From the NCBI GenBank assembly GCA_003584625.1, contig AP017647.1, positions 1,350,603 through 1,414,602 on the forward strand: 64,000 bases of DNA, given 5' to 3'. Numbering within the stretch: position 1 is the stretch's first letter; the number at the start of each line of letters is the position of its first letter. The translations under genes were made by a program, and so were the position numbers. The notes under the pieces were generated by a model. It saw only the letters and a program-made list of their open reading frames with translations. It searched no databases and had not been told where the DNA came from. This document shows positions 1 through 64,000 of this stretch, one piece after another. This DNA comes from Methanothermobacter sp. MT-2. GTDB taxonomy: Archaea > Methanobacteriota > Methanobacteria > Methanobacteriales > DSM-23052.

Positions 1-66
1 ATCTATACGAAAATCTTAACATATTACAATGCCACGGGAGAACTACCAGAGACAATAAATTTTTAA
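1..66 (+). CDS. C-terminal end of a pseudomurein-binding repeat protein (partial)
   Basis: The first 21 codons of the window are open and end at a TAA at 64-66. The encoded tail, with a YYNATGELPETI core, matches the end of the pseudomurein-binding repeat seen twice more here (for example NFYKTNGRLPNSVTV at about 22 kb). It is therefore the C-terminus of a cell-wall-attached surface protein that begins outside the window. The repeat match is seen directly; the wall-binding role is family knowledge. Nothing can be said of the missing catalytic or adhesive part. Confidence 0.7.
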   Translation: MYTKILTYYNATGELPETINF

Positions 67-383
67 AATGGGGTTGTAGTAATGTCATAGAAGGATGATA
101 ACCTTCTAACTACTGGTATAGAGGATTTTAAAAATCCATTGGGGTATATTATCCTTTTCTAGCCGATGATGGTTGTCATCGCGCGTGTCCGGGATCCGAG
201 GAAAAGGAAGATACTATCAGGATGGATGAAATCGACCCTACAGGGCCTGAAATATCACAGACTCCTCGAACCAACTAAAGAAGGAGAAGAAGTAGAGATC
301 CAAAGAAGAAATACTATGATGAAATGACTGAGGATAGAAGCAGAGATAGAACTCATTAAAGGAGATTATGACCAAGAAAAAAA
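67..383. other. Gene-free stretch with a small structured element
   Basis: I see no convincing protein gene. Bases 152-208 can fold on an 8-bp outer stem (TCCTTTTC with GAAAAGGA) enclosing GATGATGG and CCGAG, faintly like the C and D boxes of an archaeal guide RNA, but the match is degenerate. Bases 87-103 form an isolated anticodon-arm-like hairpin without the rest of a tRNA. Confidence 0.3.
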
Positions 384-500
384 TTAGAATAGGCGGGGGA
401 AGAATAATGGTGCTTCTATTGCTTTTCTCTTGGTCAGTTCCAGGATGATCTGTAATATGTCCCTGTTTTTTTGTAGTTTTTCAACTTCACATAGCTTCAT
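384..500 (-). pseudogene. Decayed coiled-coil gene fragment, copy 1
   Basis: A 38-codon minus-strand frame encodes a charged peptide with the core EVEKLQKNRDILQIILELTK followed by RKAIEA. The same stretch, at both DNA and protein level, recurs at 13,167-13,309, where it is broken by a frameshift. The two are probably remnants of one family of short coiled-coil proteins whose N-terminal part has been lost here. There is no recognisable domain and no clear ribosome binding site. It could be a functional micro-protein, but recurrence in broken form argues for decay. Confidence 0.4.
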
Positions 501-599
501 GCAAATACCAAGTGGCCTAGCTTGTTATGGGAACGCTTAGGGGAGAACTTCATCAAAAGGTAGGAATAGGGACGAAAACATTGCCCCCATCTGCCTAAA

Positions 600-1094
600 C
601 TTCTAAAAAAGTTCACTTCTTTATTTTTAACGATTTTATAATTATCATCTGCAACCCCATCGGAAAGGAGATTACACGTGACTAAAAAGACCCTGCCACC
701 CTTCACAAAGACATAGATATAAAGGGGGTTCATCTAAATAATATTGAGTATACTCCACATCACCAAGGTTCCCCTTATCTGCTACACCAAGAGTCCAAGA
801 AGAAACATTATATTCAACATCCTCTAATGGAACATTCTTAAAAAAACTTACCATGTGTTCTCCTTCCTTATCCTTAAGCACAACAGATTCACAAGAACTT
901 TCAGCAAGATCAACATCGTGGATCGTGACATTCAAGTCTTTTTGGTATTCGAAGGAAATATAGTCTCCTGAAAATGTGGTTGTACCAGGATTCGAAATAG
1001 TATACAATCCATATGCGATAATGGCAAGTAAAACCAATCCTGCAATTACTTTACCTGCACCTAACACAAACCCCCTCCAAAAGAGCATCATCAA
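600..1094 (-). pseudogene. Membrane-anchored PsbP-like protein, frameshifted
   Basis: The frame from 1,094 encodes an N-terminal transmembrane segment (about residues 9-30) and a small extracytoplasmic domain ending near ...DVEYTQYYLDEPP. From there homology continues in another frame (LYIYVFVKGGRVFLVTCNL). The shift falls at a run of five G on the + strand (724-728); one base fewer restores a single frame. The joined product of roughly 160 residues matches the plus-strand fragment at 2,535-2,758 (GDVQYTEF, IYVFEKDGRVFEIQCN). The fold resembles the PsbP-related small secreted proteins of methanogens, function unknown. It is either a pseudogene or a one-base sequence error. The exact 3' end is uncertain. 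Confidence 0.55.
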
Positions 1095-1254
1095 ATTAGA
1101 GAAGCTTAGATGGTACCATATGTAAACCTAATATATAACTTTTAGTCTCCCAAGCTAAACCTGGGGATACATTCCTGTTACAAATCGAAATTTACTCTCA
1201 CACCCCGAAAAATCAACCCACTAAATATTAAATCCTGGAAAGGTATATCATTCA
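1095..1254. other. Intergenic; first copy of a dispersed 17-mer
   Basis: AT-rich spacer. The 17-mer ttacaaatcgaaattta occurs at 1,178, again 77 bases later at 1,255 where the long cassette repeat begins, and at 3,014. A reverse-oriented, diverged pair with about the same spacing lies near 18,665-18,765. Confidence 0.4.
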
Positions 1255-1606
1255 TTACAAATCGAAATTTAGTGTCTAAACATTCTGGTAAGGCAAGATT
1301 TAACTTTGATCGAAATCTTACAAATAATGTAAATAATAAGTGTGGACTGTTACAGGAAAATATTGTTTTATAAGGTTTGGGGATGCGCCGCCTAAAATTC
1401 ATCTCTTGACAAAAAAAATAAAAGGTGAATTTATGGACAAAACAACAAAAGCCCTTTTCATAGTCTGTCTTGTTTTAGTAGGAGCCCTAGGATTCACCAC
1501 AGGACTACTCCTCCAAGAAAAACCAATCCACCCATCCAAAACCACAAAAAATACAACAATCACGAATAACCCTAACAAAACTACAAGTAATCTAAACAAT
1601 ACTAAC
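1255..1606 (+). repeat. Direct repeat copy A: promoter plus N-terminal cassette
   Basis: These 352 bases recur at 3,014-3,365 at a constant offset of 1,759. I see only three mismatches, close together near 1,289-1,294. The unit spans the promoter, leader, ribosome binding site and the first 58 codons of the downstream gene, and stops abruptly inside the coding region. Beyond it the two genes are unrelated in sequence apart from both carrying cysteine pairs. Confidence 0.9.
1365..1374 (+). promoter_or_regulatory. TATA box for the zinc-ribbon surface protein
   Basis: The sequence gttttataag lies about 60 bases before the start codon, leaving room for a start site near 1,395 and a short leader. 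An identical copy sits at 3,124-3,133 in the second cassette. Confidence 0.45.
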
Positions 1607-1807
1607 CAGGATAAAGAGGATCTTGTGACATTCCCATCAGGGTATCTAATTCATGTAGGTGAAGCACACCCAATATGTCCCTTCTGCGGCTCCACTGACA
1701 CCTATCAGACCGGGACAGGACCAGTAGGAGACTACTGGTATTATTATTACCATTGTAATTCTTGTGGCAGGGACTTTGCAGAATACACAGAAAACGTATT
1801 CACATAA
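1433..1807 (+). CDS. Membrane-anchored stalk protein with zinc ribbon, paralog A
   Basis: A 124-residue protein. The ATG at 1,433 is preceded by aaaggtgaa at good spacing, so upstream codons of the same frame are ignored. Residues 1-27 form a basic start and one transmembrane segment, followed by a Thr/Asn/Lys-rich stalk to about residue 58. The rest carries CPFC and CNSC pairs typical of a zinc ribbon, with many aromatic residues (YWYYYYHC) between. If secreted as drawn, the ribbon is outside the membrane. The first 58 residues are identical to those of the gene at 3,192; the tail is not. Function unknown; the partner or ligand of the ribbon cannot be inferred. Confidence 0.7.
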   Translation: MDKTTKALFIVCLVLVGALGFTTGLLLQEKPIHPSKTTKNTTITNNPNKTTSNLNNTNQDKEDLVTFPSGYLIHVGEAHPICPFCGSTDTYQTGTGPVGDYWYYYYHCNSCGRDFAEYTENVFT

Positions 1808-1812
1808 CATGT

Positions 1813-2340
1813 CTAAAGAACATCATTACGGGCTTTTATGGCATCTATTATGAAAAATGCTGTTAAAGCTTCGGCCCAAATTATGCCTGCTAAAAGCCAG
1901 CCCATGGCAGGTGGCATAAACTGTGATCAAGGTTGCAATAAGTTGAGTAGCTACAATGGGCGATGAAAAGTTGTGGTGCTGGTCTGATCTCCCAGAAATG
2001 GCCTCTTGTCCTTGCCATGAACACTGTTAAATGGCCGGCGACAGAGAGTTTGAGATATATGAAGGATTGGAGGACTGGGAGGGATAACTGTAATATTCTA
2101 ATCCCTAAATAAAGCACGAAAAAGGATTCTATAACGCCTAAAATTCCAAGGAATGTGGCTATGCTTAATATGGTTTTCAGATTCCATTTTTCTGGTTTAT
2201 TTGAATATTTTACATTATCGTAGGCGATTGTCATGATGGGCGCGTCGTTTAATAGTGCTAGTAGAATTATCATCAGGGCGTTTACTGGATAAAATTGGAA
2301 TATGAGAATGGATGATGTAATAAAAAAATAAAACCCTGAT
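1813..2340 (-). pseudogene. C-terminal remnant of a plasma-membrane H+-type P-type ATPase
   Basis: The minus strand encodes, in at least two frames, the last transmembrane region of a type III (proton-exporting) P-type ATPase. Recognisable stretches are FQFYPVNALMIILLALLND, APIMTIAYDNVKYSNKPEKW, YLKLSVAGHLTVF and TRGHFWEIRPAPQLF, then after a shift ATQLIATLITVYA and MGWLLAGIIWAEALTAF, ending DAIKARNDVL. There is no ATP-binding domain, DKTGT motif or upstream part, and the next gene begins right behind it. This is a fossil left by deletion or rearrangement. Such ATPases are known in some methanogens, so the gene was either lost here or moved. Confidence 0.8.
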
Positions 2341-2348
2341 GGTTTCGG

Positions 2349-2540
2349 TTATTCGGTAAATGGAGTAATTATTCGTTTCGCATTTATTTTTTCTTTGGGG
2401 GCTCCTTGTAGTTTTTCGTGTGTTGTTTTGTCTATTTGCTGGTTGCATTCTATGCAAAATCTTGCAGCTTCAAGGTTTTTAATTCCACAGTTTGGGCAAA
2501 TTTTCAACCTTTCGGAGGCTATAGATTCTTTTATAATCAT
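2349..2540 (-). CDS. Small zinc-ribbon protein
   Basis: A 63-residue protein with CPNCG and CIECN pairs (about residues 15-33), the common zinc-ribbon start of many archaeal proteins. There is no membrane segment and the C-terminus is basic. I see no good ribosome binding site before the ATG. The gene is squeezed between the broken P-type ATPase and a decayed plus-strand fragment that overlaps its first codons. It may be the surviving N-terminal piece of a longer ribbon protein. Expression is uncertain. Confidence 0.45.
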   Translation of the reverse strand: MIIKESIASERLKICPNCGIKNLEAARFCIECNQQIDKTTHEKLQGAPKEKINAKRIITPFTE

Positions 2541-2758
2541 TAGAAGATCTTAAACGAGATATACTGGGTTTTGCTGGTTATCGTATAACAGATGAAGGAA
2601 CTCTTGGAGATGTGCAATATACTGAATTTTGGTCAGATCAAGTAGACCAGACTATTTATGTTTTCGAAAAGGATGGCAGAGTCTTCGAAATTCAATGTAA
2701 CATCGACTGTAAAAATGTGGCGAAAGACACTATAAAATCCTTGAGAGTGAAGAACTGA
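2535..2758 (+). pseudogene. C-terminal fragment of a PsbP-like protein, copy 2
   Basis: About 70 codons are open to a TGA at 2,756-2,758, but there is no start, signal or anchor. The peptide (GDVQYTEF..., IYVFEKDGRVFEIQCN, TIKSLRVKN) aligns with the tail of the broken gene at 600-1,094. It starts exactly where the opposite-strand zinc-ribbon gene starts, so the boundary near 2,535 looks like a rearrangement junction that removed the 5' half. Confidence 0.6.
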
Positions 2759-3013
2759 TCTCCCAGGGTGTAGCGCATAGTCCCATACTAAACCCGTACA
2801 AAAGGTTGTGAAAAAAAAACAATGTTTTTGTAAGGAGGCCTTAAACCAGGTTTGAAAAAAAGAAGAAGATTCTACTCCTCCCTAACTCTTTCAATTACCC
2901 TAAATATATAGAATTCAGGTTTACAGACGAAATCCACACACTAACAGAAATCAAACCACCACTTTCATGAAAAATTAACCTAATATGTATTAAAATGTAG
3001 GGGTACATTCCTG
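2759..3013. other. Intergenic spacer before cassette B
   Basis: AT-rich, with runs of A. I see no gene or clear signal apart from the start of the cassette repeat at its right edge. Confidence 0.4.
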
Positions 3014-3365
3014 TTACAAATCGAAATTTAGTGTCTAAACATTCTGGAAGGGTAAGATTTAACTTTGATCGAAATCTTACAAATAATGTAAATAATAAGT
3101 GTGGACTGTTACAGGAAAATATTGTTTTATAAGGTTTGGGGATGCGCCGCCTAAAATTCATCTCTTGACAAAAAAAATAAAAGGTGAATTTATGGACAAA
3201 ACAACAAAAGCCCTTTTCATAGTCTGTCTTGTTTTAGTAGGAGCCCTAGGATTCACCACAGGACTACTCCTCCAAGAAAAACCAATCCACCCATCCAAAA
3301 CCACAAAAAATACAACAATCACGAATAACCCTAACAAAACTACAAGTAATCTAAACAATACTAAC
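3014..3365 (+). repeat. Direct repeat copy B: promoter plus N-terminal cassette
   Basis: Second copy of the 352-base unit at 1,255-1,606, in the same orientation. It ends at the same codon of the open frame as copy A, after the Asn/Thr stalk. The almost perfect identity, including non-coding parts, points to recent duplication or gene conversion. Confidence 0.9.
3124..3133 (+). promoter_or_regulatory. TATA box in cassette B
   Basis: Same gttttataag box and same distance to the start codon as in cassette A, so both genes should be transcribed from equivalent promoters. Confidence 0.45.
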
Positions 3366-3614
3366 ACTAAACCAGGGAATGAATGGAACGTGTCATACTG
3401 TCCATATTGTGGCGCTCCATTCAAAGCCACAGTATATGAGGCCTATTTAATAGACGCCAATGGAATATTACATAGACGCTACTACAGGATCTATGAATGC
3501 GGCCACCGAGTTTATATGGGAGAGAAAACATCACAACTTTATGCAATGACTCCAGAAGCTCAAGAGTCATGGCGAGAAGAAGTAAGAAGGAATGGAGGAG
3601 AGGTCTACTATTAA
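3192..3614 (+). CDS. Membrane-anchored stalk protein with zinc ribbon, paralog B
   Basis: A 140-residue protein whose ATG and ribosome binding site are identical to paralog A. It has the same 58-residue N-terminus (one membrane segment and Asn/Thr stalk). The tail differs: CPYCG near residue 68, then a YEAYLIDANG stretch, a single later cysteine in YECGHRVY, and a charged C-terminus. The later knuckle is C-G-H rather than C-x2-C, so metal binding may use histidine or be lost. The swapped tail behind a shared leader suggests modular exchange. Function unknown. Confidence 0.7.
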   Translation: MDKTTKALFIVCLVLVGALGFTTGLLLQEKPIHPSKTTKNTTITNNPNKTTSNLNNTNTKPGNEWNVSYCPYCGAPFKATVYEAYLIDANGILHRRYYRIYECGHRVYMGEKTSQLYAMTPEAQESWREEVRRNGGEVYY

Positions 3615-3649
3615 ACCTGGCCAGATCTTAAACCCCAAAAAAGAAAGAG

Positions 3650-3667
3650 TCTCCATTTAAATGGAGA
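3650..3667. terminator. Palindromic hairpin between convergent genes
   Basis: tctccatttaaatggaga is a perfect 18-base palindrome followed by an AT-rich stretch. It lies between the ends of the zinc-ribbon gene and the permease gene and could end transcription from either side. Confidence 0.4.
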
Positions 3668-3738
3668 ATTTATCAAGGCAAATGAACTATTCCTTCAAAT
3701 GATACAGGACCCTCTACATTCGCATTTCCTGGAATTCA

Positions 3739-4542
3739 CTATATATTTATGCCAAAGTAGAGTAGTATGTACTTCAATGAAACATAGAGGAATACAATCC
3801 CAAATATAGCTTTTAAAATGTTTGGTTTTATTTTTTTGATTACCCTTGGCCCTATCTGCGCGCCTAAAGATGTTCCAATACCAAGTGATACTGCAAATAC
3901 TAAATTCACATAATTTCCCAAGATTTTAAGCAAGCCACCAATAAATGCTAGGGGTATCATAGCTGCTAGAGAAGTGCCCATGGTAATATAAACCGGCCCT
4001 CCGAAAAGGTAGATCATACCAGGTACTAAAGCATATCCTCCGCCCAAACCTGCTATTCCAGTCGCAATACCTACGAAAAACCCAAACACTGCCTTTTTCC
4101 AATTCTCTCCCCCGATCTCGTCACCTTCCCTCATGGGGGGAGGTGAAAACACTCCCTCCTTGATCATTCTTATGGCTGGCCATAAGAAGATCAGTCCTAA
4201 TATCAATTCAAGGGTTAGAAGGTAATTGTAGAGGACTAAAAACGAAAATATGAGGGATCCAACTATAACACCAATTGTGCCTCCAATCCCTAACCAAAGA
4301 GCTGTCTTTTTATGAACATTTCCAATCCGCAAGTGTCCATATGCCCCAGAAATTGTGGTGAATATCACGGCAACAAGAGTTGTTCCAACAGCAATAGGCA
4401 AGTGGTTAATATCCCCTTTATATATAATAAAAAAGAGGATCGGTAGCATTAATGCACATCCACCAGTACCAATCAAACTTCCCAGTAATCCTGCTAAGAT
4501 ACCTACAACAAACAAAAATATTACTAACCCAATTTCAATCAC
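3739..4542 (-). CDS. TauE/SafE-family permease
   Basis: A polytopic membrane protein of about 267 residues with two homologous halves, each starting with a glycine-rich helix (GILAGLLGSLIGTGG near the start, GIATGIAGLGGGYALVPG in the middle). That is the hallmark of the TauE/SafE (UPF0721) anion exporter family. A hydrophilic cytoplasmic loop separates the halves (PPPMREGDEIGGENWKK). The frame opens with GTG TTG GTG; the GGGGTGA ribosome binding site best fits the third codon, hence 4,542 rather than 4,548. The substrate is unknown; relatives move sulfite, sulfoacetate or other organosulfur anions. It stands alone, so context does not help. Confidence 0.85.
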   Translation of the reverse strand: MIEIGLVIFLFVVGILAGLLGSLIGTGGCALMLPILFFIIYKGDINHLPIAVGTTLVAVIFTTISGAYGHLRIGNVHKKTALWLGIGGTIGVIVGSLIFSFLVLYNYLLTLELILGLIFLWPAIRMIKEGVFSPPPMREGDEIGGENWKKAVFGFFVGIATGIAGLGGGYALVPGMIYLFGGPVYITMGTSLAAMIPLAFIGGLLKILGNYVNLVFAVSLGIGTSLGAQIGPRVIKKIKPNILKAIFGIVFLYVSLKYILLYFGINI

Positions 4543-4548
4543 CAACAC

Positions 4549-4906
4549 TCACCCCTTATAACATATTTATCCTCCGAATATCCCTTCACGCCAAATTCAA
4601 TGCATAAAATGCTCTATTGAAATCTTACTCCAACTAAAGACCTTCTTTTTGGCGATGGAAATTTTTAAGGGTCCTGATTTCAATCTTCAATTAAAAAATT
4701 TTTTATATCGAAATATTTAAATATTCCGGTTTTAATCTTGGAAAAATAAAACCCCCCATAAAAAATTACGTGGTAGAGGGGAGATCCCCCAAATTTGTGT
4801 AAATAGAGCAAAGACTTTGCCATATCATTTAAGCTTTTCTTCATAGATGTATTTTTCCTGCTACAAATCTTCGGTTTCTTCTTCAATCTGAGCCCACAGT
4901 TAGAAT
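4549..4906. other. Intergenic, AT-rich
   Basis: Holds the leader of the permease gene on the left. On the right, an AT-rich stretch with a C-rich/G-rich pair (accccccat ... agaggggagatccccc) could form a hairpin after the methyltransferase gene. A 76-codon frame at 4,680-4,910 overlaps the methyltransferase stop, but its low-complexity product is unconvincing. Confidence 0.35.
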
Positions 4907-7900
4907 TCACCTTAGATGGCGAATTAGCTCATTTATTAAATTCCTCGTAATTTTTAGTGATTTTAGGTTTGTAGAATTAATTTTTTTTAGTTCTAGTTCT
5001 TCTTCTTCACTTATATTATCCAAAGCCATCTTTTCTTTTAAAATTATCCATTTATCTACTTTGAGCGGCTTTATTTTGTCTTTAAGGGATGAGATTATTG
5101 TTGGATATTCAGTACAGTCGTTAGTATGATAATAGGTTTCATCAATTAAAAAATCTAAAAATTTGTAGTCTAGTTGATTTTGTTCAGAAATAACATCAAA
5201 GAAATAATAGTCCATTAAATTGAATAACCATCCTTCGATTTTTCCCCCTTTACGTATTACAGAATCATAATTTATGACATAGTTTATTTCATCACTAGTT
5301 AATGAATAGAGTCTTCCGAGCAGTATGTCAATTAAATCAATGATTATTTTTACCTTTGATGTCTCGAATCTTTTTTTTTCGGGTTCAAAGTTATCAAATA
5401 AAAATTTCATTAGTTTTGATGAAAGCAAATCCAACAAATCTGATGTTTTTTTAATATCATCAAGATCGGGAACTGGAAGATTTTTCATTATATCGCTGTT
5501 CATGTGTCTTCCATCACCATATATCCTTAGCCACATATAATACAGATTACTATTGATAATAATTAAAAAAAAGTTGGCAAATTCTTTTTTTACAAATAAA
5601 TTTTTAATTTCGCTGCTTTCGTATGGTTTTTTATTCCAGGCGTTGTACCAATAATTTCCGCTTGTTCTTATCCATATTTCTTTGCCAGTGTTAATTAAAT
5701 CATTCAGATTATATGTAGTTTTAACTATCTTTTTTAGTATTTTTGTATTTTCTCCTATTTTGGGTAGTCTATGCTCCTTGGAAAATTCATTACTTGATAA
5801 ACCTGAATTTGTCAGTATATAGTCATTAGCAGAGCTGTATTTGATTTTAGAAAAATTTGGGGTTTCTCTAAACATTTCTGATGTGTAGAATTTACAATTA
5901 GATCCTTTTTTCTTTTTTTTCATAAAAATTAGCGAAACTGAAAGGGTCATCCCCTCAAAAAATTTGCATTTGTCTCTATCAAATGTAGCAATAAAACATT
6001 CAGCAAAATTCTTATATATTGCATCTCTGGTACTGGAGAACTCAGTGCTGTATGTTATAGCCGCAGTTATAACAAATGTTAAATTACCAAGATCAGATAA
6101 TAAATCTATGCATCTTTCCACAAAAGTTGAAGAAATATCTTTGAGGTTTTCATGCCTAGCTTTAAGCAGTTTCTTTTCAGTATCTTTAAGAATGTTTCCA
6201 TAGGGAGGATTACCGATTATTAAATTAAATCCACTTTTTCCCAAAAATACTTCTGGAAAATTGAGTATCCAATGGAAAGCATTTATTTGATTTACTTCAT
6301 CAATATTTAACCCATATTCTTCTGCAAACTTCTCATCGAACTTACTCTGGAATGTTTTGTCTATCTTTTCAATGAGATCATTAATCGCTGAAGCCTGTCT
6401 GGAGTTCAGCGATACGATTAAGATAGAAACAAGTTTTTCTTTTATATGGAGTACTCTCTTTATATCCGCCCATTTAAATTTTTTTTGGCTGAAAATGAGA
6501 TTTAGGTCATTTATATCGCTTTTAATATCCCCCTCTAATCCAAGACCTTTACTGCAAGATTCTAAATACTCCATAAGTTCATCAAGGACGTTTATCTTAT
6601 TGACAATATACTTTTTATCTTTCGTTTGGGCTCCTGAAAATGAAAAGAGATCTATTTTGTCCTTTCCAATGCTATCGTAACCTATTAGTGAGTTTCCTTC
6701 TCTGAGGTTGAAGTGAACGTTGGGGAATCTTAAAAAAACGTCACTGTCCTTCTTTGACGGCTTGAAGTGTTTTGCTATACCTAAGAAAAATCTTGCTCTT
6801 GCAACCTTGAGTGCTGCTGGGTTCTTGTCAACACCATATATGTTCCTTGAAAGTATGATGAAGAATTTCAAGTAAAGGTTGAAATGGTCATCATCTATCT
6901 CAAGAAGGTCAATGTTCTTTAGTTCACCTTTTTCATCTGTAACAGTGATTTCAAAGCCGCCGAGCCCAAGCTCAGCAGCTCTGTTTCTTAATTTCTGGTA
7001 TATCTCAACAAGAACATCTATGGCGCTTTCCAAGAAATGTCCTGAGCCAACAGCAGGATCAAGTATCTTTATATCCCAAAGTTTATTGAAAAGAGACATG
7101 AGGGTATCTGGATCTGCTTTTTCAATTAAACTTTCGATGTTTGTGTGATCAGTTTCCAGTGATTCAAGAAGGTAAGGTTCAATTGTTTCCCTTGCGATGA
7201 ATGAAGTTATTTCCTCAGGAGTGTAATATGATCCTGTTTTTTTCTTTACATCTGCAGTTATCAGCTTTTCATAGAGAGCACCCAGCACATATTCATCAAT
7301 GTCACCTTCTATCCAGTCCCTGCTCTCAAATAAGTTTAATATGGGTATTCCTATTTTTATTTTCTTCGGATTTTCGTTTAAGATGATTTCCGTGATATTT
7401 TCCTGATAAAAGCACTTGTCAGGTATATCCACAATTTCGAATTCTTCCTCACTACCCATGAATATAGCAGGCCCTATAACCACAACTCTTCCTATGTGTT
7501 CATCCTCGTAGTACTGTTCCCTTTCGTTGTCACGTATCTTGTCAAAGAAGTATTCAAGGAACTCCTTGTAACTTTTAAATCCACTCTCATCAAGACGCTT
7601 CTGAGAAAGCTCCCTGAACATGGTTATGAAGTATTTATCATCATTGTTAAAGAATCCAAGTACCTGTAAATACCAGAGAGTCATCATCTGCATAAGGAAG
7701 TTATCAGCAAATTCTATGCGTTCGTTCTCTTCGGATATTCCCTTAATATTTTCAGCAAGATACTCTCTTGTATTCTGAAAGAGAATGTAGAACTCTTCGA
7801 TAATGTCCTTTCTATCGAAGAGCGTATCAAAATTAGTCTGTGAGGGATTAATTATTGCCTTTTTAATTTTATTGACAAAGCTTGTATTTATTTTGTTGAG

Positions 7901-8188
7901 TGACCTCATTATATGCTTATTTTTACGATGGTCCCTGATTAGAAGTTTTTCACCGTAGAGAATGAATGAAATTCTTGGAGTGTAACCACTTATAGGTGCG
8001 CGATAATTCTTTATTGATGTAAATTCTCCCCTATCTTCTGCTTCAATGAATAAGAAACCTTCATAGATGTTGAGTTCTGGTTCACTTAATTCAGGTACTA
8101 AATATAGGTCATAAGCCCTACCGTTTATCTCGATTTTTTTTGAATCATAGTTTCTAAGACATCTTTCAAGAGTTCTTATTATATCCAC
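4907..8188 (-). CDS. Eco57I-type N6-adenine DNA methyltransferase of a defence system
   Basis: A 1,093-residue protein. Near residue 320 it has the TGSYYTPEEI entry motif of type I/IIG methyltransferases, near 381 the SAM-binding DPAVGSGHF motif, and near 661 the catalytic NPPYG motif of N6-adenine enzymes. The first 300 residues and the last 350 are unassigned; the last part may recognise DNA. Translation starts at GTG with GAGGGG upstream, and the start overlaps the end of the helicase gene by 23 bases, so the two are coupled. The size and long N-terminus resemble BREX PglX and DISARM DrmMI enzymes. It probably marks host DNA at a specific site so that the partner helicase spares it. I see no nuclease motif in this chain, but one could be hidden. 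Confidence 0.85.
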   Translation of the reverse strand: MDIIRTLERCLRNYDSKKIEINGRAYDLYLVPELSEPELNIYEGFLFIEAEDRGEFTSIKNYRAPISGYTPRISFILYGEKLLIRDHRKNKHIMRSLNKINTSFVNKIKKAIINPSQTNFDTLFDRKDIIEEFYILFQNTREYLAENIKGISEENERIEFADNFLMQMMTLWYLQVLGFFNNDDKYFITMFRELSQKRLDESGFKSYKEFLEYFFDKIRDNEREQYYEDEHIGRVVVIGPAIFMGSEEEFEIVDIPDKCFYQENITEIILNENPKKIKIGIPILNLFESRDWIEGDIDEYVLGALYEKLITADVKKKTGSYYTPEEITSFIARETIEPYLLESLETDHTNIESLIEKADPDTLMSLFNKLWDIKILDPAVGSGHFLESAIDVLVEIYQKLRNRAAELGLGGFEITVTDEKGELKNIDLLEIDDDHFNLYLKFFIILSRNIYGVDKNPAALKVARARFFLGIAKHFKPSKKDSDVFLRFPNVHFNLREGNSLIGYDSIGKDKIDLFSFSGAQTKDKKYIVNKINVLDELMEYLESCSKGLGLEGDIKSDINDLNLIFSQKKFKWADIKRVLHIKEKLVSILIVSLNSRQASAINDLIEKIDKTFQSKFDEKFAEEYGLNIDEVNQINAFHWILNFPEVFLGKSGFNLIIGNPPYGNILKDTEKKLLKARHENLKDISSTFVERCIDLLSDLGNLTFVITAAITYSTEFSSTRDAIYKNFAECFIATFDRDKCKFFEGMTLSVSLIFMKKKKKGSNCKFYTSEMFRETPNFSKIKYSSANDYILTNSGLSSNEFSKEHRLPKIGENTKILKKIVKTTYNLNDLINTGKEIWIRTSGNYWYNAWNKKPYESSEIKNLFVKKEFANFFLIIINSNLYYMWLRIYGDGRHMNSDIMKNLPVPDLDDIKKTSDLLDLLSSKLMKFLFDNFEPEKKRFETSKVKIIIDLIDILLGRLYSLTSDEINYVINYDSVIRKGGKIEGWLFNLMDYYFFDVISEQNQLDYKFLDFLIDETYYHTNDCTEYPTIISSLKDKIKPLKVDKWIILKEKMALDNISEEEELELKKINSTNLKSLKITRNLINELIRHLR

Positions 8189-11100
8189 AGTACCAACCCC
8201 TCATTTTAGATTCAACTTTAAGCGAGGCATCCCCAAGAACTTCTTTAGCAGTAAGATAATCATGAAGTGAACCCACTATTTTATTTACATCGTTCATTTC
8301 AATTTCATTACCTCGCATTCTGATTAGACCCTTACCTATTAAATACGATTTTATTTTTCTAGAATATGATCTGGATGGCAGCCTTGAGATGGTATTATAT
8401 ACGCGCCTAAATTTATCCATGTCCGATATTTCTTCTCTTTTTAATAATAATGCATTGGAAAGGTCTCTGAGGAATCCTCTCTGGGTTTCAGTTACACTTT
8501 TAAGGTGATCAATCACTTTATCACTATTCTTTTTGAATTTTTCAAGGCCCTGAATTGCTTTATCAACCTTATAGGGCTTAGAACTCCTTGATTTTAGGAG
8601 TTCAAGAAGCTTAAGAGGAGTTGACTCCTTAATCTTCCCATCTTCTAATGTGAGAATCTGTTTTTTTACTTTATATGGCCCTTTGTAGTACTCATAAATG
8701 GCTGTGAGCCCTACATCATTTTCTATGTATGTGTAGTAATTCCCATCCATTTTTTCAACTTCAGCAAAGTCCTCTGGTGTGTATCCTAATTCGTACTGTA
8801 TTGTGTTCAGCAGTTTGTAATCCTCAAGCTGCTCTCTTGAAATTTTGCCAGGTATGAAACCTTTAATCTCATTTGAAAGTCCATATTCTTCAAGCTTTTC
8901 CATTGGAATTTTTGATAGGTCTTTGATCTTCTCTCCGAATGTTTCTATGTTGATCTTCTCTTCTGGGGATAAGATTCTAACGTCTTTACCGACAACAAGT
9001 GTTATGTCCTCTATTTTTTCGTTAAGTTTGTTTAATATTCCAACCATGACCTCTATCTCCCCAGAGGGCATGTAGTTAACAACTGTGATGTCCTTTTCAT
9101 TTCCTATCCTGTTAACTCTTCCAACTCTCTGGACTAGGATCATGGGATTCCATGGGAGGTCATAGTTCACAACTGCATCTGCATCTTGGAGATTGATACC
9201 TTCACTGAGTGCATCGGTTGTTATGAGAATTTCGATGTCCCCTGATTTTTTTACTTCATTCCAGCCATTATTGGAGCCTGGTGAGAATCTTTTTATATAG
9301 TTTATCTTTGTTGATGTTTCTGTTTCACCAGTTACCAAGCCTATTTTCAGTCTATTACCATCTTTTAGCCAGGTGTGCAAGTCAATTTCATTTTTTATCC
9401 AGTATCGCAGGTTTTTATAGAGGTAGTAAGCAGTGTCCTTGTACTGGGTGAATATGACAATCTTCTTCCCTTTAAGACTAGGCACATTAATCTCTGCTGA
9501 TTTGAATTCAGGGTTTCCGATGATGTTTTTGAGCGCTCTAAGTTTTGGATCATCTTTGTATGTGAAGATTGGCATCTCTATTATATCTTCTTTCTGTAAG
9601 GGTATTTTTCCAAGGGTTTTAAACTCGGACCTTTCTATTTCCTTGAGATTGTCAATACTGTTGAGGATTTTATCCATTGTTCTCAGGTCTTTTTCCATTA
9701 AATCCAGTATTATTTCAATACCTGACTTCAAGGGATTTGTTCCTGATTTGGCATAACCCTTAATTATATCTATTATCCTGTCAAATCTTGTAACCTCTTC
9801 TTCGAGGCCATATTCATCCATTATTTCATCGAGATCCTTTTTTATATATGCCTTTTCCATTGCAGCTTCCAGAACTCTTTTGAATGTGGTTCTGTTCCAT
9901 GTTTCCTGGTTCTTGAATAAGTCGTAGAAAGTCTTTTCTTTTTCGTATATCCTCCTAATTGTTGTTTCGAAAGGGTATATGCCGCTTTCAAGTCTTTTTC
10001 CCAGTAAAAGTTTCAGGAGGTCTGCTATTTCTATGAGTTTCATTTCAGGTTCTTTAACGCTTATTTCATCATCTTCAAAAAGAATGTACCTTGAGCCATA
10101 GAGTTTTGTGTGTTCAAAATTGAGCTCTGGCAATGTTTCCTTGAGTAGTTCTATAAACTCTAGGTATTCTTTCTTGTAGAATGCGGAATATTCGAGGCTA
10201 AATGGCTGGGGGTCTTTAAATATAAGTGGTTTTCCGTTTATCTGGAGGTCCTTGAATTGTTCCAGAATGTATTTCCTTGTTCTGAGGACCATTATTTCGT
10301 CCAGTATTTCATTTTTTATTTTGTTAGCTATCTTTTTGAGTTCTTTTTTCTTGTGAGGATCTGGATCTATTTCTATTTCTTTTTTCAGTTTTGTGTATTG
10401 ATTTATGAGTTCATCCACTTCTATGCCCTTCAGTCTGAATTGCATGAATGTGTCATCCATGAAGAGGCGTATAAGGTTGTATACGTCTCTTATTGAGTTA
10501 TTTATTGGTGTTGCGGTTAAAAGGAGGAATTTATTTTTCTCACCTGTTGTTTTTCGTTGTAATTTACGGATATTTTTCCATCTTTTAGTGTTGCTATTTC
10601 TGTATTTGTGTGCCTCATCAATCACATAGATGTCATATTCGTCTGCTATCCTTTTCAGACTCTCCTTTTTGAGATTCTGAAACTTCCCAAGGGACATGAA
10701 TCCTATTTTTCCAAGTGTTTCGTTTTCTATTATTTCGTATGCGCTGCTGAGTTCATTGTTGCTGGTTATCAGTTTTTTTTCCTGGCCTTGGAAGAAGTAT
10801 TCCTGGTTTATCAGGAGGTCTTCCCACTGGTTTATGAGTGATGGGGGCAGTATGAGGAGTGCTGATGGTTTTTTATTCTCTGGTTTCCATGTAGGGTGTT
10901 TTCCGTTGATGTATTCCTCGATTATTGCTGCTGCAAGGAAGCTTTTTCCAAGCCCGACAGAATCTGCCAGTATAACGCCGTTATAGGTGTTTAGGGAGTT
11001 TATGGCGTTCATGACCCCTATTAACTGGAATTCCATGAGCACGTCTTTTTTGAGGATGTTTTTTACTCTTCCATCGAACCAGTGGTAGACGAGGTACTTG

Positions 11101-11777
11101 AATAGGAGTTCTGGGTCTATTCTCTGGCCCATCTTTGGTTTATGGTCTTTTTCTGTTACTCCAGAGTAGTCTATGATTTTCAGCATGTCCTGACTGAAGT
11201 CTGTGGCTTCTTCCCAGAGATCATCGAACCACCTGTTAAGATATAAAACATCTTCTCTTGAGGTTAGAGCTACGTTAAGTTCTTTGTTTTTGGTAAGACC
11301 TTTTTTTGTGAAATTGGATGAACCAACAAGTGCCAGTCCGGGGGACTGATATTCTGATGTTGGATTTGTAAGAAATAGATATAATTTCGCATGGAGTTTT
11401 GATTTATCAAATAGTTTGACTTCTATTATTTCTTCTGCGATGAGTTTTCTGAGGAGGGTTATGTTTCTTATTTGTTCTTTTGTTATGTTCTGTTCTTGAA
11501 GTTCTCCTATCATTTTGTCCTTAAAGAGCTCTCTAAGTTCATGACCCTCTGTAATTTCTTCACCTGTTTGTTTGGTGGTTTCATCTCCCATCACTATTTT
11601 CAGAAAGGGTTTTTTTTGGAATTCTGCCGGAAAGTCGTCCTCTATGAGTGAGAATCCCGTTATGAAGAAGTAACCTATTGCAAATTTGGCTTCTTCACAG
11701 TTTTTCAATTGATCTTTAATAAGTCTGACAACTTCGCGGTTTTCAGTATTATCCATGATTGAGGGGCCAAAATCCAT
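8166..11777 (-). CDS. PLD-nuclease/SNF2-type helicase fusion of a defence system
   Basis: About 1,203 residues. The ATG at 11,777 has GGAGGG at ideal spacing, so the 16 upstream codons are not used. The N-terminus is a phospholipase-D-like nuclease domain (LHAKLYLF near residue 129, GSSNFT near 150). SNF2-type helicase motifs follow: ADSVGLGKS (Walker A, about 272), DEAH (about 387), TATP (about 422), and SEGINLQDADAV with QRVGRVNRIGN (about 886). It lies first in an operon with the adenine methyltransferase. DISARM uses a SNF2 protein (DrmD) and a separate PLD protein (DrmC); here both lie in one chain and DrmA and DrmB are absent. Likely role: motor and nuclease that act on unmodified invading DNA. 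Confidence 0.85.
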   Translation of the reverse strand: MDFGPSIMDNTENREVVRLIKDQLKNCEEAKFAIGYFFITGFSLIEDDFPAEFQKKPFLKIVMGDETTKQTGEEITEGHELRELFKDKMIGELQEQNITKEQIRNITLLRKLIAEEIIEVKLFDKSKLHAKLYLFLTNPTSEYQSPGLALVGSSNFTKKGLTKNKELNVALTSREDVLYLNRWFDDLWEEATDFSQDMLKIIDYSGVTEKDHKPKMGQRIDPELLFKYLVYHWFDGRVKNILKKDVLMEFQLIGVMNAINSLNTYNGVILADSVGLGKSFLAAAIIEEYINGKHPTWKPENKKPSALLILPPSLINQWEDLLINQEYFFQGQEKKLITSNNELSSAYEIIENETLGKIGFMSLGKFQNLKKESLKRIADEYDIYVIDEAHKYRNSNTKRWKNIRKLQRKTTGEKNKFLLLTATPINNSIRDVYNLIRLFMDDTFMQFRLKGIEVDELINQYTKLKKEIEIDPDPHKKKELKKIANKIKNEILDEIMVLRTRKYILEQFKDLQINGKPLIFKDPQPFSLEYSAFYKKEYLEFIELLKETLPELNFEHTKLYGSRYILFEDDEISVKEPEMKLIEIADLLKLLLGKRLESGIYPFETTIRRIYEKEKTFYDLFKNQETWNRTTFKRVLEAAMEKAYIKKDLDEIMDEYGLEEEVTRFDRIIDIIKGYAKSGTNPLKSGIEIILDLMEKDLRTMDKILNSIDNLKEIERSEFKTLGKIPLQKEDIIEMPIFTYKDDPKLRALKNIIGNPEFKSAEINVPSLKGKKIVIFTQYKDTAYYLYKNLRYWIKNEIDLHTWLKDGNRLKIGLVTGETETSTKINYIKRFSPGSNNGWNEVKKSGDIEILITTDALSEGINLQDADAVVNYDLPWNPMILVQRVGRVNRIGNEKDITVVNYMPSGEIEVMVGILNKLNEKIEDITLVVGKDVRILSPEEKINIETFGEKIKDLSKIPMEKLEEYGLSNEIKGFIPGKISREQLEDYKLLNTIQYELGYTPEDFAEVEKMDGNYYTYIENDVGLTAIYEYYKGPYKVKKQILTLEDGKIKESTPLKLLELLKSRSSKPYKVDKAIQGLEKFKKNSDKVIDHLKSVTETQRGFLRDLSNALLLKREEISDMDKFRRVYNTISRLPSRSYSRKIKSYLIGKGLIRMRGNEIEMNDVNKIVGSLHDYLTAKEVLGDASLKVESKMRGWYCGYNKNS

Positions 11778-12037
11778 CACTATCCCTCCAGAAGGATTAA
11801 TATAACTCATATCTATGTCGATCATATGGGTTTAAATTTTCTATATCCTTACATTAGCTTCACTATGGCTCCTCTTATCATCAATCCCCTCACTTTTCTA
11901 TCAATTCTACCATTTTTCTTTGACCTTTTAGCAATTCCACTAAATGCTCCCCTCCAAGGATATCACTATTATATGTTCTTTGTTTACTATTTTTTTTGTT
12001 GCAGGCGTTCATCCACTTAGGGAATGTCAAATAACAC

Positions 12038-12047
12038 AAATATATAT
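12038..12047 (+). promoter_or_regulatory. TATA box before the HhH/nuclease-like gene
   Basis: aaatatatat lies about 45 bases before the ATG at 12,091, placing a start site near 12,068. This supports the internal start codon over the longer open frame that begins upstream of the box. Confidence 0.45.
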
Positions 12048-12090
12048 GACACAGAATAAAATTCAATGGAATAAAAGGTTGTGGATTATT

Positions 12091-13161
12091 ATGGTTGAGT
12101 TAAATGAGAAACAAAAAAAGAACTTGAAAGATTATTTTAACAAGCTTTGTCCAACTTACAAAAAAAGTGGAGAATTTGAAAAAGATAAAAATGTGGTTTC
12201 AGATCGTATATCCTATTTTAGAGGGGAGCTTCCCAAAAAGATAGATGATATTTCAGAGATTGACCTTGTAGAAATACTGTCGAATACATGGGCTATTAGC
12301 AGAGCCTGGGGGAATGTACAGTATCGTGCTCAGAAGATCATAGCAGACAACGGGATCAAAAAAATCAAAGAAGCATTTAAGATACTCCTGGATACTTCCA
12401 TTCCACCACATAAAAGATATGGAAAAGTTCTTAAAATGATCAAAGGATTAGGACCAGCCGCAATAACAGAGATCCTAGCATACATTCATCCACACGAATG
12501 CTCCATATGGAACAGAAAAGCCAGAGAAGCGCTGGACATCCTCAACATAAGCATCATAAACACCAAGAAATACAAGCTCACGCCACAAGAATACAAAACT
12601 TACAACAAACTTGTAAAAACCATCCAAGAAGAACTAAACTTTCAAAAGTCAAAAATGGAAGATATAGGCTTATTCCTCACTGATTTTTTCTTTTTTGAAC
12701 TAAGCCAACAAGGTGCAAAACCAGAAAAACCAAAAGACAACGGCTTTGATCATGATGAAATAAAGGATTTAACTCAAGATATAGGGTCAATGTTAGGTTT
12801 TGAAGCCGATACAGAGGTTCAAGTTGCCCATGGCGCAAGAGTAGATGTGGTCTGGAGCGCCAGAATAGGAAACCTTGGAATAATAAATTATGTCCTCGAA
12901 GTCCACAAAAGAGGATCCATCGACAGCCTACTAATGAACCTACAAAAAGCAAAAAGCAACCCAACAGTACAGAAAGTCGTCGCAATATCCGATGAAACAC
13001 AATTAGAGAAAATAAAAAGAGAATCCGAAGGACTCCCAGAAGAATTCAGACGCGACCTAACATTCTGGCCAGTTGAAGATGTTTTGAAGGTTCATGAGAA
13101 TCTTGAATTGGCTATGAAGACAATTGATAATCTTAATTTGACTCCGGAACCATTCAAGTGA
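12091..13161 (+). CDS. HhH-domain protein with PD-(D/E)XK-like C-terminal domain
   Basis: A 356-residue protein. The ATG at 12,091 is chosen because a TATA box lies inside the longer frame. The N-terminal half is helical with a helix-hairpin-helix core (MIKGLGPAAITEILAYIHP, about residues 113-131), like DNA glycosylase-type domains. The C-terminal half has G-ARVDVVW, then YVLEVHKRGS, which fits the D...ExxK core of restriction-endonuclease-like folds, then an alpha/beta end. It faces away from the helicase-methyltransferase operon and shares its upstream region, so it may be the third part of the same system, or a separate restriction or repair protein. I do not recognise an exact family. Confidence 0.6.
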   Translation: MVELNEKQKKNLKDYFNKLCPTYKKSGEFEKDKNVVSDRISYFRGELPKKIDDISEIDLVEILSNTWAISRAWGNVQYRAQKIIADNGIKKIKEAFKILLDTSIPPHKRYGKVLKMIKGLGPAAITEILAYIHPHECSIWNRKAREALDILNISIINTKKYKLTPQEYKTYNKLVKTIQEELNFQKSKMEDIGLFLTDFFFFELSQQGAKPEKPKDNGFDHDEIKDLTQDIGSMLGFEADTEVQVAHGARVDVVWSARIGNLGIINYVLEVHKRGSIDSLLMNLQKAKSNPTVQKVVAISDETQLEKIKRESEGLPEEFRRDLTFWPVEDVLKVHENLELAMKTIDNLNLTPEPFK

Positions 13162-13166
13162 TGACA

Positions 13167-13309
13167 TTATTTTTCTTTGGTGGATCCTTCTATTGCTTTT
13201 CTTTTGGTCAGTTTTTCAAGATGATCTCTAGTATGCTCCTGTTTTGTAGTCTTTCTACTTCGTTTTGCAAGTGGCTGACTTCCTTTTCTCTTTTTTTGAA
13301 CCCCTTCAT
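13167..13309 (-). pseudogene. Decayed coiled-coil gene fragment, copy 2
   Basis: From an ATG at 13,309 the minus strand encodes MKGFKKREKEVSHLQNEVER and on to ...ILEIILKN before a TGA. The homology to copy 1 at 384-500 then continues in another frame as KLTKRKAIEGSTKEK. It is a frameshifted relative of that fragment, lying just behind the end of the HhH/nuclease-like gene. Confidence 0.5.
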
Positions 13310-13522
13310 AAGTTTTAAATAAAACCTCTTAGGGTAACTTTAATAATTTACACTAATAAAATTCAAAAAGTGCCGCCGCATCTAACCTTTGAGGGAGAAT
13401 ATAGCACAAGATAAAGTTGATGTCCACTCCCAAGAAAATGTCTATAGTATAAGTGTGAATCTTTACATAAAAATAGTATTATACGGAAATTTTTGGATAA
13501 TATTGGCTTTGGGGGGGTTTTG
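13310..13522. other. Spacer and promoter of the thymidylate-synthase-like gene
   Basis: A TATA-like cataaaaata near 13,466 would place a start site near 13,493. A run of seven G (13,511-13,517) followed by ttttg forms the ribosome binding site before the ATG at 13,523. Nothing else is seen. Confidence 0.4.
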
Positions 13523-14289
13523 ATGGGTTTTATTAAAGGTGAAAGTATTGGGGAAGCCTATTTCAAGGCTTACAAGGCAATATTAGATGCCAAATCACCC
13601 CACTGGTACTTGATGGTCCATATTTCACGGCCAATCTTGGACAATTCAATGAAGATTTCTTCCTTGGATGTTACTGATTGGCTTAAAGTTATAAACGTGG
13701 AAAAAAGGATATATGATGCCTTTATCAATTTCAAATTTTCTAAAAAAGATGAATGGACCGGCGGCTACTCAGGCAAGGACTGGATAAACGGCAGAATACA
13801 AGACCTCCTAAACGAACAAGGCTACTATAAAAAAAGCCTAACAGAAGAATTTTCCCTCGACCAAATCCAAGAAGTGGAAAAACGGTTATCTGCCAGGGAT
13901 AAAAATGGCAAAAAAATGCATGGAGGCTCAACAAACGCCATGGTATGCATACTATTCTCACCAACCAAGGACCTAAAAGCCGCATGCAGACCATGTCCAC
14001 GAGCAGAAGGAGTAAAATCCCTAACCCAATCGATTTCAAACCAATAAAAGACAAATTGAACCTAATGGCGGTTTTCAGGAGCCAATCCTTTGATACAAAG
14101 GCATATGGAAACTTCATCGCACTTGCCATACTACTCCATAGGATGTGTCAGGCTGCTGGATATAAGCCAGGGGCTATTGTATCCACAGCTAATAAAGTAA
14201 CATTTGATGGCCATAAGAATGATCTCTATAAACATTTAAGAGCAAATATCGTGGGACATATCACTCATCAGCAGGCATTAGATATATAA
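13523..14289 (+). pseudogene. Thymidylate-synthase-like protein, frameshifted
   Basis: Starting at the ATG at 13,523 (G-rich ribosome binding site), the first frame runs to AACRPCPRAEGVK. The homologous continuation IPNPIDFKPIKDKLNLMAV, then RSQSFDTKAYGNFIALA and YKPGAIVSTANKVTF, is in the next frame. The break is at a run of four A (14,014-14,017); one extra A gives a single product of about 255 residues. The motifs resemble the C-terminal half of thymidylate synthase (RPCP, DFK, LNL-A--RSQ, the later helix), a distant archaeal ThyA-like family. The catalytic role is unproven. Pseudogene, phase-variable gene or sequencing error. Confidence 0.6.
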
Positions 14290-14542
14290 GTTCGAAACAT
14301 TACCCGAGTCTATTTTTCCACAAGAATGTTAACAAAACTATAAACCTCCCATTTTTCCTTACCTACACTTCCATTTTTTGAGTAATCTGGTATTTTGGAG
14401 ATAACACCACAAATTGCGAACTATTTTTTGCCTTAGTAATCTGTTAGAGGATTGAGTTGTGGAACAAAATTAAAAAAACAACTCCCAAACCCCCACTAAA
14501 CTATCTAAATTTATCTTAAACCGCGCACAAAATAAAAAAACA

Positions 14543-14946
14543 CTACCGAACACCCAGCTTCCCAAGGGCATCAGCAGCAGACTCACGAACATCCTTGTCT
14601 GGGTCTTCTAGTGCTCTTTTCAGTGGTTCTACTGCACGAGAATCACCTATCCATCCAAGGGCCCAAGCTGCTCCCTCGCGAACCTTCCGGTTTGGGTCTT
14701 TTAGTGCGTGGATTAGTGGTTTTATTGCGGGTTCGCCTATTTTCCAAAGGGCCCAGGCTACTACTTCGCGGATATCCTCGTTTTGGTCTTTTAGTGTTGT
14801 TATTAGTGGTTCTATTGTATTAGGATCGGCTATTTCTCCGAGGGCCATGGCTGCATGCATGCGAACATCTGGGTCTGGGTCTTTTAGTTTTTTGTTAGTT
14901 TTTTTATGTTTGGCTCTGGTTTGAGGAGGCGGTCTAGTAGTCCCAT
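14543..14946 (-). pseudogene. HEAT-repeat protein with one-base frameshift
   Basis: From 14,860 the frame encodes three to four PBS-lyase-type HEAT repeats (MALGEIADP, WALWKIGEP, WALGWIGDS, DALGKLGV). The proper start lies further upstream: ATG at 14,946 behind ggagacc gives MGLLDRLLKPEPNIKKL, then hits a stop after residue 20. One extra A in the A6 or A7 runs (14,888-14,893, 14,899-14,905) would join this to KLKDPDPDVRMHAA and make an intact protein of about 134 residues. HEAT proteins of this kind are scaffolds with varied partners; none is implied here. Confidence 0.65.
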
Positions 14947-15333
14947 TTTAGGTCTCCTTTATTTTTTATAGGATATCTTTTCATTTTTTTATTTAATTTT
15001 TCGTGTTCTTTTTTTGTTGTTAAGCTGAAGAATGTTAAGGTAAGCCTTTGAATTTTTCCCAGGCTTTTAGAATTGCCAGGAAAAATATTCTCAATTCTGT
15101 TTTAGAGGTAGATAATTAGAGCAGGTATTATTAGGACCCCCCATGAGATGGGATTTGCTGACACCTACATAATATTTTGAAAGCTTCTTATAATCCATAT
15201 ATTAGAGATGATCAACTAGAAAATCCCCAAATCTTATGCACAAAATAAAAGAAACCGCAATAGATGTAAAACTGAAGAATATGATATGTTGGAGATTGAT
15301 ATCTCCTATTAATTTCGAGAGATAATGGGTATT
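14947..15333. other. Intergenic, no gene seen
   Basis: T-rich on the left, with short open frames on the minus strand but no ribosome binding site or recognisable motif. Nothing I can support. Confidence 0.4.
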
Positions 15334-17361
15334 TTATTTTTCAATTTTGAGGAATCTGGAATTGATTGCCACGATGATTGTGCTTAGGGCCATTAGCGCC
15401 GCTCCTTCTGCTGGGGTTAGGAGGACTCCGTAGGCGTATAGTACGCCAGCGGCTGATGGGATTGCGAAGATGTTGTAGCCTGTTCCCCATATTAGGTTTT
15501 GGATCATTTTTCTGTAGGTTGACTTGGCAAGTTTAATTAGGTATAATGCATCAAGTGGATTGCTTTTTACAAGGATTACGTCTCCGGTTTCGATGGCAAC
15601 GTCTGTGCCGGCGCCAATTGCGATACCAACATCTGCTTGGGCGAGTGCGGGCGCATCATTTATACCATCACCTGTCATGGCCACTGTTAATCCCTTAGAT
15701 TGGATCTCCTTTACTTTTTCGGCCTTTTCTTGTGGTAGAACTTCTGCGAAATATTCGTCAAGTCCTATTTTGTTTGACACCCATTCTGCGACCTCTTTTT
15801 TGTCTCCTGTTATCATTATGCATTTAATCCCCATTGACTTAAATTTGGAAACTGCTTCCTTTGATTCGGGTCTTATGATGTCTGCTAGGGCGATTGCACC
15901 TTTTAAATTTTTGTTGATAATTACGAAGACTATGGTTTTTCCTTGTGATGAAAGTTTTTCCACGTTCTCGTTATTAAATGAGATGTTGAGTTCTCTTAGA
16001 TATCCTGGACTTACAATTTCGACTTTTTTTCCATTTATGTTGCCTTTTATGCCTTTTCCTGGGATTGCCTGGAAATCTTCTACAGGGAGAGTTTCTTTTG
16101 CAGCTGATATGATTCCTTTTGCAATAGGATGTTCAGAGTATTTTTCGAGGGATGCGGCATATTTTAGAATTTCATCTTTATCATATTCATCGTTTAGAGC
16201 GATGATATCAGTTACGCCAAATTTTCCCTCGGTTAGGGTGCCTGTTTTATCGAAAATTATGGCATCAACATTTCGTGCATTTTCGAATGCTACACGATCC
16301 CGTATTAATAATCCATTACTTGCTGCTAAAGCTGTGGATACCGCTACAACAAGGGGAACTGCGAGTCCAAGAGCATGGGGGCAGCTGATAACCATAACGG
16401 TTACGGCTCTTTCCAGTGCAAAATTAAGAGTCTGATGAGTCAATCCCAACCATACTGAGAAGGTTATAAGAGCGCCTGTAAGGGATAGTATTGTGAGCCA
16501 GAGCGCAAAACGGTTTGCTATGTCCTGGGTTTTTGATTTGCTTGCCTGTACTTCTTCAACAAGATTTATAATTTGGGAAAGGAATGAATCCTTGCCAGTC
16601 TTTTTTATTTCTACTGTGATGGATCCATCGCCATTTATTGAGCCGCCTATAACCTCATCGCCTTCTTTTTTGAAAACGGGTTTTGATTCTCCCGTGAGCA
16701 TGGATTCGTCAATGGAAGTGCTTCCACTTACAATTTCACCATCTACAGGGATTTTTTCTCCAAGTTTCACTATAACTTGGTCTCCTACACTTAATTCATC
16801 CAATGAAACTTCTATTATTTTTCCACTGGGCATTAATTTATGGGCACTTGATGGCATGAGTTTTGCAAGTTCTTCAAGTGCACTGGAAGCTCCAAGAACA
16901 GATTTCATTTCAATCCAGTGCCCTATAAGCATAATATCTATAAGAGTAATTAATTCCATGAAAAATTCGCTTCCGCCAAGTCCAAAAACAATTGCACTAC
17001 TGTAAATATATGCGCTTGTAATTGCCACACTGATTAATGTATCCATTCCTGGAGTCCGTGATTTAAGTTCATTGTAAATACCCTTAAAAAATGGATATCC
17101 ACCATAAAAGTAAACAAATGATGACAATATGAACACCACATACAAATCACCAGGGAATCTGATAAACTCAAGTCCAAAGATTTCCTGAATTAAAGGCGAT
17201 AAAAGTAGAATAGGGACAGTTATAATTATACATACTATAAATCTCCTCTTTAAGTCCCCAATCATCTCAGCATGGACATGTTTCCCCTCCATTTTATGCT
17301 TTTTATGATGCATTTCATGTTTAATTTTAATCCCCCCAGGATATTCTAACTTTATCAGCAC
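15334..17361 (-). CDS. copB: CopB-type heavy-metal P-type ATPase
   Basis: A 675-residue P1B ATPase with a short His/Lys-rich N-terminus instead of a heavy-metal-associated domain, about eight membrane helices, the TGES actuator motif, the transport motif CPH in [12 protein letters not shown], phosphorylation motif DKTGTLTEG, and [19 protein letters not shown] rather than CPC marks the CopB subgroup (copper or silver export). The start is uncertain: the frame opens at a GTG at 17,361 without a good ribosome binding site; a GGGGGG lies 27 bases inside, and an in-frame ATG ([14 protein letters not shown]) follows. It stands alone, with no copper chaperone or regulator beside it. Confidence 0.85.
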
Positions 17362-17719
17362 ATTAAGGCGTATTTTGGTTTTAACCTTTACTAGTGTCCA
17401 TACTCTCTCTTTAGTTGTATATCTTTGAGGTAATATATAGACATTGTAAGTAGGAAATATTTTTTGGTATCAAAAAAAGGTTGGGGTGGTGGGGATAAAA
17501 AATTATTGAGATTATAAACTTGATATGATTTTACTGTTTTTGTTTCATTTAGCCTCCCTTTTTGGATTAAATTTACCATTCCCGCCAAAGTTCATATTAT
17601 CCATAATTTTATTATTATTTCATATTTTATTACAAAAAAATCATATCAATCCATATACTTGATCTACCATTAAAATATCGACTTGCAAAAAAAAGATTGA
17701 AACCTTATAAGGGAAACGA
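17362..17719. other. Intergenic, AT-rich
   Basis: Long A and T runs. A 65-codon minus-strand frame (17,391-17,588) has no family features. Probably promoter and terminator sequence only. Confidence 0.35.
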
Positions 17720-18325
17720 TTAAGATTCATCTCCTTCCAACATCCTTTTAAGCTCTTCCACGATAATTTTAGCCTGTTCAACTAGGGGTAGAGCCCTTGG
17801 AGGGGCCAATTCCATAAATTTTTCGAAACATTCTATGGCTTCACTATATTCTCCCATAAATCTTAGAGCAGATCCTTTGCTGGCCCATGCCTCAGAATTT
17901 TTCGGATTTATATCTAAAGCTTGATTGAAACATTCTACCGCTTCTGGGTACTTTTCAAGGCAGAAGAGGGCGGTTCCTTTATTGGTCCATGTTCTGCTAC
18001 TTCCAGGTTTCAATTCTATGGATTTGTCAAAGCACTCTACAGCTTCCTCGTATCTTCCGAGGGCTCCAAGTGTAACTCCCATGTTAGACCAGGCCTTTGC
18101 ATTGTCTGGTTTTAACTCCAAAGCTTTTTCGAAACATTCTATGGCTTCTAGGTGTCTTCCCATGTCTGATAAAGCAACCCCTTTATTATCCCACAGTTTT
18201 GTATTTTCTGGCTCTGCTTCAAGGGCCTTATCATAGTAAAAGAGGGCTTCTTCATACTTACCTTCTACTAAAAGACGGTTGGCTTCTTTAAACCATGCTT
18301 TAACATTTGAATTGCTATCCTTCAT
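17720..18325 (-). CDS. TPR-repeat protein
   Basis: A 201-residue soluble protein made of about five tetratricopeptide repeats of 34 residues (for example GKYEEALFYYDKALEAEPEN and GRYEEAVECFDKSIELKPG). There is no signal peptide or extra domain. TPR proteins are scaffolds for protein contacts; such short ones are numerous in methanogens. At DNA level the repeat units are visibly similar to one another, which suggests growth by internal duplication. It is unlinked to an operon. Confidence 0.85.
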   Translation of the reverse strand: MKDSNSNVKAWFKEANRLLVEGKYEEALFYYDKALEAEPENTKLWDNKGVALSDMGRHLEAIECFEKALELKPDNAKAWSNMGVTLGALGRYEEAVECFDKSIELKPGSSRTWTNKGTALFCLEKYPEAVECFNQALDINPKNSEAWASKGSALRFMGEYSEAIECFEKFMELAPPRALPLVEQAKIIVEELKRMLEGDES

Positions 18326-19190
18326 CTTTGTTTATTATATTTAGTCGGATCTAAAAATGTTATGTTTAATACTAAAAAAGAGATTGAATCTATTCAAGAA
18401 GGTTAGGACAAAATTTTGGATATTCCTTTTTTACTTTTGTGTAGGTTTCAAGTTTATAGGCTTGTTGAAATATAAGAGTGTGGGTGTAATGCTAGCGAGA
18501 CCATATATGCCAATTTCTTCAATGGGTTCGCCTCCTTTTTATCCGTGTCATGCCCATTAGAAACTTTTTAGCTGCCTAGAATTATAATTTAAAGAAAAAC
18601 AATGAATATCCATTTAAATGTTATCTTAAAGCCCTCAAACTAAGAATTGGGGGATTGACACGCCAATTTTCGATCTGTAACAGAAAACGTATCCTACCAA
18701 AAGTTAATACATATGAATTAATCTTCCATAAAGTAAGAGTAAATTTCGAGTTGTAATTTGAAAGTGGGTTTTGCAAGGCAGAATATACTAAATGAAGCAC
18801 AAGTCACTGTGACAAGAGCATGAATAGCAAAAAAATCCATAAGTATTTAACAATGTCTACATTCAAGTTTTTTAAGAGACTTTTCCACATATGCTGATCC
18901 TCATCCCCCCCAAAAATTACTCAAAACCTGAATTGCCATGATATCTAAGACCACTAAAAAAAAAGTTTAACTTCGTTTAACATAGCTATAACGAAAAAAA
19001 ACTACCACATGGAAAAGCACCCCCCAACATTTAAAAAAAGCATTTTAAACCCATTATACAAAATATTCAAGTTCTTAAGGGTGTTATTTTATCATTACAC
19101 TCTCTTTACATCCTTTCATTACTTAGCATTCCCTAAAAGAAGGGTAAAGGTTATATGGATGGAAAATAATAAAAAAGAAAAATAATGGGG
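18326..19190. other. Long gene-free stretch with dispersed repeat pair
   Basis: No convincing gene in 865 bases; a 67-codon frame at 18,357-18,560 lacks any signal. Near 18,665 and 18,745 are two reverse-oriented, diverged copies of the 17-mer found at 1,178, 1,255 and 3,014. The right part is AT-rich, with the adhesin promoter presumably near 19,080-19,150. Confidence 0.4.
18665..18765 (-). repeat. Diverged reverse copy of the paired 17-mer element
   Basis: Read on the minus strand, this stretch has ttacaactcgaaatttactc and, 78 bases later, ttacagatcgaaaattgg. The pair at 1,178/1,255 has the same order, nearly the same spacing (77) and related flanks (tttactct then gtgtc). It may be a small mobile or regulatory element present in several copies. 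Confidence 0.4.
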
Positions 19191-19200
19191 GGTGAAAGTT

Positions 19201-20635
19201 ATAAAAAACCAAAAAAATTACTTGCTCCTTTTAACTCTCATACTTCTAACGACAACAATAACCACTACCATGAATTATTCTCACGCAGCATCTGTACTCT
19301 ATGTCAATGCAAACTCAGGCAATGATGGAAACACCGGAGAAACACCATTAACCGCCAAAAAGACTATCCAGAACGCCACAAACGAAGTGGATGACCATGG
19401 AACCATCCATGTGGCCGATGGAAACTACCCCGAGCATCTAATAATCGCAAAGAACGTGAATATCATAGGTCAAAGCCAAACCGGCACCACTATCGACGGC
19501 ACAAATAACGGTCGCGTCATGACTATCCTCCCTGGAATAAAAGTGAGCATTGAAAGTTTAACAATACAAAAAGGGAATGTCACTGGAGATATCGTCAACT
19601 TTGGAGGTGGAATATTCAACAATGGAATCCTCATCCTCAACGACTGTACCATCCAGAACAACACCGTCATGGATGGACAAGCCAATGTAGGGGGGAATCT
19701 ACAATGAACGCAAAGCCCACCTAACACTCATAAACTGCATAATAAAAGACAACATAGCACTAGGGCTCTGGACCTTTGGGGGAGGGATCTGCAATCAAGA
19801 AGAAGGAACCATAATCATGGATAACTGCACCCTAAAGAACAACCAAGCCATAGGACTCACCAATCAAGGTGGTGGAATCTTCAACGATGGAAACATGACC
19901 ATAACCAACAGCCACATAGAGAGCAACTTCGCTGGGGGAGGAACAAACCTTGGCGGAGGAATCAACAACCAAGGCAACATGACACTAACCAAAAGCAACC
20001 TCATCAACAACGACTTAAAAGGAAATTCAAACTTAGGTGGAGGAATAGCCAACCAAGAAGGCGGTAATACAACAGCAAACCTAAACCGTATAGTAGGAAA
20101 CACAAACCCAACCATCTTCAAAGACAGTGGAAATGTAAATGCAGAGAAAAACTGGTGGGGAACAAACCACCCAGACTTCAAAAGCCTACTATTGGGAATG
20201 GAACAACCCAAAGTCTGGATTTATATGACCATAAAAGCCAACCCTGCAGCCATCCACCCAGGAGAAACCAGCACAATCATAGTCAGCTTCAACCAACTTT
20301 ATAATGGAACCATCATAACTCCACTAACCGGCCACCTACCCGACAACACACTAGTAAACTTCACCAGCAGCCTTGGTGAAATAGGAAAAATTGCACAGAC
20401 CATACAAGGAATGGCAAAAACTATCTTAAAAACATCAACCGCAGGAATGGCCATAATAATGGCACAAACCGACCAACAAATATTAAATACCAGCGTAAAA
20501 ATAGACTCACAAGAAGATACCTCCAAATATGTCCCGAGGACTGTTGGGATGGAAAACACAGGAACAGAGATCATACCACTATTCCTAGCCAGTATACTGA
20601 TTATTTCCGGAATATCTATGAATAGAAAATATTAA
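19201..20635 (+). pseudogene. Secreted adhesin-like protein, frameshifted in a G tract
   Basis: A surface protein of about 478 residues split between two frames. Part one has a signal peptide and polymorphic-membrane-protein-like repeats (GGGIFN, TIQNNTV), ending at a stop just after a run of six G (19,690-19,695). Part two continues in another frame (GLWTFGGGICNQ, TNQGGGIFNDGN, TNLGGGINNQGN, NLGGGIANQ) through an Ig-like region to a C-terminal membrane anchor (IIPLFLASILIISGI). Five instead of six G joins them. The pectate-lyase-like beta-helix repeats are typical of Methanobacteriales adhesin-like proteins. Start: GGGGGGTGA fits best with an ATA at 19,201; a GTG at 19,192 overlaps the ribosome binding site. 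Phase variation, decay or sequencing error are all possible. Confidence 0.7.
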
Positions 20636-21360
20636 AAATTCCCCCTACAATTTCTTTTTTTCAAACATCTATAAAACCAGATATTAGTCTCCACCTGCAC
20701 CAAAAAAAGTTTCGGATAAACTAATGGAGGTTGCAAATATTCTAGATTATCCATTATAGTCTCCATGCATTATTATTGCTTGTAAGTCCCTACTACGAAA
20801 AAAGGGGGGAGAGCGTTTTTGAAGAAAAGATGAAATGGGTTTTTTGGGGGGGTGCATATAATTGCTTAATCTTCAATTGAAGTCATAGAATGGCCATGAT
20901 CTTTGATTTCACCCTTTTTTGCATGCTTAGATTTTTCCCAGTTTTTTCATGTTGTGAGATTTGGGTTATGTTACCTGTTTTTTTATAAGAAGGGTTTGGA
21001 GACTTTTAATTGAGTGTCTTATCCTTTTTTTGAAAAATTGTGAAAACTTGATTAATTTACCATCTTTAAATTACTTTTAGCAGTCTTATAGTTTTTTAAA
21101 TGTGTATTGGATGTTCAATATCCTCATTTTTCCACGATGAACCCTTAACTTGTCGAGTTTAATGGGTGGAAGGGTGGTTAAATTAGCGTCAAACTATTTA
21201 TAACGGTTCTTTTGGGGAAATAATAATCCAAATAACCCCCATAATTGAAAATTACAACAGAAAAAGCCCACCCTAAAAACATTACATAGCAGACCTCTCA
21301 GCAGCCTTTAAATTTTAAAAAGAGTTCTATCATCGTTTTTTTCCCGGAAAAAACCAAAAC
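20636..21360. other. Intergenic, no gene seen
   Basis: About 725 bases with T-rich stretches after the adhesin gene, which may include a terminator, and poly-G/poly-A stretches near 20,800-20,855. No frame with recognisable features. Confidence 0.4.
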
Positions 21361-21370
21361 ATTTATATAC
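21361..21370 (+). promoter_or_regulatory. TATA box of the pseudomurein endopeptidase-like gene
   Basis: atttatatac with a purine-rich BRE-like aaaccaaaac just before it; it predicts a start site near 21,390 and a leader of about 50 bases. Confidence 0.5.
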
Positions 21371-21407
21371 TATGCTATGTGATCTTGTAGTCATACACAA
21401 AAAACTG

Positions 21408-21423
21408 TCCTAATAAATTAGGA
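21408..21423 (+). promoter_or_regulatory. Leader hairpin next to the ribosome binding site
   Basis: tcctaataaattagga folds into a perfect 6-bp stem with a 4-base loop, ending three bases before GGAGGCGG. In the mRNA it sits directly against the ribosome binding site and could tune translation or protect the 5' end. Confidence 0.4.
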
Positions 21424-21438
21424 TATGGAGGCGGTAAA

Positions 21439-22410
21439 ATTAAGCGAAAATGGATATTTCCAATGCTATTACTACTCGGTCTAGCATTGGTCCTAAACGT
21501 CAGCGACGTTTCCGCTGCAAATGGTAACAATTCAACCACCCTAAACCAGCAGTTAACGTCGCAAGTAAGTTCTCAGACAACCTACACGCCAAACGAAGTA
21601 AATGATGCAGCAACCAGAGTGAAAAACTTCTGTGAAACCAACAACAGATTACCCAATTATGTGACCATTAGAAATAATCAGGTTACCATGCCACAATTCC
21701 TAGACCTTTTAACCACAGATTTGATCCAAACAAACCAGGGATCAACAACACCAATTACATTGAAAAACGTGGAAGAACCCTCAAATCCTACTGGAACAAC
21801 AAAAGGCGGCACACTCACAAAAACAGAATACATCAACATGGCACAAAACATTAAAAACATAATAGACGCCACAGGCAAAGCACCAGACAACGTAAACAGC
21901 TCAATCGACCAAATAAAATTCGAAACACTAGTCTACATCTTCTCCAAAGTCATGAACTTCTACAAAACCAACGGAAGACTACCAAACTCCGTAACAGTAC
22001 CCAGCAACAATGGAGGAAATGGAGGAAACGGAACTACCAGTTTCGGAAATGGTCAATTAAATGGATTGCAAGGAACTGAAGGTTTGCAAATTCTAGCCAA
22101 ATACATCAATCAAAACTTGAACCACCAGTACGGAGCAGCTACTACCGCAGAAGGTGTTGAAAGAACCGGACTTGGAGACTGCTGGGGTCTATCTGCATGG
22201 ACAGCTAAAGTATTATATGATAATGGGTACACCGTTAGAATAGTTCAAGGAGCATCAGTTGAAGCAAGTAACCACCGATGGGTGCAAGTATTAATAGATG
22301 GGAAATGGATAAACTTTGACCCATCCTTAGTTACCAAAAAATATGGAAGTAAACCATATTATACCACATGTGCCAGTGTAAGTCAAATTATCGCAACATA
22401 CTATGCCTAA
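21439..22410 (+). CDS. Secreted pseudomurein endopeptidase-like protein with wall-binding repeats
   Basis: A 323-residue secreted protein. A signal peptide (KRKWIFPMLLLLGLALVLN ... VSA) precedes pseudomurein-binding repeats (about residues 40-90 and 120-175, each with a NGRLPN-like end), a Gly/Asn linker, then a papain/transglutaminase-like domain with Cys in GDCWGLSAW (about 247), His in SNHRWVQV (about 278) and Asp in FDPS (about 293). This is the layout of the phage enzymes PeiW and PeiP (peptidase family C71), which cut the Ala-Lys isopeptide bond of pseudomurein. A chromosomal copy may serve wall remodelling or autolysis, or derive from a provirus. Start: ATT at 21,439 follows GGAGGCGG and restores the basic signal-peptide start; the first ATG (21,463) would lose it. 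Confidence 0.8.
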   Translation: MKRKWIFPMLLLLGLALVLNVSDVSAANGNNSTTLNQQLTSQVSSQTTYTPNEVNDAATRVKNFCETNNRLPNYVTIRNNQVTMPQFLDLLTTDLIQTNQGSTTPITLKNVEEPSNPTGTTKGGTLTKTEYINMAQNIKNIIDATGKAPDNVNSSIDQIKFETLVYIFSKVMNFYKTNGRLPNSVTVPSNNGGNGGNGTTSFGNGQLNGLQGTEGLQILAKYINQNLNHQYGAATTAEGVERTGLGDCWGLSAWTAKVLYDNGYTVRIVQGASVEASNHRWVQVLIDGKWINFDPSLVTKKYGSKPYYTTCASVSQIIATYYA

Positions 22411-22539
22411 GGTACTTAATGTTTGGGGGGCTTATAAACCCCCAAATATTTTTCCTTTATTTGACCCGCCCAATGGGTTTTCTCTTTCTTGATCCATTTC
22501 TAGAGTATTATCGTTGACTGTACTTCTACTTTGGTTTCT

Positions 22540-23172
22540 TTAGAGTAATTTGAAACTTTCTATTACTAATCTGAATTTTGGTAGTGTTTCATTGTACTTG
22601 CTGAGTGGTGTGACGCAGCCTATCCTGTAATATTTGGAGCCTGGGACGGCTTCAATGTGCACAGTCAAAGCTTGGTATTGTATTCCATCAGCATGCCATG
22701 TTTTAATGAGTTCCACGGCTTTCATCCCATTGACAGTAATATTTCGTTCTGAAACTTCTGTCTGCCCAATATTTGCAATATCATGTCTATATTTGCTGAG
22801 TTCTTCGTCAAATGATCTAAAGTTCAATTGTTTAACATAGAAGTAAGTGCTGATATTAGCTTCAGTGTGATTATCACTTGGATCATAGAATGCTACGATG
22901 GGATCTGGAGGGTACCCCCATCGAGTGGGACTATGAAGGTCTTTTATAGGCTTCCAATCTGCAGGATATTTAAATGTGATCCTATTATCTGCGTAGGTTT
23001 TGTAAGGGATCGTTGGGGTAGTATTGTTCGAATTATTGACATGACTCCCAATAGGATAAACATGGAATAAACTTGGATAAAATACTAAAACGGCAGTTAT
23101 TAAAATCAGAATAGTAACTGCAACCATGAAAATCTTCTTAATTTTTCCAATCTTAGGTTTTTTTGGACTTAT
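22540..23172 (-). CDS. PsbP-related secreted or membrane-anchored protein
   Basis: About 210 residues: basic N-terminus, one membrane helix (VAVTILILITAVLVFYPSLF), then a domain with YADNRITFKYPADWKPI, GMKAVELIKTWHADG and a final FRLVIESFKLL, typical of PsbP-like proteins found in methanogens. Asn-rich linkers suggest N-glycosylation outside the cell. The first ATG is at 23,127 but has no ribosome binding site. GAGGGG stands 8 bases before an in-frame ATA at 23,172, which adds a Lys-rich cytoplasmic tail. The start is therefore uncertain. Function unknown; the two broken genes near 0.6-2.8 kb encode a related but smaller type. Confidence 0.7.
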   Translation of the reverse strand: MSPKKPKIGKIKKIFMVAVTILILITAVLVFYPSLFHVYPIGSHVNNSNNTTPTIPYKTYADNRITFKYPADWKPIKDLHSPTRWGYPPDPIVAFYDPSDNHTEANISTYFYVKQLNFRSFDEELSKYRHDIANIGQTEVSERNITVNGMKAVELIKTWHADGIQYQALTVHIEAVPGSKYYRIGCVTPLSKYNETLPKFRLVIESFKLL

Positions 23173-23526
23173 ATGGGAAACCCCTCTTTTTAATTTATGG
23201 CTTCTTCCATGTTTTTAAGCCAATTAATATTATTATTATTTTGATATAAAAAGAGTTTTTCTTGGTGAATATTATCCAAATTTTTGGAAAATAAAGTTTC
23301 CGTTCTGTGGAATAAACCATTATATCGCTTCAATGGTGAAATTAGTGGCTTATGTTCCAATTGATGGTTCTTAGGATAGGATTTGTCTCAGTTGCTTTGA
23401 TTTGAGGGTTTTTTGCTTTCGCTGAAAAAGTTAAATTTTCAACCTTTAAAAAAGAAAGTAGTTTTTTTGTGATCTTTTAAAGCTGAAGATTAAAAAAGGT
23501 TCCTATGATAAAATTTATGGGGGGGT
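23173..23526. other. Intergenic, no gene seen
   Basis: AT-rich spacer with runs of T. It holds the leader of the PsbP-like gene on the left and the end of the TerB-like gene on the right. Confidence 0.35.
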
Positions 23527-23952
23527 TTATAATATGTCGTCAAGTATCCCCATGATTATTGCAATGGCTTTCTCTTCGTTTTTATCAACCCCATCCGAGG
23601 AATTTGCAACTTTTATCGCCATTTTTAAAAGCATTTTCTTGAAATTTTGAGCTTCTGAATGTTTCAATCTCCCCAGAAGGTCGGCAACTGTCTTCAAACC
23701 TTCTAGAGGATTCTTTTTTAATAAATTTCTAAATTTAGGATTGTTATTCGTCACATTGACTATATGATCCCTGAATACCTCATAGGTAAATCCAGTAGAA
23801 TATTCTATAACATTCTTTGATTGGTTTAATACTTCTTCTAATTCCTCCTCATCAATTTTACCATCAGCTATGGCCACAACTTCAAAAACCCAGATCGGTG
23901 CTGCTTGTAAGGTTAACCATTCATTTTCATTAAACTTATTCCTAAAAGTCAA
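23527..23952 (-). CDS. TerB-like helical protein
   Basis: About 141 residues, all helical, with WVFEVVAIADGKIDEEE near the start and SSDGVDKNEEKAI near the end. These two acidic, metal-binding-like helix turns define the TerB/tellurite-resistance fold. The frame opens at ATG 23,967, but GAGGTG lies inside it and points to TTG at 23,952 as start. It is cytoplasmic and has no membrane segment. TerB-like proteins occur in stress and phage-defence contexts, but there are no ter genes nearby, so the role is open. Confidence 0.65.
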   Translation of the reverse strand: MTFRNKFNENEWLTLQAAPIWVFEVVAIADGKIDEEELEEVLNQSKNVIEYSTGFTYEVFRDHIVNVTNNNPKFRNLLKKNPLEGLKTVADLLGRLKHSEAQNFKKMLLKMAIKVANSSDGVDKNEEKAIAIIMGILDDIL

Positions 23953-24244
23953 CTCCAAACACCTCATAAAATAATATAAAATATTATTTATATCATACTT
24001 TATATATTTTTAGCTTTATCTTTATCACCTCAAAAAAAACATTTTTTTGGGCAATTTACAAGATGAAAAAATTTCCATTCTACAATATAAAAGCACTCCT
24101 CAATAAAAAAATAGTAAGTGAAGAGCCGCAAACTCCAGATGAAGTATTGGTAAGATGAAAGCATATGGCTCACACGGAGGAGGGACAAGAAACATTTCCC
24201 CATTTGGATAGGTTTATATTGAAAGCTATAAAAAGCATAAGATT
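23953..24244. other. Intergenic with promoters on both sides
   Basis: Left: the minus-strand TATA-like aaatatataaag for the TerB-like gene. Right: gtttatattg near 24,210 for the CapA-like gene, so close to its ATG that the mRNA is probably leaderless. A 31-codon plus-strand frame at 24,063-24,158 (MKKFPFYNIKALLNKK...) is possible but unsupported. Confidence 0.35.
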
Positions 24245-25273
24245 ATGAGAAAAAAGATGAAAATTATCCTCATAGGAGCCGTTACCATTCTAATATTGGG
24301 TCTAGTAGTTTCTAATCTTACAAATCCGAAAGATAAGGAATCTGAAGAATCTATTAATATCACTTTTACTGGGGATGTTATGTTAGGGAGGAATGTTGAT
24401 CCTATTTTACATGAAGATCCGCAACCATTCAGAAACGTGATTAACCTAACCAATGGAACAGATCTGACAATAATCAACCTAGAATCACCTATCACCAATT
24501 CAACAGATCCAAGAGACAAAATAATAACATTCAAAGCAGATCCACAATTTACAAAATCGCTCAAAGACGCTGGAGTGGACGTCGCATGCCTCGCAAACAA
24601 CCACATCATGGATTTTAAAGAAACAGGCCTAAATGACACCATAAAAAACCTAAAAGCTAACAATATAAAATATGTAGGCGCAGGCCCCAATATAACAGAA
24701 GCCTATAAACCCCTTATCATAGAAGTTAAAGGGAAAAAGATAGCTATCATACAAGCATCAGAATTCGCAGATGAATATTATATGCCCCCAGCAACCCAAA
24801 ATAGACCTGGTTTCGCGCCAATTTCCTGGGAACATATAAAAGCTGCAATAGATGATGCTAAAAATGCAGGGGCTGATTATATTATCTGTGAATTCCATTA
24901 TGGCAACGAGTACCGCTACACTCCAAACGAAGTACAAAAGGATATATATAAATGTATTGATGAAGGTGCATTCATTGTGGTTGGACATCACCCCCACGTC
25001 CCAGGCGGCATAGAAAAATATAAAGGACACTTTATATTTTATAGTCTCGGGAATTGCGTTTTTGACATGCAAAACCCTGAGACGAAAAGATCCATGATAA
25101 TAGTCGTAACAATTAAAGGTAACAGTTCAATCATCCATATTTATCCTATAAACATCATAGGCTGCTATCCCCAACTCATGGACGTGGATGATGCCAACGC
25201 ATTCCTAGAAGAACTTGAATCATATTCAAACGTAGAAATCCAAACCAAAAATGGTATTGGAATAATAACATGA
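24245..25273 (+). CDS. CapA-family metallophosphatase-like protein, membrane-anchored
   Basis: A 342-residue protein with an N-terminal membrane helix, then the CapA/PGA_cap fold: FTGDVMLGRNVD (metal-binding start), NLESPIT, CLANNHIMDF, and GHHPHVPGGIEKY. The fold is a calcineurin-like phosphoesterase relative. CapA in bacteria is needed for poly-gamma-glutamate export; pseudomurein methanogens are not known for that capsule, so a role in surface polymer modification is only a guess. The promoter box lies about 30 bases before the ATG, suggesting a leaderless message. The channel gene follows 35 bases downstream and may be co-transcribed. Confidence 0.8.
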   Translation: MRKKMKIILIGAVTILILGLVVSNLTNPKDKESEESINITFTGDVMLGRNVDPILHEDPQPFRNVINLTNGTDLTIINLESPITNSTDPRDKIITFKADPQFTKSLKDAGVDVACLANNHIMDFKETGLNDTIKNLKANNIKYVGAGPNITEAYKPLIIEVKGKKIAIIQASEFADEYYMPPATQNRPGFAPISWEHIKAAIDDAKNAGADYIICEFHYGNEYRYTPNEVQKDIYKCIDEGAFIVVGHHPHVPGGIEKYKGHFIFYSLGNCVFDMQNPETKRSMIIVVTIKGNSSIIHIYPINIIGCYPQLMDVDDANAFLEELESYSNVEIQTKNGIGIIT

Positions 25274-25308
25274 AAGGACAATCTTGAGTATAAAGGGGGG
25301 GCTTCCGT

Positions 25309-26046
25309 TTGCCATCCGAAAATTTCATAAAATATAAAGAAGCCATCCTAGATGTTCTTATACTCATTGATATATTCGCCATAATCTACATCTCTTTTTA
25401 TCCTGCAACTCCAATATTAATATCCTCAGTTAACAATTTCGACCTTTTACTTTGCATACTATTATTCGCCGATTTTCTCTACCATGCGAAGACAAATGAG
25501 GATAAGTGGGCTTTCATCAAAAAGAACTGGACTGACATAATAGCATTCATACCCTTACCTTATCTCAGGATTTTCAGATTCACAAGATTAATCAAGATTC
25601 TCAGACTCTTGAAGGTTTTAGCACTCTTTAGAAGGTATATCAAGGGCATGTTCAATTTCCTCTTGGAGACACATGTTGACCAGGCAATTGCTATACTATT
25701 ATTCGCTATCCTCTCTGGAACACTACTATTCTATAATACAGAAGCTGGTGTGAATCCATTCCTCAAAGGTCTTACAGATTCCCTATGGCAGACTATAACC
25801 ACAACCATGGCAGGAGAAGTTGTTATAGCCCCAGTAACATTTTATGGTAAAATCATAACAAGCTTCCTAATGTTCGTGGGAATAACATTCTTCGGCTTCT
25901 TAACAGCCTCACTAGCATCCTGGTTCGTTAAAAACCCTAAAAAGGAAAAAGAACTCCATGATACCATAGGACTCCTAGAAAAAAGACTAGATGAACTTCG
26001 AAAAGAAATAAAAGAACTAAAAGAAATCATAGAAAAAAAGAAATAA
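25309..26046 (+). CDS. Voltage-sensor-type ion channel with non-canonical filter
   Basis: A 245-residue six-helix channel protein. S1-S3 precede an S4 with regularly spaced basic residues (LRIFRFTRLIKILRLLKVL), then S5, a pore loop and S6, ending in a charged coiled coil (about 210-245). The fold is that of voltage-gated potassium channels, but the pore loop reads TITTTMAGEVVIAPVT (about residues 160-175) where T-V-G-Y-G-D is expected. Selectivity may therefore not be for potassium. Start: TTG behind a run of seven G. It follows the CapA-like gene closely. Confidence 0.75.
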   Translation: MPSENFIKYKEAILDVLILIDIFAIIYISFYPATPILISSVNNFDLLLCILLFADFLYHAKTNEDKWAFIKKNWTDIIAFIPLPYLRIFRFTRLIKILRLLKVLALFRRYIKGMFNFLLETHVDQAIAILLFAILSGTLLFYNTEAGVNPFLKGLTDSLWQTITTTMAGEVVIAPVTFYGKIITSFLMFVGITFFGFLTASLASWFVKNPKKEKELHDTIGLLEKRLDELRKEIKELKEIIEKKK

Positions 26047-26159
26047 TCCACTGTTGCTAATAACCTCTACTTGCAATAGTGAGGGACACTTCACCCGTTA
26101 ATTTTATAATTGAAATAAGCTAAACTTTTATGGTAACCAAAAAAGTTCTGGGATCACAA

Positions 26160-26846
26160 ATGACAAAAACAACCTACATTATCATAGGCATAATAGCCAT
26201 ATTCGGAATTTACCTCTACATCACAACACTTACGGGCCCATTCGAACCCGTGGGACGCCTTGGACTAGTTAAACTAGCAAATCCAGACATGGCAGCAGGC
26301 CACCCACAATCGAAGGTAGCTGCCAGTTACGCTCAAAAGAAAGGATCAAAATGTGTTGTCGTAGTACACTATGCAGGAGACGCCTCCTACTCCCACTACA
26401 AGGAAGGTAACATTACCATAATAAACTTCGCATTCATCGACCCAAACGGTCTTAGAACAGACATTGACTGGAACGAAGTCATACAAACATTCATATTCGG
26501 AATACCCGATGGAAAATACCGCTACAGAGTCGACGGATACGAATTCAACACACTCGACGAAGCACTCGCCTACGTACAAAATCTCGCCAAAGAAAACGGC
26601 CAAGAAGGTCCAATACCACTCTACTTCCATGGAACGGTCCGCAAAGGCAACATATTCATAAACCCAGGATGTGGTTTCCCATTATATGTACAACTAGTAT
26701 GGAAACAATATGGCAGACTCGGCGCATACTACTACATAGCAAAGGGCCTTATAGAACCATACCTTAGCAATCCATATGCAGTCTATGAAATGTTCCACGC
26801 CTCAGACCTCCAAAGACTCTACAACGAAGGATACCTAAACTATTAA
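26160..26846 (+). CDS. Membrane-anchored protein of unknown function
   Basis: A 228-residue protein: an N-terminal helix (TYIIIGIIAIFGIYLYI) and then an extracytoplasmic domain rich in Tyr, with HYAGDASYSHYKEGN, IDWNEVIQTFIFGIP and YFHGTVRKGNIFINPGCGF. I do not recognise the family. The ATG at 26,160 is chosen over one at 26,130 because a TATA box (ttttataatt, about 26,102) would put the transcript start near 26,130. It has strongly A/C-rich coding DNA and is flanked by surface-protein genes. Confidence 0.6.
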   Translation: MTKTTYIIIGIIAIFGIYLYITTLTGPFEPVGRLGLVKLANPDMAAGHPQSKVAASYAQKKGSKCVVVVHYAGDASYSHYKEGNITIINFAFIDPNGLRTDIDWNEVIQTFIFGIPDGKYRYRVDGYEFNTLDEALAYVQNLAKENGQEGPIPLYFHGTVRKGNIFINPGCGFPLYVQLVWKQYGRLGAYYYIAKGLIEPYLSNPYAVYEMFHASDLQRLYNEGYLNY

Positions 26847-26941
26847 AATGTTATTGAAGCCTGAACATGAAAAATATGATACCTTATTGTGATGATTTCA
26901 GCAGAAAAAAAGAAATTGGGAGGTTTATCGTCTCCCAAATC

Positions 26942-29167
26942 CTATAAAAGTTTTTTTAAGTTTTCAATTATCTCAAGGATGGAATAGTACAATATAACCT
27001 GTGTTTCCCTGTCTTGGATCCAGTCATTTTTATCTGGCGCTCCTATGGTCATATAACCGTCGGTCTTTTTCAAAATGTCATTTTGAAGTTTTGATAATAC
27101 ACCTTTATAATCACCCGCTTTTATTTCCCACATCACTGAACTTAATTTATTTAAAAGTGCGTTCTGCATATTATCTGTCTTGAAAACAGCCGAATCTAGT
27201 GATATGACTATATTTTCTGTATTTTCGATGGATTCTATGACTTCTATTATTGGACTTGTTACTTGGATCATGGCAATGACTGGTTGACTGTCTATGTTGC
27301 CATCGTTTACTATAAGCTGCACTATATATGTACCTGGCAGATCCGGGACAAAACTTGTCACCATAGCCTGAGGACTTGCTATGGTGGCTTGACTCCCCAC
27401 AGGAACTGATAAGAAACTCCATTGATAGCTTAGAGCATCTCCATTCATATCTGAACTTCCACTACCATCAAGGGTTACAGTTTCACCAACCATAACCGAG
27501 GAAGCTGTTACAATATCAGCAACCGGTTGTAGGTTGCGGAAACACACTTTTACAAGTGATGATGAGGTTTCATTCCATGAATCAGTCACTGTGAGCTGTA
27601 TCACATATTCTCCCTTTAAATCTGGCTCAAATGTTGGTCGCGCTGTGTTAGCGCCGCTGAGCACCGCATTGCTTCCAATAGGCTTTGATAAGAACTCCCA
27701 TTGATATGTGAGACTTTCACCATCTGGATCATAACTCTGAGTACCGTCAAGATAAACTGTAGTAACCTTATCCACCACTTGATCAGAACCAGCAACAGCA
27801 ACTGGAGCGTCATTCATGGGTGTTATGGTTACTGTAACTGTCGCAATGGCTGTTAATTCACCATCTGTTATGGTGTATGTGAATGTGTCTGTGCCATAAT
27901 AATTCTCATCTGGTGTATATTTTATTATACCATCCGGTGTCCAAGTTATGCTTCCATGTTCAGGATCCGTGACACCAGTTACTGTTAATGCATCGCCATC
28001 AGCATCAAAGTCGTTGACAAGCACGCTTATCATGACAAACATGTCCTCAAATGTTGTCACGGTATCATTCACGGCTACAGGATCATTATTTGCGGCTGTG
28101 GGTCTGGAAATTGCTATTTTACTTGGAGAATAATTCGCGAAGAAACTGCCAATGACATTGAATGTGTTCAAATCGATCTCTTGTATATAATAAGTGGATC
28201 TACAGGCTATTAGTGCAATATCGTCTATGATTGCCACTCCTCGGGGATAGCCTCCAACATATATTGTTTTGACCACCGTAGGTATACTTAATGTTAAGTC
28301 GATTATTGATACTGTACCATTATCACTAGCTGCAACGACCGCATATTTTCCATCTGCCGTGATTGCTGGTTTAGCCCCTGGATTTTTACCTACTGGGACA
28401 ACAGCTTTTATCGTGAATGGTGATGTTGTTAAATCAATAATATATGCACTATTATCCCCAAGATTTGTTACCACTGCGAACCTTCCAGTAGGATCCATCC
28501 CAATGCATATAGGGAAATATCCAGCTCCTAAATCTATTGTGTAAATTTCATCCATAGATGAGAGATCAACAACGGATATAACTCCTTTACCATAACCTCC
28601 CACCGTAACCAGCGCATACTTGTTATCTAATGTAATGGCCACGTCGTTTGCTTCGCCAAAGATATAGGCTCCATTATAGTATCCTACGTATATGTCCTTG
28701 ATGATCTGTGGAGTGTTCGAAGTCATGTTTAAAAGTGTGATCTTTTTTGCTTGTGGACCATAATATGTGTATGTGACAGCCGCAATATTTCCATCTGGAC
28801 TGATGTCAATACTAGCGAGGCCATAACCATTGTATTTTGGGATGTTTATCGTGTCTGAAACAAATGGTGTTTCTGCTGTTAAGTTTATCACTGAAATTGT
28901 ACTATTATCGACACTGGTAACCAAGGCTTTCTGGGAATCTGGGGTTATATCTACTCCGTTAGGTTGGTTTCCAACGTTTAAGGTGCTTTTTATTTGAGGT
29001 GTTGATGAAATGTCAATTATGGTAACGGTGTTAGCGAACTGGTTTGTCACTACAGCTGTGGTCTGAGTGGTTGTATTAGCTGCCGATACATCATCTATAC
29101 AAATTGGGAAAAGAACAGCTAAGCTGATCAAAAATAAAATAGTCACAATTTTCTCCCTATTGTACAT
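26942..29167 (-). CDS. Secreted beta-propeller, cadherin-like and PKD surface protein
   Basis: A 741-residue secreted protein. The ATG at 29,167 follows GGAGGGGCGG closely; the TTG at 29,182 lies in that site. After a signal peptide (to about residue 30) come six or seven YVTN-type propeller blades to about 370 (TVTIIDISSTPQIKSTLNVG, NQPNGVDITPDSQKALVT). A VCBS/cadherin-like domain follows (DFDADGDALTV, YYGTDTFTYTITDGE), then two PKD-type Ig domains (YLDGTQSYDPDGESLTYQW; LDGSGSSDMNGDALSYQW), then a helical C-terminus without an obvious membrane anchor. Such proteins are cell-surface or S-layer-associated and mediate contact. No enzyme motif is seen. Confidence 0.85.
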   Translation of the reverse strand: MYNREKIVTILFLISLAVLFPICIDDVSAANTTTQTTAVVTNQFANTVTIIDISSTPQIKSTLNVGNQPNGVDITPDSQKALVTSVDNSTISVINLTAETPFVSDTINIPKYNGYGLASIDISPDGNIAAVTYTYYGPQAKKITLLNMTSNTPQIIKDIYVGYYNGAYIFGEANDVAITLDNKYALVTVGGYGKGVISVVDLSSMDEIYTIDLGAGYFPICIGMDPTGRFAVVTNLGDNSAYIIDLTTSPFTIKAVVPVGKNPGAKPAITADGKYAVVAASDNGTVSIIDLTLSIPTVVKTIYVGGYPRGVAIIDDIALIACRSTYYIQEIDLNTFNVIGSFFANYSPSKIAISRPTAANNDPVAVNDTVTTFEDMFVMISVLVNDFDADGDALTVTGVTDPEHGSITWTPDGIIKYTPDENYYGTDTFTYTITDGELTAIATVTVTITPMNDAPVAVAGSDQVVDKVTTVYLDGTQSYDPDGESLTYQWEFLSKPIGSNAVLSGANTARPTFEPDLKGEYVIQLTVTDSWNETSSSLVKVCFRNLQPVADIVTASSVMVGETVTLDGSGSSDMNGDALSYQWSFLSVPVGSQATIASPQAMVTSFVPDLPGTYIVQLIVNDGNIDSQPVIAMIQVTSPIIEVIESIENTENIVISLDSAVFKTDNMQNALLNKLSSVMWEIKAGDYKGVLSKLQNDILKKTDGYMTIGAPDKNDWIQDRETQVILYYSILEIIENLKKLL

Positions 29168-29436
29168 TAACCGCCCCTCCAAAAGTTATTAATTGTAAAT
29201 AGAGAAATATCTTCTCATCAGATTCCATAGGAGTTTTTGAGATTTTGCTAAAAAGAAATAGTTCCAGGATTTATGTTCCTCTGTTTACTTTATTGATCCT
29301 AAATGTCAATTTTCCCCATTTACATATTTCTATTTTGTATTAAATTTTCTCTATTTATATTTTTATTTTATATTAAAAGCAAAAATTTTATAAATGATGA
29401 CTGTGTTGGGGAAACCCCCCAGAGAAAGATAAAAAT

Positions 29437-29946
29437 ATGATTAAAATCAGATCATATCTTGAAATGTGTATTAGACCTGGTTCAAGGATTCGGTGTAATA
29501 AGAAAGAGGCTGTAGTAGGTGCGATTATCCCAGAAGACAGAGATTTTAGGGTTATAACTGTACAACACCTTTTAAGGGTTGGGGGTTGTCATCTGGGGGA
29601 TCCTGTCTATATTGGGAAATTTAAGGGTACAATTACCAGGATATTATATGACTTGGATCTTGCCGTGGCAAATTTCAAGATTCCTTCTTCTCTTGTTAAT
29701 CTTATAGAGATAGGTTCTCCAAGGCTTGGACCCGCCTATTCACTGAAAGAAGGGGAGAAGAACTATTGCACGATCTTGTCTGTGGGTAGAACATATCATT
29801 ATCTCGCATTCGCCCATAGAAACCTGCCATTACCTGGTGATAGCGGATCTCCAATTATACAGGATGGTAAAATTGTTGGTGTTCTCTGTTCTGTCTTTTT
29901 TAACAGCGCAACAGCCATCGCCTCCTCCCTTGAAAGATTCCTATAG
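29437..29946 (+). CDS. Trypsin-fold serine protease without signal peptide
   Basis: A 169-residue protein. His44 (VQHLL), Asp74 (YDLDLAV) and Ser136 (PGDSGSPI) lie in the order and spacing of the chymotrypsin (S1-type) triad, and GVLCS plus ATAIASSLE complete the fold. There is no signal peptide or membrane helix, so it should act inside the cell or leave by another route. At 169 residues it is shorter than classical trypsins. A TATA-like attttataaa lies about 45 bases upstream. Its stop abuts the stop of the convergent phosphoribosyltransferase gene with no gap. Confidence 0.75.
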   Translation: MIKIRSYLEMCIRPGSRIRCNKKEAVVGAIIPEDRDFRVITVQHLLRVGGCHLGDPVYIGKFKGTITRILYDLDLAVANFKIPSSLVNLIEIGSPRLGPAYSLKEGEKNYCTILSVGRTYHYLAFAHRNLPLPGDSGSPIIQDGKIVGVLCSVFFNSATAIASSLERFL

Positions 29947-30636
29947 TCAGAACCTTTGAAGTATACTTTTAACCTCGTCCTCTGACACATCAGACCAATG
30001 TTCATAGGCGTCTGCAACAGCATAAGGGTATACCTGTCTTATGTTAGGAGAATATATCATGTCCACTTTCCCTTCCAATTTTTTGATAGCATCTAAGTTG
30101 GCTGTGGGTACTGCGATAACTATTTTACCTGCACCAGCCCTTTTAAGAGCCTCCACAGCCGCGAGCATAGTGTATCCTGATGCCAAGCCATCATCAACAA
30201 CTATCACAGTCCTATTTCTAAGTTTTAAGTGTGGTTTACCTTTTCTAAAAATCTGAACTCTCCCTTCAACCTTCTTCAGGGTTTCTTTGATACCAGCTTC
30301 CACTTCCCTCCCAGTTAATCCAAGGGAATCTATCAGTTTTTGGTTTAACTTTGTTGTACCATCAAATGCCACTGCACCATATCCTGCTTCCCTGTTCCAG
30401 GGTAATGTTATCTTACTTACAACTAGAACATCCAATGTTAGATTAAGTTTTTTCGCTATAACAGCAGCTACTGGAATTCCACCTGCCGGTATGCCAAGTA
30501 TTATGGCATCAGAATCTTGATATTCCCATAGCATTTGGGCGAGGATTTCCCCAGCATCTCTTCTATCCTTGAAAACAAAAAATTTATCCCTAAGTTCCCT
30601 ATTTTCAATTATTTCTGTCAAATCTCGTCCAACCAC
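29947..30636 (-). CDS. Phosphoribosyltransferase-family protein
   Basis: A 229-residue protein with the PRPP-binding loop VVDDGLASGYTM (about 145-156), a GIPAGGIPVAAVIAKKLN core and a hood after SKITLPWNREAGYGAV. This layout is that of the broad PRTase-like family that includes dienelactone-hydrolase-linked phosphoribosyltransferases; the base substrate cannot be read. The frame opens at GTG without a strong ribosome binding site. It lies 6 bases behind the ftsY stop and is probably the last gene of that operon. Confidence 0.8.
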   Translation of the reverse strand: MVGRDLTEIIENRELRDKFFVFKDRRDAGEILAQMLWEYQDSDAIILGIPAGGIPVAAVIAKKLNLTLDVLVVSKITLPWNREAGYGAVAFDGTTKLNQKLIDSLGLTGREVEAGIKETLKKVEGRVQIFRKGKPHLKLRNRTVIVVDDGLASGYTMLAAVEALKRAGAGKIVIAVPTANLDAIKKLEGKVDMIYSPNIRQVYPYAVADAYEHWSDVSEDEVKSILQRF

Positions 30637-30642
30637 AAACTT

Positions 30643-31710
30643 TTATGTGAATAGTTGGTGGATCATCCATTCAGGTTTAAATTCTACAAGATCATCATAA
30701 CTTTGACCTGTTCCAAGGAACATTATGGGCTTGTTTATAACATAACCTATTGATAGGGCCGCACCACCCTTTGCATCCGCATCTGCCTTTGTAAGTATTA
30801 TGGCGTCGATTCCAACACTCTCATTAAATTTCATGGCCTGTTCAATGGCATCATTGCCTGTGAGTGAGTCTCCTACAAAGATGATAAGGTCAGGTTTTAT
30901 AACCCTTTTTATTTTTGCCATTTCATCCATGAGGTTGACGTTTGTTTGCATTCGACCAGCAGTATCAATTAAAACAACATCTTTTCCTTTTGCTTTTGCA
31001 TGTTCTACAGCGTCGAATGCTACTGCTGCTGGATCAGCGCCTTTTTCATGTTTTATTATTTTCACTCCAAGTTTTTCCGCGTGATGGGTTAACTGTTCTA
31101 TGGCCCCTGCTCTGAAGGTGTCTGAGGCCGCGATTACGGGTTTTAGTCCTTTATCTAGGAAGTATTTTGCCATTTTTGCTATGGTTGTTGTTTTTCCTGT
31201 GCCGTTGATGCCGACAAACATTATTATAAATGGTTTATTTTTCTTTTCTTGGAGGGTTTTAATGATATCTTCACCATCAACATTTAATATGTCCATTATA
31301 CTATTTTTTAGGGCTTCTTGGGTGTATTCGATGATGTCAGTGCTCCTTTTGACTTTTTTGCCTACTAGTTGGTCTTTGAGTTCGCTTGTTATTTTTTCGG
31401 CGACATCTATTGCCACGTCACTTTCGAGTAGTGACATTTCAAGGTCCCAGAGTATGTCTTCGATGTCTTTTTCAGAGATTGTCTTTTCTTGTATGAAAGA
31501 GAAGATTTTGAATTTCCCGGAATCCTTTTCTGGTTCTTCTTTGACTTTCTCTGTCTCCAGTTCTTTTGTAGGTTCTTTTATGGTTTCTTCTTTGGCTGTT
31601 TCCTTGATAGGTTCCTCTTTTATCTTTTCTTTATCTGATATTTTTTTTGTGATTTTGTTGATTGTTTTGTTGATTTTTTTCTTCAGTGTTTCGAACAATT
31701 TATCATTCAC
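30643..31710 (-). CDS. ftsY: Signal recognition particle receptor FtsY
   Basis: A 355-residue SRP GTPase. A highly charged Lys/Glu N-terminal region (to about residue 70) precedes the NG domain with [31 protein letters not shown] and [14 protein letters not shown]. It docks SRP-ribosome complexes at the membrane. The start overlaps the prefoldin stop by 8 bases, a typical coupled arrangement, and the pair prefoldin alpha-FtsY after LX is a known archaeal gene order. Confidence 0.95.
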
Positions 31711-32140
31711 TTCCTCTGATTTTTTGGTATAGTTCTTCTGCTTGTGGGGATAATCTGAGAACTATCTCGGTTATTTTTTTAAGGTTTTCTGACATTTTAC
31801 CTATGGCTTCTTCCAGTTCCTTCTTTTGCTGGTCTATTGTATCCTTTGCGTCTTTTAGGGTTTTTTTCATGGCTACACCGGCTCCTATGCTCATTATAAC
31901 CTCGTCGGTGTCTTTAAGCCGGGCTTTTATGAATGAACCCGCACCTACTGGTACTAGCGTTTCAACCCCCTCTTTTCCCCTCACAGACTCCAAAGTATCC
32001 TCCAAGATCTCCAATTCACTTAGAGAACCCCTGAGGGATTCTATCTGTGCTTGGATCAGCTCTGCCTGTTCCTGGTAGAAATTTAGTTGGTTTATGATCT
32101 CTTCCAGGCGTTGCTGGTCATCTGCTCGCTGGTCTTCCAT
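31703..32140 (-). CDS. pfdA: Prefoldin alpha subunit
   Basis: About 145 residues: two long coiled-coil helices flanking a beta-hairpin region ([33 protein letters not shown]), the archaeal prefoldin alpha layout. It forms the alpha2-beta4 holder chaperone that passes unfolded proteins to the thermosome. Two in-frame ATGs are available; GGAGG is too close to the first (32,149), so 32,140 is chosen. It lies between LX and ftsY in the operon. Confidence 0.93.
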
Positions 32141-32145
32141 TATGA

Positions 32146-32376
32146 TCATGCCTCCAATATGGCCTTTAATATGGGATCTTGCACCTCATCAGGGGAGATC
32201 TCCTCTATACTCTTTATTTGTATCTTGTTGCGGCCTATCCCATGTTTGCTGCCGAATTCGGAATATATTTTTTCATAAATGTCCTCTTTTTTTATTGCCT
32301 TTAATTCTCTGGTGAAGGGTTGTAATTTTTCACCCATCATAAAACTTCCCTTAACCCTAAATATTCTTGTCTTCAT
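32146..32376 (-). CDS. rpl18a: Ribosomal protein L18a/LX (eL20)
   Basis: A 76-residue protein. [12 protein letters not shown] is the characteristic LX start; GGGGGATTATC before this ATG supports 32,376 over an ATG six codons earlier. The middle is [16 protein letters not shown]. It is an archaeal large-subunit protein placed, as usual, between aIF6 and prefoldin alpha. Confidence 0.93.
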
Positions 32377-32390
32377 GATAATCCCCCTTA

Positions 32391-33053
32391 TCAAAGGAAG
32401 CCTAGTGCTTCTTCTATTCGGGCCATTTCTGGGCCTGTTGTTTTTTCACTTACGATGGCGCCATTTGAGTTGGCTATTGAGCATGCGCCTATCATTGTCA
32501 TTCCATGGTTGATTGTACCAACATCGGCTGGTACTCTTAGAGTTTCCTCGACAAATTTTAATTCTTTCTTTGTGGTTTTTGGATGTAGTAGGGCTCCCTT
32601 GTTTGTGGCTGTGGCCACCGACCCTATAATGTTGAAACCCGCAATTGCACCTTGTTTAACTTCGACTTCCAGTGCTTTTTCTATGAGTTTCATTGATTTT
32701 TCAGAGAGCAGTGGACTTGCAAGGGCGCCATAATCGTTTGCTAATAATAGGTTGCCTACTGCTGTGAATTTTTCCGGTAATGCGAAGACTTCGAAGCCTG
32801 CTTTCTCTAAGGATTCTATCTCCCTTTCAAGTATATAAGGTGATACTATGATTCCATTGGAGTTTCCGCTGGATAGTATCCCGTTTAGGCTGCTTCCTGC
32901 TATGGTGGCCCTGAAAACCTCTACTTCTAATATTTCTTCTATTGTTTTTTCTATTCTGGTGGATGCGTGGAATGGTATGAGTGCGCTGGTTTCTGTTACT
33001 GAAATGTAGACTCCTAGGTTGGGGTTTCCGTCGAGGTTTGCTCTTTTTATCAT
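32391..33053 (-). CDS. eif6: Translation initiation factor aIF6
   Basis: A 220-residue ribosome anti-association factor that binds the 50S subunit. The five-fold pseudo-symmetric repeats are visible as recurring N-SNG/NDYG stretches (SGNSNGIIVSPYI, NDYGALASPLL, TNKGALLHPKT, SNGAIVSEKT), typical of the pentein-like aIF6 fold. Length matches the family. It lies 9 bases behind L31e and just ahead of LX. Confidence 0.95.
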   Translation of the reverse strand: MIKRANLDGNPNLGVYISVTETSALIPFHASTRIEKTIEEILEVEVFRATIAGSSLNGILSSGNSNGIIVSPYILEREIESLEKAGFEVFALPEKFTAVGNLLLANDYGALASPLLSEKSMKLIEKALEVEVKQGAIAGFNIIGSVATATNKGALLHPKTTKKELKFVEETLRVPADVGTINHGMTMIGACSIANSNGAIVSEKTTGPEMARIEEALGFL

Positions 33054-33062
33054 ATTTCACCT

Positions 33063-33308
33063 TTATTCTATTAGTGTGGCTCTAACTGTGCCGTCTTCTT
33101 CTTTTATGGCTTTTATTTTTATCTTTGGGGGGATTTTTTGCATGCCTCTTCCCCATATTTTTTCGTTTATTGATGAGTCTAATTTTATATCCTCTGATTT
33201 CATGTGTTTTTTTAGGAATTCTCGAATGAATCTTATTGCTCTGGGGGCTCTTTTTGTCCTTGGAACATTTTTAACTCTTCCTAATGGTATGGTGTATGTT
33301 CTCTCCAT
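33063..33308 (-). CDS. rpl31e: Ribosomal protein L31e
   Basis: An 81-residue protein with [20 protein letters not shown] at its start and [14 protein letters not shown], the L31e signature. A large-subunit protein at the exit tunnel. Length is normal. It is co-directional with L39e (25-base gap) and aIF6. Confidence 0.95.
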
Positions 33309-33333
33309 TTTTTATCCACCATTTCTACTTTTT

Positions 33334-33489
33334 TTAGACTTTTAGTTTGGTTCTTCTCCAATGTCTCATTTTGGGGTGTGTGCGTACTTTACGGTTTGTT
33401 TTGAGAAGAACCCATACTGGGACTCTTCTATTCTGTCTTTTAGCCTTTGCTAGTCTTATTTTCTTGGCGACGTGTTTGTTTCTGCTCAT
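33334..33489 (-). CDS. rpl39e: Ribosomal protein L39e
   Basis: A 51-residue, very basic protein starting [20 protein letters not shown] and containing [12 protein letters not shown] and HWRRTKLKV: a full-length L39e, which lines the exit tunnel of the large subunit. The ATG is at 33,489 and the TAA at 33,334-33,336. It sits in the usual L39e-L31e-aIF6 order, 4 bases behind the PP-loop gene. Confidence 0.95.
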
Positions 33490-33493
33490 CTGA

Positions 33494-34096
33494 CTATTCC
33501 TCCTGTTTCCAGCCTATTACCCTTGTCTGGTAATGTACCGGGAAGAACCTTGAAGATTTGCCCTTCCCTTTTATTTTATCGATGAGGTATCTTATTTCTA
33601 TCTCATAATCTGAATTATTATGGATATCTGATTTTTCCTTTTTTAGTATAAATAATTGTGATGCAAGCCTATTTATTGTTTTATAACCGAAACCTGTAAG
33701 ATTAATATATTCAATAGAATGTCTATCCTCGAGGCTTCTTATCTCATCTATTGTAAGTTTTGGAGTTTTATCATCTCTTCTTGTGCCATCAGCTATTATA
33801 TCATATTTTCTTGCAACAGCTTCTAATACTTGTCTGTGAACGAAGTTTATACCATTGTTTGGGAAGCCATCACCTATTATCTTCCCAGCAGCTTCCATTA
33901 GTATGCTCTGATCTAATCTTAAGATTCTATGCGGGAATCCAAGAGCTTCTGCAGACTCCGCGGCGGGGATCCACGAATCATAAACTCCAAAATTTGCAGT
34001 TGCAAGTTCCACTTCCAAACCTAACCTTTTTAATATTGTGGCCATTAATGAGCTGTCTTTCCCGCCACTGTAAAGTACACATGCTCTCATAAACAT
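33494..34096 (-). CDS. PP-loop ATP-binding protein
   Basis: A 200-residue protein beginning with a PP-loop, LYSGGKDSS (about residues 8-16), and containing [13 protein letters not shown], as in alpha-hydrolase or asparagine-synthase-like ATP pyrophosphatases. These enzymes adenylate a substrate, often tRNA or a small metabolite. The consistent position inside the ribosomal protein operon between PDCD5 and L39e suggests a translation-linked role such as tRNA or rRNA modification, which is inference. No zinc-binding cysteines of the TtcA/Ncs6 type are seen. Confidence 0.75.
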
Positions 34097-34106
34097 GAAA
34101 ATAGGA

Positions 34107-34442
34107 TCATCTGCGAACTATCTTTATATCCCTCTTTTTGCCGCTGACTCTCCTTAAAAGCTCCTTCAATTGTTCATCAGTGATCTTTGAACGTATCTGG
34201 CCGGCCTGGGCCAGTTGTATTAACTGTAATTCGATTTGTTCAACGAATTCTGGTCTTGTAAGTCTTAGGTTTGCGAGTCTGCTTCTGGCCTCAGGGGTTA
34301 ATATTTTCATGAGTAACTGTCTTTTCTGTATCTCGAATTGTTGGCGTAACTGTTCTTCTTTCTGGGCTTCTGCTGCTTGTTGCTGCGCCCTCTGTTGCAA
34401 TTCTAACATTTTCCTTCTACGTATTTCTTCCAGGTCTGTCAC
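34107..34442 (-). CDS. PDCD5-family DNA-binding protein
   Basis: About 111 residues, with an N-terminal helix rich in Gln/Glu/Arg (EIRRRKMLELQQRAQQQAAE) and a compact helical core (LTPEARSRLANLRLTRPEFV). This matches the archaeal PDCD5/TFAR19 homologues, small basic proteins reported to bind DNA. The start is a GTG at 34,442 after a GGGGGG; the longer frame would run into the S19e gene. Usual neighbour of S19e in archaea. Confidence 0.9.
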   Translation of the reverse strand: MTDLEEIRRRKMLELQQRAQQQAAEAQKEEQLRQQFEIQKRQLLMKILTPEARSRLANLRLTRPEFVEQIELQLIQLAQAGQIRSKITDEQLKELLRRVSGKKRDIKIVRR

Positions 34443-34467
34443 CTTAATAAGCCCCCCATTAACCCCC

Positions 34468-34893
34468 TTAGATATTAGCCTCGTCTTTGGTTTTGTGTGC
34501 GATTTTGTCAAGGAAGGATCTTCCCTTGGAAGTTGCGACTCTTCCGCCTTTCACTTTTTCTATGAAACCTGCTTCTTCTAATTGTTGAAGGGCTTTTCTT
34601 ATGATGGCGCCGCTGCCTCTTCTGAACTTTTCCGGTCTTGAACCGCGATCTTTTTTACCACCATATCTTGTCCTTAATCTGTTCACACCTATCGGCCCGT
34701 CAATGTATATTCTCCGTAGGAGGGCTGCGGCTCTTATATACCACCAGTCTGGATTGTCTGGGCGTCTTTCTTTATGGACGCCGGTTTTGACAAAGGGCAC
34801 CCATTCTGGCGGTTTTACCTTTTTTTCTTTGCGTAATTCTTTTGCAACTTGATTTATGAGTAAATCTGCTGGCACGTCATAGACTGTTGTCAT
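34468..34893 (-). CDS. rps19e: Ribosomal protein S19e
   Basis: A 141-residue protein with [55 protein letters not shown] and [18 protein letters not shown], the S19e winged-helix signature. A small-subunit protein. It lies between the YhbY-like gene and PDCD5 in the operon. Confidence 0.95.
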
Positions 34894-34904
34894 CCTATTG
34901 CCTC

Positions 34905-35168
34905 CTATCCTCTTTTCTTGAATATTATAGCGACATTTCCTCTTAAATCTATGAGTTTGGCATTGGTTTTTCTGATGATTTCATTAATATAGGTTTCTTT
35001 TTCACTGGATATGCTCTTTGCGAACTTCAATCTTATCAATTCCTTATCCTTTAATTGTCTTTTAATCTCTTTTATAACCTTTTCATTGACTCCTGCTTTC
35101 CCTATCTGTATGGTCATTGTTGATAGGGATCTTCTCATAAGCTCTTTTTTTGAGGGTGTGATATTCAA
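34905..35168 (-). CDS. CRS1-YhbY domain RNA-binding protein
   Basis: An 87-residue single-domain CRM protein: [20 protein letters not shown] followed by LIRLKFA and [19 protein letters not shown]. The YhbY/CRM fold binds pre-ribosomal RNA, so a part in 50S assembly is likely. The start is a TTG with AAGGAG upstream, giving an unusual 86-base overlap with the end of rnp4. A later ATG (35,138) is possible but has no ribosome binding site. Confidence 0.88.
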
Positions 35169-35499
35169 TTTTATTTCTCCTTTTAAGCTTTTTTTCCCTC
35201 ATATAAGGGAATCTCATTATCCTGCCACATTCCAAGCATTTGTAGTGTATTTTTCCTTTGGATAATCTTATCCTGCAATTGTATCCTGGCTTCAGGAACT
35301 TGTAACATTCTTTACAGAACCTTCTCCTCCACTTCCTTGGGATTCTCAGATTATACTTTTTCGAGATCCTCCTTGCAAGTTCAACATAGCGATGGGACCT
35401 TTCAGGATGCCTTGAGAACTCCTTATCTGCTAATTGGAAAAGAATGTCTATTCTCTCCCTGGCTATCCTCATCATCCATCCTGGCCTTCTCCCCGGCAA
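35083..35499 (-). CDS. rnp4: RNase P protein subunit Rnp4 (Rpr2/Rpp21-like)
   Basis: About 138 residues: a helical start ([20 protein letters not shown]), [21 protein letters not shown], then a zinc ribbon with [15 protein letters not shown] and [12 protein letters not shown]. It is a protein subunit of archaeal RNase P, which matures tRNA 5' ends. A TTG at 35,499 has GAGAGG before it and is the preferred start. The tail of about 38 residues after the ribbon is basic, longer than I expect for the family, and reads through the start of the next gene. It is first in the translation operon. Confidence 0.9.
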
Positions 35500-35579
35500 A
35501 CTAGATCCTCTCAAATTTAGACTATAGAATAGACTTCCACTCTCCTTGCAAATGGAATAACATTACAAGAAGGATATTA

Positions 35580-35765
35580 GTGAACTATCCCCTTGCTTAG
35601 GCGATGGGGGTTTCGTGAAGATTTTAACCCTTCTATGGGGGTATTATCCTTAATGGCCGGTTCACACAGCCACTAACTCCTTATCCTTGTGGGGGATTCG
35701 GAGGCTGCATATTTGATGGTATTTAGATTTTTTTCGCGATTCATCCCCCCACTCTAATTGGAGGG
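35580..35765 (-). mobile_element. Right-end remnant of an IS200/IS605-family element
   Basis: On the minus strand the sequence ends CCCC-atcgcctaagcaa-GGGG followed by atagttcac, the subterminal hairpin and TTCA-type end of IS200/IS605 elements. Upstream of it the strand reads like the tail of a TnpB reading frame (NREKNLNTIKYAA ... TRIRS, stop, then CEPAIKDNTPIEGLKSSR), interrupted by a stop. No intact tnpB or tnpA remains. The region would include what is left of the guide (omega) RNA scaffold. It lies in the gap between rnp4 and the AK6-type kinase gene. Confidence 0.5.
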
Positions 35766-35799
35766 GATCTTCTTGCAGACTTTAGATGAAATTTTATAT

Positions 35800-36360
35800 C
35801 TAATCATTTAAAAAGTTTCCGTCGAGGAACCATTCCATGAAATCTACACCACCAAATGTGCAAGGTTTCTCACCTTCAAGGACTCCTATGATTTCATCTA
35901 GGACCTCATCAAGGGATAAGCTAGTAACATCTATTTCATGAACCCTACCTTTGTGTAATTGGTAAGCTTCATAGGCGCACACTCCAAGAGCCTCTGCCTC
36001 AACATTCTCATTCACTTTACTATGATCATATCCTCTCCCTTCTAGCCTCTCCCATAAAATGCCTGGATCTAATCTTAAAACTATAACAAGATCGCAGATC
36101 CTGCAATAATGCGACAAATGCCCCTCAACAATATTAAAAGAATCTTGGCTGATCACCTTCTCGATCTCCCTGCAAAGGGAGGGGATGTCAACAATTCTAT
36201 AACCCCTAAGCGGATCCTCACCAATTAAAAGACCCTTCTCCTCGGCTAAACGGTTCACCTCAATCAAATTAGCATCTAATCGCCCTTTAAGCTTCTTTGA
36301 GACGGTTGTTTTACCCACCCCGGGAGTTCCTGTGATACAAACAACAGAAGCTTTCCTCAT
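35800..36360 (-). CDS. AK6/Fap7-type nucleotide kinase
   Basis: A 186-residue protein with Walker A GTPGVGKTT (about 10-18), VEGHLSHYC and the LRLDPGILWERLEGRGY lid region, as in the archaeal adenylate kinase AK6/Fap7 family. In eukaryotes the relative acts as an ATPase/adenylate kinase in 40S maturation; archaeal homologues interact with ribosomal protein uS11. The start is 4 bases behind the thi4 stop with ggagtaagtgc as ribosome binding site. Likely the last gene of the DRG-Thi4-AK6 operon. Confidence 0.88.
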   Translation of the reverse strand: MRKASVVCITGTPGVGKTTVSKKLKGRLDANLIEVNRLAEEKGLLIGEDPLRGYRIVDIPSLCREIEKVISQDSFNIVEGHLSHYCRICDLVIVLRLDPGILWERLEGRGYDHSKVNENVEAEALGVCAYEAYQLHKGRVHEIDVTSLSLDEVLDEIIGVLEGEKPCTFGGVDFMEWFLDGNFLND

Positions 36361-36364
36361 GCAC

Positions 36365-37144
36365 TTACTCCAATTTTTTCATGATGAGATCAGCCACCTT
36401 TTTACCTGAAAGCAGCATACCACCAAAGATAGGCCCCATCCTATGCGAACCATAAACAGCATTACTTGCCATACCAGCCACATAAAGGTTGGGATAAACT
36501 TCACGGGTATTCTCAAGGAGACTTGATTCGCCCTTATCAGCCCACATTGGCTTCTCACCCATAACCTTACCAGTCTCTGTACTAAGCCTTGGACCTATCT
36601 TCTCCTGGACAACTTTTACTATTTCACAGTCATGGCCTGTTGCATCTATAACAATCCTTGACCTTATACTCAGAGGGTCAACGTGTAATCCTGCCATGTC
36701 CACCGCAGTCCAATTCAATACCAAACCTGTTATCTCATCGTTTCTTATCATAACATCCTCAATACTTACAAGGTTAAAGATTTTAAGACCTGCTTTACAA
36801 GCCTTTGAACAGATAGTAGAGGTGGCCTCTATAGAATCTGCAACATAGTATCCTTTTTCATGTTCCTTGCAGTCCACTCCAAATTCTCCTTGTAGGATTT
36901 CTCTTCCAGCATCTTGGACCACTATCTTATTGAACATCATCCCACCACCCCACATACCACCTCCAATGGAGAGTTTCCTTTCAAATAGGCTCACTTTAAA
37001 CCCTGCCTTGGACAGGTAATAGCCTGCGGTGAGGCCTGATGGCCCGCCACCACCAATGGCCACGTCAACCTCGAGGTGGTCTATTAGTTCATCCATGTAT
37101 TCTTCTATTATTGCCTTTGAGATTTTTATATCGTCTAGTTTCAA
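36365..37144 (-). CDS. thi4: Archaeal Thi4 thiazole synthase
   Basis: A 259-residue FAD/NAD-binding protein with [17 protein letters not shown] near residue 32, [15 protein letters not shown], and IDATGHDCE. Thi4 makes the thiazole part of thiamine from NAD and glycine. In yeast Thi4 a cysteine gives up its sulfur once; in AGLHVDPL here a His stands at what I align as that position, as in methanogen enzymes that use free sulfide catalytically. Length and fold are complete. It overlaps nothing and sits between the DRG GTPase and the kinase gene. Confidence 0.92.
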
Positions 37145-37155
37145 TTTTCACACCC

Positions 37156-38244
37156 TCATCTTCTAGTTATTATAGTTAGTATATCTCCATCTTTTAGGAT
37201 ATGGTCTATTCCAACTTTTTGTCCCTGGAATTTCACTGAGTCGCCCCATACTCTCGCATGGCGGAATTTTCTTATAAAGTCTCTGTGAAGTTTCCCGCAG
37301 ACATCTTTTACAGTTGCATTCTTTTTGATTATTAGTGGTTCTTCATAGTCTGGTTCGCCTTGTGGGGGTCTCAAGTAGACCCTTATGAGGTTGAGTTTTT
37401 CGAATATTTTTTCTCTAAGACTATTGATATTAATCTTCTCTTTTGCTGATATAAATATGGATTCTGGTATCTCATCTTGGATATCCTTAACATATTCTTT
37501 GTTTGCAAGGTCAACTTTATTGAAGACTGTTAAAGTGGGTATGTAGGCTCTGTTAGATTCTATAACATCTATGAACTGGTCTATTGTGGCATCATCACGT
37601 ATTAGCACTTCGGCATTATGTATCCCATACTCGTTGAGTATGGATCTTATTATCTTCTCATTGAGGTGGCTTAACTCTACTGTGCTTGAAACTCGGATGC
37701 CGCCCCTTTTTTTCCTTTCCACTCTAATGTCTGGAGGTTTTTCATCTGGTCTTATACCAACATTCTTCAACTCTTCTAGTATAATATCTCTTTGTTTTGG
37801 ATCTAGGATGTCTATTATCATTACAATGAGGTCTGCGTTTCTTGCAACTGATAAAATTTCTCTTCCCCTTCCCTTACCCTTTGATGCTCCTGGGATTATA
37901 CCTGGTATGTCCAATACTTGGATCCTAGCACCTTTATATTCCATTACAGCTGGTATAACATCTAATGTGGTGAATTGGTATTCTCCAACCTTTGCCTGGG
38001 CATTCGTTATAATGTTAAGCAGGGTTGATTTACCCACAGATGGGAAGCCTACAAGGACTATTGTAGCATCGCCAGACTTTTTAACATGGAAACCTTTACC
38101 CTTCCTAGCGGTTCTTGAAACGGCCTCCTCCCTTAACCTGGACAATTTAGCTTTCAGTTTACCTATATGATGTGCCGTGGCCTTATTGTATGGTGTTCTC
38201 CTGATCTCCTCTTCGATTTCTTTTATTTTTTCTTCGATGTCCAT
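37156..38244 (-). CDS. DRG-family GTPase with TGS domain
   Basis: About 362 residues: N-terminal helical region ([20 protein letters not shown]), GTP-binding G1 [13 protein letters not shown]3 DIPGI, G4 NKVD, and a C-terminal TGS domain ([35 protein letters not shown]). This is the archaeal DRG/Rbg protein, a translation-associated GTPase. The ATG at 38,244, after gtgat, is preferred to the GTG three codons earlier. It leads the operon with Thi4 and shares an upstream region with the divergent CBS gene. Confidence 0.92.
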
Positions 38245-38307
38245 GGATATCACGCAAAATTATACTGAAATTTGCTTTGGAAAAAATCTCAATAATCTAG
38301 TAGGGTT

Positions 38308-38320
38308 TAAATTTTTATAT
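38308..38320. promoter_or_regulatory. Shared divergent promoter region
   Basis: The stretch reads tttttatatg on the + strand (about 38,311-38,320), a TATA box for the CBS gene, and catataaaaattt on the other strand for the DRG operon. The two transcripts should start on either side of this box, so the genes may be co-regulated or compete. Confidence 0.45.
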
Positions 38321-38355
38321 GAAGTCCATCCATAATAATGATGTTAGGTGTCTTT

Positions 38356-38733
38356 ATGAAAGTGAAAGATGTTATGGTTAAAGATGTGGAAACCCTTGAT
38401 ATTAATAGTAATCTCGAAGACGTTTTAAAGAATTTCGTTGAGAAGGGTCATGGGAGCGCTATTGTAACAAAGGATAATGTGAAGGTTGGGATAGTAACCA
38501 CATGGGATGTGCTGGAAGCCATAGCCGAGGGCGATGACCTAAGCGAAGTGAAAGTATGGGAAGTCATGGAGAGAGATCTTGTCACAATATCCCCAGAGGC
38601 AGATATCAGGGAAGCAGCATCCAAGATGGTTACCAATGTCGTCTGGAGGCTCCTTGTAGAAGAGGATGAAGAAATCATAGGGATGGTTAGCGCCACAGAC
38701 ATCCTACATGCTAAAATGGCGAAAAGATATTAG
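38356..38733 (+). CDS. Tandem CBS-domain protein
   Basis: A 125-residue protein with two CBS motifs ([20 protein letters not shown] and [20 protein letters not shown]), each followed by a GIVT/GMVS strand. CBS pairs bind adenosyl ligands such as AMP, ATP or SAM and act as sensors. Taking the ATG at 38,356 places GGTG at good spacing. It has no effector domain, so it probably regulates another protein. Its stop overlaps the end of the convergent aglB gene by 4 bases. Confidence 0.9.
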
Positions 38734-41240
38734 GCTCTTGTCCATACAAGAACTCCAGATTCCTCGTGGAGTAACTTGAAGGATGTCTGGTTAAACCCGC
38801 CTAAAAGGAAAAGTTTTGTGAACATGGAATTCTCAAGTTTCTTATCCATTATAACAGTCACATATGAGCCTCCACTCTCCACCACAAGTAAACCAAATTG
38901 ACTACTATTATCTACTATCTCATTCTTAACCAGCTGATTACCCTCAACTAATATTAGTTTGTGGGGTTTTATCTTTTCTGCCTCGCCATTAGCACCCATC
39001 ACCACTATAGTTGCATTAGTGTCGTTACCCTTCTTCTCTATAACAACACCCACCATCCCTGAAACATCATTCACAGTCACTATCCGAGTTACATTACCAA
39101 CCACTTCTGGTTTCGAAGCTGCCAAGGAAGTATAATATGCAGAATGCTCACCTTCCTTCTTATCAAAGTCCCAGCTTCCAAAGTAACTCCACCATGCAGC
39201 CTTACCCAACATGTCAGAACTTAAAATAAGCGTGAAAGGCTTCTTCTTATCAGGATGTGAATACTTCAAAACATTATCAGCCTGCTGAGGTGTTAACTTA
39301 TACTTATTTATCATCACATCCCTTGCACTATCCTTAGGGAGTCCAAGGGTCTCTGTAAGTATTTTAACAGTCAAGGAAGTATTATTAGTATAATTATCAA
39401 GTGTATTATATGCCATATCCCCACTCGTCGACAACATTGTAAGTATGCCAAGTGACAATGACTCATTATCAGTTAAAAGGGCCTTACCAATCCAGAATGC
39501 TCTTGGAGTATTCTGTGAACCTCCATCAAATGTCACGGGCCTGTCAGCAGCCACTGCAAAAAGGTGTCCGAAGTCCCACCAGGACATTACAACAGTATCA
39601 CTAGGAGTGTTGTTTTTTATCCATGTTAGTGAATTCCACATTCCATCATCTGTACCTGGGACAACTGATGAAGTTAATGCATGGGCTCCGCTTACAGGCG
39701 CTGAGATTATAGCTACTGTGACAAGCAACATCATGAATGTTGCCCTGAATTTTTCACTTTTTATCGATAATATTATGAGTATTGCTATTATCCCTGCTAG
39801 TATCTTGGCTATTACAGTGACATTAAATGGGTAAATTAAGAGTATGCCTGCGACGAATGATACAATAGCAATGGATGTTGTGGTTTTAACATTATCCCTG
39901 AGGTACTCTACAAAATATCCTGTGAATATCCCAGCGGAAATGCCGAGTGGTATTGCGAATAGGGGCACGAACCTGAAACCCTTTGTAACCGTGTATCCTG
40001 TTAATATGAGCCATACGGATAATAGTGTTATGTAAGAGAGATATTCTCGTTTTTTCTTTTCAAAATTACTAGGATCTTTCGGATATTTAACGAATTTACT
40101 CTTTTTACCGGCGCGTTTACCCCTTCCTTGCTTTAATTCTATTTTAGGCGCTTCTAATGATCTTATCTTCCATATGAGCGCCGCCACACCAAATAATCCG
40201 CATATGAATGGTAATAGGCCGCCAACTCCTCCAAGCACTGACACTTGGTTCGGTATGAAAGGATTACCCTCTGTGAATGTTGGAACTTGCAATTCTGAAA
40301 CAGACACATAAACATTAGGATAAGCCGTGCTCTGAGCGGTGGCCTGTAATTGCACAGCCGAAAACAGCCCAGAAACTGAATTTATAAGTGCTGAGAATCC
40401 ATTCAAGAGTCCGAAAAGGAACCCTCCAACCACTATAAGAACTAGGAACATTGACAATTCCCTTTGATTAACCAGCCATTCAAACTTGCTCTTATAGGTC
40501 TCCCTTTCAAATCCCATAAGCCTTCTAAGGATGAAATAGACTATTACAAAAACTCCCATAACTGCAATGTAGAAAATGTAACCTACCCATGCCAGTGAGA
40601 AGAGCAGAATTGATATAATAGATGCTAAGGCAAAAGCCAATCCCCTTTTCAGACTATCGGCATTTATACTCTCCATAAAGAACCATATAAATAATAATGG
40701 TAAGAGTATGTTGAACATGTCAGTGTCGAAAAAACCGGCATAAGTGTGTGACACATACACAGGTGTAAGTCCTATTATAAGGGCCGCGGTTATACCACCA
40801 TAATCATTGCTCATTTTCCGCGTGAAAAGATAAGCTGGTATTACACATAGTGAACCTATAATGGCGCCCAACCAATAAGCGACAACCTTAAGCGGATAAT
40901 CTCCCACCATGTTAACTAGGCGATAAGCAAAACTTGTAGTATATACTATAAGTGGGGGATATTCAACAGCTCTGCCTGGGGGATAGTATGAGTGTAGATC
41001 CCAGTCTGTTCCATTAATCTTTGTATCACCTAACATTCCCTTTGTCAGGTAGTTCATTGTCAGCCTATAATTGTAGTAGGAGTCCATCTCACTGAAATAG
41101 GGAAGACCAGTTGAATCCTTATAAAAGTCCTTTGATTCCTTGGGAACCCCCCCTATATTATAAGCTTCAGCCCTAATAGCGAATGCTATTAGGAAGAGTA
41201 CTACGATGATTATCAAGGGTTTGATTTTATCTAGCTTCAT
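38730..41240 (-). CDS. aglB: Oligosaccharyltransferase AglB (STT3 family)
   Basis: An 836-residue protein with about 13 membrane helices and a C-terminal extracytoplasmic domain. A metal/acceptor-site DSYYNYRL lies in the first loop, FFDTDMFN in the second, and the WWDFGH motif near residue 550. AglB moves lipid-linked glycans to Asn in N-x-S/T sites of surface proteins, which fits the Asn/Thr-rich surface proteins elsewhere in the window. A basic insert ([20 protein letters not shown]) lies in a cytoplasmic loop. It follows topA by about 60 bases. Confidence 0.95.
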
Positions 41241-41301
41241 AGGATGTCTTCCCCAAACTTTTTGTTTGCTGGATATGATTATTTTATCAAATATAAATAT
41301 T

Positions 41302-43440
41302 TTACTCCCTTTCTTTAACTTCTTCTAACGATGCTGTGAAACGGCATTTTGGGAATCCTTTACAACCTATAAATTCACCATACCTGCCTGAACGTTTTAT
41401 AAGGTCTCTACCACACTTCGGACATTTCCCCACAACTTCTATTTTATCCCTTTTGGTTTTACCACATTTTGGGTCTAGGCAAGCCCTTTGCCTTGGCCTC
41501 CCATAGGATATGAGTGGTAGGCCGCATTTTTCGCATTTGCTTTTCAATATCCTGGCACCTTTTGGTAGGGAGTATACTATTCTACATTCAGGGAATCTTG
41601 AGCAGCCAACGAAGTTGCTTTTGTTTTTCTCTGAATATTTTATTACTAATTTACCTTCACATTCTGGGCAGTCTCCTATTATCCGCCCCTTCTGGTAGGC
41701 CTTGTAGAGGTGTTTCCCGATTTCTTCCCTGTTTTTTTCTATATCTTCTATTATTGATATGATTTCTTCCTTGGCTTTTTGGATGGTGTTGTCTTTTGTT
41801 GTTTCCCCTTTCATTATCTTTTTTAATTCTTCTTCGAATTGTCTTGTGAGTTCTTCGCTTGTTATCTTTTCACAGTATCTTTTAAGGGTGTCTATTATAT
41901 TTTCTCCAAGTGGGGTTACTCTAATCTTTTTTCCTTCAATGTATTTACGATCATATAGTATTGAGATTATATCTGCTCTTGTTGATTTGGTTCCAAGGCC
42001 CCTTTTCTCCATTTCTTTTATGAGTGAGGCCTCGTTGTACCTTGCTGGGGGTTTTGTCTCCTTTTCATCGGCTATTATCTTTTTAACTGGGAATTTTTCT
42101 CCTTTTTCAAATTCTGGGAATGTTTCGTCTTCTATTTTCTGGTAGGGGTATTGTTCCATCCAACCTTTCCTTGCAACCCTTTTCCTTGAAAGTTTAAAGA
42201 TTTCTTCACCTATCTTTAATTTTGCATTCATTGACTCTATAATGGCTTTTTCGCTGAATGCGCTTATGAACCTGTATACTATGAGTTCATAGATTTTACT
42301 TTCATGTTTGTCCAAGTCTTTTGGTAGGAGTCCTGTTGGGTGGATTGCTGGGTGTGCTTCATCCTCCTTTTTGCCTTCATGGGGTTTTAGTGGTTTTTTT
42401 AAATTGATTATTTTTTCTTTGAAGCTAGGGTTTGCTGAAAGTTTAGTGAGGATTTTCTCATAATCTATACTTTCGGGTAATTTCTGGGATGATGTCCTCG
42501 GATAGGAAATATAACCTTCTGTGTAAAGGTTCTGGGCAATGTTCTGGGTTTTCTTTGGGCTTAAACCGAATATCCTGTAAGCTTCTGCTTGTAGATCGCC
42601 TAGGTTAAATGGTGCTGGGGGCATCCTAGTTATCTGGCCTATTTTAATTTCTTCTATAATGGCATCTTTTCCTTGGCACTCTTTTAAGATATTTTCAACT
42701 TTTTCTTTTTGGAATATTCTGCCCCGCTGGTTTAATGCTATTATATCATCTTTTAGAACGGCTTTTATGAGCCAGTAGGGTTCTGGTTCGAATTTTCGTA
42801 TGGTTTTCTCCCTTTCTACGAGTATTGCGAGTGCAGGAGTCTGTACTCTGCCGGCTGAAAGTTTTATGAACTTGTTAGTTGATTCTTTAACTGATTTCAT
42901 TAAAGAACGGGAGATGTTAACTCCAAAGATGAAATCTAGCACATGACGGGCTATTCCACTATCTACTTGTCCATAGTCGAGTTCTATAGGGTTTTTGTAG
43001 GCTTCTATGATATCTTCCCTCGTTAGTGTGGAGAATTTCATCCTCAAGGTTTTTTCTAGGGCTTCTTCTCCACAAATATGTTTAAGAACATTATAGCCTA
43101 TGAGGGTTCCTTCGATGTCATAATCACATGCATGGAAATATCTCGTGGCGTTTTTAGCCAGTTTTTCAATGGCATCTATATAATTCTTGATGTATTGTTT
43201 ACTTTTATCAACTTCTGGTACTGGAACCCATTCAAGGTCAAAAAATAGTTTCTCATTAGGGTTTTTTGGCTTTAAGGTGTAAAGGTGGCCTGCTGCTGGG
43301 ATTATTATGGTTTTTTTGTTCCCATTTTGATATTCCCAGTAGTATGTTTTTTTGTGTTTTTTCTTTTTTGCGTTTGGGAATAATGCTTTGGCTATTTTTT
43401 CTGATGAGCGTGGTTTTTCGCATATGATGACTTCGTCCAT
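41302..43440 (-). CDS. topA: DNA topoisomerase I
   Basis: A 712-residue type IA topoisomerase: Toprim start ([18 protein letters not shown]), [21 protein letters not shown], the active-site Tyr in [14 protein letters not shown], and three C-terminal zinc ribbons (CPECEGKL...[15 protein letters not shown]...[14 protein letters not shown]...CKGFPKC). It relaxes negative supercoils. The ATG at 43,440 begins the Toprim domain and follows gtgatt; the 16 upstream codons belong to the zinc-finger gene. Confidence 0.95.
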
Positions 43441-43445
43441 GATAA

Positions 43446-43598
43446 TCACATTAGGTAGAATCCGTAAAATTCGCTGCAGTAATTGCATATTGGATATTTT
43501 CCATAATGGTAGTGGCTGCTGTCATCGGCTTTTATGTTGAATTTTCTCTGGCAGATGAAGCAGGTTTCTATCTTTTCTTTTTTGTTCTGGGATTTCAT
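43446..43598 (-). CDS. 50-residue zinc-finger protein between serB and topA
   Basis: A small gene: ATG at 43,598 with aaaggcgag upstream, TGA at 43,446-43,448. The product has CFIC (about residues 13-16) and CNYC (about 38-41), a two-knuckle zinc finger, with HYHYGKYPI between and a basic start. It fills the gap between serB (13 bases) and topA (5 bases) exactly, in the same direction, so it is translated with them. The family is unknown to me; a role in transcription or DNA binding is plausible from its neighbours. Confidence 0.75.
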
Positions 43599-43611
43599 AT
43601 GTGCTCGCCTT

Positions 43612-45075
43612 TTATACTATCTTGTATCTTTGTAGGAGTAGTAGTTCGTCTTTTGTGAGTTTTTTACCATCTTTGAATAATTTGTATATTTCCTCTGCTT
43701 TTTTTCTTTCTATGATTTCTCTTTTATGGGTTTTAGCCGCTTCTATTTCACCCATCTTTGATTTGATCGCTTTTATCTGTTTGTTGACTTGTTTTATTTC
43801 TTCCATGATCTTTTTTGATTCTTCATGTTTTTTTGATGCTAGTTTCATGAATTTCACGAATTCGTTATGGGCTTCGTCTGCCTGGGCTCTTATTTCATCT
43901 GTTTTCTGGAACTGTTCTAGCATTTTTTCGTGGTATTCCTGGGCTTCATTGGAGAGTTTGACAACATTTTCATGATATTTTTCTGATAATTTTTTAAGTT
44001 CAAGTGATTCAGCCATTGTTTTTTCATCTTCTTTTATTTTTGCCAATTCTTTTCTAAGGTCATTTGCCCTGTTAACTAGTTCGTTTTCCTTTTTCATGTC
44101 CAAAACTTGGGTTTCAATTATCTTATCTATCTTTCTGATCTCTTTTTCTAATTTTAAGCGTTTTCTCCTGAAAGGTGACCATTTTAGTTCTCTTATTTTT
44201 TTATTAGTTTCATCTCTAAGTCTTTTGTTCTCTTCCACCATCTTATTTATTTCATTTCTCTTGTCCCTGAATTTAATGGCCAATCCCAAAGCTTCTTTTG
44301 CTTTATTGTTGAGTTCGTCTCGAAGTTCCTTTTTTTCTTTTGCTTTATTGTTGAGTTCATCACGTTCTTTTAGGGTGGCTGAAAGTTTATCTTCGTATTC
44401 ACTTTTTTTATCAAGGGCTTCTTCCAAGGTTATGTTATTAGATTCTTCAAGTTCTTCTATGAATGGTATTATACATTTGAGGTTCTTTTCTTCCACTATG
44501 ATGTCTGCTTTTTCTTTGACTATAGGCTTCGCATTGAATGCTATGCCTAATTTGGCGGATTCTAACATGGATATGTCATTCGCCCCGTCACCTACAGCAA
44601 CACATTCATCAAAACTAAAACCTTCTTCTTCTAGTAATTCCTTTAGGATATCATATTTTGTTTTTTCCACAAGTGGACCGCTAACTTCCCCTGTTAACAG
44701 ACCATTTTTATGGTGTAGTTTGTTGCAGATTATATAATCTAGGTTCAATTTTTCACCTATTATATCTGCTATCAGATCAAAACTGCCTGTTATGGTTGCA
44801 ACCTTGCAGCCTTTACCTTTAAGGTATTTGATGGTTTCCTTGGCGCCTTCCATTAATGGTAGGGTCTGGGCCAGCTTTTTTATATCATCTATCCTTGCGC
44901 CTTTGAGTAGTTTAACTCTCTCTTCTAGTGATTCCTTGAAGTCTATTTCGCCTTCCATGGCCCTTTTTGTGAGGTTTATTATCTTGTCTTCAACTCCCAT
45001 CAGTTTTCCTATTTCATCTATTGCTTCACCGTCTATTATCACGTTATCAAGGTCTAAGACTACAAGTTTAATCAA
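43612..45075 (-). CDS. serB: SerB-type HAD phosphatase fused to a long coiled coil
   Basis: A 487-residue protein. Residues 1-210 are a phosphoserine-phosphatase-like HAD domain: DLDN nucleophile loop (canonical DxD, with Asn where Ser/Thr is common), TGSFDLIADIIGEKL, GDGANDISMLESA. Residues 215-470 are continuous coiled coil with many Glu/Lys/Arg, then a short C-terminal domain (EIYKLFKDGKKLTKDELLLL). Fusions of SerB with a coiled coil are known in methanogens. The phosphatase may serve serine synthesis; the coiled coil suggests extra structural or docking work. Start: TTG at 45,075 after GGTGAT. Operon with TBP and topA. Confidence 0.88.
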   Translation of the reverse strand: MIKLVVLDLDNVIIDGEAIDEIGKLMGVEDKIINLTKRAMEGEIDFKESLEERVKLLKGARIDDIKKLAQTLPLMEGAKETIKYLKGKGCKVATITGSFDLIADIIGEKLNLDYIICNKLHHKNGLLTGEVSGPLVEKTKYDILKELLEEEGFSFDECVAVGDGANDISMLESAKLGIAFNAKPIVKEKADIIVEEKNLKCIIPFIEELEESNNITLEEALDKKSEYEDKLSATLKERDELNNKAKEKKELRDELNNKAKEALGLAIKFRDKRNEINKMVEENKRLRDETNKKIRELKWSPFRRKRLKLEKEIRKIDKIIETQVLDMKKENELVNRANDLRKELAKIKEDEKTMAESLELKKLSEKYHENVVKLSNEAQEYHEKMLEQFQKTDEIRAQADEAHNEFVKFMKLASKKHEESKKIMEEIKQVNKQIKAIKSKMGEIEAAKTHKREIIERKKAEEIYKLFKDGKKLTKDELLLLQRYKIV

Positions 45076-45086
45076 TAATATCACCA

Positions 45087-45632
45087 TCAAATAAGATCCA
45101 AATCCGCGAGACGGGCTTTCGCCCTTTCAACACCGCGTTTAGCATCCTCGGCACTCTTTGCTCCTGTGCAGACAACTTTACCCGATCCGAACAATAATAG
45201 AACAACCTTAGGATCTTCTAAACGGTATACGAGCCCCGGGAACTGTTCAGGTTCATATTCAGTGTTTTCGAGGCCTAAAGCCACTGCTTCTAGGTTTAAT
45301 GGTTTTCCCAGGTTTGCAGAGGCAACTATATTCTGTATTTTAATCTCGAAATCTTCTGGGATTTCAGGATCCATTGTCCTCATCTTATCCACTGTTATTT
45401 TTATGGCTTTCTTTGAATCTTCTATTGACTTCGCCCCTGTACATACTAGTTTACCTGAACCGAATATTAGGGCGGCTGTCTTAGGACTCTTCAATTTATA
45501 TACAAGTCCAGGGAACTGTTCACGGTTAAAATCAACATTTTTAAGCGCCTTAGACACTCTTGTAAGGTCTATTGATTTTCCAAGGGTTGCAGAGGCTACT
45601 ATATTTTCTATTTTAATATTTACATCATTCAA
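45087..45632 (-). CDS. tbp: TATA-box-binding protein
   Basis: A 181-residue saddle protein of two direct repeats (IVASATLGKSIDL ... FPGLVYKLKSPKTAALIFGSGKLVCTGAKS, repeated as IVASANLGKPLNL ... FPGLVYRLEDPKVVLLLFGSGK). General archaeal transcription factor that recognises TATA boxes such as those noted in this annotation. Start: TTG with GGGAGGT upstream. It heads the serB-zinc finger-topA-aglB operon; an atatattta box about 65 bases upstream is its likely own promoter. Confidence 0.97.
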   Translation of the reverse strand: MNDVNIKIENIVASATLGKSIDLTRVSKALKNVDFNREQFPGLVYKLKSPKTAALIFGSGKLVCTGAKSIEDSKKAIKITVDKMRTMDPEIPEDFEIKIQNIVASANLGKPLNLEAVALGLENTEYEPEQFPGLVYRLEDPKVVLLLFGSGKVVCTGAKSAEDAKRGVERAKARLADLDLI

Positions 45633-45883
45633 TTATTATACCTCCCAGCGAAATTGAAAAATGGTATCTTCATGGACTCTTCTTTAAATGCTTAAATATA
45701 TTAATATTAATGTACTTAAAAATTAATTACTATCAATTAACAATTTTTTATTACACAAGTGGGTCTGAAATTCTCTCAGACACACCTAATAGACTATCAA
45801 ATATATCCCTTCCTACAATAATAAAAATCATATAATAATATGGTAATCTGTTTTCCGCATTAAAAGTATGCTGGTGAACACCC

Positions 45884-46405
45884 TTGATTGAAGTAGAAGT
45901 AAAAGCAAAATCAAAACCTGGGATAAAAAAGAAACTTGAATCCATCGGCGCCCAGAAAATCAAAAAAGAAAAACAAGAAGACACATACTTCAACGCACCG
46001 CACAAAGACTTCAAAATAACCGATGAAGCCCTAAGAATAAGAAAAACACCATTAAAAGCCTTCATAACATACAAGGGGCCTAAAATAGATGAAAAAAGCA
46101 AAACCCGCCAAGAAATAGAAACAGAAATCCCAGACCCAAAAAACATGACAAGAATACTAGAATGCCTAGGATTCAAAAAAGCACACAAAGTAATCAAAAA
46201 AAGAGAAACATACCAGTTAAACGATTTCAAAATCGCCATAGACAATGTTAAAGGCCTTGGAACCTACATCGAAATAGAAAAGGATATAAAAGAAGATGAA
46301 GACTATAATGAAACACTCCACAAAATCCTTAAAATCTACAAACAACTCGGAATCAAAAAAGGATTCCAAAGAAAATCATACCTCGAACTACTACTAGAAT
46401 CATAA
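45884..46405 (+). CDS. cyaB: CyaB-type CYTH-domain protein
   Basis: A 173-residue CYTH (triphosphate tunnel) protein with the ExExK motif in IEVEVKAK at the very start, RIRKTPLKAFITYKGPK, TRQEIETEI and YIEIEKDIKEDED. In bacteria this group includes class IV adenylate cyclase; in archaea the substrate may be another triphosphate such as thiamine triphosphate or tripolyphosphate. Start: TTG with ggtgaa before it. It is 35 bases before aksA and shares its A/C-rich codon usage. Confidence 0.85.
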   Translation: MIEVEVKAKSKPGIKKKLESIGAQKIKKEKQEDTYFNAPHKDFKITDEALRIRKTPLKAFITYKGPKIDEKSKTRQEIETEIPDPKNMTRILECLGFKKAHKVIKKRETYQLNDFKIAIDNVKGLGTYIEIEKDIKEDEDYNETLHKILKIYKQLGIKKGFQRKSYLELLLES

Positions 46406-46440
46406 AAATCTTCCCATCAAAAAAATTAGGTGGTAATCAC

Positions 46441-47616
46441 TTGAAATATTTTGTAAGCCCATTCAACAAAAAAATCAAACTAAAATTCCCAGATAACATC
46501 ATAATCTACGACACCACCTTAAGAGATGGAGAACAAACACCGGGAGTCTGCCTAGGAACAAAAGAAAAACTCGCAATAGCAAGAAAACTCGACGAACTAA
46601 AAATACACCAAATAGAAGCAGGATTCCCAATCGTATCAAAAGAAGAAAGAAGATCCGTGAAAAAAATCGCCAACGAAGGATTAAACGCCGACATACTAGC
46701 ACTATCACGGACAAAAAAAGAAGACATAGAAACAGCCCTAGACTGCGACGTAGACGGGATAATCACCTTCATGGCCACCTCAGACCTACACCTCAAACAC
46801 AAACTAAAACTAACAAGAGAACAAGCACTCAACATCTGCATGAACTCACTAGAATACGCAAAAGACCACGGAATATTCGTAGCATTCTCAGCCGAAGACG
46901 CCACCAGAACAGACCTCGAATTCCTGAAAAAAATCTATAAAAAAGCCGAAGAATACGGAGCCGACCGCGTCCACATAGCAGACACAGTAGGCGCCATCAC
47001 ACCCCAAGGCATACAATTCCTAGTAAAAGAACTTAAAAAAACCCTCAACACAGAAATAGCACTACACTGCCACAACGACTTCGGACTAGCAGTCACAAAC
47101 TCAATCACAGGACTACTAGCAGGAGCCAATGCAATATCCACCACAGTCAACGGAATAGGAGAAAGAGCAGGTAACACACCCCTAGAAGAACTAATAATGG
47201 CCCTACTAATCCTATACGAAATAGACCTCGGATTCAACATAAAAATACTCTGCGAACTATCAAAACTAGTAGAAAAATACACACATATGAGCGTCCCAGA
47301 AAACAAACCCATAGTAGGAAAAAACGTATTCAGACACGAATCAGGAATACACGTAGACGCAGTCCTAGAAGAACCACTAACCTACGAACCATTCCTACCC
47401 GAGATGATAGGACACAAAAGAAAAATAGTACTAGGTAAACACTCAGGATGCAGAGCAGTGAAAGCAAAACTCGAAGAATACGGAATAGAAGTAACCAGAG
47501 ACGAACTCTGCAAAATAGTAGAAGAAGTTAAAAAAGCCCGAGAAAAGGGAAGATTCATAAATGATAAACTATTTAAAGAAATCATAAGCTCAGTTAAAGG
47601 ACCAGTAGACATGTAG
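46441..47616 (+). CDS. aksA: Homocitrate synthase AksA
   Basis: A 391-residue enzyme of the 2-isopropylmalate synthase family: YDTTLRDGEQTPGVCL at the start, HCHNDFGLAVTNS, NGIGERAGNTPLEEL and HESGIHVDAV. The length without the C-terminal leucine-regulatory domain fits AksA, which condenses 2-oxoglutarate (and its longer homologues) with acetyl-CoA in the synthesis of 7-mercaptoheptanoyl-threonine phosphate (coenzyme B). The neighbour aksD supports AksA over LeuA or CimA. It starts with TTG in an aggtggtaatcac context. Confidence 0.9.
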   Translation: MKYFVSPFNKKIKLKFPDNIIIYDTTLRDGEQTPGVCLGTKEKLAIARKLDELKIHQIEAGFPIVSKEERRSVKKIANEGLNADILALSRTKKEDIETALDCDVDGIITFMATSDLHLKHKLKLTREQALNICMNSLEYAKDHGIFVAFSAEDATRTDLEFLKKIYKKAEEYGADRVHIADTVGAITPQGIQFLVKELKKTLNTEIALHCHNDFGLAVTNSITGLLAGANAISTTVNGIGERAGNTPLEELIMALLILYEIDLGFNIKILCELSKLVEKYTHMSVPENKPIVGKNVFRHESGIHVDAVLEEPLTYEPFLPEMIGHKRKIVLGKHSGCRAVKAKLEEYGIEVTRDELCKIVEEVKKAREKGRFINDKLFKEIISSVKGPVDM

Positions 47617-47625
47617 TGATCCCCC

Positions 47626-48882
47626 ATGAACATCACAGAAAAAATACTAGCCAAAGCCGCGGGAAAAAAAGAAGTAAAAACAGGCGAAATCATCGAAGCC
47701 AAAGTCGACCTCGCAATGACACACGACGGCACAAGCCCACCCACCATAAAAACCTTCCAAAAAATAGCCGAAAAAACAGGACAAAAAAAAGTCTGGGATC
47801 CAAAAAAGATAGTCATAGTCTACGACCACAACATACCACCAAACAATATCGGAGCAGCCCAATTCCAAAAAGTAACACGAAAATTCGCAAAAGAACAAAA
47901 AATAGAAAAGATTTTCAAACACGGAGAAGGCATATGCCACCAGGTGCTCCCAGAAAAAGGATTCATAAAACCAGGAACAGTCATCATAGGAGCAGACTCA
48001 CACACTTGCACCTACGGGGCATTCGGAGCATTCGCCACGGGAATGGGAGCAACAGACATGGCCATGATATTCGCAACCGGTCGAACATGGCTCAGAATCC
48101 CAGAATCGATAAAAATAGAAGTAGAAGGCAGATTCAAAGAACATGTAACAGCCAAAGACCTCATACTGCACATCATAGGGACACTAGGAGTCGACGGGGC
48201 AACCTACAAATCAGTTGAATTCACGGGAGAAACCATAAAAAAACTTGACGTCCCAGACAGGATGACCATCTGCAACATGACAGTAGAAATGGGAGCAAAA
48301 AACGGGATAATAGAACCCAACAAAGCAACCTTAGAATACCTCAAAAAAAGATCCCAGACAAAATTCCAAATATACACTCCAGACCCAGACCACAACTACA
48401 ATGAAGAATTTTATTTCAATATAGACGATCTCAAACCACAGATAGCCTGCCCACATTCAGTTGACAACGTAAAAGACGCTGAAAAACTCATAGGAAAGCA
48501 CATAGATGAAGCATTCCTAGGTTCATGCACAAACGGAAGATTCAAAGATCTTAAAATAGCAGCAGAGATCCTAAAAGACAAAAAAGTACACGAAGACGTG
48601 AGGATGATAATAGTCCCAGCATCCTCCAACATTTACATTAGAGCCATCAAAGAAGGCCTCATAAAAACATTCCTAGATGCAGGTGCAATAATATGCAATC
48701 CAGGCTGCGGCCCATGCCTCGGAGCTCACATGGGCGTACTAGGACCTGGAGAAGTTTGCATATCCACAAGCAACCGAAACTTCCAAGGACGCATGGGAGA
48801 CCCCAAATCAAAAATCTACCTCGCAAATCCGGCGATAGTGGCCCAATCAGCCATCAAAGGCGAAATATCCATACCAGAATAA
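47626..48882 (+). CDS. aksD: Homoaconitase large subunit AksD
   Basis: A 418-residue LeuC/aconitase-type subunit: MTHDGTSPP, GICHQVLPEKGF, GADSHTCTYGAFGAFATGMG, and the 4Fe-4S cysteines in GADSHTC and NPGCGPC, with SCTNGR. It isomerises homocitrate homologues after AksA in coenzyme B synthesis, together with a small subunit (AksE) that is not in this window. Nine bases separate it from aksA. Relatives act on isopropylmalate; the position next to aksA argues for AksD. Confidence 0.9.
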   Translation: MNITEKILAKAAGKKEVKTGEIIEAKVDLAMTHDGTSPPTIKTFQKIAEKTGQKKVWDPKKIVIVYDHNIPPNNIGAAQFQKVTRKFAKEQKIEKIFKHGEGICHQVLPEKGFIKPGTVIIGADSHTCTYGAFGAFATGMGATDMAMIFATGRTWLRIPESIKIEVEGRFKEHVTAKDLILHIIGTLGVDGATYKSVEFTGETIKKLDVPDRMTICNMTVEMGAKNGIIEPNKATLEYLKKRSQTKFQIYTPDPDHNYNEEFYFNIDDLKPQIACPHSVDNVKDAEKLIGKHIDEAFLGSCTNGRFKDLKIAAEILKDKKVHEDVRMIIVPASSNIYIRAIKEGLIKTFLDAGAIICNPGCGPCLGAHMGVLGPGEVCISTSNRNFQGRMGDPKSKIYLANPAIVAQSAIKGEISIPE

Positions 48883-48895
48883 AAGGGGATGTGGA

Positions 48896-49435
48896 ATGGA
48901 TATAGATATCGTGGAAGAAATCCAAAGACTTGAAAGGATAATAGGCCCGCTTTCAAACACCCAGAAGATACTATTAGCAACTGACGGTTCAATCACAAGA
49001 ATACTCGACGTACTCTTTGGAAAAGTGAAAATAAGAACCTTAGTCCAAGAATTCAGGGAAGCCAATGAAAAAATCGCCGATAAACTTGACATAGCCATTG
49101 GAGAGAAAATAAACTATAGGATAGTTTTAATCGGTAACAAGGAGCCGCTGATACACGCAATATCATACATACCCCTTGCAAGATTAGACAATGATTTCAA
49201 AGAAGATCTGATAAGAGCAGACATACCAATCGGGAAAATACTCCGCAAACATAACATTGAATCAAGAAGAGAAGTGGAAAAAATAGACATTGAAGAACCC
49301 ACCAGTGAACTCAAAAAAATATTCCAGACAGATTCATTAATGTTAACACGCACATACAACATCATACACAAGGATAAAATCTTGATAAGGATAAAAGAAA
49401 CATTCCCCATCACATACTTCACAGGAGAATACTAA
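48896..49435 (+). CDS. Chorismate pyruvate-lyase-like protein (DUF98)
   Basis: A 179-residue protein with LLATDGSITRILDVLFGKV near residue 27, IGNKEPLIHAISYIPLARL near 80 and RTYNIIHKDKILIRIKETFPI at the end, characteristic of the DUF98/chorismate lyase family. In methanogens the family is linked to 4-hydroxybenzoate formation for methanopterin synthesis. The start follows ggggatgtgg, 13 bases behind aksD, so it is likely in that operon. Confidence 0.8.
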   Translation: MDIDIVEEIQRLERIIGPLSNTQKILLATDGSITRILDVLFGKVKIRTLVQEFREANEKIADKLDIAIGEKINYRIVLIGNKEPLIHAISYIPLARLDNDFKEDLIRADIPIGKILRKHNIESRREVEKIDIEEPTSELKKIFQTDSLMLTRTYNIIHKDKILIRIKETFPITYFTGEY

Positions 49436-49451
49436 AATTGAGGTCTATGAC

Positions 49452-50438
49452 ATGGGTGTTAAACTCAAGGATATAATATACTCCTCAAAGATAAAAATCG
49501 AGGATCTGAATGGGCGCATCCTAGCCATCGACGCCCCAAACACCATATACCAATTCCTCTCCAGTATAAGGCAAAAGGATGGAACACCCCTAATGGACAA
49601 AAAGGGAAGAATAACATCCCACCTCAGCGGCATACTATACAGAACCGCGGCCATAATAGAAAAGGGCATAAAAGTGGTCTATGTCTTCGATGGAAAAAGT
49701 CCAGAATTTAAACGTGAAACAGTCACCAAACGAAAATCTATAAGAATCGAAGCCGAAAAGAAATGGAAAGAAGCTCTCAGGGAAGGGGAGGTCGAAGAGG
49801 CTAGAAAATATGCTATAAGATCCGCCAGACTATCCTCTGATATAATATCAAGTTCAAAGGAGCTTCTAGACTTAATGGGCGTGCCATTCGTTAACGCCCC
49901 AGAAGAAGGCGAAGCCCAAGCATCTTACCTCGTCCAGAAGGGTGATGCATGGGCAGTCGCCTCCCAAGACTATGACTGCCTCCTATTCGGAGCCCCAAGG
50001 ATAGTCAGAAACCTCGCCATAACCCTAAAAGCACACGAACTAGAACTCCTAGAATTAGATGTTATCCTAAAAAGGTTGGAGATTACGAGAGAACAACTAG
50101 TTGACATGGCATTACTCGTAGGCACAGACTTCAACAGGGGCATAAAAGGGATAGGCCCAAAAAAAGCCTTCAAACTTATAAAGGAAAAGGGCAACATCCA
50201 TAATGTATTAAAAGATTTAGGTGAAGAACTAGACGAAGACCCAGATACCCTAAGGAAAATCTTCCTCAAACCCCAGGTTACAGATGATTACAAGCTTTCA
50301 TGGAGAAAACCCGACAAGGATGGTATAATAGAATTCCTCTGCCATGAACATGGGTTTTCAAAGGAAAGAGTGGAAACTGCCATAAAAAAGATGCAAGTTG
50401 AAACTTCTATCCAGAAAAGTTTGACAGACTGGTTCTGA
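49452..50438 (+). CDS. fen: Flap endonuclease FEN1
   Basis: A 328-residue nuclease: MGVKLKDII start, IDAPNTIYQFLSSIRQ, VYVFDGKSPEFKRET, PEEGEAQASYL, DYDCLLFGAPR, GTDFNRGIKGIGPKKAFKLIK, and the PCNA-binding tail QKSLTDWF. It cuts 5' flaps in Okazaki fragment maturation and repair. Length is normal. Its end overlaps the end of the convergent helicase gene by 32 bases. Confidence 0.97.
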   Translation: MGVKLKDIIYSSKIKIEDLNGRILAIDAPNTIYQFLSSIRQKDGTPLMDKKGRITSHLSGILYRTAAIIEKGIKVVYVFDGKSPEFKRETVTKRKSIRIEAEKKWKEALREGEVEEARKYAIRSARLSSDIISSSKELLDLMGVPFVNAPEEGEAQASYLVQKGDAWAVASQDYDCLLFGAPRIVRNLAITLKAHELELLELDVILKRLEITREQLVDMALLVGTDFNRGIKGIGPKKAFKLIKEKGNIHNVLKDLGEELDEDPDTLRKIFLKPQVTDDYKLSWRKPDKDGIIEFLCHEHGFSKERVETAIKKMQVETSIQKSLTDWF

Positions 50439-52380
50439 TAGACTCCTCAACCAGCCTATAATAGAAACCCTTTCTATGAGAATAATCAATAAGCCTACTA
50501 TAGGATGGGTGCGCCTTTAAAGTCTCGGAATCTCCTATTATTATAAGCTTTCTCCTAGCCCTTGTAAGTGAAACATTAAGGCGCCTTAGATCGCTGAGAA
50601 ACCCTATCCTACCCTGTTTATTGCTCCTTACCATTGATATTATTATAATCTCCTTTTCACGTCCCTGATAGCCATCAACAGTATTAACCTCAACCCTAGC
50701 ATGGGACGATATAAGATCTACTTGATCATCATAAGGCGTTATAATACCTATATCAGAAGGGTTAACACCCCTCTTAATAAATAAATTGGATATTATAATA
50801 GCAAGATCAGCCTCTAATTGATTCTGGAGTGAAGGCGACCCCCTAACTCTTCTCTCGAACTTTACTCCAATATCGGCGGTGTCTATGAATATCAGAGGCT
50901 TTTCAGGGTCTAAAAGTTCTCTTCCAAGTTTCCATTCACAATCTGTATCATTCACAAGGTCTTTTATTGTGAAATTTTCCAGGCCAAGCGCTGCTTTTAT
51001 TTTACCATCATAAAATTCCATGTTTGGGAATTCCATCAACTCTGGGTTCATACGATACTGGATATCTAACATGTATGCCTTATATGGGTACAATCTTATC
51101 AATTCCTCAAATAGAGTTTTCTCTAATTCTAGGGCATCCTGATTCAAGATTGTTGGGGGTAACTGTTTATGGTCACCTGCCAGGACAAACCTCCCCCCAC
51201 GGGAAAGTGGGATGAGAATACTTGGTATTGTGGCCTGTGAAGCCTCATCAACTATCACAAAATCGAATCTGATATCATCGAGGTGTTCTAGGGCTGCTGA
51301 TGAATTAGTTGAAAGTATTACAGGAGTTTTAGCCAGGATCTTTGCTACTATGCTATTTTCTATATCATCTATCTTCTCGTATAATTCATCTATTTTCTTG
51401 TTGGTTTTTATCCATTTTGCCATGGATATCATGACATTCGGTGATATTCCCCTAATACCTTTCCTTTTCATGGCATTTGCCACTATTTGCCTGTCACTCA
51501 AACCTCTTCTGAAGGATGGTGTGGGTTTATGGTATTTTTCCCTTTCATCTATCAATTCTTGGATGTTTTCTTCTAGTTCAGGTATTTTTTTATAATCTGG
51601 ATGATTTTCCACTTTATATGCTAGGGTCTTTTCAAGGTTTCTTTTTGAAACTCTTTGCGGGTGCCCAAGCCTTACACATTCTACTCTTCCATCTAATCCT
51701 TCTAGGATATTATCTACTGCAGCATTACTTTCTGCAGTTACAAGCAATTTCCTGCCTTTTTTAACTTCTTGTATTATAAGTTCAAGTAGGGTTCTTGTTT
51801 TACCAGTGCCGAATGGACCGTGAATCAAGAAAAAGTCTTCAGATGCCATGGCTCTTGATATTGCTTCTCTTTGGGAATGGTTAAGGTCTTTGTCTTCCGG
51901 TTCAAATTCCACTTTTTCTGTTTTGTTTGTGGGGCTTCTTTTTCCTAGGAGGAATTCTAATACCTGGTGGGTGTTTTTGTTGAGTTTTTTCAGGTTATCT
52001 TCCATCCGCTGGAATGTGATATCATTGGCATATAAGTCGATTCTAACATTTTTTAAAGCCCATCTTGGCACCTTTTCCATGGCAACAGTTATAAATCTGC
52101 TGCCCTTCTGGGCTACAGTTGCTGTAAGATCGCTTCTAAGGGGGTTGCCCCTACTTATAAGTACAAGGTCTCCCACGCTTATCTCGGTTTCGATAGGTTT
52201 TTTCCTACCATACTTAACAAGGATGAATCCAAGTTCCCTGCCAAGAATTTTCCCATTAAGGTTATTAATAGCCCTACCTATCTTCTCACGCTTCAAGGCG
52301 GATAAATGTCTTATCTCGGCCATCATAGCCTCTATCTCCGCCTTCCTCTCCATCTCAACAAGTTCTAATAGTCTTTCCAC
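50407..52380 (-). CDS. SF1 helicase of the Dna2/UPF1/IGHMBP2 type
   Basis: A 657-residue protein: N-terminal RNA/DNA-binding part, Walker A GPFGTGKTRTLLELI (about 193), VDEASQATIPSIL, GDHKQLPPTIL, LDIQYRMNPELMEFPN, VNTVDGYQGREKEIIIISMVRS and LNVSLTRARRKLIIIGD. The SF1B Upf1-like order is complete. A role with FEN1 in flap processing is suggested by the abutting gene but not proven. It is third in the ahcY-DUF2119-helicase order. Confidence 0.92.
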   Translation of the reverse strand: MERLLELVEMERKAEIEAMMAEIRHLSALKREKIGRAINNLNGKILGRELGFILVKYGRKKPIETEISVGDLVLISRGNPLRSDLTATVAQKGSRFITVAMEKVPRWALKNVRIDLYANDITFQRMEDNLKKLNKNTHQVLEFLLGKRSPTNKTEKVEFEPEDKDLNHSQREAISRAMASEDFFLIHGPFGTGKTRTLLELIIQEVKKGRKLLVTAESNAAVDNILEGLDGRVECVRLGHPQRVSKRNLEKTLAYKVENHPDYKKIPELEENIQELIDEREKYHKPTPSFRRGLSDRQIVANAMKRKGIRGISPNVMISMAKWIKTNKKIDELYEKIDDIENSIVAKILAKTPVILSTNSSAALEHLDDIRFDFVIVDEASQATIPSILIPLSRGGRFVLAGDHKQLPPTILNQDALELEKTLFEELIRLYPYKAYMLDIQYRMNPELMEFPNMEFYDGKIKAALGLENFTIKDLVNDTDCEWKLGRELLDPEKPLIFIDTADIGVKFERRVRGSPSLQNQLEADLAIIISNLFIKRGVNPSDIGIITPYDDQVDLISSHARVEVNTVDGYQGREKEIIIISMVRSNKQGRIGFLSDLRRLNVSLTRARRKLIIIGDSETLKAHPSYSRLIDYSHRKGFYYRLVEESIRTSLSNFSG

Positions 52381-52411
52381 GTATTTTTTGATTTTGATTT
52401 ATGGGTCCCTC

Positions 52412-53020
52412 CTAGAATGGTGGATAATCACCGAAGAATTCTCTGGCATATCTTCTGGCAATTTCAACTTGTCTGGGATACTTTCTTCCAAGTTTTTCCT
52501 CCAATTCTGGACGATCTTCTATTGACGCTATAACCCTCAGAATACTAGCATAGGTCTTGAAGGCCTTCCCATTTAGAATGCATGGCATTTCAAGGGTGAT
52601 GCAAACATCCCACCGTTTAAACAGGCTAGTTCTTATATGTGGAGATACTGAGCCTATAAGAACACCATTTTCCATTTCGATAAGGGGTGGGACTCCAATC
52701 TTCTTTTTACGTTCAGGGTCTATGAGGCGTTCATAATTTTGATCCTTGTAACAGTGCGCCTCCACATAAATCGATGGCTTATAATATTCTATTAATGAGA
52801 GGATCTCTTTTCCCTGTCTTGTATTATAATATGATCTTTTTAGGGTGCTGAGATAAGTTGTGGAATTGCAGTTATAGATTATAAGCTCGCCACTTTTCAC
52901 ATCTTCAAAATTTATCATTTTAAGGGCTTTTATCGTTGTAAGACCTTCCCTTCCATGCAAACCCCCTATGAACAATCTTCTTGGCTTATCACCCTTTTTT
53001 ATTAACCTGAAGAAACTCAT
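52412..53020 (-). CDS. DUF2119-type methanogen protein
   Basis: About 202 residues with [18 protein letters not shown] near the start, [19 protein letters not shown] and [14 protein letters not shown]. The GG-H-E arrangement is reminiscent of succinylglutamate desuccinylase-like zinc carboxypeptidases, but I cannot confirm a metal site. Known to me as a methanogen-restricted family of unknown function. ATG at 53,020 after caggaaggaac overlaps the ahcY stop by 4 bases, so it is coupled to SAH hydrolase. Confidence 0.75.
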
Positions 53021-54270
53021 GTTCCTTCCTGCCAATTACTCAAATATTCCACTTGCCTGGGTGTTAATTCATCTATCTCTATGTCCATGGATTTCAATTT
53101 CAACTTCGCAACCTTTAAATCGATCTCATCAGGAGACCTATAAACTCCAGGTTCATACTCTTGGCTTAAAAGGTGAGCTGCAGAAAGTGCTTGTAATGAA
53201 AAGCTCATGTCCATTATCTCAGCAGGGTGGCCTTGACCCCTGCTAGAAGCTAAATTAACAAGCCTGCCCTCTGCAAGAAGATATAATCTTCTACCATCAC
53301 CTAATGTGAACTCTTCAATATCCTCCCTGATAATCCTATTTTCGACTGAAAGCTTTAAAAGATCATCGCGGCTTATCTCGACATTGAAATGCCCTGCATT
53401 GGCCATTACACACCCATCCTTCATCTTTTTAAAATCTTCTAGCGAGACAACATCAATGTTTCCAGTGGCTGTTATGAGCATGTCAGCATATTTAACAGCC
53501 TCATTTACCTTCATAACCCTGAAACCGTCCATACGAGCTTCAAGAGCCCTTATAGGATCCACCTCGGTTATGATTACATTGGCCCCGAGACCTTCAGCTC
53601 TCATAGCGATTCCACGACCACACCATCCATAACCACAAATAACAACGGTTTTGCCAGCTATTAACATGTTAGTTGTGCCCATTATGGAATCAACTGTTGA
53701 CTGGCCAGTACCATACCTGTTATCAAAGAGATATTTTGTATATGCGTCATTTACAGCCATGACAGGGAATCCTAGCGCTCCGTCCTCTGCCATTGCCCTT
53801 AGACGATTTATACCAGTGGTGGTCTCTTCACATGCACCTCTTATTTTATCTAATAGTTCCTGTCTTTCCCTGTGTACTAGGAATATCATGTCTGCCCCGT
53901 CATCGATAAGGATGTCTGGTTCATGGTCGAGTACGCGATGAATGTTCTCATAATATTCTTGTTTTGTTTCACCACGCCAACCATAAATGTTAAGGCCGAA
54001 GGATGCTCCTGCTGCCGCGGCATCATCTTGGGTAGAGAGGGGGTTGCAGCCTGTCATCGCGACTTCAGCCCCTCCGGCCATTAATGTTAATCCTAGGTTG
54101 ATTGTCTTCGGTTCTAGGTGTAAACATGAAGCTATAGTAATATCCTTGAAGGGTTTGTTTTCTTTGAATTCTTTTTTTATGTGTTCTAGGACTGGCATGT
54201 GCCTTTGAACCCATTCTATTTTCTCTTTCCCTTTTGGGGCTAGTGAAATATCCTTTACATTATATGGCAT
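53017..54270 (-). CDS. ahcY: S-adenosylhomocysteine (or S-inosylhomocysteine) hydrolase
   Basis: A 417-residue enzyme: [70 protein letters not shown]-binding [19 protein letters not shown], and the C-terminal [13 protein letters not shown]. It recycles the product of SAM-dependent methylation. In Methanocaldococcus the homologue acts on S-inosylhomocysteine after deamination, so the true substrate here is open. First gene of the operon with DUF2119 and the helicase. Confidence 0.93.
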
Positions 54271-54316
54271 GAAAAATCCTCTCCAAAAAAATTAAAAGAT
54301 GTGAAGTTTTAGTGGC

Positions 54317-56509
<2,193 letters not shown>

Positions 56510-56555
56510 TTATTTCACCTTATTAATTATATTATTTTTTTTATTTATTAAGGGG

Positions 56556-56587
56556 GTTACCATGATATTTTAGTAAATTTTGGTAAC
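56556..56587. promoter_or_regulatory. 7-bp inverted repeat in the cdc48 leader
   Basis: gttacca (56,556-56,562) and tggtaac (56,581-56,587) are perfect inverted arms 18 bases apart, lying near and just downstream of the predicted start site of cdc48. A possible second protein-binding site or mRNA hairpin. Confidence 0.35.
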
Positions 56588-56602
56588 TATAATACAAATG
56601 TA

Positions 56603-56646
56603 GTTTATCATATATAAAGGTTTCGGTAAATTTATATATGATAAAC
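56603..56646. promoter_or_regulatory. Perfect 16-bp inverted repeat over the cdc48 promoter
   Basis: gtttatcatatataaa at 56,603-56,618 is mirrored exactly by tttatatatgataaac at 56,631-56,646, with a 12-base centre. Each arm includes a TATA-like box, and on the cdc48 strand the inner one is about 95 bases before the ATG. Binding of a dimeric regulator here would block TBP. Heat-shock control of cdc48 is known in other archaea. Confidence 0.6.
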
Positions 56647-56688
56647 TTGAATTTATGAAATCCACCCTAGAAAATTATTATCACAACC

Positions 56689-57993
56689 TTATCTTATAAC
56701 CGCGCCAAAACCCTCAAACAGACCTTTAACCTTCTCATAAACCTCAGAATCAAAAACCTCAAACCTAAAAGTTATACTAACCATCCCCGAAGGTATCTGA
56801 TCACCCCTATAAACATCAACCACACTAGCTTTTATCACACCATCCAAACCCTCAATAACACCCCTTATAACCTCAGGATCACAACCCTCAGGAAACATAG
56901 CCGAAATATCATAACTACGCCTAGGAAGATTCTCAACCTTCCAACTCCAAACCTCCTCCCTACTCAAAACCCTAATATTCGAAACCTTCAACTTAACAAG
57001 CCTCTTACCAACCCTCAAAACAGCAAAATCAGGATCAACAGACTCCAAAACCCCAACATGAACATTACCAGAATAAATATGCTTAACACCCACCTCTCTA
57101 CCCACAGCCCCCTTCAAAACATCCAACTCCCTATTCAAAGCAAATATAGCCTTATCAGACCTCCCAAGAGAAGCCTCAACATCATCAAGACCCTTAGCAG
57201 CGAAACTCATACACCTAACAAACTCATCCTTCTCCCCACGCCTCAAAAGATCACCCAAACCCTCAACAGTCTCAATAAACCTCTCACGCACACCCTCACC
57301 AAACCTATTATAAACTTGAATAGAATAAGCAAGATAAGGATTCTGAGAAACTATCCGAGCAATAGTATCCAACATAAGATTATAAATAGGACTCGCAAAC
57401 TTCCTAGACTCCCTAACATCCACCCCCAAATCCCTAATAGTCGAAGCAATACTAATATAAGCAAAATGCGTAAGCACCTGAACAACACTCATCATCCTAT
57501 CATGCTTACTAGGAGAAGTAACCAAGACTCTAGCACCCTTACCCCTCAGAAAATCAACAACCCTCCTAAACCACTTAGATCGCTTACTAGGAGTTAAAAC
57601 CACAACCTGCCCAGCAAGCGAACGCACCCTAGGACCAAACATAGGATGCATAGGAATAACATCAACACCATCAGGAGCAAACTCCTCCATCAAACGAGCC
57701 GGCTCCTCCTTCACAGAAGTCACATCAACAAGCAAAGAACCCCTACGCATCATAGGAGCAACCTCCCTAATCACACTAGGAGTGCTCTCAATAGGCACAG
57801 AAATTATAACAACATCAGAAGCCCTCGCAGCCTCAACATTATCAGGACAATACTCCACACCAAGCTCCCTCGCAGCACCCTCACCAACAAACCTATCCCT
57901 ACCAGTTATAATCACCTTAAAACCTTCATCCTTCAAGAAACCAGCGATCCACCTTCCAAGACCCCGCGTACCACCAATAACCGCAACAATCAT
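56689..57993 (-). CDS. tyrA: Prephenate dehydrogenase with extra C-terminal domain
   Basis: A 434-residue protein. The NAD(P)-binding start VIGGTRGLGRWIAGFLKDEG, TSVKEEPARLMEE, HPMFGPRVRSLAGQ and the helical dimer domain fit prephenate dehydrogenase (tyrosine synthesis). Residues from about 300 form an added domain (HVGVLESVDPDFAVLRVGKR) and an ACT-like end (VSITFRFEVFDSEVYEKV), perhaps for feedback control by tyrosine. The coding strand is G/T-rich and the protein is rich in Val, Gly and Arg, unlike the A/C-rich coding strands around it. Confidence 0.85.
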   Translation of the reverse strand: MIVAVIGGTRGLGRWIAGFLKDEGFKVIITGRDRFVGEGAARELGVEYCPDNVEAARASDVVIISVPIESTPSVIREVAPMMRRGSLLVDVTSVKEEPARLMEEFAPDGVDVIPMHPMFGPRVRSLAGQVVVLTPSKRSKWFRRVVDFLRGKGARVLVTSPSKHDRMMSVVQVLTHFAYISIASTIRDLGVDVRESRKFASPIYNLMLDTIARIVSQNPYLAYSIQVYNRFGEGVRERFIETVEGLGDLLRRGEKDEFVRCMSFAAKGLDDVEASLGRSDKAIFALNRELDVLKGAVGREVGVKHIYSGNVHVGVLESVDPDFAVLRVGKRLVKLKVSNIRVLSREEVWSWKVENLPRRSYDISAMFPEGCDPEVIRGVIEGLDGVIKASVVDVYRGDQIPSGMVSITFRFEVFDSEVYEKVKGLFEGFGAVIR

Positions 57994-57994
57994 A

Positions 57995-58366
57995 CTATCC
58001 TACCTGTCTACTCTTTCCCAATTGAGATGCTCTAACAGCCAAAAAACCTCCCAAACCACCAAGACAAAACGCCAAGAAACACGTCAAAACAAAACCAACA
58101 ACAAAACTAAACATATCAAACCCAAGCATACTACCTATCCAATATGGCATCTCAGGCCCCATTATCATATTATAAACGAATAAAATAATCGCAAGGATTA
58201 AACCTGCAAAAGCACCCACACTAGAACTCCTATCCTCTAACCTAGTCAAATAAGTGGAGATAAAACCCGTGAAGACAAATACAAAAACTCCACCAAAAAA
58301 TAAAAACAGGACAATCCCAAAGATTATACCAATAAACGTTGCTGTTCCACTTTCATAATCACCCAT
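57995..58366 (-). CDS. Small polytopic membrane protein (DUF5518-like)
   Basis: A 123-residue protein with four hydrophobic segments rich in Phe, Gly and Val, and Glu/Arg-containing loops (TYLTRLEDRSSSVGAFAGL). The layout resembles the small DUF5518-type membrane proteins common in Methanobacteriales. Its stop is one base before the tyrA start, so the two are co-transcribed. ggaggatgtg before the ATG supports the start. Function unknown. Confidence 0.6.
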   Translation of the reverse strand: MGDYESGTATFIGIIFGIVLFLFFGGVFVFVFTGFISTYLTRLEDRSSSVGAFAGLILAIILFVYNMIMGPEMPYWIGSMLGFDMFSFVVGFVLTCFLAFCLGGLGGFLAVRASQLGKSRQVG

Positions 58367-58462
58367 TCCAACACATCCTCCCTAAACTAATATATTCACA
58401 ATTAAACCTAGTTAATAATAACTCTTTATTATAAATGATCTTTCTATGGTATGGAGATAAAC

Positions 58463-59518
58463 ATGAGAATAATCCAAGAAAACCAAAAAAAAGGGATCAT
58501 AGAACTAATCCCTGAAACCCTCGACGACCTCTGGCACCTATCACACATAATAGAAAAAGGAGACCTCCTATCATCCCAGACCACCAGGAGAATACAAGAC
58601 ACCAGCGGCGAAAAGATAAGAAGTGACAGAGGAATAAAAAAAACATTCTACCTCGGAATCCGAGTAGAAACAGTGAAATTCCACAGATACACAGGCAAAC
58701 TAAGAGCAACCGGAACCATAGAAAAAGGCCCAGAAGACCTAATACCACTAGGCTCACACCACACACTAGAAATCAAACTAAACACACCACTAAAAATAAA
58801 AAAAGAAACCTGGTCCAAATGGGCCCTGAGAAGACTAAAAGACGCTATAAAATCATCAAAAAGATTATATGCTATCATACTAGCAATAGAAGACGACACG
58901 GCCGAAATAGGCCTTATAAGACAATATGGTATAGATTACTACGGTCCAATCATCGGCAACATCCCAGGCAAAAGAATACAAACAAAAGACAGACGAAAAA
59001 AAGTCATCCAATTCTACGAAAAAATAATAGAAGCCATAAAAAACCTGAAAGAAATAGAACTAATCGTCATAGCCGGCCCAGGATTCACAAAAACAGACTT
59101 CCACTCCTACCTAAAAGAAAAACACCCAAAACTAGCCAAAATATCCATAATAGAAAGCACCGGGACAGGCGGCCGAGTAGGAATACAAGAAGTCCTAAGA
59201 AAAGGAACAATCGAAAAAGCAGCCACAGAAAACAGAATAGCAAAAGAAACCAGAGCCGTCAACGAAATCCTAGAAGAAATAGCAAAATCCTCAGACTTAA
59301 TAGCCTACGGCAAAAAAGAAGTCACAGAAGCAGCAAACATGGGCGCAATAAAAAAACTACTAATACTAGACAAACTCGTAAACGAAACGGAAAAACTACT
59401 AGACCTAGTCGAAAACACCGGCGGCCAAATAATACTAATAAGCAGCGAACACGAAGGAGGCAAACAACTAGAATCACTCGGAGGAATAGCAGCCACCCTA
59501 AGATTCAAAATACACTAA
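58463..59518 (+). CDS. pelA: Pelota (mRNA surveillance factor)
   Basis: A 351-residue eRF1-like protein lacking the GGQ loop: N-domain KKGIIELIPETLDDLWHLSH with KTFYLGIRVETVKFHRY, central AIEDDTAEIGLIRQYGI, IVIAGPGFTK, and C-domain IAYGKKEVTEAANMGAI. It rescues stalled ribosomes together with aEF1A and ABCE1. The ATG at 58,463 follows ggagataaac, so four upstream codons are dropped. Coding DNA is strongly A-rich. Confidence 0.95.
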   Translation: MRIIQENQKKGIIELIPETLDDLWHLSHIIEKGDLLSSQTTRRIQDTSGEKIRSDRGIKKTFYLGIRVETVKFHRYTGKLRATGTIEKGPEDLIPLGSHHTLEIKLNTPLKIKKETWSKWALRRLKDAIKSSKRLYAIILAIEDDTAEIGLIRQYGIDYYGPIIGNIPGKRIQTKDRRKKVIQFYEKIIEAIKNLKEIELIVIAGPGFTKTDFHSYLKEKHPKLAKISIIESTGTGGRVGIQEVLRKGTIEKAATENRIAKETRAVNEILEEIAKSSDLIAYGKKEVTEAANMGAIKKLLILDKLVNETEKLLDLVENTGGQIILISSEHEGGKQLESLGGIAATLRFKIH

Positions 59519-59536
59519 AATAATAGGGTGCATAAA

Positions 59537-60721
59537 ATGGGGATAAAAATCAGCCAATGCAGAGAATGCAACACTTGCAACCTAGTACTCTGTCCCGCAG
59601 GAAACGTTAAAAAAGCAGCCAAACAAGACAAATGTTTTGAATGCGGAGCATGCACACTAGCCTGCCCATACAACACAATAAAAATAGAAAAAACCAGAAA
59701 AGAAAAAGTAAAAGTCACAGTAAATGGAAAACCAATAAAAACAAGAGGACTCGTGAAAGACGCCCTCAAAGCCGCCGGGATAAACATGGGAAAATCACCC
59801 AAAAACAACATATTCATGCCATGCGAATGCGGAGGCTGCTGGGCCTGCGCAGTCAAAATCGATGGAAAAATGGCCTTATCATGTATAACACCACTAATAG
59901 AAGGCATGGAAATAGAAACTGGTATAAAAGCACCACTAAGGGTTATGAGCGGCTTCGGAGCCCATATGGTAGGCGGTGTTGGAACACCCTACTACCTAAA
60001 AAATAGCATAAGACCAATCGAAGTCGTTGGATTCACACACGGTTGTAACCTAAGATGTCCACAATGCCAAAACCACAGGATAGCATTCACAGCAAAAGCA
60101 CAACTACTAGAACCAAAAGAAACAGCCAATATCCTACTAGGACTCGAATCAATATACACAACAGGCACCATAACCCTATCAGGAGGAGAATGCACACTAA
60201 ACAAAAAATGGCTCCTTGAAACAATAAAAAACATAAAAAGAGAAAAAAAGCTCAACATCCACATTGACACAAACGGAACCATCCTCAACCCAACATACAT
60301 AGACCAACTAGTAAAAAAAGGAATGACACAAATAGGCATAGACCTCAAAGCCCTCAAAACCAAAACATTCCAACACATAACAGGAATAAAAGACAAAAAA
60401 ATCGCCAAAGAATACCTAGAAAATTCATGGAACGCCACAAAATACATTATCAATAACTACCAAGAAAAAGTATACACTGGAGTTGGCATACCCTACAACA
60501 AAGACCTGATAACCATCAAAGAACTCAAAGAAATGGCAGAGAAAATCCGCAAAATCAACCCCCAACTACAAGTTTGCATACTAGACTACCGGCCAGAATT
60601 CAGAAGACAAAACATCACAAGACCATCATTCAAAGAAATGATCAAAATAAAAGAAATACTAAACAAAGAAGGCCTACAAACAGTCATAGTCCAGACCACC
60701 CATGGCCACATCGGCCCATAA
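59537..60721 (+). CDS. Radical SAM protein with 4Fe-4S and 2Fe-2S ferredoxin domains
   Basis: About 394 residues in three parts. First, a CRECNTC stretch and a ferredoxin-type CFECGACTLACP (residues 5-50). Second, a 2Fe-2S-like domain (VNGKPIKTRGLVKDALKAAG, CECGGCWACAVKIDGK). Third, a radical SAM core with THGCNLRCPQCQN, SGGECTLNKKW and HIDTNGTIL, close to glycyl-radical-activase and AmmeMemo-type proteins. The mix of three cluster types in one chain is unusual. The ATG at 59,537 follows gggtg. It lies between pelota and an MraY-like gene; substrate unknown. Confidence 0.8.
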   Translation: MGIKISQCRECNTCNLVLCPAGNVKKAAKQDKCFECGACTLACPYNTIKIEKTRKEKVKVTVNGKPIKTRGLVKDALKAAGINMGKSPKNNIFMPCECGGCWACAVKIDGKMALSCITPLIEGMEIETGIKAPLRVMSGFGAHMVGGVGTPYYLKNSIRPIEVVGFTHGCNLRCPQCQNHRIAFTAKAQLLEPKETANILLGLESIYTTGTITLSGGECTLNKKWLLETIKNIKREKKLNIHIDTNGTILNPTYIDQLVKKGMTQIGIDLKALKTKTFQHITGIKDKKIAKEYLENSWNATKYIINNYQEKVYTGVGIPYNKDLITIKELKEMAEKIRKINPQLQVCILDYRPEFRRQNITRPSFKEMIKIKEILNKEGLQTVIVQTTHGHIGP

Positions 60722-60736
60722 AACTTGGAGGGCAAC

Positions 60737-61597
60737 ATGTTAACCAAGATAATCATCGCAACAATCCTAACACTAATACTAACCCAAACAATAAAACATT
60801 TAATAGAAAAATATGCAAGATCCACCAATCTCTACACTAAAATCAGGGATGGCACGCCACGTGGAGTCGGCATAGCACCATTCATAGTACTCATCCTATT
60901 CCTGCCATCACCCTACAATCTCCTAGTAGGTATAATGGGTCTGCTAGCATTCATCGACGACATCATAGGAAGAAAAAAGATAAAAACATTAAATGTTGAA
61001 TGGGGACAATTAGCAAGAGGCTTTGGGATAATACTCGTTTCCATCATGGGATATCCATTTATGGGCCCTTCTAGCATCCTTGTAGCCTTCATGATACAAC
61101 CTTTAAATATTGCTGACATGCAACCAGGAGCTGCTTGCACCACCATAATAATAACATCACTACTAGTCATCCTCTTAAATTTGGTTAAAAGCCAACCCGT
61201 ATATGTCCCATTGTTAATATTGGCTACTTGCATCGCATATTCACCCCTAGATTATAAGGGTGAGATGATGATGGGCGAAATCGGTAATCATAGTTATGCT
61301 ATAGCACTTGGAGTAAGTTTTCATTTTATTGGAGGATTTATAACAGTCCTAATCTTCCTCTTGCTCACAACATTTATAATAGCCTTGGTAAGAAGAAAAA
61401 ACCTGACAGAATATATCCAAGAAAACCTTGGAATTCAAAATCCAAGCCTAGGAGACTGTTTCATGGATGTTCTAACTGGAGGGGGGCTTGGAGACCTCCT
61501 AAGAAGGATAATACTCAAAGAAAAAAGATTCGAAATCGAAAATAGAACACTAAAATCCCTAGGACTCAGAAGACTTCTCCACAATCCAAACACATGA
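60737..61597 (+). CDS. MraY/WecA-like phosphoglycosyl transferase
   Basis: A 286-residue membrane protein with about eight helices. The metal-binding FIDDIIGRKK sits in a cytoplasmic loop, the NxxxD-type loop reads NIADMQPGAAC, and GEIGNHSYAIALG stands where bacterial MraY has GDTGS. It is therefore in the GT4 family but diverged at the usual catalytic loop. In Methanobacteriales such proteins are candidates for lipid-linked steps of pseudomurein or glycan synthesis. GGAGGGC before the ATG at 60,737 fixes the start. It follows the radical SAM gene by 15 bases. Confidence 0.75.
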   Translation: MLTKIIIATILTLILTQTIKHLIEKYARSTNLYTKIRDGTPRGVGIAPFIVLILFLPSPYNLLVGIMGLLAFIDDIIGRKKIKTLNVEWGQLARGFGIILVSIMGYPFMGPSSILVAFMIQPLNIADMQPGAACTTIIITSLLVILLNLVKSQPVYVPLLILATCIAYSPLDYKGEMMMGEIGNHSYAIALGVSFHFIGGFITVLIFLLLTTFIIALVRRKNLTEYIQENLGIQNPSLGDCFMDVLTGGGLGDLLRRIILKEKRFEIENRTLKSLGLRRLLHNPNT

Positions 61598-61956
61598 CCA
61601 GTAAAAAAAATCCTATCCTAATCATTCTCTAGCTTTGGTTTCCACAATTTAACCTTCCCCCCAACTTCTTAAAGCCCTTTAAAACTTCAACTATTTTATC
61701 TTTTGCTATTCACAATCATGGCACAAATCATCTGCAGCTTTTCGTTACTACCAGTCCACTTTCAAGACTGGGGAGTATTACAACAAATAATAAATTTTAT
61801 AAAGTAGCATCTAACAAAATGATTATTAGGTTTTGACTGGGGAATCTCAAAGGCTTTATGAAGAGGCCGCCATTTATAAGTCTCCTCTGAATAGGGACGA
61901 CGAGGGATAAGCCCTTTTTAAGGAGACCCTAATCTTTAAGGATAGGAGTAATTCAC
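61598..61956. other. Intergenic with promoter of the C5-epimerase-like gene
   Basis: No gene. A TATA box catttataag at 61,871-61,880 predicts a start near 61,900. The leader has short inverted pieces (agggataagccct) and an aggagt ribosome binding site at 61,944-61,949. Confidence 0.45.
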
Positions 61957-63591
61957 ATGAAGAGAATACTATATCTGGGTTGTTTATTGGCATTTTCTTT
62001 AGTGTTTATCGGCAGCGTTTCAGCAACCGAATTATCATATAATGAAATTTCAGACACTTCACAGATAATAGCAGACCAGGCTTCGAAAACAGGCCAAATA
62101 CCATCCCAAATCACAGTAAACAACAAAAACATCACCCTAGACGACTACCTATACGCCACAAGCACCACCACAATAAACCTAAACACCAACAAAAAAACAA
62201 ACATAAGCACCAACAACTACAAACCACCAACAAACCCCCCGAGTAATACAGCAACTGGAAAACTCACAAAAACAACATACCTACAGGTAGCACAAAACAT
62301 CAAAAAATACATGGAAACCAATGGAAGATCGCCAAATTATGCCACCACAACAATAGGAAAAATAAACTATCCAAGCCTGATCTACACCTACGCCAAAATA
62401 ATAAACTTCTACAACACCAACGGAAGACTACCAAACTATGTAACAATAAACAATGTAGATCTTCAAACAATTCCTACACCAGTCACAGGCAACTTAACAG
62501 ATCCCTCCAATGAGACCCAAATTAAATATTATCTTGACAAGTCCTACTACCTCAAAAACTATGATAAACTTTTGTCAGCAGCTATTGATGAAAATAAAAG
62601 GATAAGGGATCGTTTATATTCGAAATATAAGAGTACTGGTGACCAAAGGTACTATACAGCTTATATAGATGCAGGATATGCGGTTGAAGTTTTCAAAAAT
62701 ATTAAAAAGAACAGGCCCCTCACATCCGAAGAAAAGATAATTGAAATCAAAACAATCCAAGCAAATAATGCCTATTATTCAAGGAGCTTGTCACCATCAC
62801 AGAGTTACACAGGAATCCTATTTAGCAACAGATCATCACGTTACACCAATTTTATCGTGCCAGAATTTGAAAGCACTCTACCATTCGTCTATTACAAAAA
62901 CAAAGGATGGAACCTCTATCCTGTCACAACATCAAATCTCGCAGCAACCTATACTGATGAAAGATTCTTCGAAATCCTCGATGAACTGAAACTAATGATC
63001 ACATTCCAAACATACAATAGTATGCCTTATGCCCTTTTCAAAATATACTTTGAATATGAAGGATCAGGGATTGGTTGGATCAATTCCTTCTCCCAGGCTA
63101 ACCTTGCAAGTTTATATGCTAAAGCCTATAAGCTTAGTGGTAACACAGAATACCTTGACATATCAAATGCTCTTATAAACAGTTTCATAGCCCCTAACAA
63201 TCTCGTGAAAGAGACAAAATATGGCAGTTTCTACCTTCAATATCCCTTTATGAGAGAACATTACATCCTAAACGTTCACCTTATCGCCACCGTAGCATTC
63301 TATAATACATATGAGGCCACTGGAAACACTCTTGCATTAACACTCTTTGAAAAAGGTGTTAAAACATTTGAAAAAATGGCTAAATTATTTGATAGTGGCA
63401 GTTGGACCTATTATGCAGTGAGCGGTCCAGATTATAAACCGGCATAGCTTGCAGAAACCGACTACCATAGACTCCATGTAAATTTCGCGAATAAACTTTA
63501 TCTTATCACAGGAAACTATTACTTTAAGGAACTAGCTTTAAAATGGAACAATTACCTCATCCAAAAAGGGCTTAAAGGAGAAAACATTTAA
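61957..63591 (+). CDS. Secreted pseudomurein-binding protein with C5-epimerase-like domain, interrupted by TAG
   Basis: A signal peptide ([19 protein letters not shown], cut near VSA) precedes two pseudomurein-binding repeats (about 25-80 and 105-170, the latter with GRLPNYVTI). A large alpha-helical domain from about 190 resembles the D-glucuronyl C5-epimerase C-terminal barrel ([21 protein letters not shown]). A TAG at codon 497 (63,445-63,447) is followed in the same frame by 47 more codons ([20 protein letters not shown], then [13 protein letters not shown]) that belong to the same domain, ending in TAA at 63,589. Without the TAG the product is 544 residues. Readthrough, a Pyl-like codon or a simple nonsense mutation are possible. 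It is wall-located; the substrate could be a uronic-acid-containing surface glycan. Confidence 0.75.
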
Positions 63592-64000
63592 CTTTTTGTC
63601 GCTCCTAGGCCCCCCCCAAATGGGGGGTAATCCTTTATATACTTTCAAGGAAAAAACAGCATAAGTACGAATGTAGGGCTAGGACACTCCCCCGCCACGA
63701 ACACCTGTTTTTTCAAGAACTGATACTCTCAAATACGGGTTATCCCCCCTAAGGCCCCCTTTCGATAGGTCTCTTTGGCTGAAATTTCATACTTACTAAA
63801 ACCATTAGGAGGGATACCAATTTTCTATCGAACTTGGAACCGCAAGCAGTGTATGGATACCATAAAATATTATATTGTAAATACGGATCTCGGACACTCC
63901 AGATACCCTTTCTTCTGTATGGATACTATAATATTATATTGTAAATAGTGGGATAAAAGGACATTATCTTAACATTTTCCAATCCAAAAAAAATGTTATG
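63592..64000. other. Right-end intergenic stretch, regulatory-looking
   Basis: No gene. Contains a strong GC hairpin (ccccccaaatgggggg, about 63,613-63,628) that may end the preceding transcript, a TATA-like ttatatac just after it, and the direct repeat described separately. It probably leads to another gene beyond the window. Confidence 0.4.
63850..63947 (+). repeat. Two-copy direct repeat with 32-base spacer
   Basis: tgtatggatac ... atattatattgtaaata occurs at 63,850-63,883 and 63,916-63,947; the copies differ only by a short cata/tata stretch. Repeat and spacer are of similar length, as in a minimal CRISPR unit, but the repeat is AT-rich, not palindromic and has only two copies, so duplicated operator or promoter sites are more likely. 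Confidence 0.5.

Follow-up and report, generated by a model that had tools for sequence, protein, structure and literature searches.

The PLD-SNF2 fusion and the Eco57I-type methyltransferase of Methanothermobacter sp. MT-2 form a real pair that recurs in other archaea and in bacteria. Judged from sequence, it is best read as a minimal two-gene, ATP-dependent restriction-modification (R-M)-like system. The third gene of the locus, adjacent to the pair and divergent from it, appears to be a separate, widely exchanged mobile factor outside the pair system. Both lie in the window, the whole 64,000-nucleotide stretch of DNA analysed here, and their positions are listed in Table 1. We consider it fairly probable that these are two independent elements, an R-M-like pair and a separate nuclease that was present before the pair replaced a type IIG gene.

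Table 1. Features of the locus, in window coordinates.
Feature	Position	Strand	Remarks
Variable segment (TauE + methyltransferase + PLD-SNF2)	3029..11845	.	relative to sister genome G004
Eco57I/PglX-like N6-adenine DNA methyltransferase	4907..8188	-	1093 aa; predicted
Overlap of methyltransferase and PLD-SNF2 genes	8166..8188	-	23 bp
PLD(HKD)-SNF2 fusion	8166..11825	-	1219 aa; predicted nuclease-translocase (restriction subunit)
Type IIG gene stub, N-terminal	11847..11940	-	frameshifted, ~32 codons; gene intact in G004
Third gene, HhH-GPD (OGG-like) + PD-(D/E)XK nuclease	12091..13161	+	356 aa; predicted

A recurrent nuclease-helicase and methyltransferase pair

All reading frames, and the overlap through which the two pair genes are likely translationally coupled, lie where the original prediction placed them. 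For the third gene the frame is 11944-13161(+), in which homologues favour the ATG at 12091 as the start. The pairing of a nuclease-helicase with an adenine methyltransferase, proposed at the same time, is borne out by Pfam domains, intact motifs and the recurrence of the pair. The PLD-SNF2 protein contains PLDc_2, SNF2-rel_dom and Helicase_C, as well as the NgoFVII-type PLD model RE_NgoFVII, and all motifs checked in it are intact (H145-x-K147 ... GSSN171, GLGKS, DEAH, TATP and GRVNR). Its top PADLOC model is C3a139 'HKD+Snf2' (PDLC01075) with 517 bits, while the next best reaches 120. The methyltransferase is assigned to Eco57I/N6_Mtase in Pfam (Eco57I 8e-22), its motifs DPAVGSG (at 377) and NPPY (at 660) are intact, and its nearest PADLOC models are type IIG, at 147 bits. 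With these two PADLOC scores, chance is excluded for both genes. The G+C content of the methyltransferase gene is 33%, versus 38% for the window.

The methyltransferase resembles a type IIG enzyme (Eco57I/MmeI type), with a methyltransferase core and a long C-terminal specificity-type region. Its N-terminal region can be aligned to type IIG nuclease regions; however, the ExK motif is missing, both here and in the related protein of another methanogen, G135, while stand-alone type IIG relatives in methanogens retain it (ELKGS, 'VIELKGS'). By this alignment, the chain does not combine nuclease and methyltransferase active sites as a type IIG enzyme does. The apparent nuclease loss is read from the alignment only, since the structure model of the methyltransferase is poor (pLDDT 45) and was left unused.

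Among the 33 top-scoring plasmid matches of the helicase, no fewer than 23 are accompanied by a related methyltransferase within about 8 kb, and the pair recurs in haloarchaea, methanogens, Thermococcus and cyanobacteria. In G135 (locus L128) the gene order is identical, with the genes at 12983-16162 and 9880-12942 and a 40-bp gap. Across 13 pair loci the helicase and methyltransferase trees are correlated (Mantel rho 0.49, p 0.0014), which is partly due to host relatedness, and they diverge in places. The HxK...GS(S/A)N and Walker A motifs are retained in all 13 loci and a few other helicase motifs show conservative variants; the pair helicases tested from other loci likewise have C3a139 as their top PADLOC model. 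A single query found no helicase relatives in viral contigs. In haloarchaea and cyanobacteria the two genes are often separated or flanked by others (nucleotidyltransferase, SLATT, TIR, DUF262), and the description as a minimal two-gene system may therefore fail in places.

A nuclease-bearing translocase and a cognate methyltransferase that are conserved together correspond to the layout of ATP-dependent, type I/III-like R-M systems. In such a scheme, the methyltransferase would read a target sequence and methylate adenine in the host DNA. Where invading DNA lacks this mark, the methyltransferase or a complex containing it would recruit or license the SNF2 translocase, whose PLD domain would then cut the invader. 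With a single HxK...N motif per chain, the PLD domain would presumably function as a dimer.

Relation to named defence systems

The pair shares its SNF2 helicase, adenine methyltransferase and PLD nuclease activities with DISARM class 1 (DrmD, DrmMI, DrmA, DrmB, DrmC), and ARMADA contains a comparable pair of a BrxHII-like helicase and a PglX-like methyltransferase (PMC12458937). These likenesses, together with secondary matches to DrmD and DrmMI, speak for a reduced DISARM-like or ARMADA-like system, which would exclude or process incoming DNA without site-specific cutting. However, as originally predicted, DrmA and DrmB (MZB/DUF1998) are absent among the window neighbours of the pair, and the sole MZB protein of the genome lies ~650 kb away. 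Further, the PLD domain is fused to the helicase, and neither protein falls in a DISARM family. In PADLOC, DrmD reaches 120 bits on the helicase versus the 517 of C3a139, and DrmMI 96 bits on the methyltransferase versus the 147 of type IIG; the NCBIfam DrmD model scores 133 against a cut-off of 610. With HKD+Snf2 and type IIG as the nearest models, the reduced DISARM suggested in the original prediction is not favoured, and we regard a DISARM-like or ARMADA-like mode of action as quite unlikely.

BREX-related (BR) type 2/DUF499 systems also combine an HKD-Swi2/Snf2 fusion, which the PLD-SNF2 protein matches in architecture, with an N6-methyltransferase, and an R-M-like action has been proposed for them (PMC12839542, PMC7641849). 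The DUF499 ATPase is the anchor of BR systems but is missing from the genome that carries the pair, and the assignment to BR type 2 was rejected on this ground. Neither DUF499 (PF04465) nor PglZ (PF08665), the markers of BR and BREX respectively, has a match in the complete genome, and both profiles were detected in controls; DUF3780 matched neither this genome nor any control genome. The HKD+SF2 helicase of the PbeABCD / CxC-ABC systems has a PLD/HKD + SNF2 architecture like that of the pair helicase (PMC10853773, PMC6459918), but a CxC ABC ATPase and a DndE-like protein also belong to these systems, and neither is recognised beside the pair. Hma has an m5C methyltransferase and an ATPase beside a helicase (PMC8565338), whereas the pair methyltransferase is of the N6 type and there is no ATPase in the locus. 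The system that owns the C3a139 model could not be traced in the literature searched, and we found no established name for the R-M-like system of the pair. The suggestion of an undescribed restriction type is to this extent supported for the two pair genes, but not for the third gene that it had included.

A cassette swap beside a probably independent third gene

The sister genome G004 is collinear with the window at 97% identity up to position 3028, and matches resume at 11846-11954 and 13073-13300. In place of the variable segment, it contains two genes that we read as HEPN-like and a type IIG gene. The stub, located between the SNF2 gene and the third gene, matches positions 9703-9813 of L013, the start of this type IIG gene (1206 aa), with 92% nucleotide identity. 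From the type IIG gene in the 97%-identical sister and the stub in the window it follows that the pair is a swapped-in cassette, and the third gene appears to have stood beside the type IIG gene at this site before the pair replaced it.

The distribution of the third gene agrees poorly with the earlier proposal that the three genes form one system. In such a system, the HhH/PD-(D/E)XK protein would serve the pair as an accessory nuclease or as a sensor. The third gene has a PLD-SNF2 neighbour at only one of 78 genome loci, the window being additional to these, and it was found neither in the plasmid pair loci examined nor at the pair in G135. A lack of co-occurrence had been named in advance as evidence against the trio, and this is largely what is seen. 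Conversely, in G002 and on M. tenebrarum pRMAS01 the third gene adjoins an MBL-fold gene and the pair is missing. The adjacent, divergent placement in the window speaks for a joint system, as does a Chloroflexi contig (L028), where a PLD-SNF2 gene follows directly downstream of the third-gene homologue with zero gap. At L024, a third-gene homologue is joined to a DpdE-like helicase operon (helicase 571 bits); with such a helicase, the locus was rejected as an instance of the pair. Thus at least two loci join a homologue to a helicase, and functional cooperation may exist. Weighed against the type IIG gene in the sister genome and its stub, however, a three-gene system is very unlikely. The Natronosalvus third-gene locus was also rejected as a pair, its adjacent helicase not being a PLD-SNF2 relative. 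The third-gene homologue there contains an in-frame stop.

A possible reader nuclease or repair enzyme

The AlphaFold model of the third protein has a pLDDT of 91, and Foldseek matches it to archaeal OGG, NucS, AF1548 and MspJI with high probability, although at E > 0.001. Its N-terminal half resembles OGG/HhH-GPD (PF21790; M. jannaschii OGG 3knt), with a weak OGG-like HhH match in Pfam and an alignment to HhH-GPD by hhalign. Unlike glycosylases of this fold, which have a catalytic Asp and, in bifunctional members, a Lys, it has Ala in place of the Lys and Asn141 in place of the Asp; Asn141 is invariant in 41 homologues. The C-terminal half resembles PD-(D/E)XK nucleases (NucS 2vld, MspJI 4f0p) and has their core fold. 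The helix-hairpin-helix domain originally predicted is therefore present, if weakly matched, but the D...ExxK motif is really D252 ... E270-x-H/Q272. D252 and E270 are invariant among the 41 homologues and K286 nearly so, while K273 is not conserved. No named family for this fusion exists in Pfam, NCBIfam or PADLOC, a PDB sequence search gave no genuine match, and a literature search for glycosylase-fold restriction enzymes yielded nothing usable.

From the model, the third protein may be a dead-glycosylase reader nuclease, in which a glycosylase-fold DNA reader, having presumably lost base excision, is fused to the nuclease. Cleavage would then occur where bases are modified or flipped, or the protein would back up resident R-M systems. 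A bolder reading, which we think unlikely, makes the gene the first of a new class of restriction enzymes that depend on modification. In this class, the dead OGG-type domain would flip and read a modified or damaged base, and the fused PD-(D/E)XK domain would cut the DNA. Across archaea and gut bacteria, its members would move among R-M loci of type I, type IIG and PLD-SNF2 kinds.

It is also conceivable, if somewhat improbable, that the protein does not read modifications and instead serves as a nuclease in DNA repair, or as an orphan type II-like endonuclease. Foldseek places the C-terminal half close to NucS and several type II enzymes, and the E270-V-Q of the bacterial members, with H/Q at the K position, is what we take to be the BglII active-site pattern. 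Moreover, 43 of the 78 loci have no recognised R-M gene within 4 kb, partly owing to short contigs. However, the other 35 do have one within that distance, immediately adjacent in 25, compared to a background of ~0.5% of genes beyond 6 kb. A housekeeping repair function also fits poorly with the patchy spread of the gene, its plasmid-borne cases and its deletion in a sister genome. Its relatives were not found in viral contigs.

The sister-genome comparison illustrates that what looks like a neat three-gene system can easily arise by accidental cassette exchange. If the third family is indeed a dead glycosylase reader, it would represent a new way of recognising foreign DNA modifications. The pair appears to be among the leanest ATP-dependent R-M layouts, so that two genes suffice for testing it, and it is possibly related to the interconversion of BREX-related and type IIG systems.

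Genes of the locus and distribution of the third gene

The window is part of a complete archaeal genome of 1.52 Mb, which we infer from comparison with relatives to be that of a Methanothermobacter-like archaeon. ORF reading of the window bore out the positions originally predicted for the three ORFs, as well as the 23-base overlap between the methyltransferase gene and the PLD-SNF2 gene.

Coordinates of the features discussed (L, compared loci)
Sequence	Feature	Position	Strand	Remark
Window	Methyltransferase gene	4907-8188	minus	Pfam Eco57I/N6_Mtase
Window	PLD-SNF2 gene	8166-11825	minus	Pfam PLDc_2 + SNF2 + Helicase_C
Window	Third gene	12091-13161	plus	Start ATG 12091 backed by homologues
Window	First resumed match to G004	11846-11954		Frameshifted first ~32 codons of G004's 1206-aa IIG gene
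Window	Stretch missing from G004	11955-13072
Window	Second resumed match to G004	13073-13300		Last 30 codons of third gene + downstream flank
Window / L013 (G004)	Site of reciprocal loss	11846-13300 / 9703-10042
Window	ORF, upstream copy	1340-1807	plus	Zinc-ribbon-like C-terminal half
Window	ORF, downstream copy	3099-3614	plus	Zinc-ribbon-like C-terminal half
Window	Gene split into two frames	13493-14289	plus
L185 (genome G003)	Counterpart of split gene	18968-19866		83% identical stretch
L015 (pRMAS01)	Third gene and MBL-fold gene	9139-11828		Head to head
L012	Third gene and MBL-fold gene	2598-5230		Head to head
L024 (Thermoflexus)	Operon with third-gene homologue	2049-11056
L019	Methyltransferase fragments	13804-16112		Haloarchaeal
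L020	Methyltransferase fragments	17596-19947		Haloarchaeal
L127	Methyltransferase fragments	16447-16833		Haloarchaeal

The original prediction raised the possibility that the third gene forms one system with the pair. This was not supported: a PLD-SNF2 gene adjoins a third-gene homologue in only one of 78 analysed genome loci (L028, Chloroflexi). The genome-collection scan, which was made for the third gene, gave 113 relatives, of which 80 were kept, chiefly from gut Clostridia and Bacteroidales plus some archaea. In 35 of the 78 loci a restriction-modification (R-M) gene lies within 4 kb, directly adjacent in 25 of these, against a background of ~0.5% of genes more than 6 kb away; HsdM, HsdR and Eco57I-type methyltransferases are among the neighbours. 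Searching the whole genomes of 38 third-gene carriers for PLD-SNF2 gave one weak match, and G002, from the window's phylum, has the third gene and lacks the pair. On a Methanothermobacter tenebrarum plasmid the third gene adjoins an MBL-fold gene. Judged by its neighbourhoods, the third gene is separate from the pair.

The head-to-head arrangement with the MBL-fold gene is found in two Methanothermobacter relatives (L015, L012), followed by a coiled-coil gene and, downstream, a NERD-like gene, and this island recurs. The Thermoflexus operon combines the third-gene homologue with a DpdE-like helicase and a 1659-aa Eco57I-type methyltransferase.

Nature of the third protein

Pfam gives a weak OGG-like match to the third protein and nothing else. 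Its AlphaFold model has a pLDDT of 91, and Foldseek found no PDB match at E 0.001 or better. The high-probability PDB matches, assigned to halves via the secondary structure of the model, fall into two clear groups: archaeal OGG on the N-terminal half, and NucS, AF1548 and MspJI on the C-terminal one. Viral-library matches include restriction-endonuclease-fold proteins. An hhalign comparison with HhH-GPD proteins of this genome and its relatives gave E 1.6e-4 (probability 51%); in it the catalytic Lys of the glycosylases pairs with Ala, and their Asp with Asn141, which is invariant across 41 homologues. In the nuclease half, D252 and E270 are invariant in the homologue alignment, while the nuclease lysine position holds His or Gln, as also in BglII, and K286 could possibly stand in for it. 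The simplest reading is a non-excising, DNA-reading glycosylase domain joined to a nuclease, and the protein may depend on DNA modification.

A probable cassette exchange, from comparison with a sister genome

From 5.5 kb upstream until position 3028, the window runs collinear with the sister genome G004, at 97% identity. Past this break, the window contains TauE, the methyltransferase and PLD-SNF2, while G004 contains two HEPN-like genes, by our reading of the sequence, and a type IIG restriction-methyltransferase (IIG) gene. The match resumes over two short stretches, and the counterpart of the stretch between them is missing from G004; the third gene has therefore been lost there. The loss at this site is reciprocal: in G004 the IIG gene is retained and the third gene reduced to a 30-codon stub, and in the window it is the IIG gene that is reduced, to a 32-codon stub, with the third gene retained. 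Because of these mutual stubs, the ancestor most likely carried the two genes head to head, and the pair would have arrived later in the window's lineage. The methyltransferase gene has a low G+C (33% vs 38% for the window), which fits a recent arrival.

Two plus-strand ORFs of the window (1340-1807 and 3099-3614) share an identical ~90-aa N-terminal half and differ in their C-terminal halves; from their sequences they are a partial duplication with an exchanged end. The second half of the split gene has weak likeness to methanogen thymidylate synthase (E 0.0013).

Recurrence and family of the pair

The census of the pair covered plasmids and one phylum. In tblastn searches of 72,556 plasmids with the two proteins as separate queries, at least 23 of the 33 best plasmid helicase records also have a related methyltransferase within ~8 kb, a count from comparing both match lists, with Thermococcus added from its locus reading. 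Regions read closely include ones from archaea (Methanothermococcus okinawensis, Haloquadratum, Halobaculum, Halorubrum, Natrinema, Thermococcus) and bacteria (Microcystis, Nostoc, Limosilactobacillus, a Prevotella). In G135, a methanogen of another genus, SNF2 precedes the methyltransferase as in the window, with a 40 bp gap. For 13 loci the helicase and methyltransferase trees agree above permuted trees (Spearman 0.49, p 0.0014), a value inflated by host relatedness, and the window groups with methanogens in both. The PLD motif H-x-K...G-S-(S/A)-N and Walker A are conserved in all 13, and motifs II and III show conservative variants in a few. Three haloarchaeal loci of the pair carry additional methyltransferase fragments next to the intact gene, which suggests turnover of the specificity gene.

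The top PADLOC model for the helicase is 'HKD+Snf2' (517 bits), with the DISARM family DrmD second at 120; for the methyltransferase it is type IIG (147 bits), with DrmMI behind at 96. Its gene content places the locus outside DISARM, BREX and BR type 2, since neither DUF499 nor PglZ was found in the complete genome and its sole MZB protein lies ~650 kb from the locus.

Both catalytic motifs are present in the methyltransferase, whose long C-terminal region matches in size the specificity-domain region of type IIG enzymes. Alignment places its first ~120 residues against the nuclease region of stand-alone IIG enzymes from methanogens and shows no counterpart of their 'ELKGS' ExK motif, either here or in G135's protein; the fold model of the methyltransferase is poor. 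On a simple reading, cutting may have been handed from the methyltransferase to its partner PLD-SNF2. The pair's mode of action may resemble that of ATP-dependent R-M systems.

Follow-up and report, generated by a model that had tools for sequence, protein, structure and literature searches.

We asked whether a single in-frame TAG within the C5-epimerase-like domain of a predicted wall-binding protein is decoded or ends translation. The gene lies in the window, by which we mean the whole 64,000-nucleotide stretch of Methanothermobacter sp. MT-2 DNA that was analysed. Read directly, the frame runs from the ATG at 61957 through 496 sense codons to the TAG at 63445-63447, continues for 47 sense codons (63448-63588) and closes with a TAA (63589-63591). 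Between the ATG and the TAA there is neither a frameshift nor a second stop apart from the TAG, as the sequence-only reading of this DNA had stated. When translated up to the TAG, the protein matches the Pfam C5-epim_C profile with 105.2 bits (profile positions 6-144 of 188), and with the TAG read through the score is 137.2 bits (positions 6-187 of 188), both above the Pfam cut-off of 23.3 bits. Because the 47 codons after the TAG raise the score, they constitute the authentic C-terminus of the C5-epimerase domain and not a chance continuation, which bears out the earlier suggestion that the open frame beyond the TAG is the natural domain end. The features are collected in Table 1.

Table 1. 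Features of the epimerase-like gene, in positions of the window
Feature	Position	Strand	Basis or remark
ORF of 496 codons, from ATG start to premature TAG	61957..63447	+	ORF and frame reading, Pfam; signal peptide by inspection
Contents of the 496-codon ORF: signal peptide, pseudomurein-binding repeats, most of the C5-epimerase-like domain	61957..63447	+	
Best-scoring pseudomurein-binding repeat (PF09373), residues 99-130	62251..62346	+	Pfam; two stretches in all
C5-epim_C domain (PF06662), residues 360-531 with TAG read through; TAG inside the domain	63034..63549	+	Pfam
In-frame TAG	63445..63447	+	TGG (Trp) in 8/8 sister-family homologues, TTA (Leu) in UBA587
Same frame after the TAG: 47 more codons, then TAA; C-terminal part of the domain that is lost	63448..63591	+	
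Codon of Tyr503, downstream of the TAG	63463..63465	+	Counterpart, by alignment, of Tyr578, the catalytic base in human GLCE

Which codon preceded the TAG? We searched 60 related genomes for the epimerase domain and found homologues only in the genome of the window itself and in eight genomes of the sister family (G004, G006, G008, G010, G012, G014, G016 and G018). In all eight sister-family homologues the codon is TGG and the local residues read R-P-(A/T)-W, and a more distant homologue (49% identity) from the Methanobacteriaceae MAG UBA587 carries TTA. Neither a stop nor a Gln codon (CAG) was found at this position in any of the eight or in UBA587. Since TGG is present in 8/8 sister-family homologues, the likely change is TGG to TAG and not CAG to TAG; TGG, one transition away from TAG, is the most likely ancestral codon. 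The transition from CAG proposed in the sequence-only reading was thus rejected, since Gln occupies this position in none of the homologues, while the alignment of homologues at this codon, which the same reading had recommended, gave Trp or Leu throughout.

Next, we considered the age of the lesion. Identity to the intact homologues is 50-55% after the TAG and 61-63% before it. Fisher tests gave no significant difference (p 0.14-0.33), so that no significant loss of similarity was detected downstream. This indicates that the mutation is recent, or that the base call is wrong, or that readthrough has kept the end of the protein, and of these three readings preservation of the C-terminus by readthrough appears the least likely.

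Could this genome decode TAG at all? Pyrrolysine is not known to be used in Methanobacteriales. No PylS was found in the genome: the best matches to the PylS model were HisRS, SepRS and PheRS, at ≤45 bits compared to a cut-off of 178 bits. The tRNA model yielded 37 genes above its cut-off, and an intron-aware ARAGORN run on retrieved stretches assigned anticodons to 38 tRNA genes, including an intron-bearing tRNA-Trp(CCA). The CUA anticodon was absent from these 38 genes, a census without tRNA-Ala(UGC), which neither the tRNA model nor a dedicated pattern recovered from this genome (G000) and which may be masked, unusual or intron-bearing. As the census is short of at least this tRNA, a further hidden tRNA is conceivable. 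A scan with a CUA anticodon-loop pattern gave 110 matches and its reversed control 117; those tRNA genes that appear among the matches listed were hit via the acceptor arm, the D arm or an intron, never via the anticodon. Pyrrolysine decoding was rejected for lack of PylS and of any CUA anticodon in the tRNA genes recovered. We take Methanothermobacter tenebrarum to represent the same lineage as the genome of the window. Its published genome has 38 tRNAs (PMC9302168).

The use of TAG as a terminator was then counted in the window, with a heuristic set of 53 long non-overlapping ORFs that perhaps includes a few spurious ones. These ORFs end in TAA (25), TGA (15) or TAG (13, the epimerase-like ORF included), i.e. 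TAG terminates 12 of the 52 other ORFs, about a quarter, whereas it makes up ≤11% of stops in Pyl-using Methanomassiliicoccales (PMC3941956). TAG is therefore a normal and frequent terminator in the window. In addition, a 657-residue gene (50407-52380, minus strand) has kept TAG as its terminator in four congeners (86-87% identity), and one PMBR paralogue terminates in TAG and two others in TAA. Both the search for pylS or an amber suppressor tRNA and the count of terminal TAG codons, which the sequence-only reading had put forward as checks for recoding, thus turned out against decoding. At the 657-residue gene, the frame beyond the conserved TAG (50281-50438) also looked conserved in the four congeners; readthrough there was rejected because the frame overlaps a convergent plus-strand ORF (49452-50438), which, judging from the coordinates, is probably the cause.

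Is the gene needed by its host? None of the three other genomes of the genus has it, and in these the flanking genes (radical SAM, MraY-like, MurG-like and FAD-dependent, named by inspection) are conserved in order with 77-86% identity. The same place is taken in one congener by an oppositely oriented gene of 560 residues, and in another only about 0.4 kb separates the flanking genes. Two of the eight sister-family homologues are broken by independent lesions: the one in G010 by frameshifts, and that in G004 by a frameshift together with a Trp-to-TGA change distinct from the lesion in the window. As the gene is absent or independently broken in relatives, its loss has been repeated and tolerated, and this patchy distribution indicates that the gene is dispensable and accessory. 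The genome of the window contains no intact PF06662 paralogue, the sole other match being partial and marginal. Searches of viral contigs for a related locus and of a phage collection for similar DNA found nothing.

The signal peptide and the PMBR part (61957-62490; L002-L008) form a cassette that is repeated in the genome. Over a length of 453 bases, at least three other genes match its DNA with about 92% identity, and further copies, some of them in tandem, are 78-88% identical. The epimerase-domain homologues of the sister family have no PMBR repeats, which makes the gene look like a chimera of a PMBR cassette and an epimerase domain. Four other PMBR genes with apparent internal stops (at about 873, 452, 711 and 1350 kb) were inspected and set aside, the matches having run past a natural terminal stop. 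Downstream of the gene, the region 63600-63960 contains an inverted repeat of a C-run and a G-run (about 63610-63628), and TGTATGGATACCATAAAATATTAT occurs there in two imperfect copies, at 63850 and 63916.

We also asked what a protein that ends at the TAG would lack. The C-terminal domain is significantly similar to that of GLCE-type D-glucuronyl C5-epimerases (PF06662; PDB 6HZZ, 6I01 and 4PW2; phmmer E 3.5e-12), although the archaeal protein, unlike GLCE, carries PMBR at its N-terminus. In alignments read by hand, GLCE Tyr500, Asn510, Tyr560 and Tyr578 all have counterparts in the read-through sequence; in that with human GLCE (PDB 6HZZ), Tyr486 corresponds to Tyr560 and Tyr503 to Tyr578, the position at which PDB 6I01 has Phe. 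Tyr578 is the catalytic (general) base of human GLCE (PMC13308652, PMC12834895). Its counterpart, Tyr503, lies six codons past the TAG and is absent from the terminated product, for which GLCE-type activity is thus not expected; judged from these alignments, the product is most likely enzymatically dead. The proton donor of GLCE, the catalytic Glu499, is not matched in the window protein: by the same hand alignment the position is occupied by Gln428, by Gln in UBA587 and by His in the sister family, so that intact relatives depart from GLCE as well. Gln or His at this position (in the window and in homologues L043-L048 and L065) may mark an archaeal clade with a different acid or a different reaction.

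In our view the TAG is very probably a recent nonsense mutation in an accessory gene, which gives an inactive, truncated protein. The order of events that we infer is that a single-base change, most likely TGG to TAG, arose in a gene that is not essential and encodes an exported, pseudomurein-binding, C5-epimerase-like protein; translation would then end after residue 496, and the product, if any, would keep the wall-binding repeats and lose 48 residues, Tyr503 among them, from the end of the helical catalytic domain. As in a nonsense pseudogene, a premature in-frame stop occupies a sense codon of the homologues, homologous sequence continues beyond it, and relatives have lost the gene or carry copies with lesions of their own. 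Of the two possibilities left by the sequence-only reading, a very recent nonsense mutation is the one favored by TGG in 8/8 sister-family homologues, by the absence of PylS and of CUA among the tRNAs found, by the ordinary use of TAG as a terminator and by the losses and independent lesions in relatives. What counts against it is that there is one lesion alone and that the 47 codons are undecayed, as continued translation would also give. The main rival is a sequencing or assembly error, with a sense codon, probably TGG, in an intact gene. Only one base separates the TAG from the codon of the 8/8 homologues, and an intact remaining frame with a downstream part that is not measurably decayed fits an error as well, but several relatives lack the gene or carry a broken copy, which makes its loss here plausible. 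The genome is a single contig with an estimated completeness of 99.96%, which has little bearing on a single base. We regard an error as decidedly unlikely and infer a biological origin of the lesion. It is also possible, as a variant of the nonsense-mutation explanation that does not exclude it, that the 496-residue protein is kept as a non-catalytic wall- or sugar-binding protein: its N-terminal PMBR part is intact and has about 92% DNA identity to several other PMBR genes of the genome. However, the cut falls inside a conserved helical domain and is probably destabilising, and the undecayed downstream part implies that there was little time for selection on the shortened form, which makes such a function unlikely.

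Decoding of the amber codon to give the full-length enzyme, be it as pyrrolysine, through a suppressor tRNA or through programmed or leaky readthrough, is very improbable. The frame and the domain do run on past the TAG, and similarity to homologues is about the same on either side of it; against this stand the missing PylS, the lack of a CUA anticodon among 38 tRNAs, the ordinary use of TAG as a stop, homologues that never have TAG at the site, and the loss or breakage of the gene in relatives. Independent lesions in relatives together with no suppressor tRNA were what the sequence-only reading itself had named as speaking against decoding, and both were observed, the latter for the 38 tRNA genes with assigned anticodons. 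Equally improbable is low-level readthrough without a dedicated tRNA, which would supply a minor full-length wall-bound enzyme beside the truncated wall-binding form. The Pyl-decoded genes mtmB, mtbB and mttB of Methanosarcinaceae and Methanomassiliicoccales likewise have a single in-frame TAG within a conserved domain (PMC3941956), whereas here there is no PylS, no CUA tRNA was found, the protein family is another one, Trp stands at the site in homologues and many genes end in TAG. Nonsense pseudogenes of a single species have been mistaken for recoding elsewhere: the CobN pyrrolysine candidate, likewise an amber form confined to one species, was judged a probable pseudogene (PMC1914089). CobN had an in-frame TAA besides, while the epimerase-like gene has one lesion.

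Amber decoding, if true, would be new for Methanobacteriales, but no means for it was found in the genome. With the nonsense mutation as the preferred explanation, the case illustrates the decay of a dispensable surface-enzyme gene in Methanobacteriales, and it means that a nonsense mutation with a single lesion can mimic recoding when one genome alone is read.
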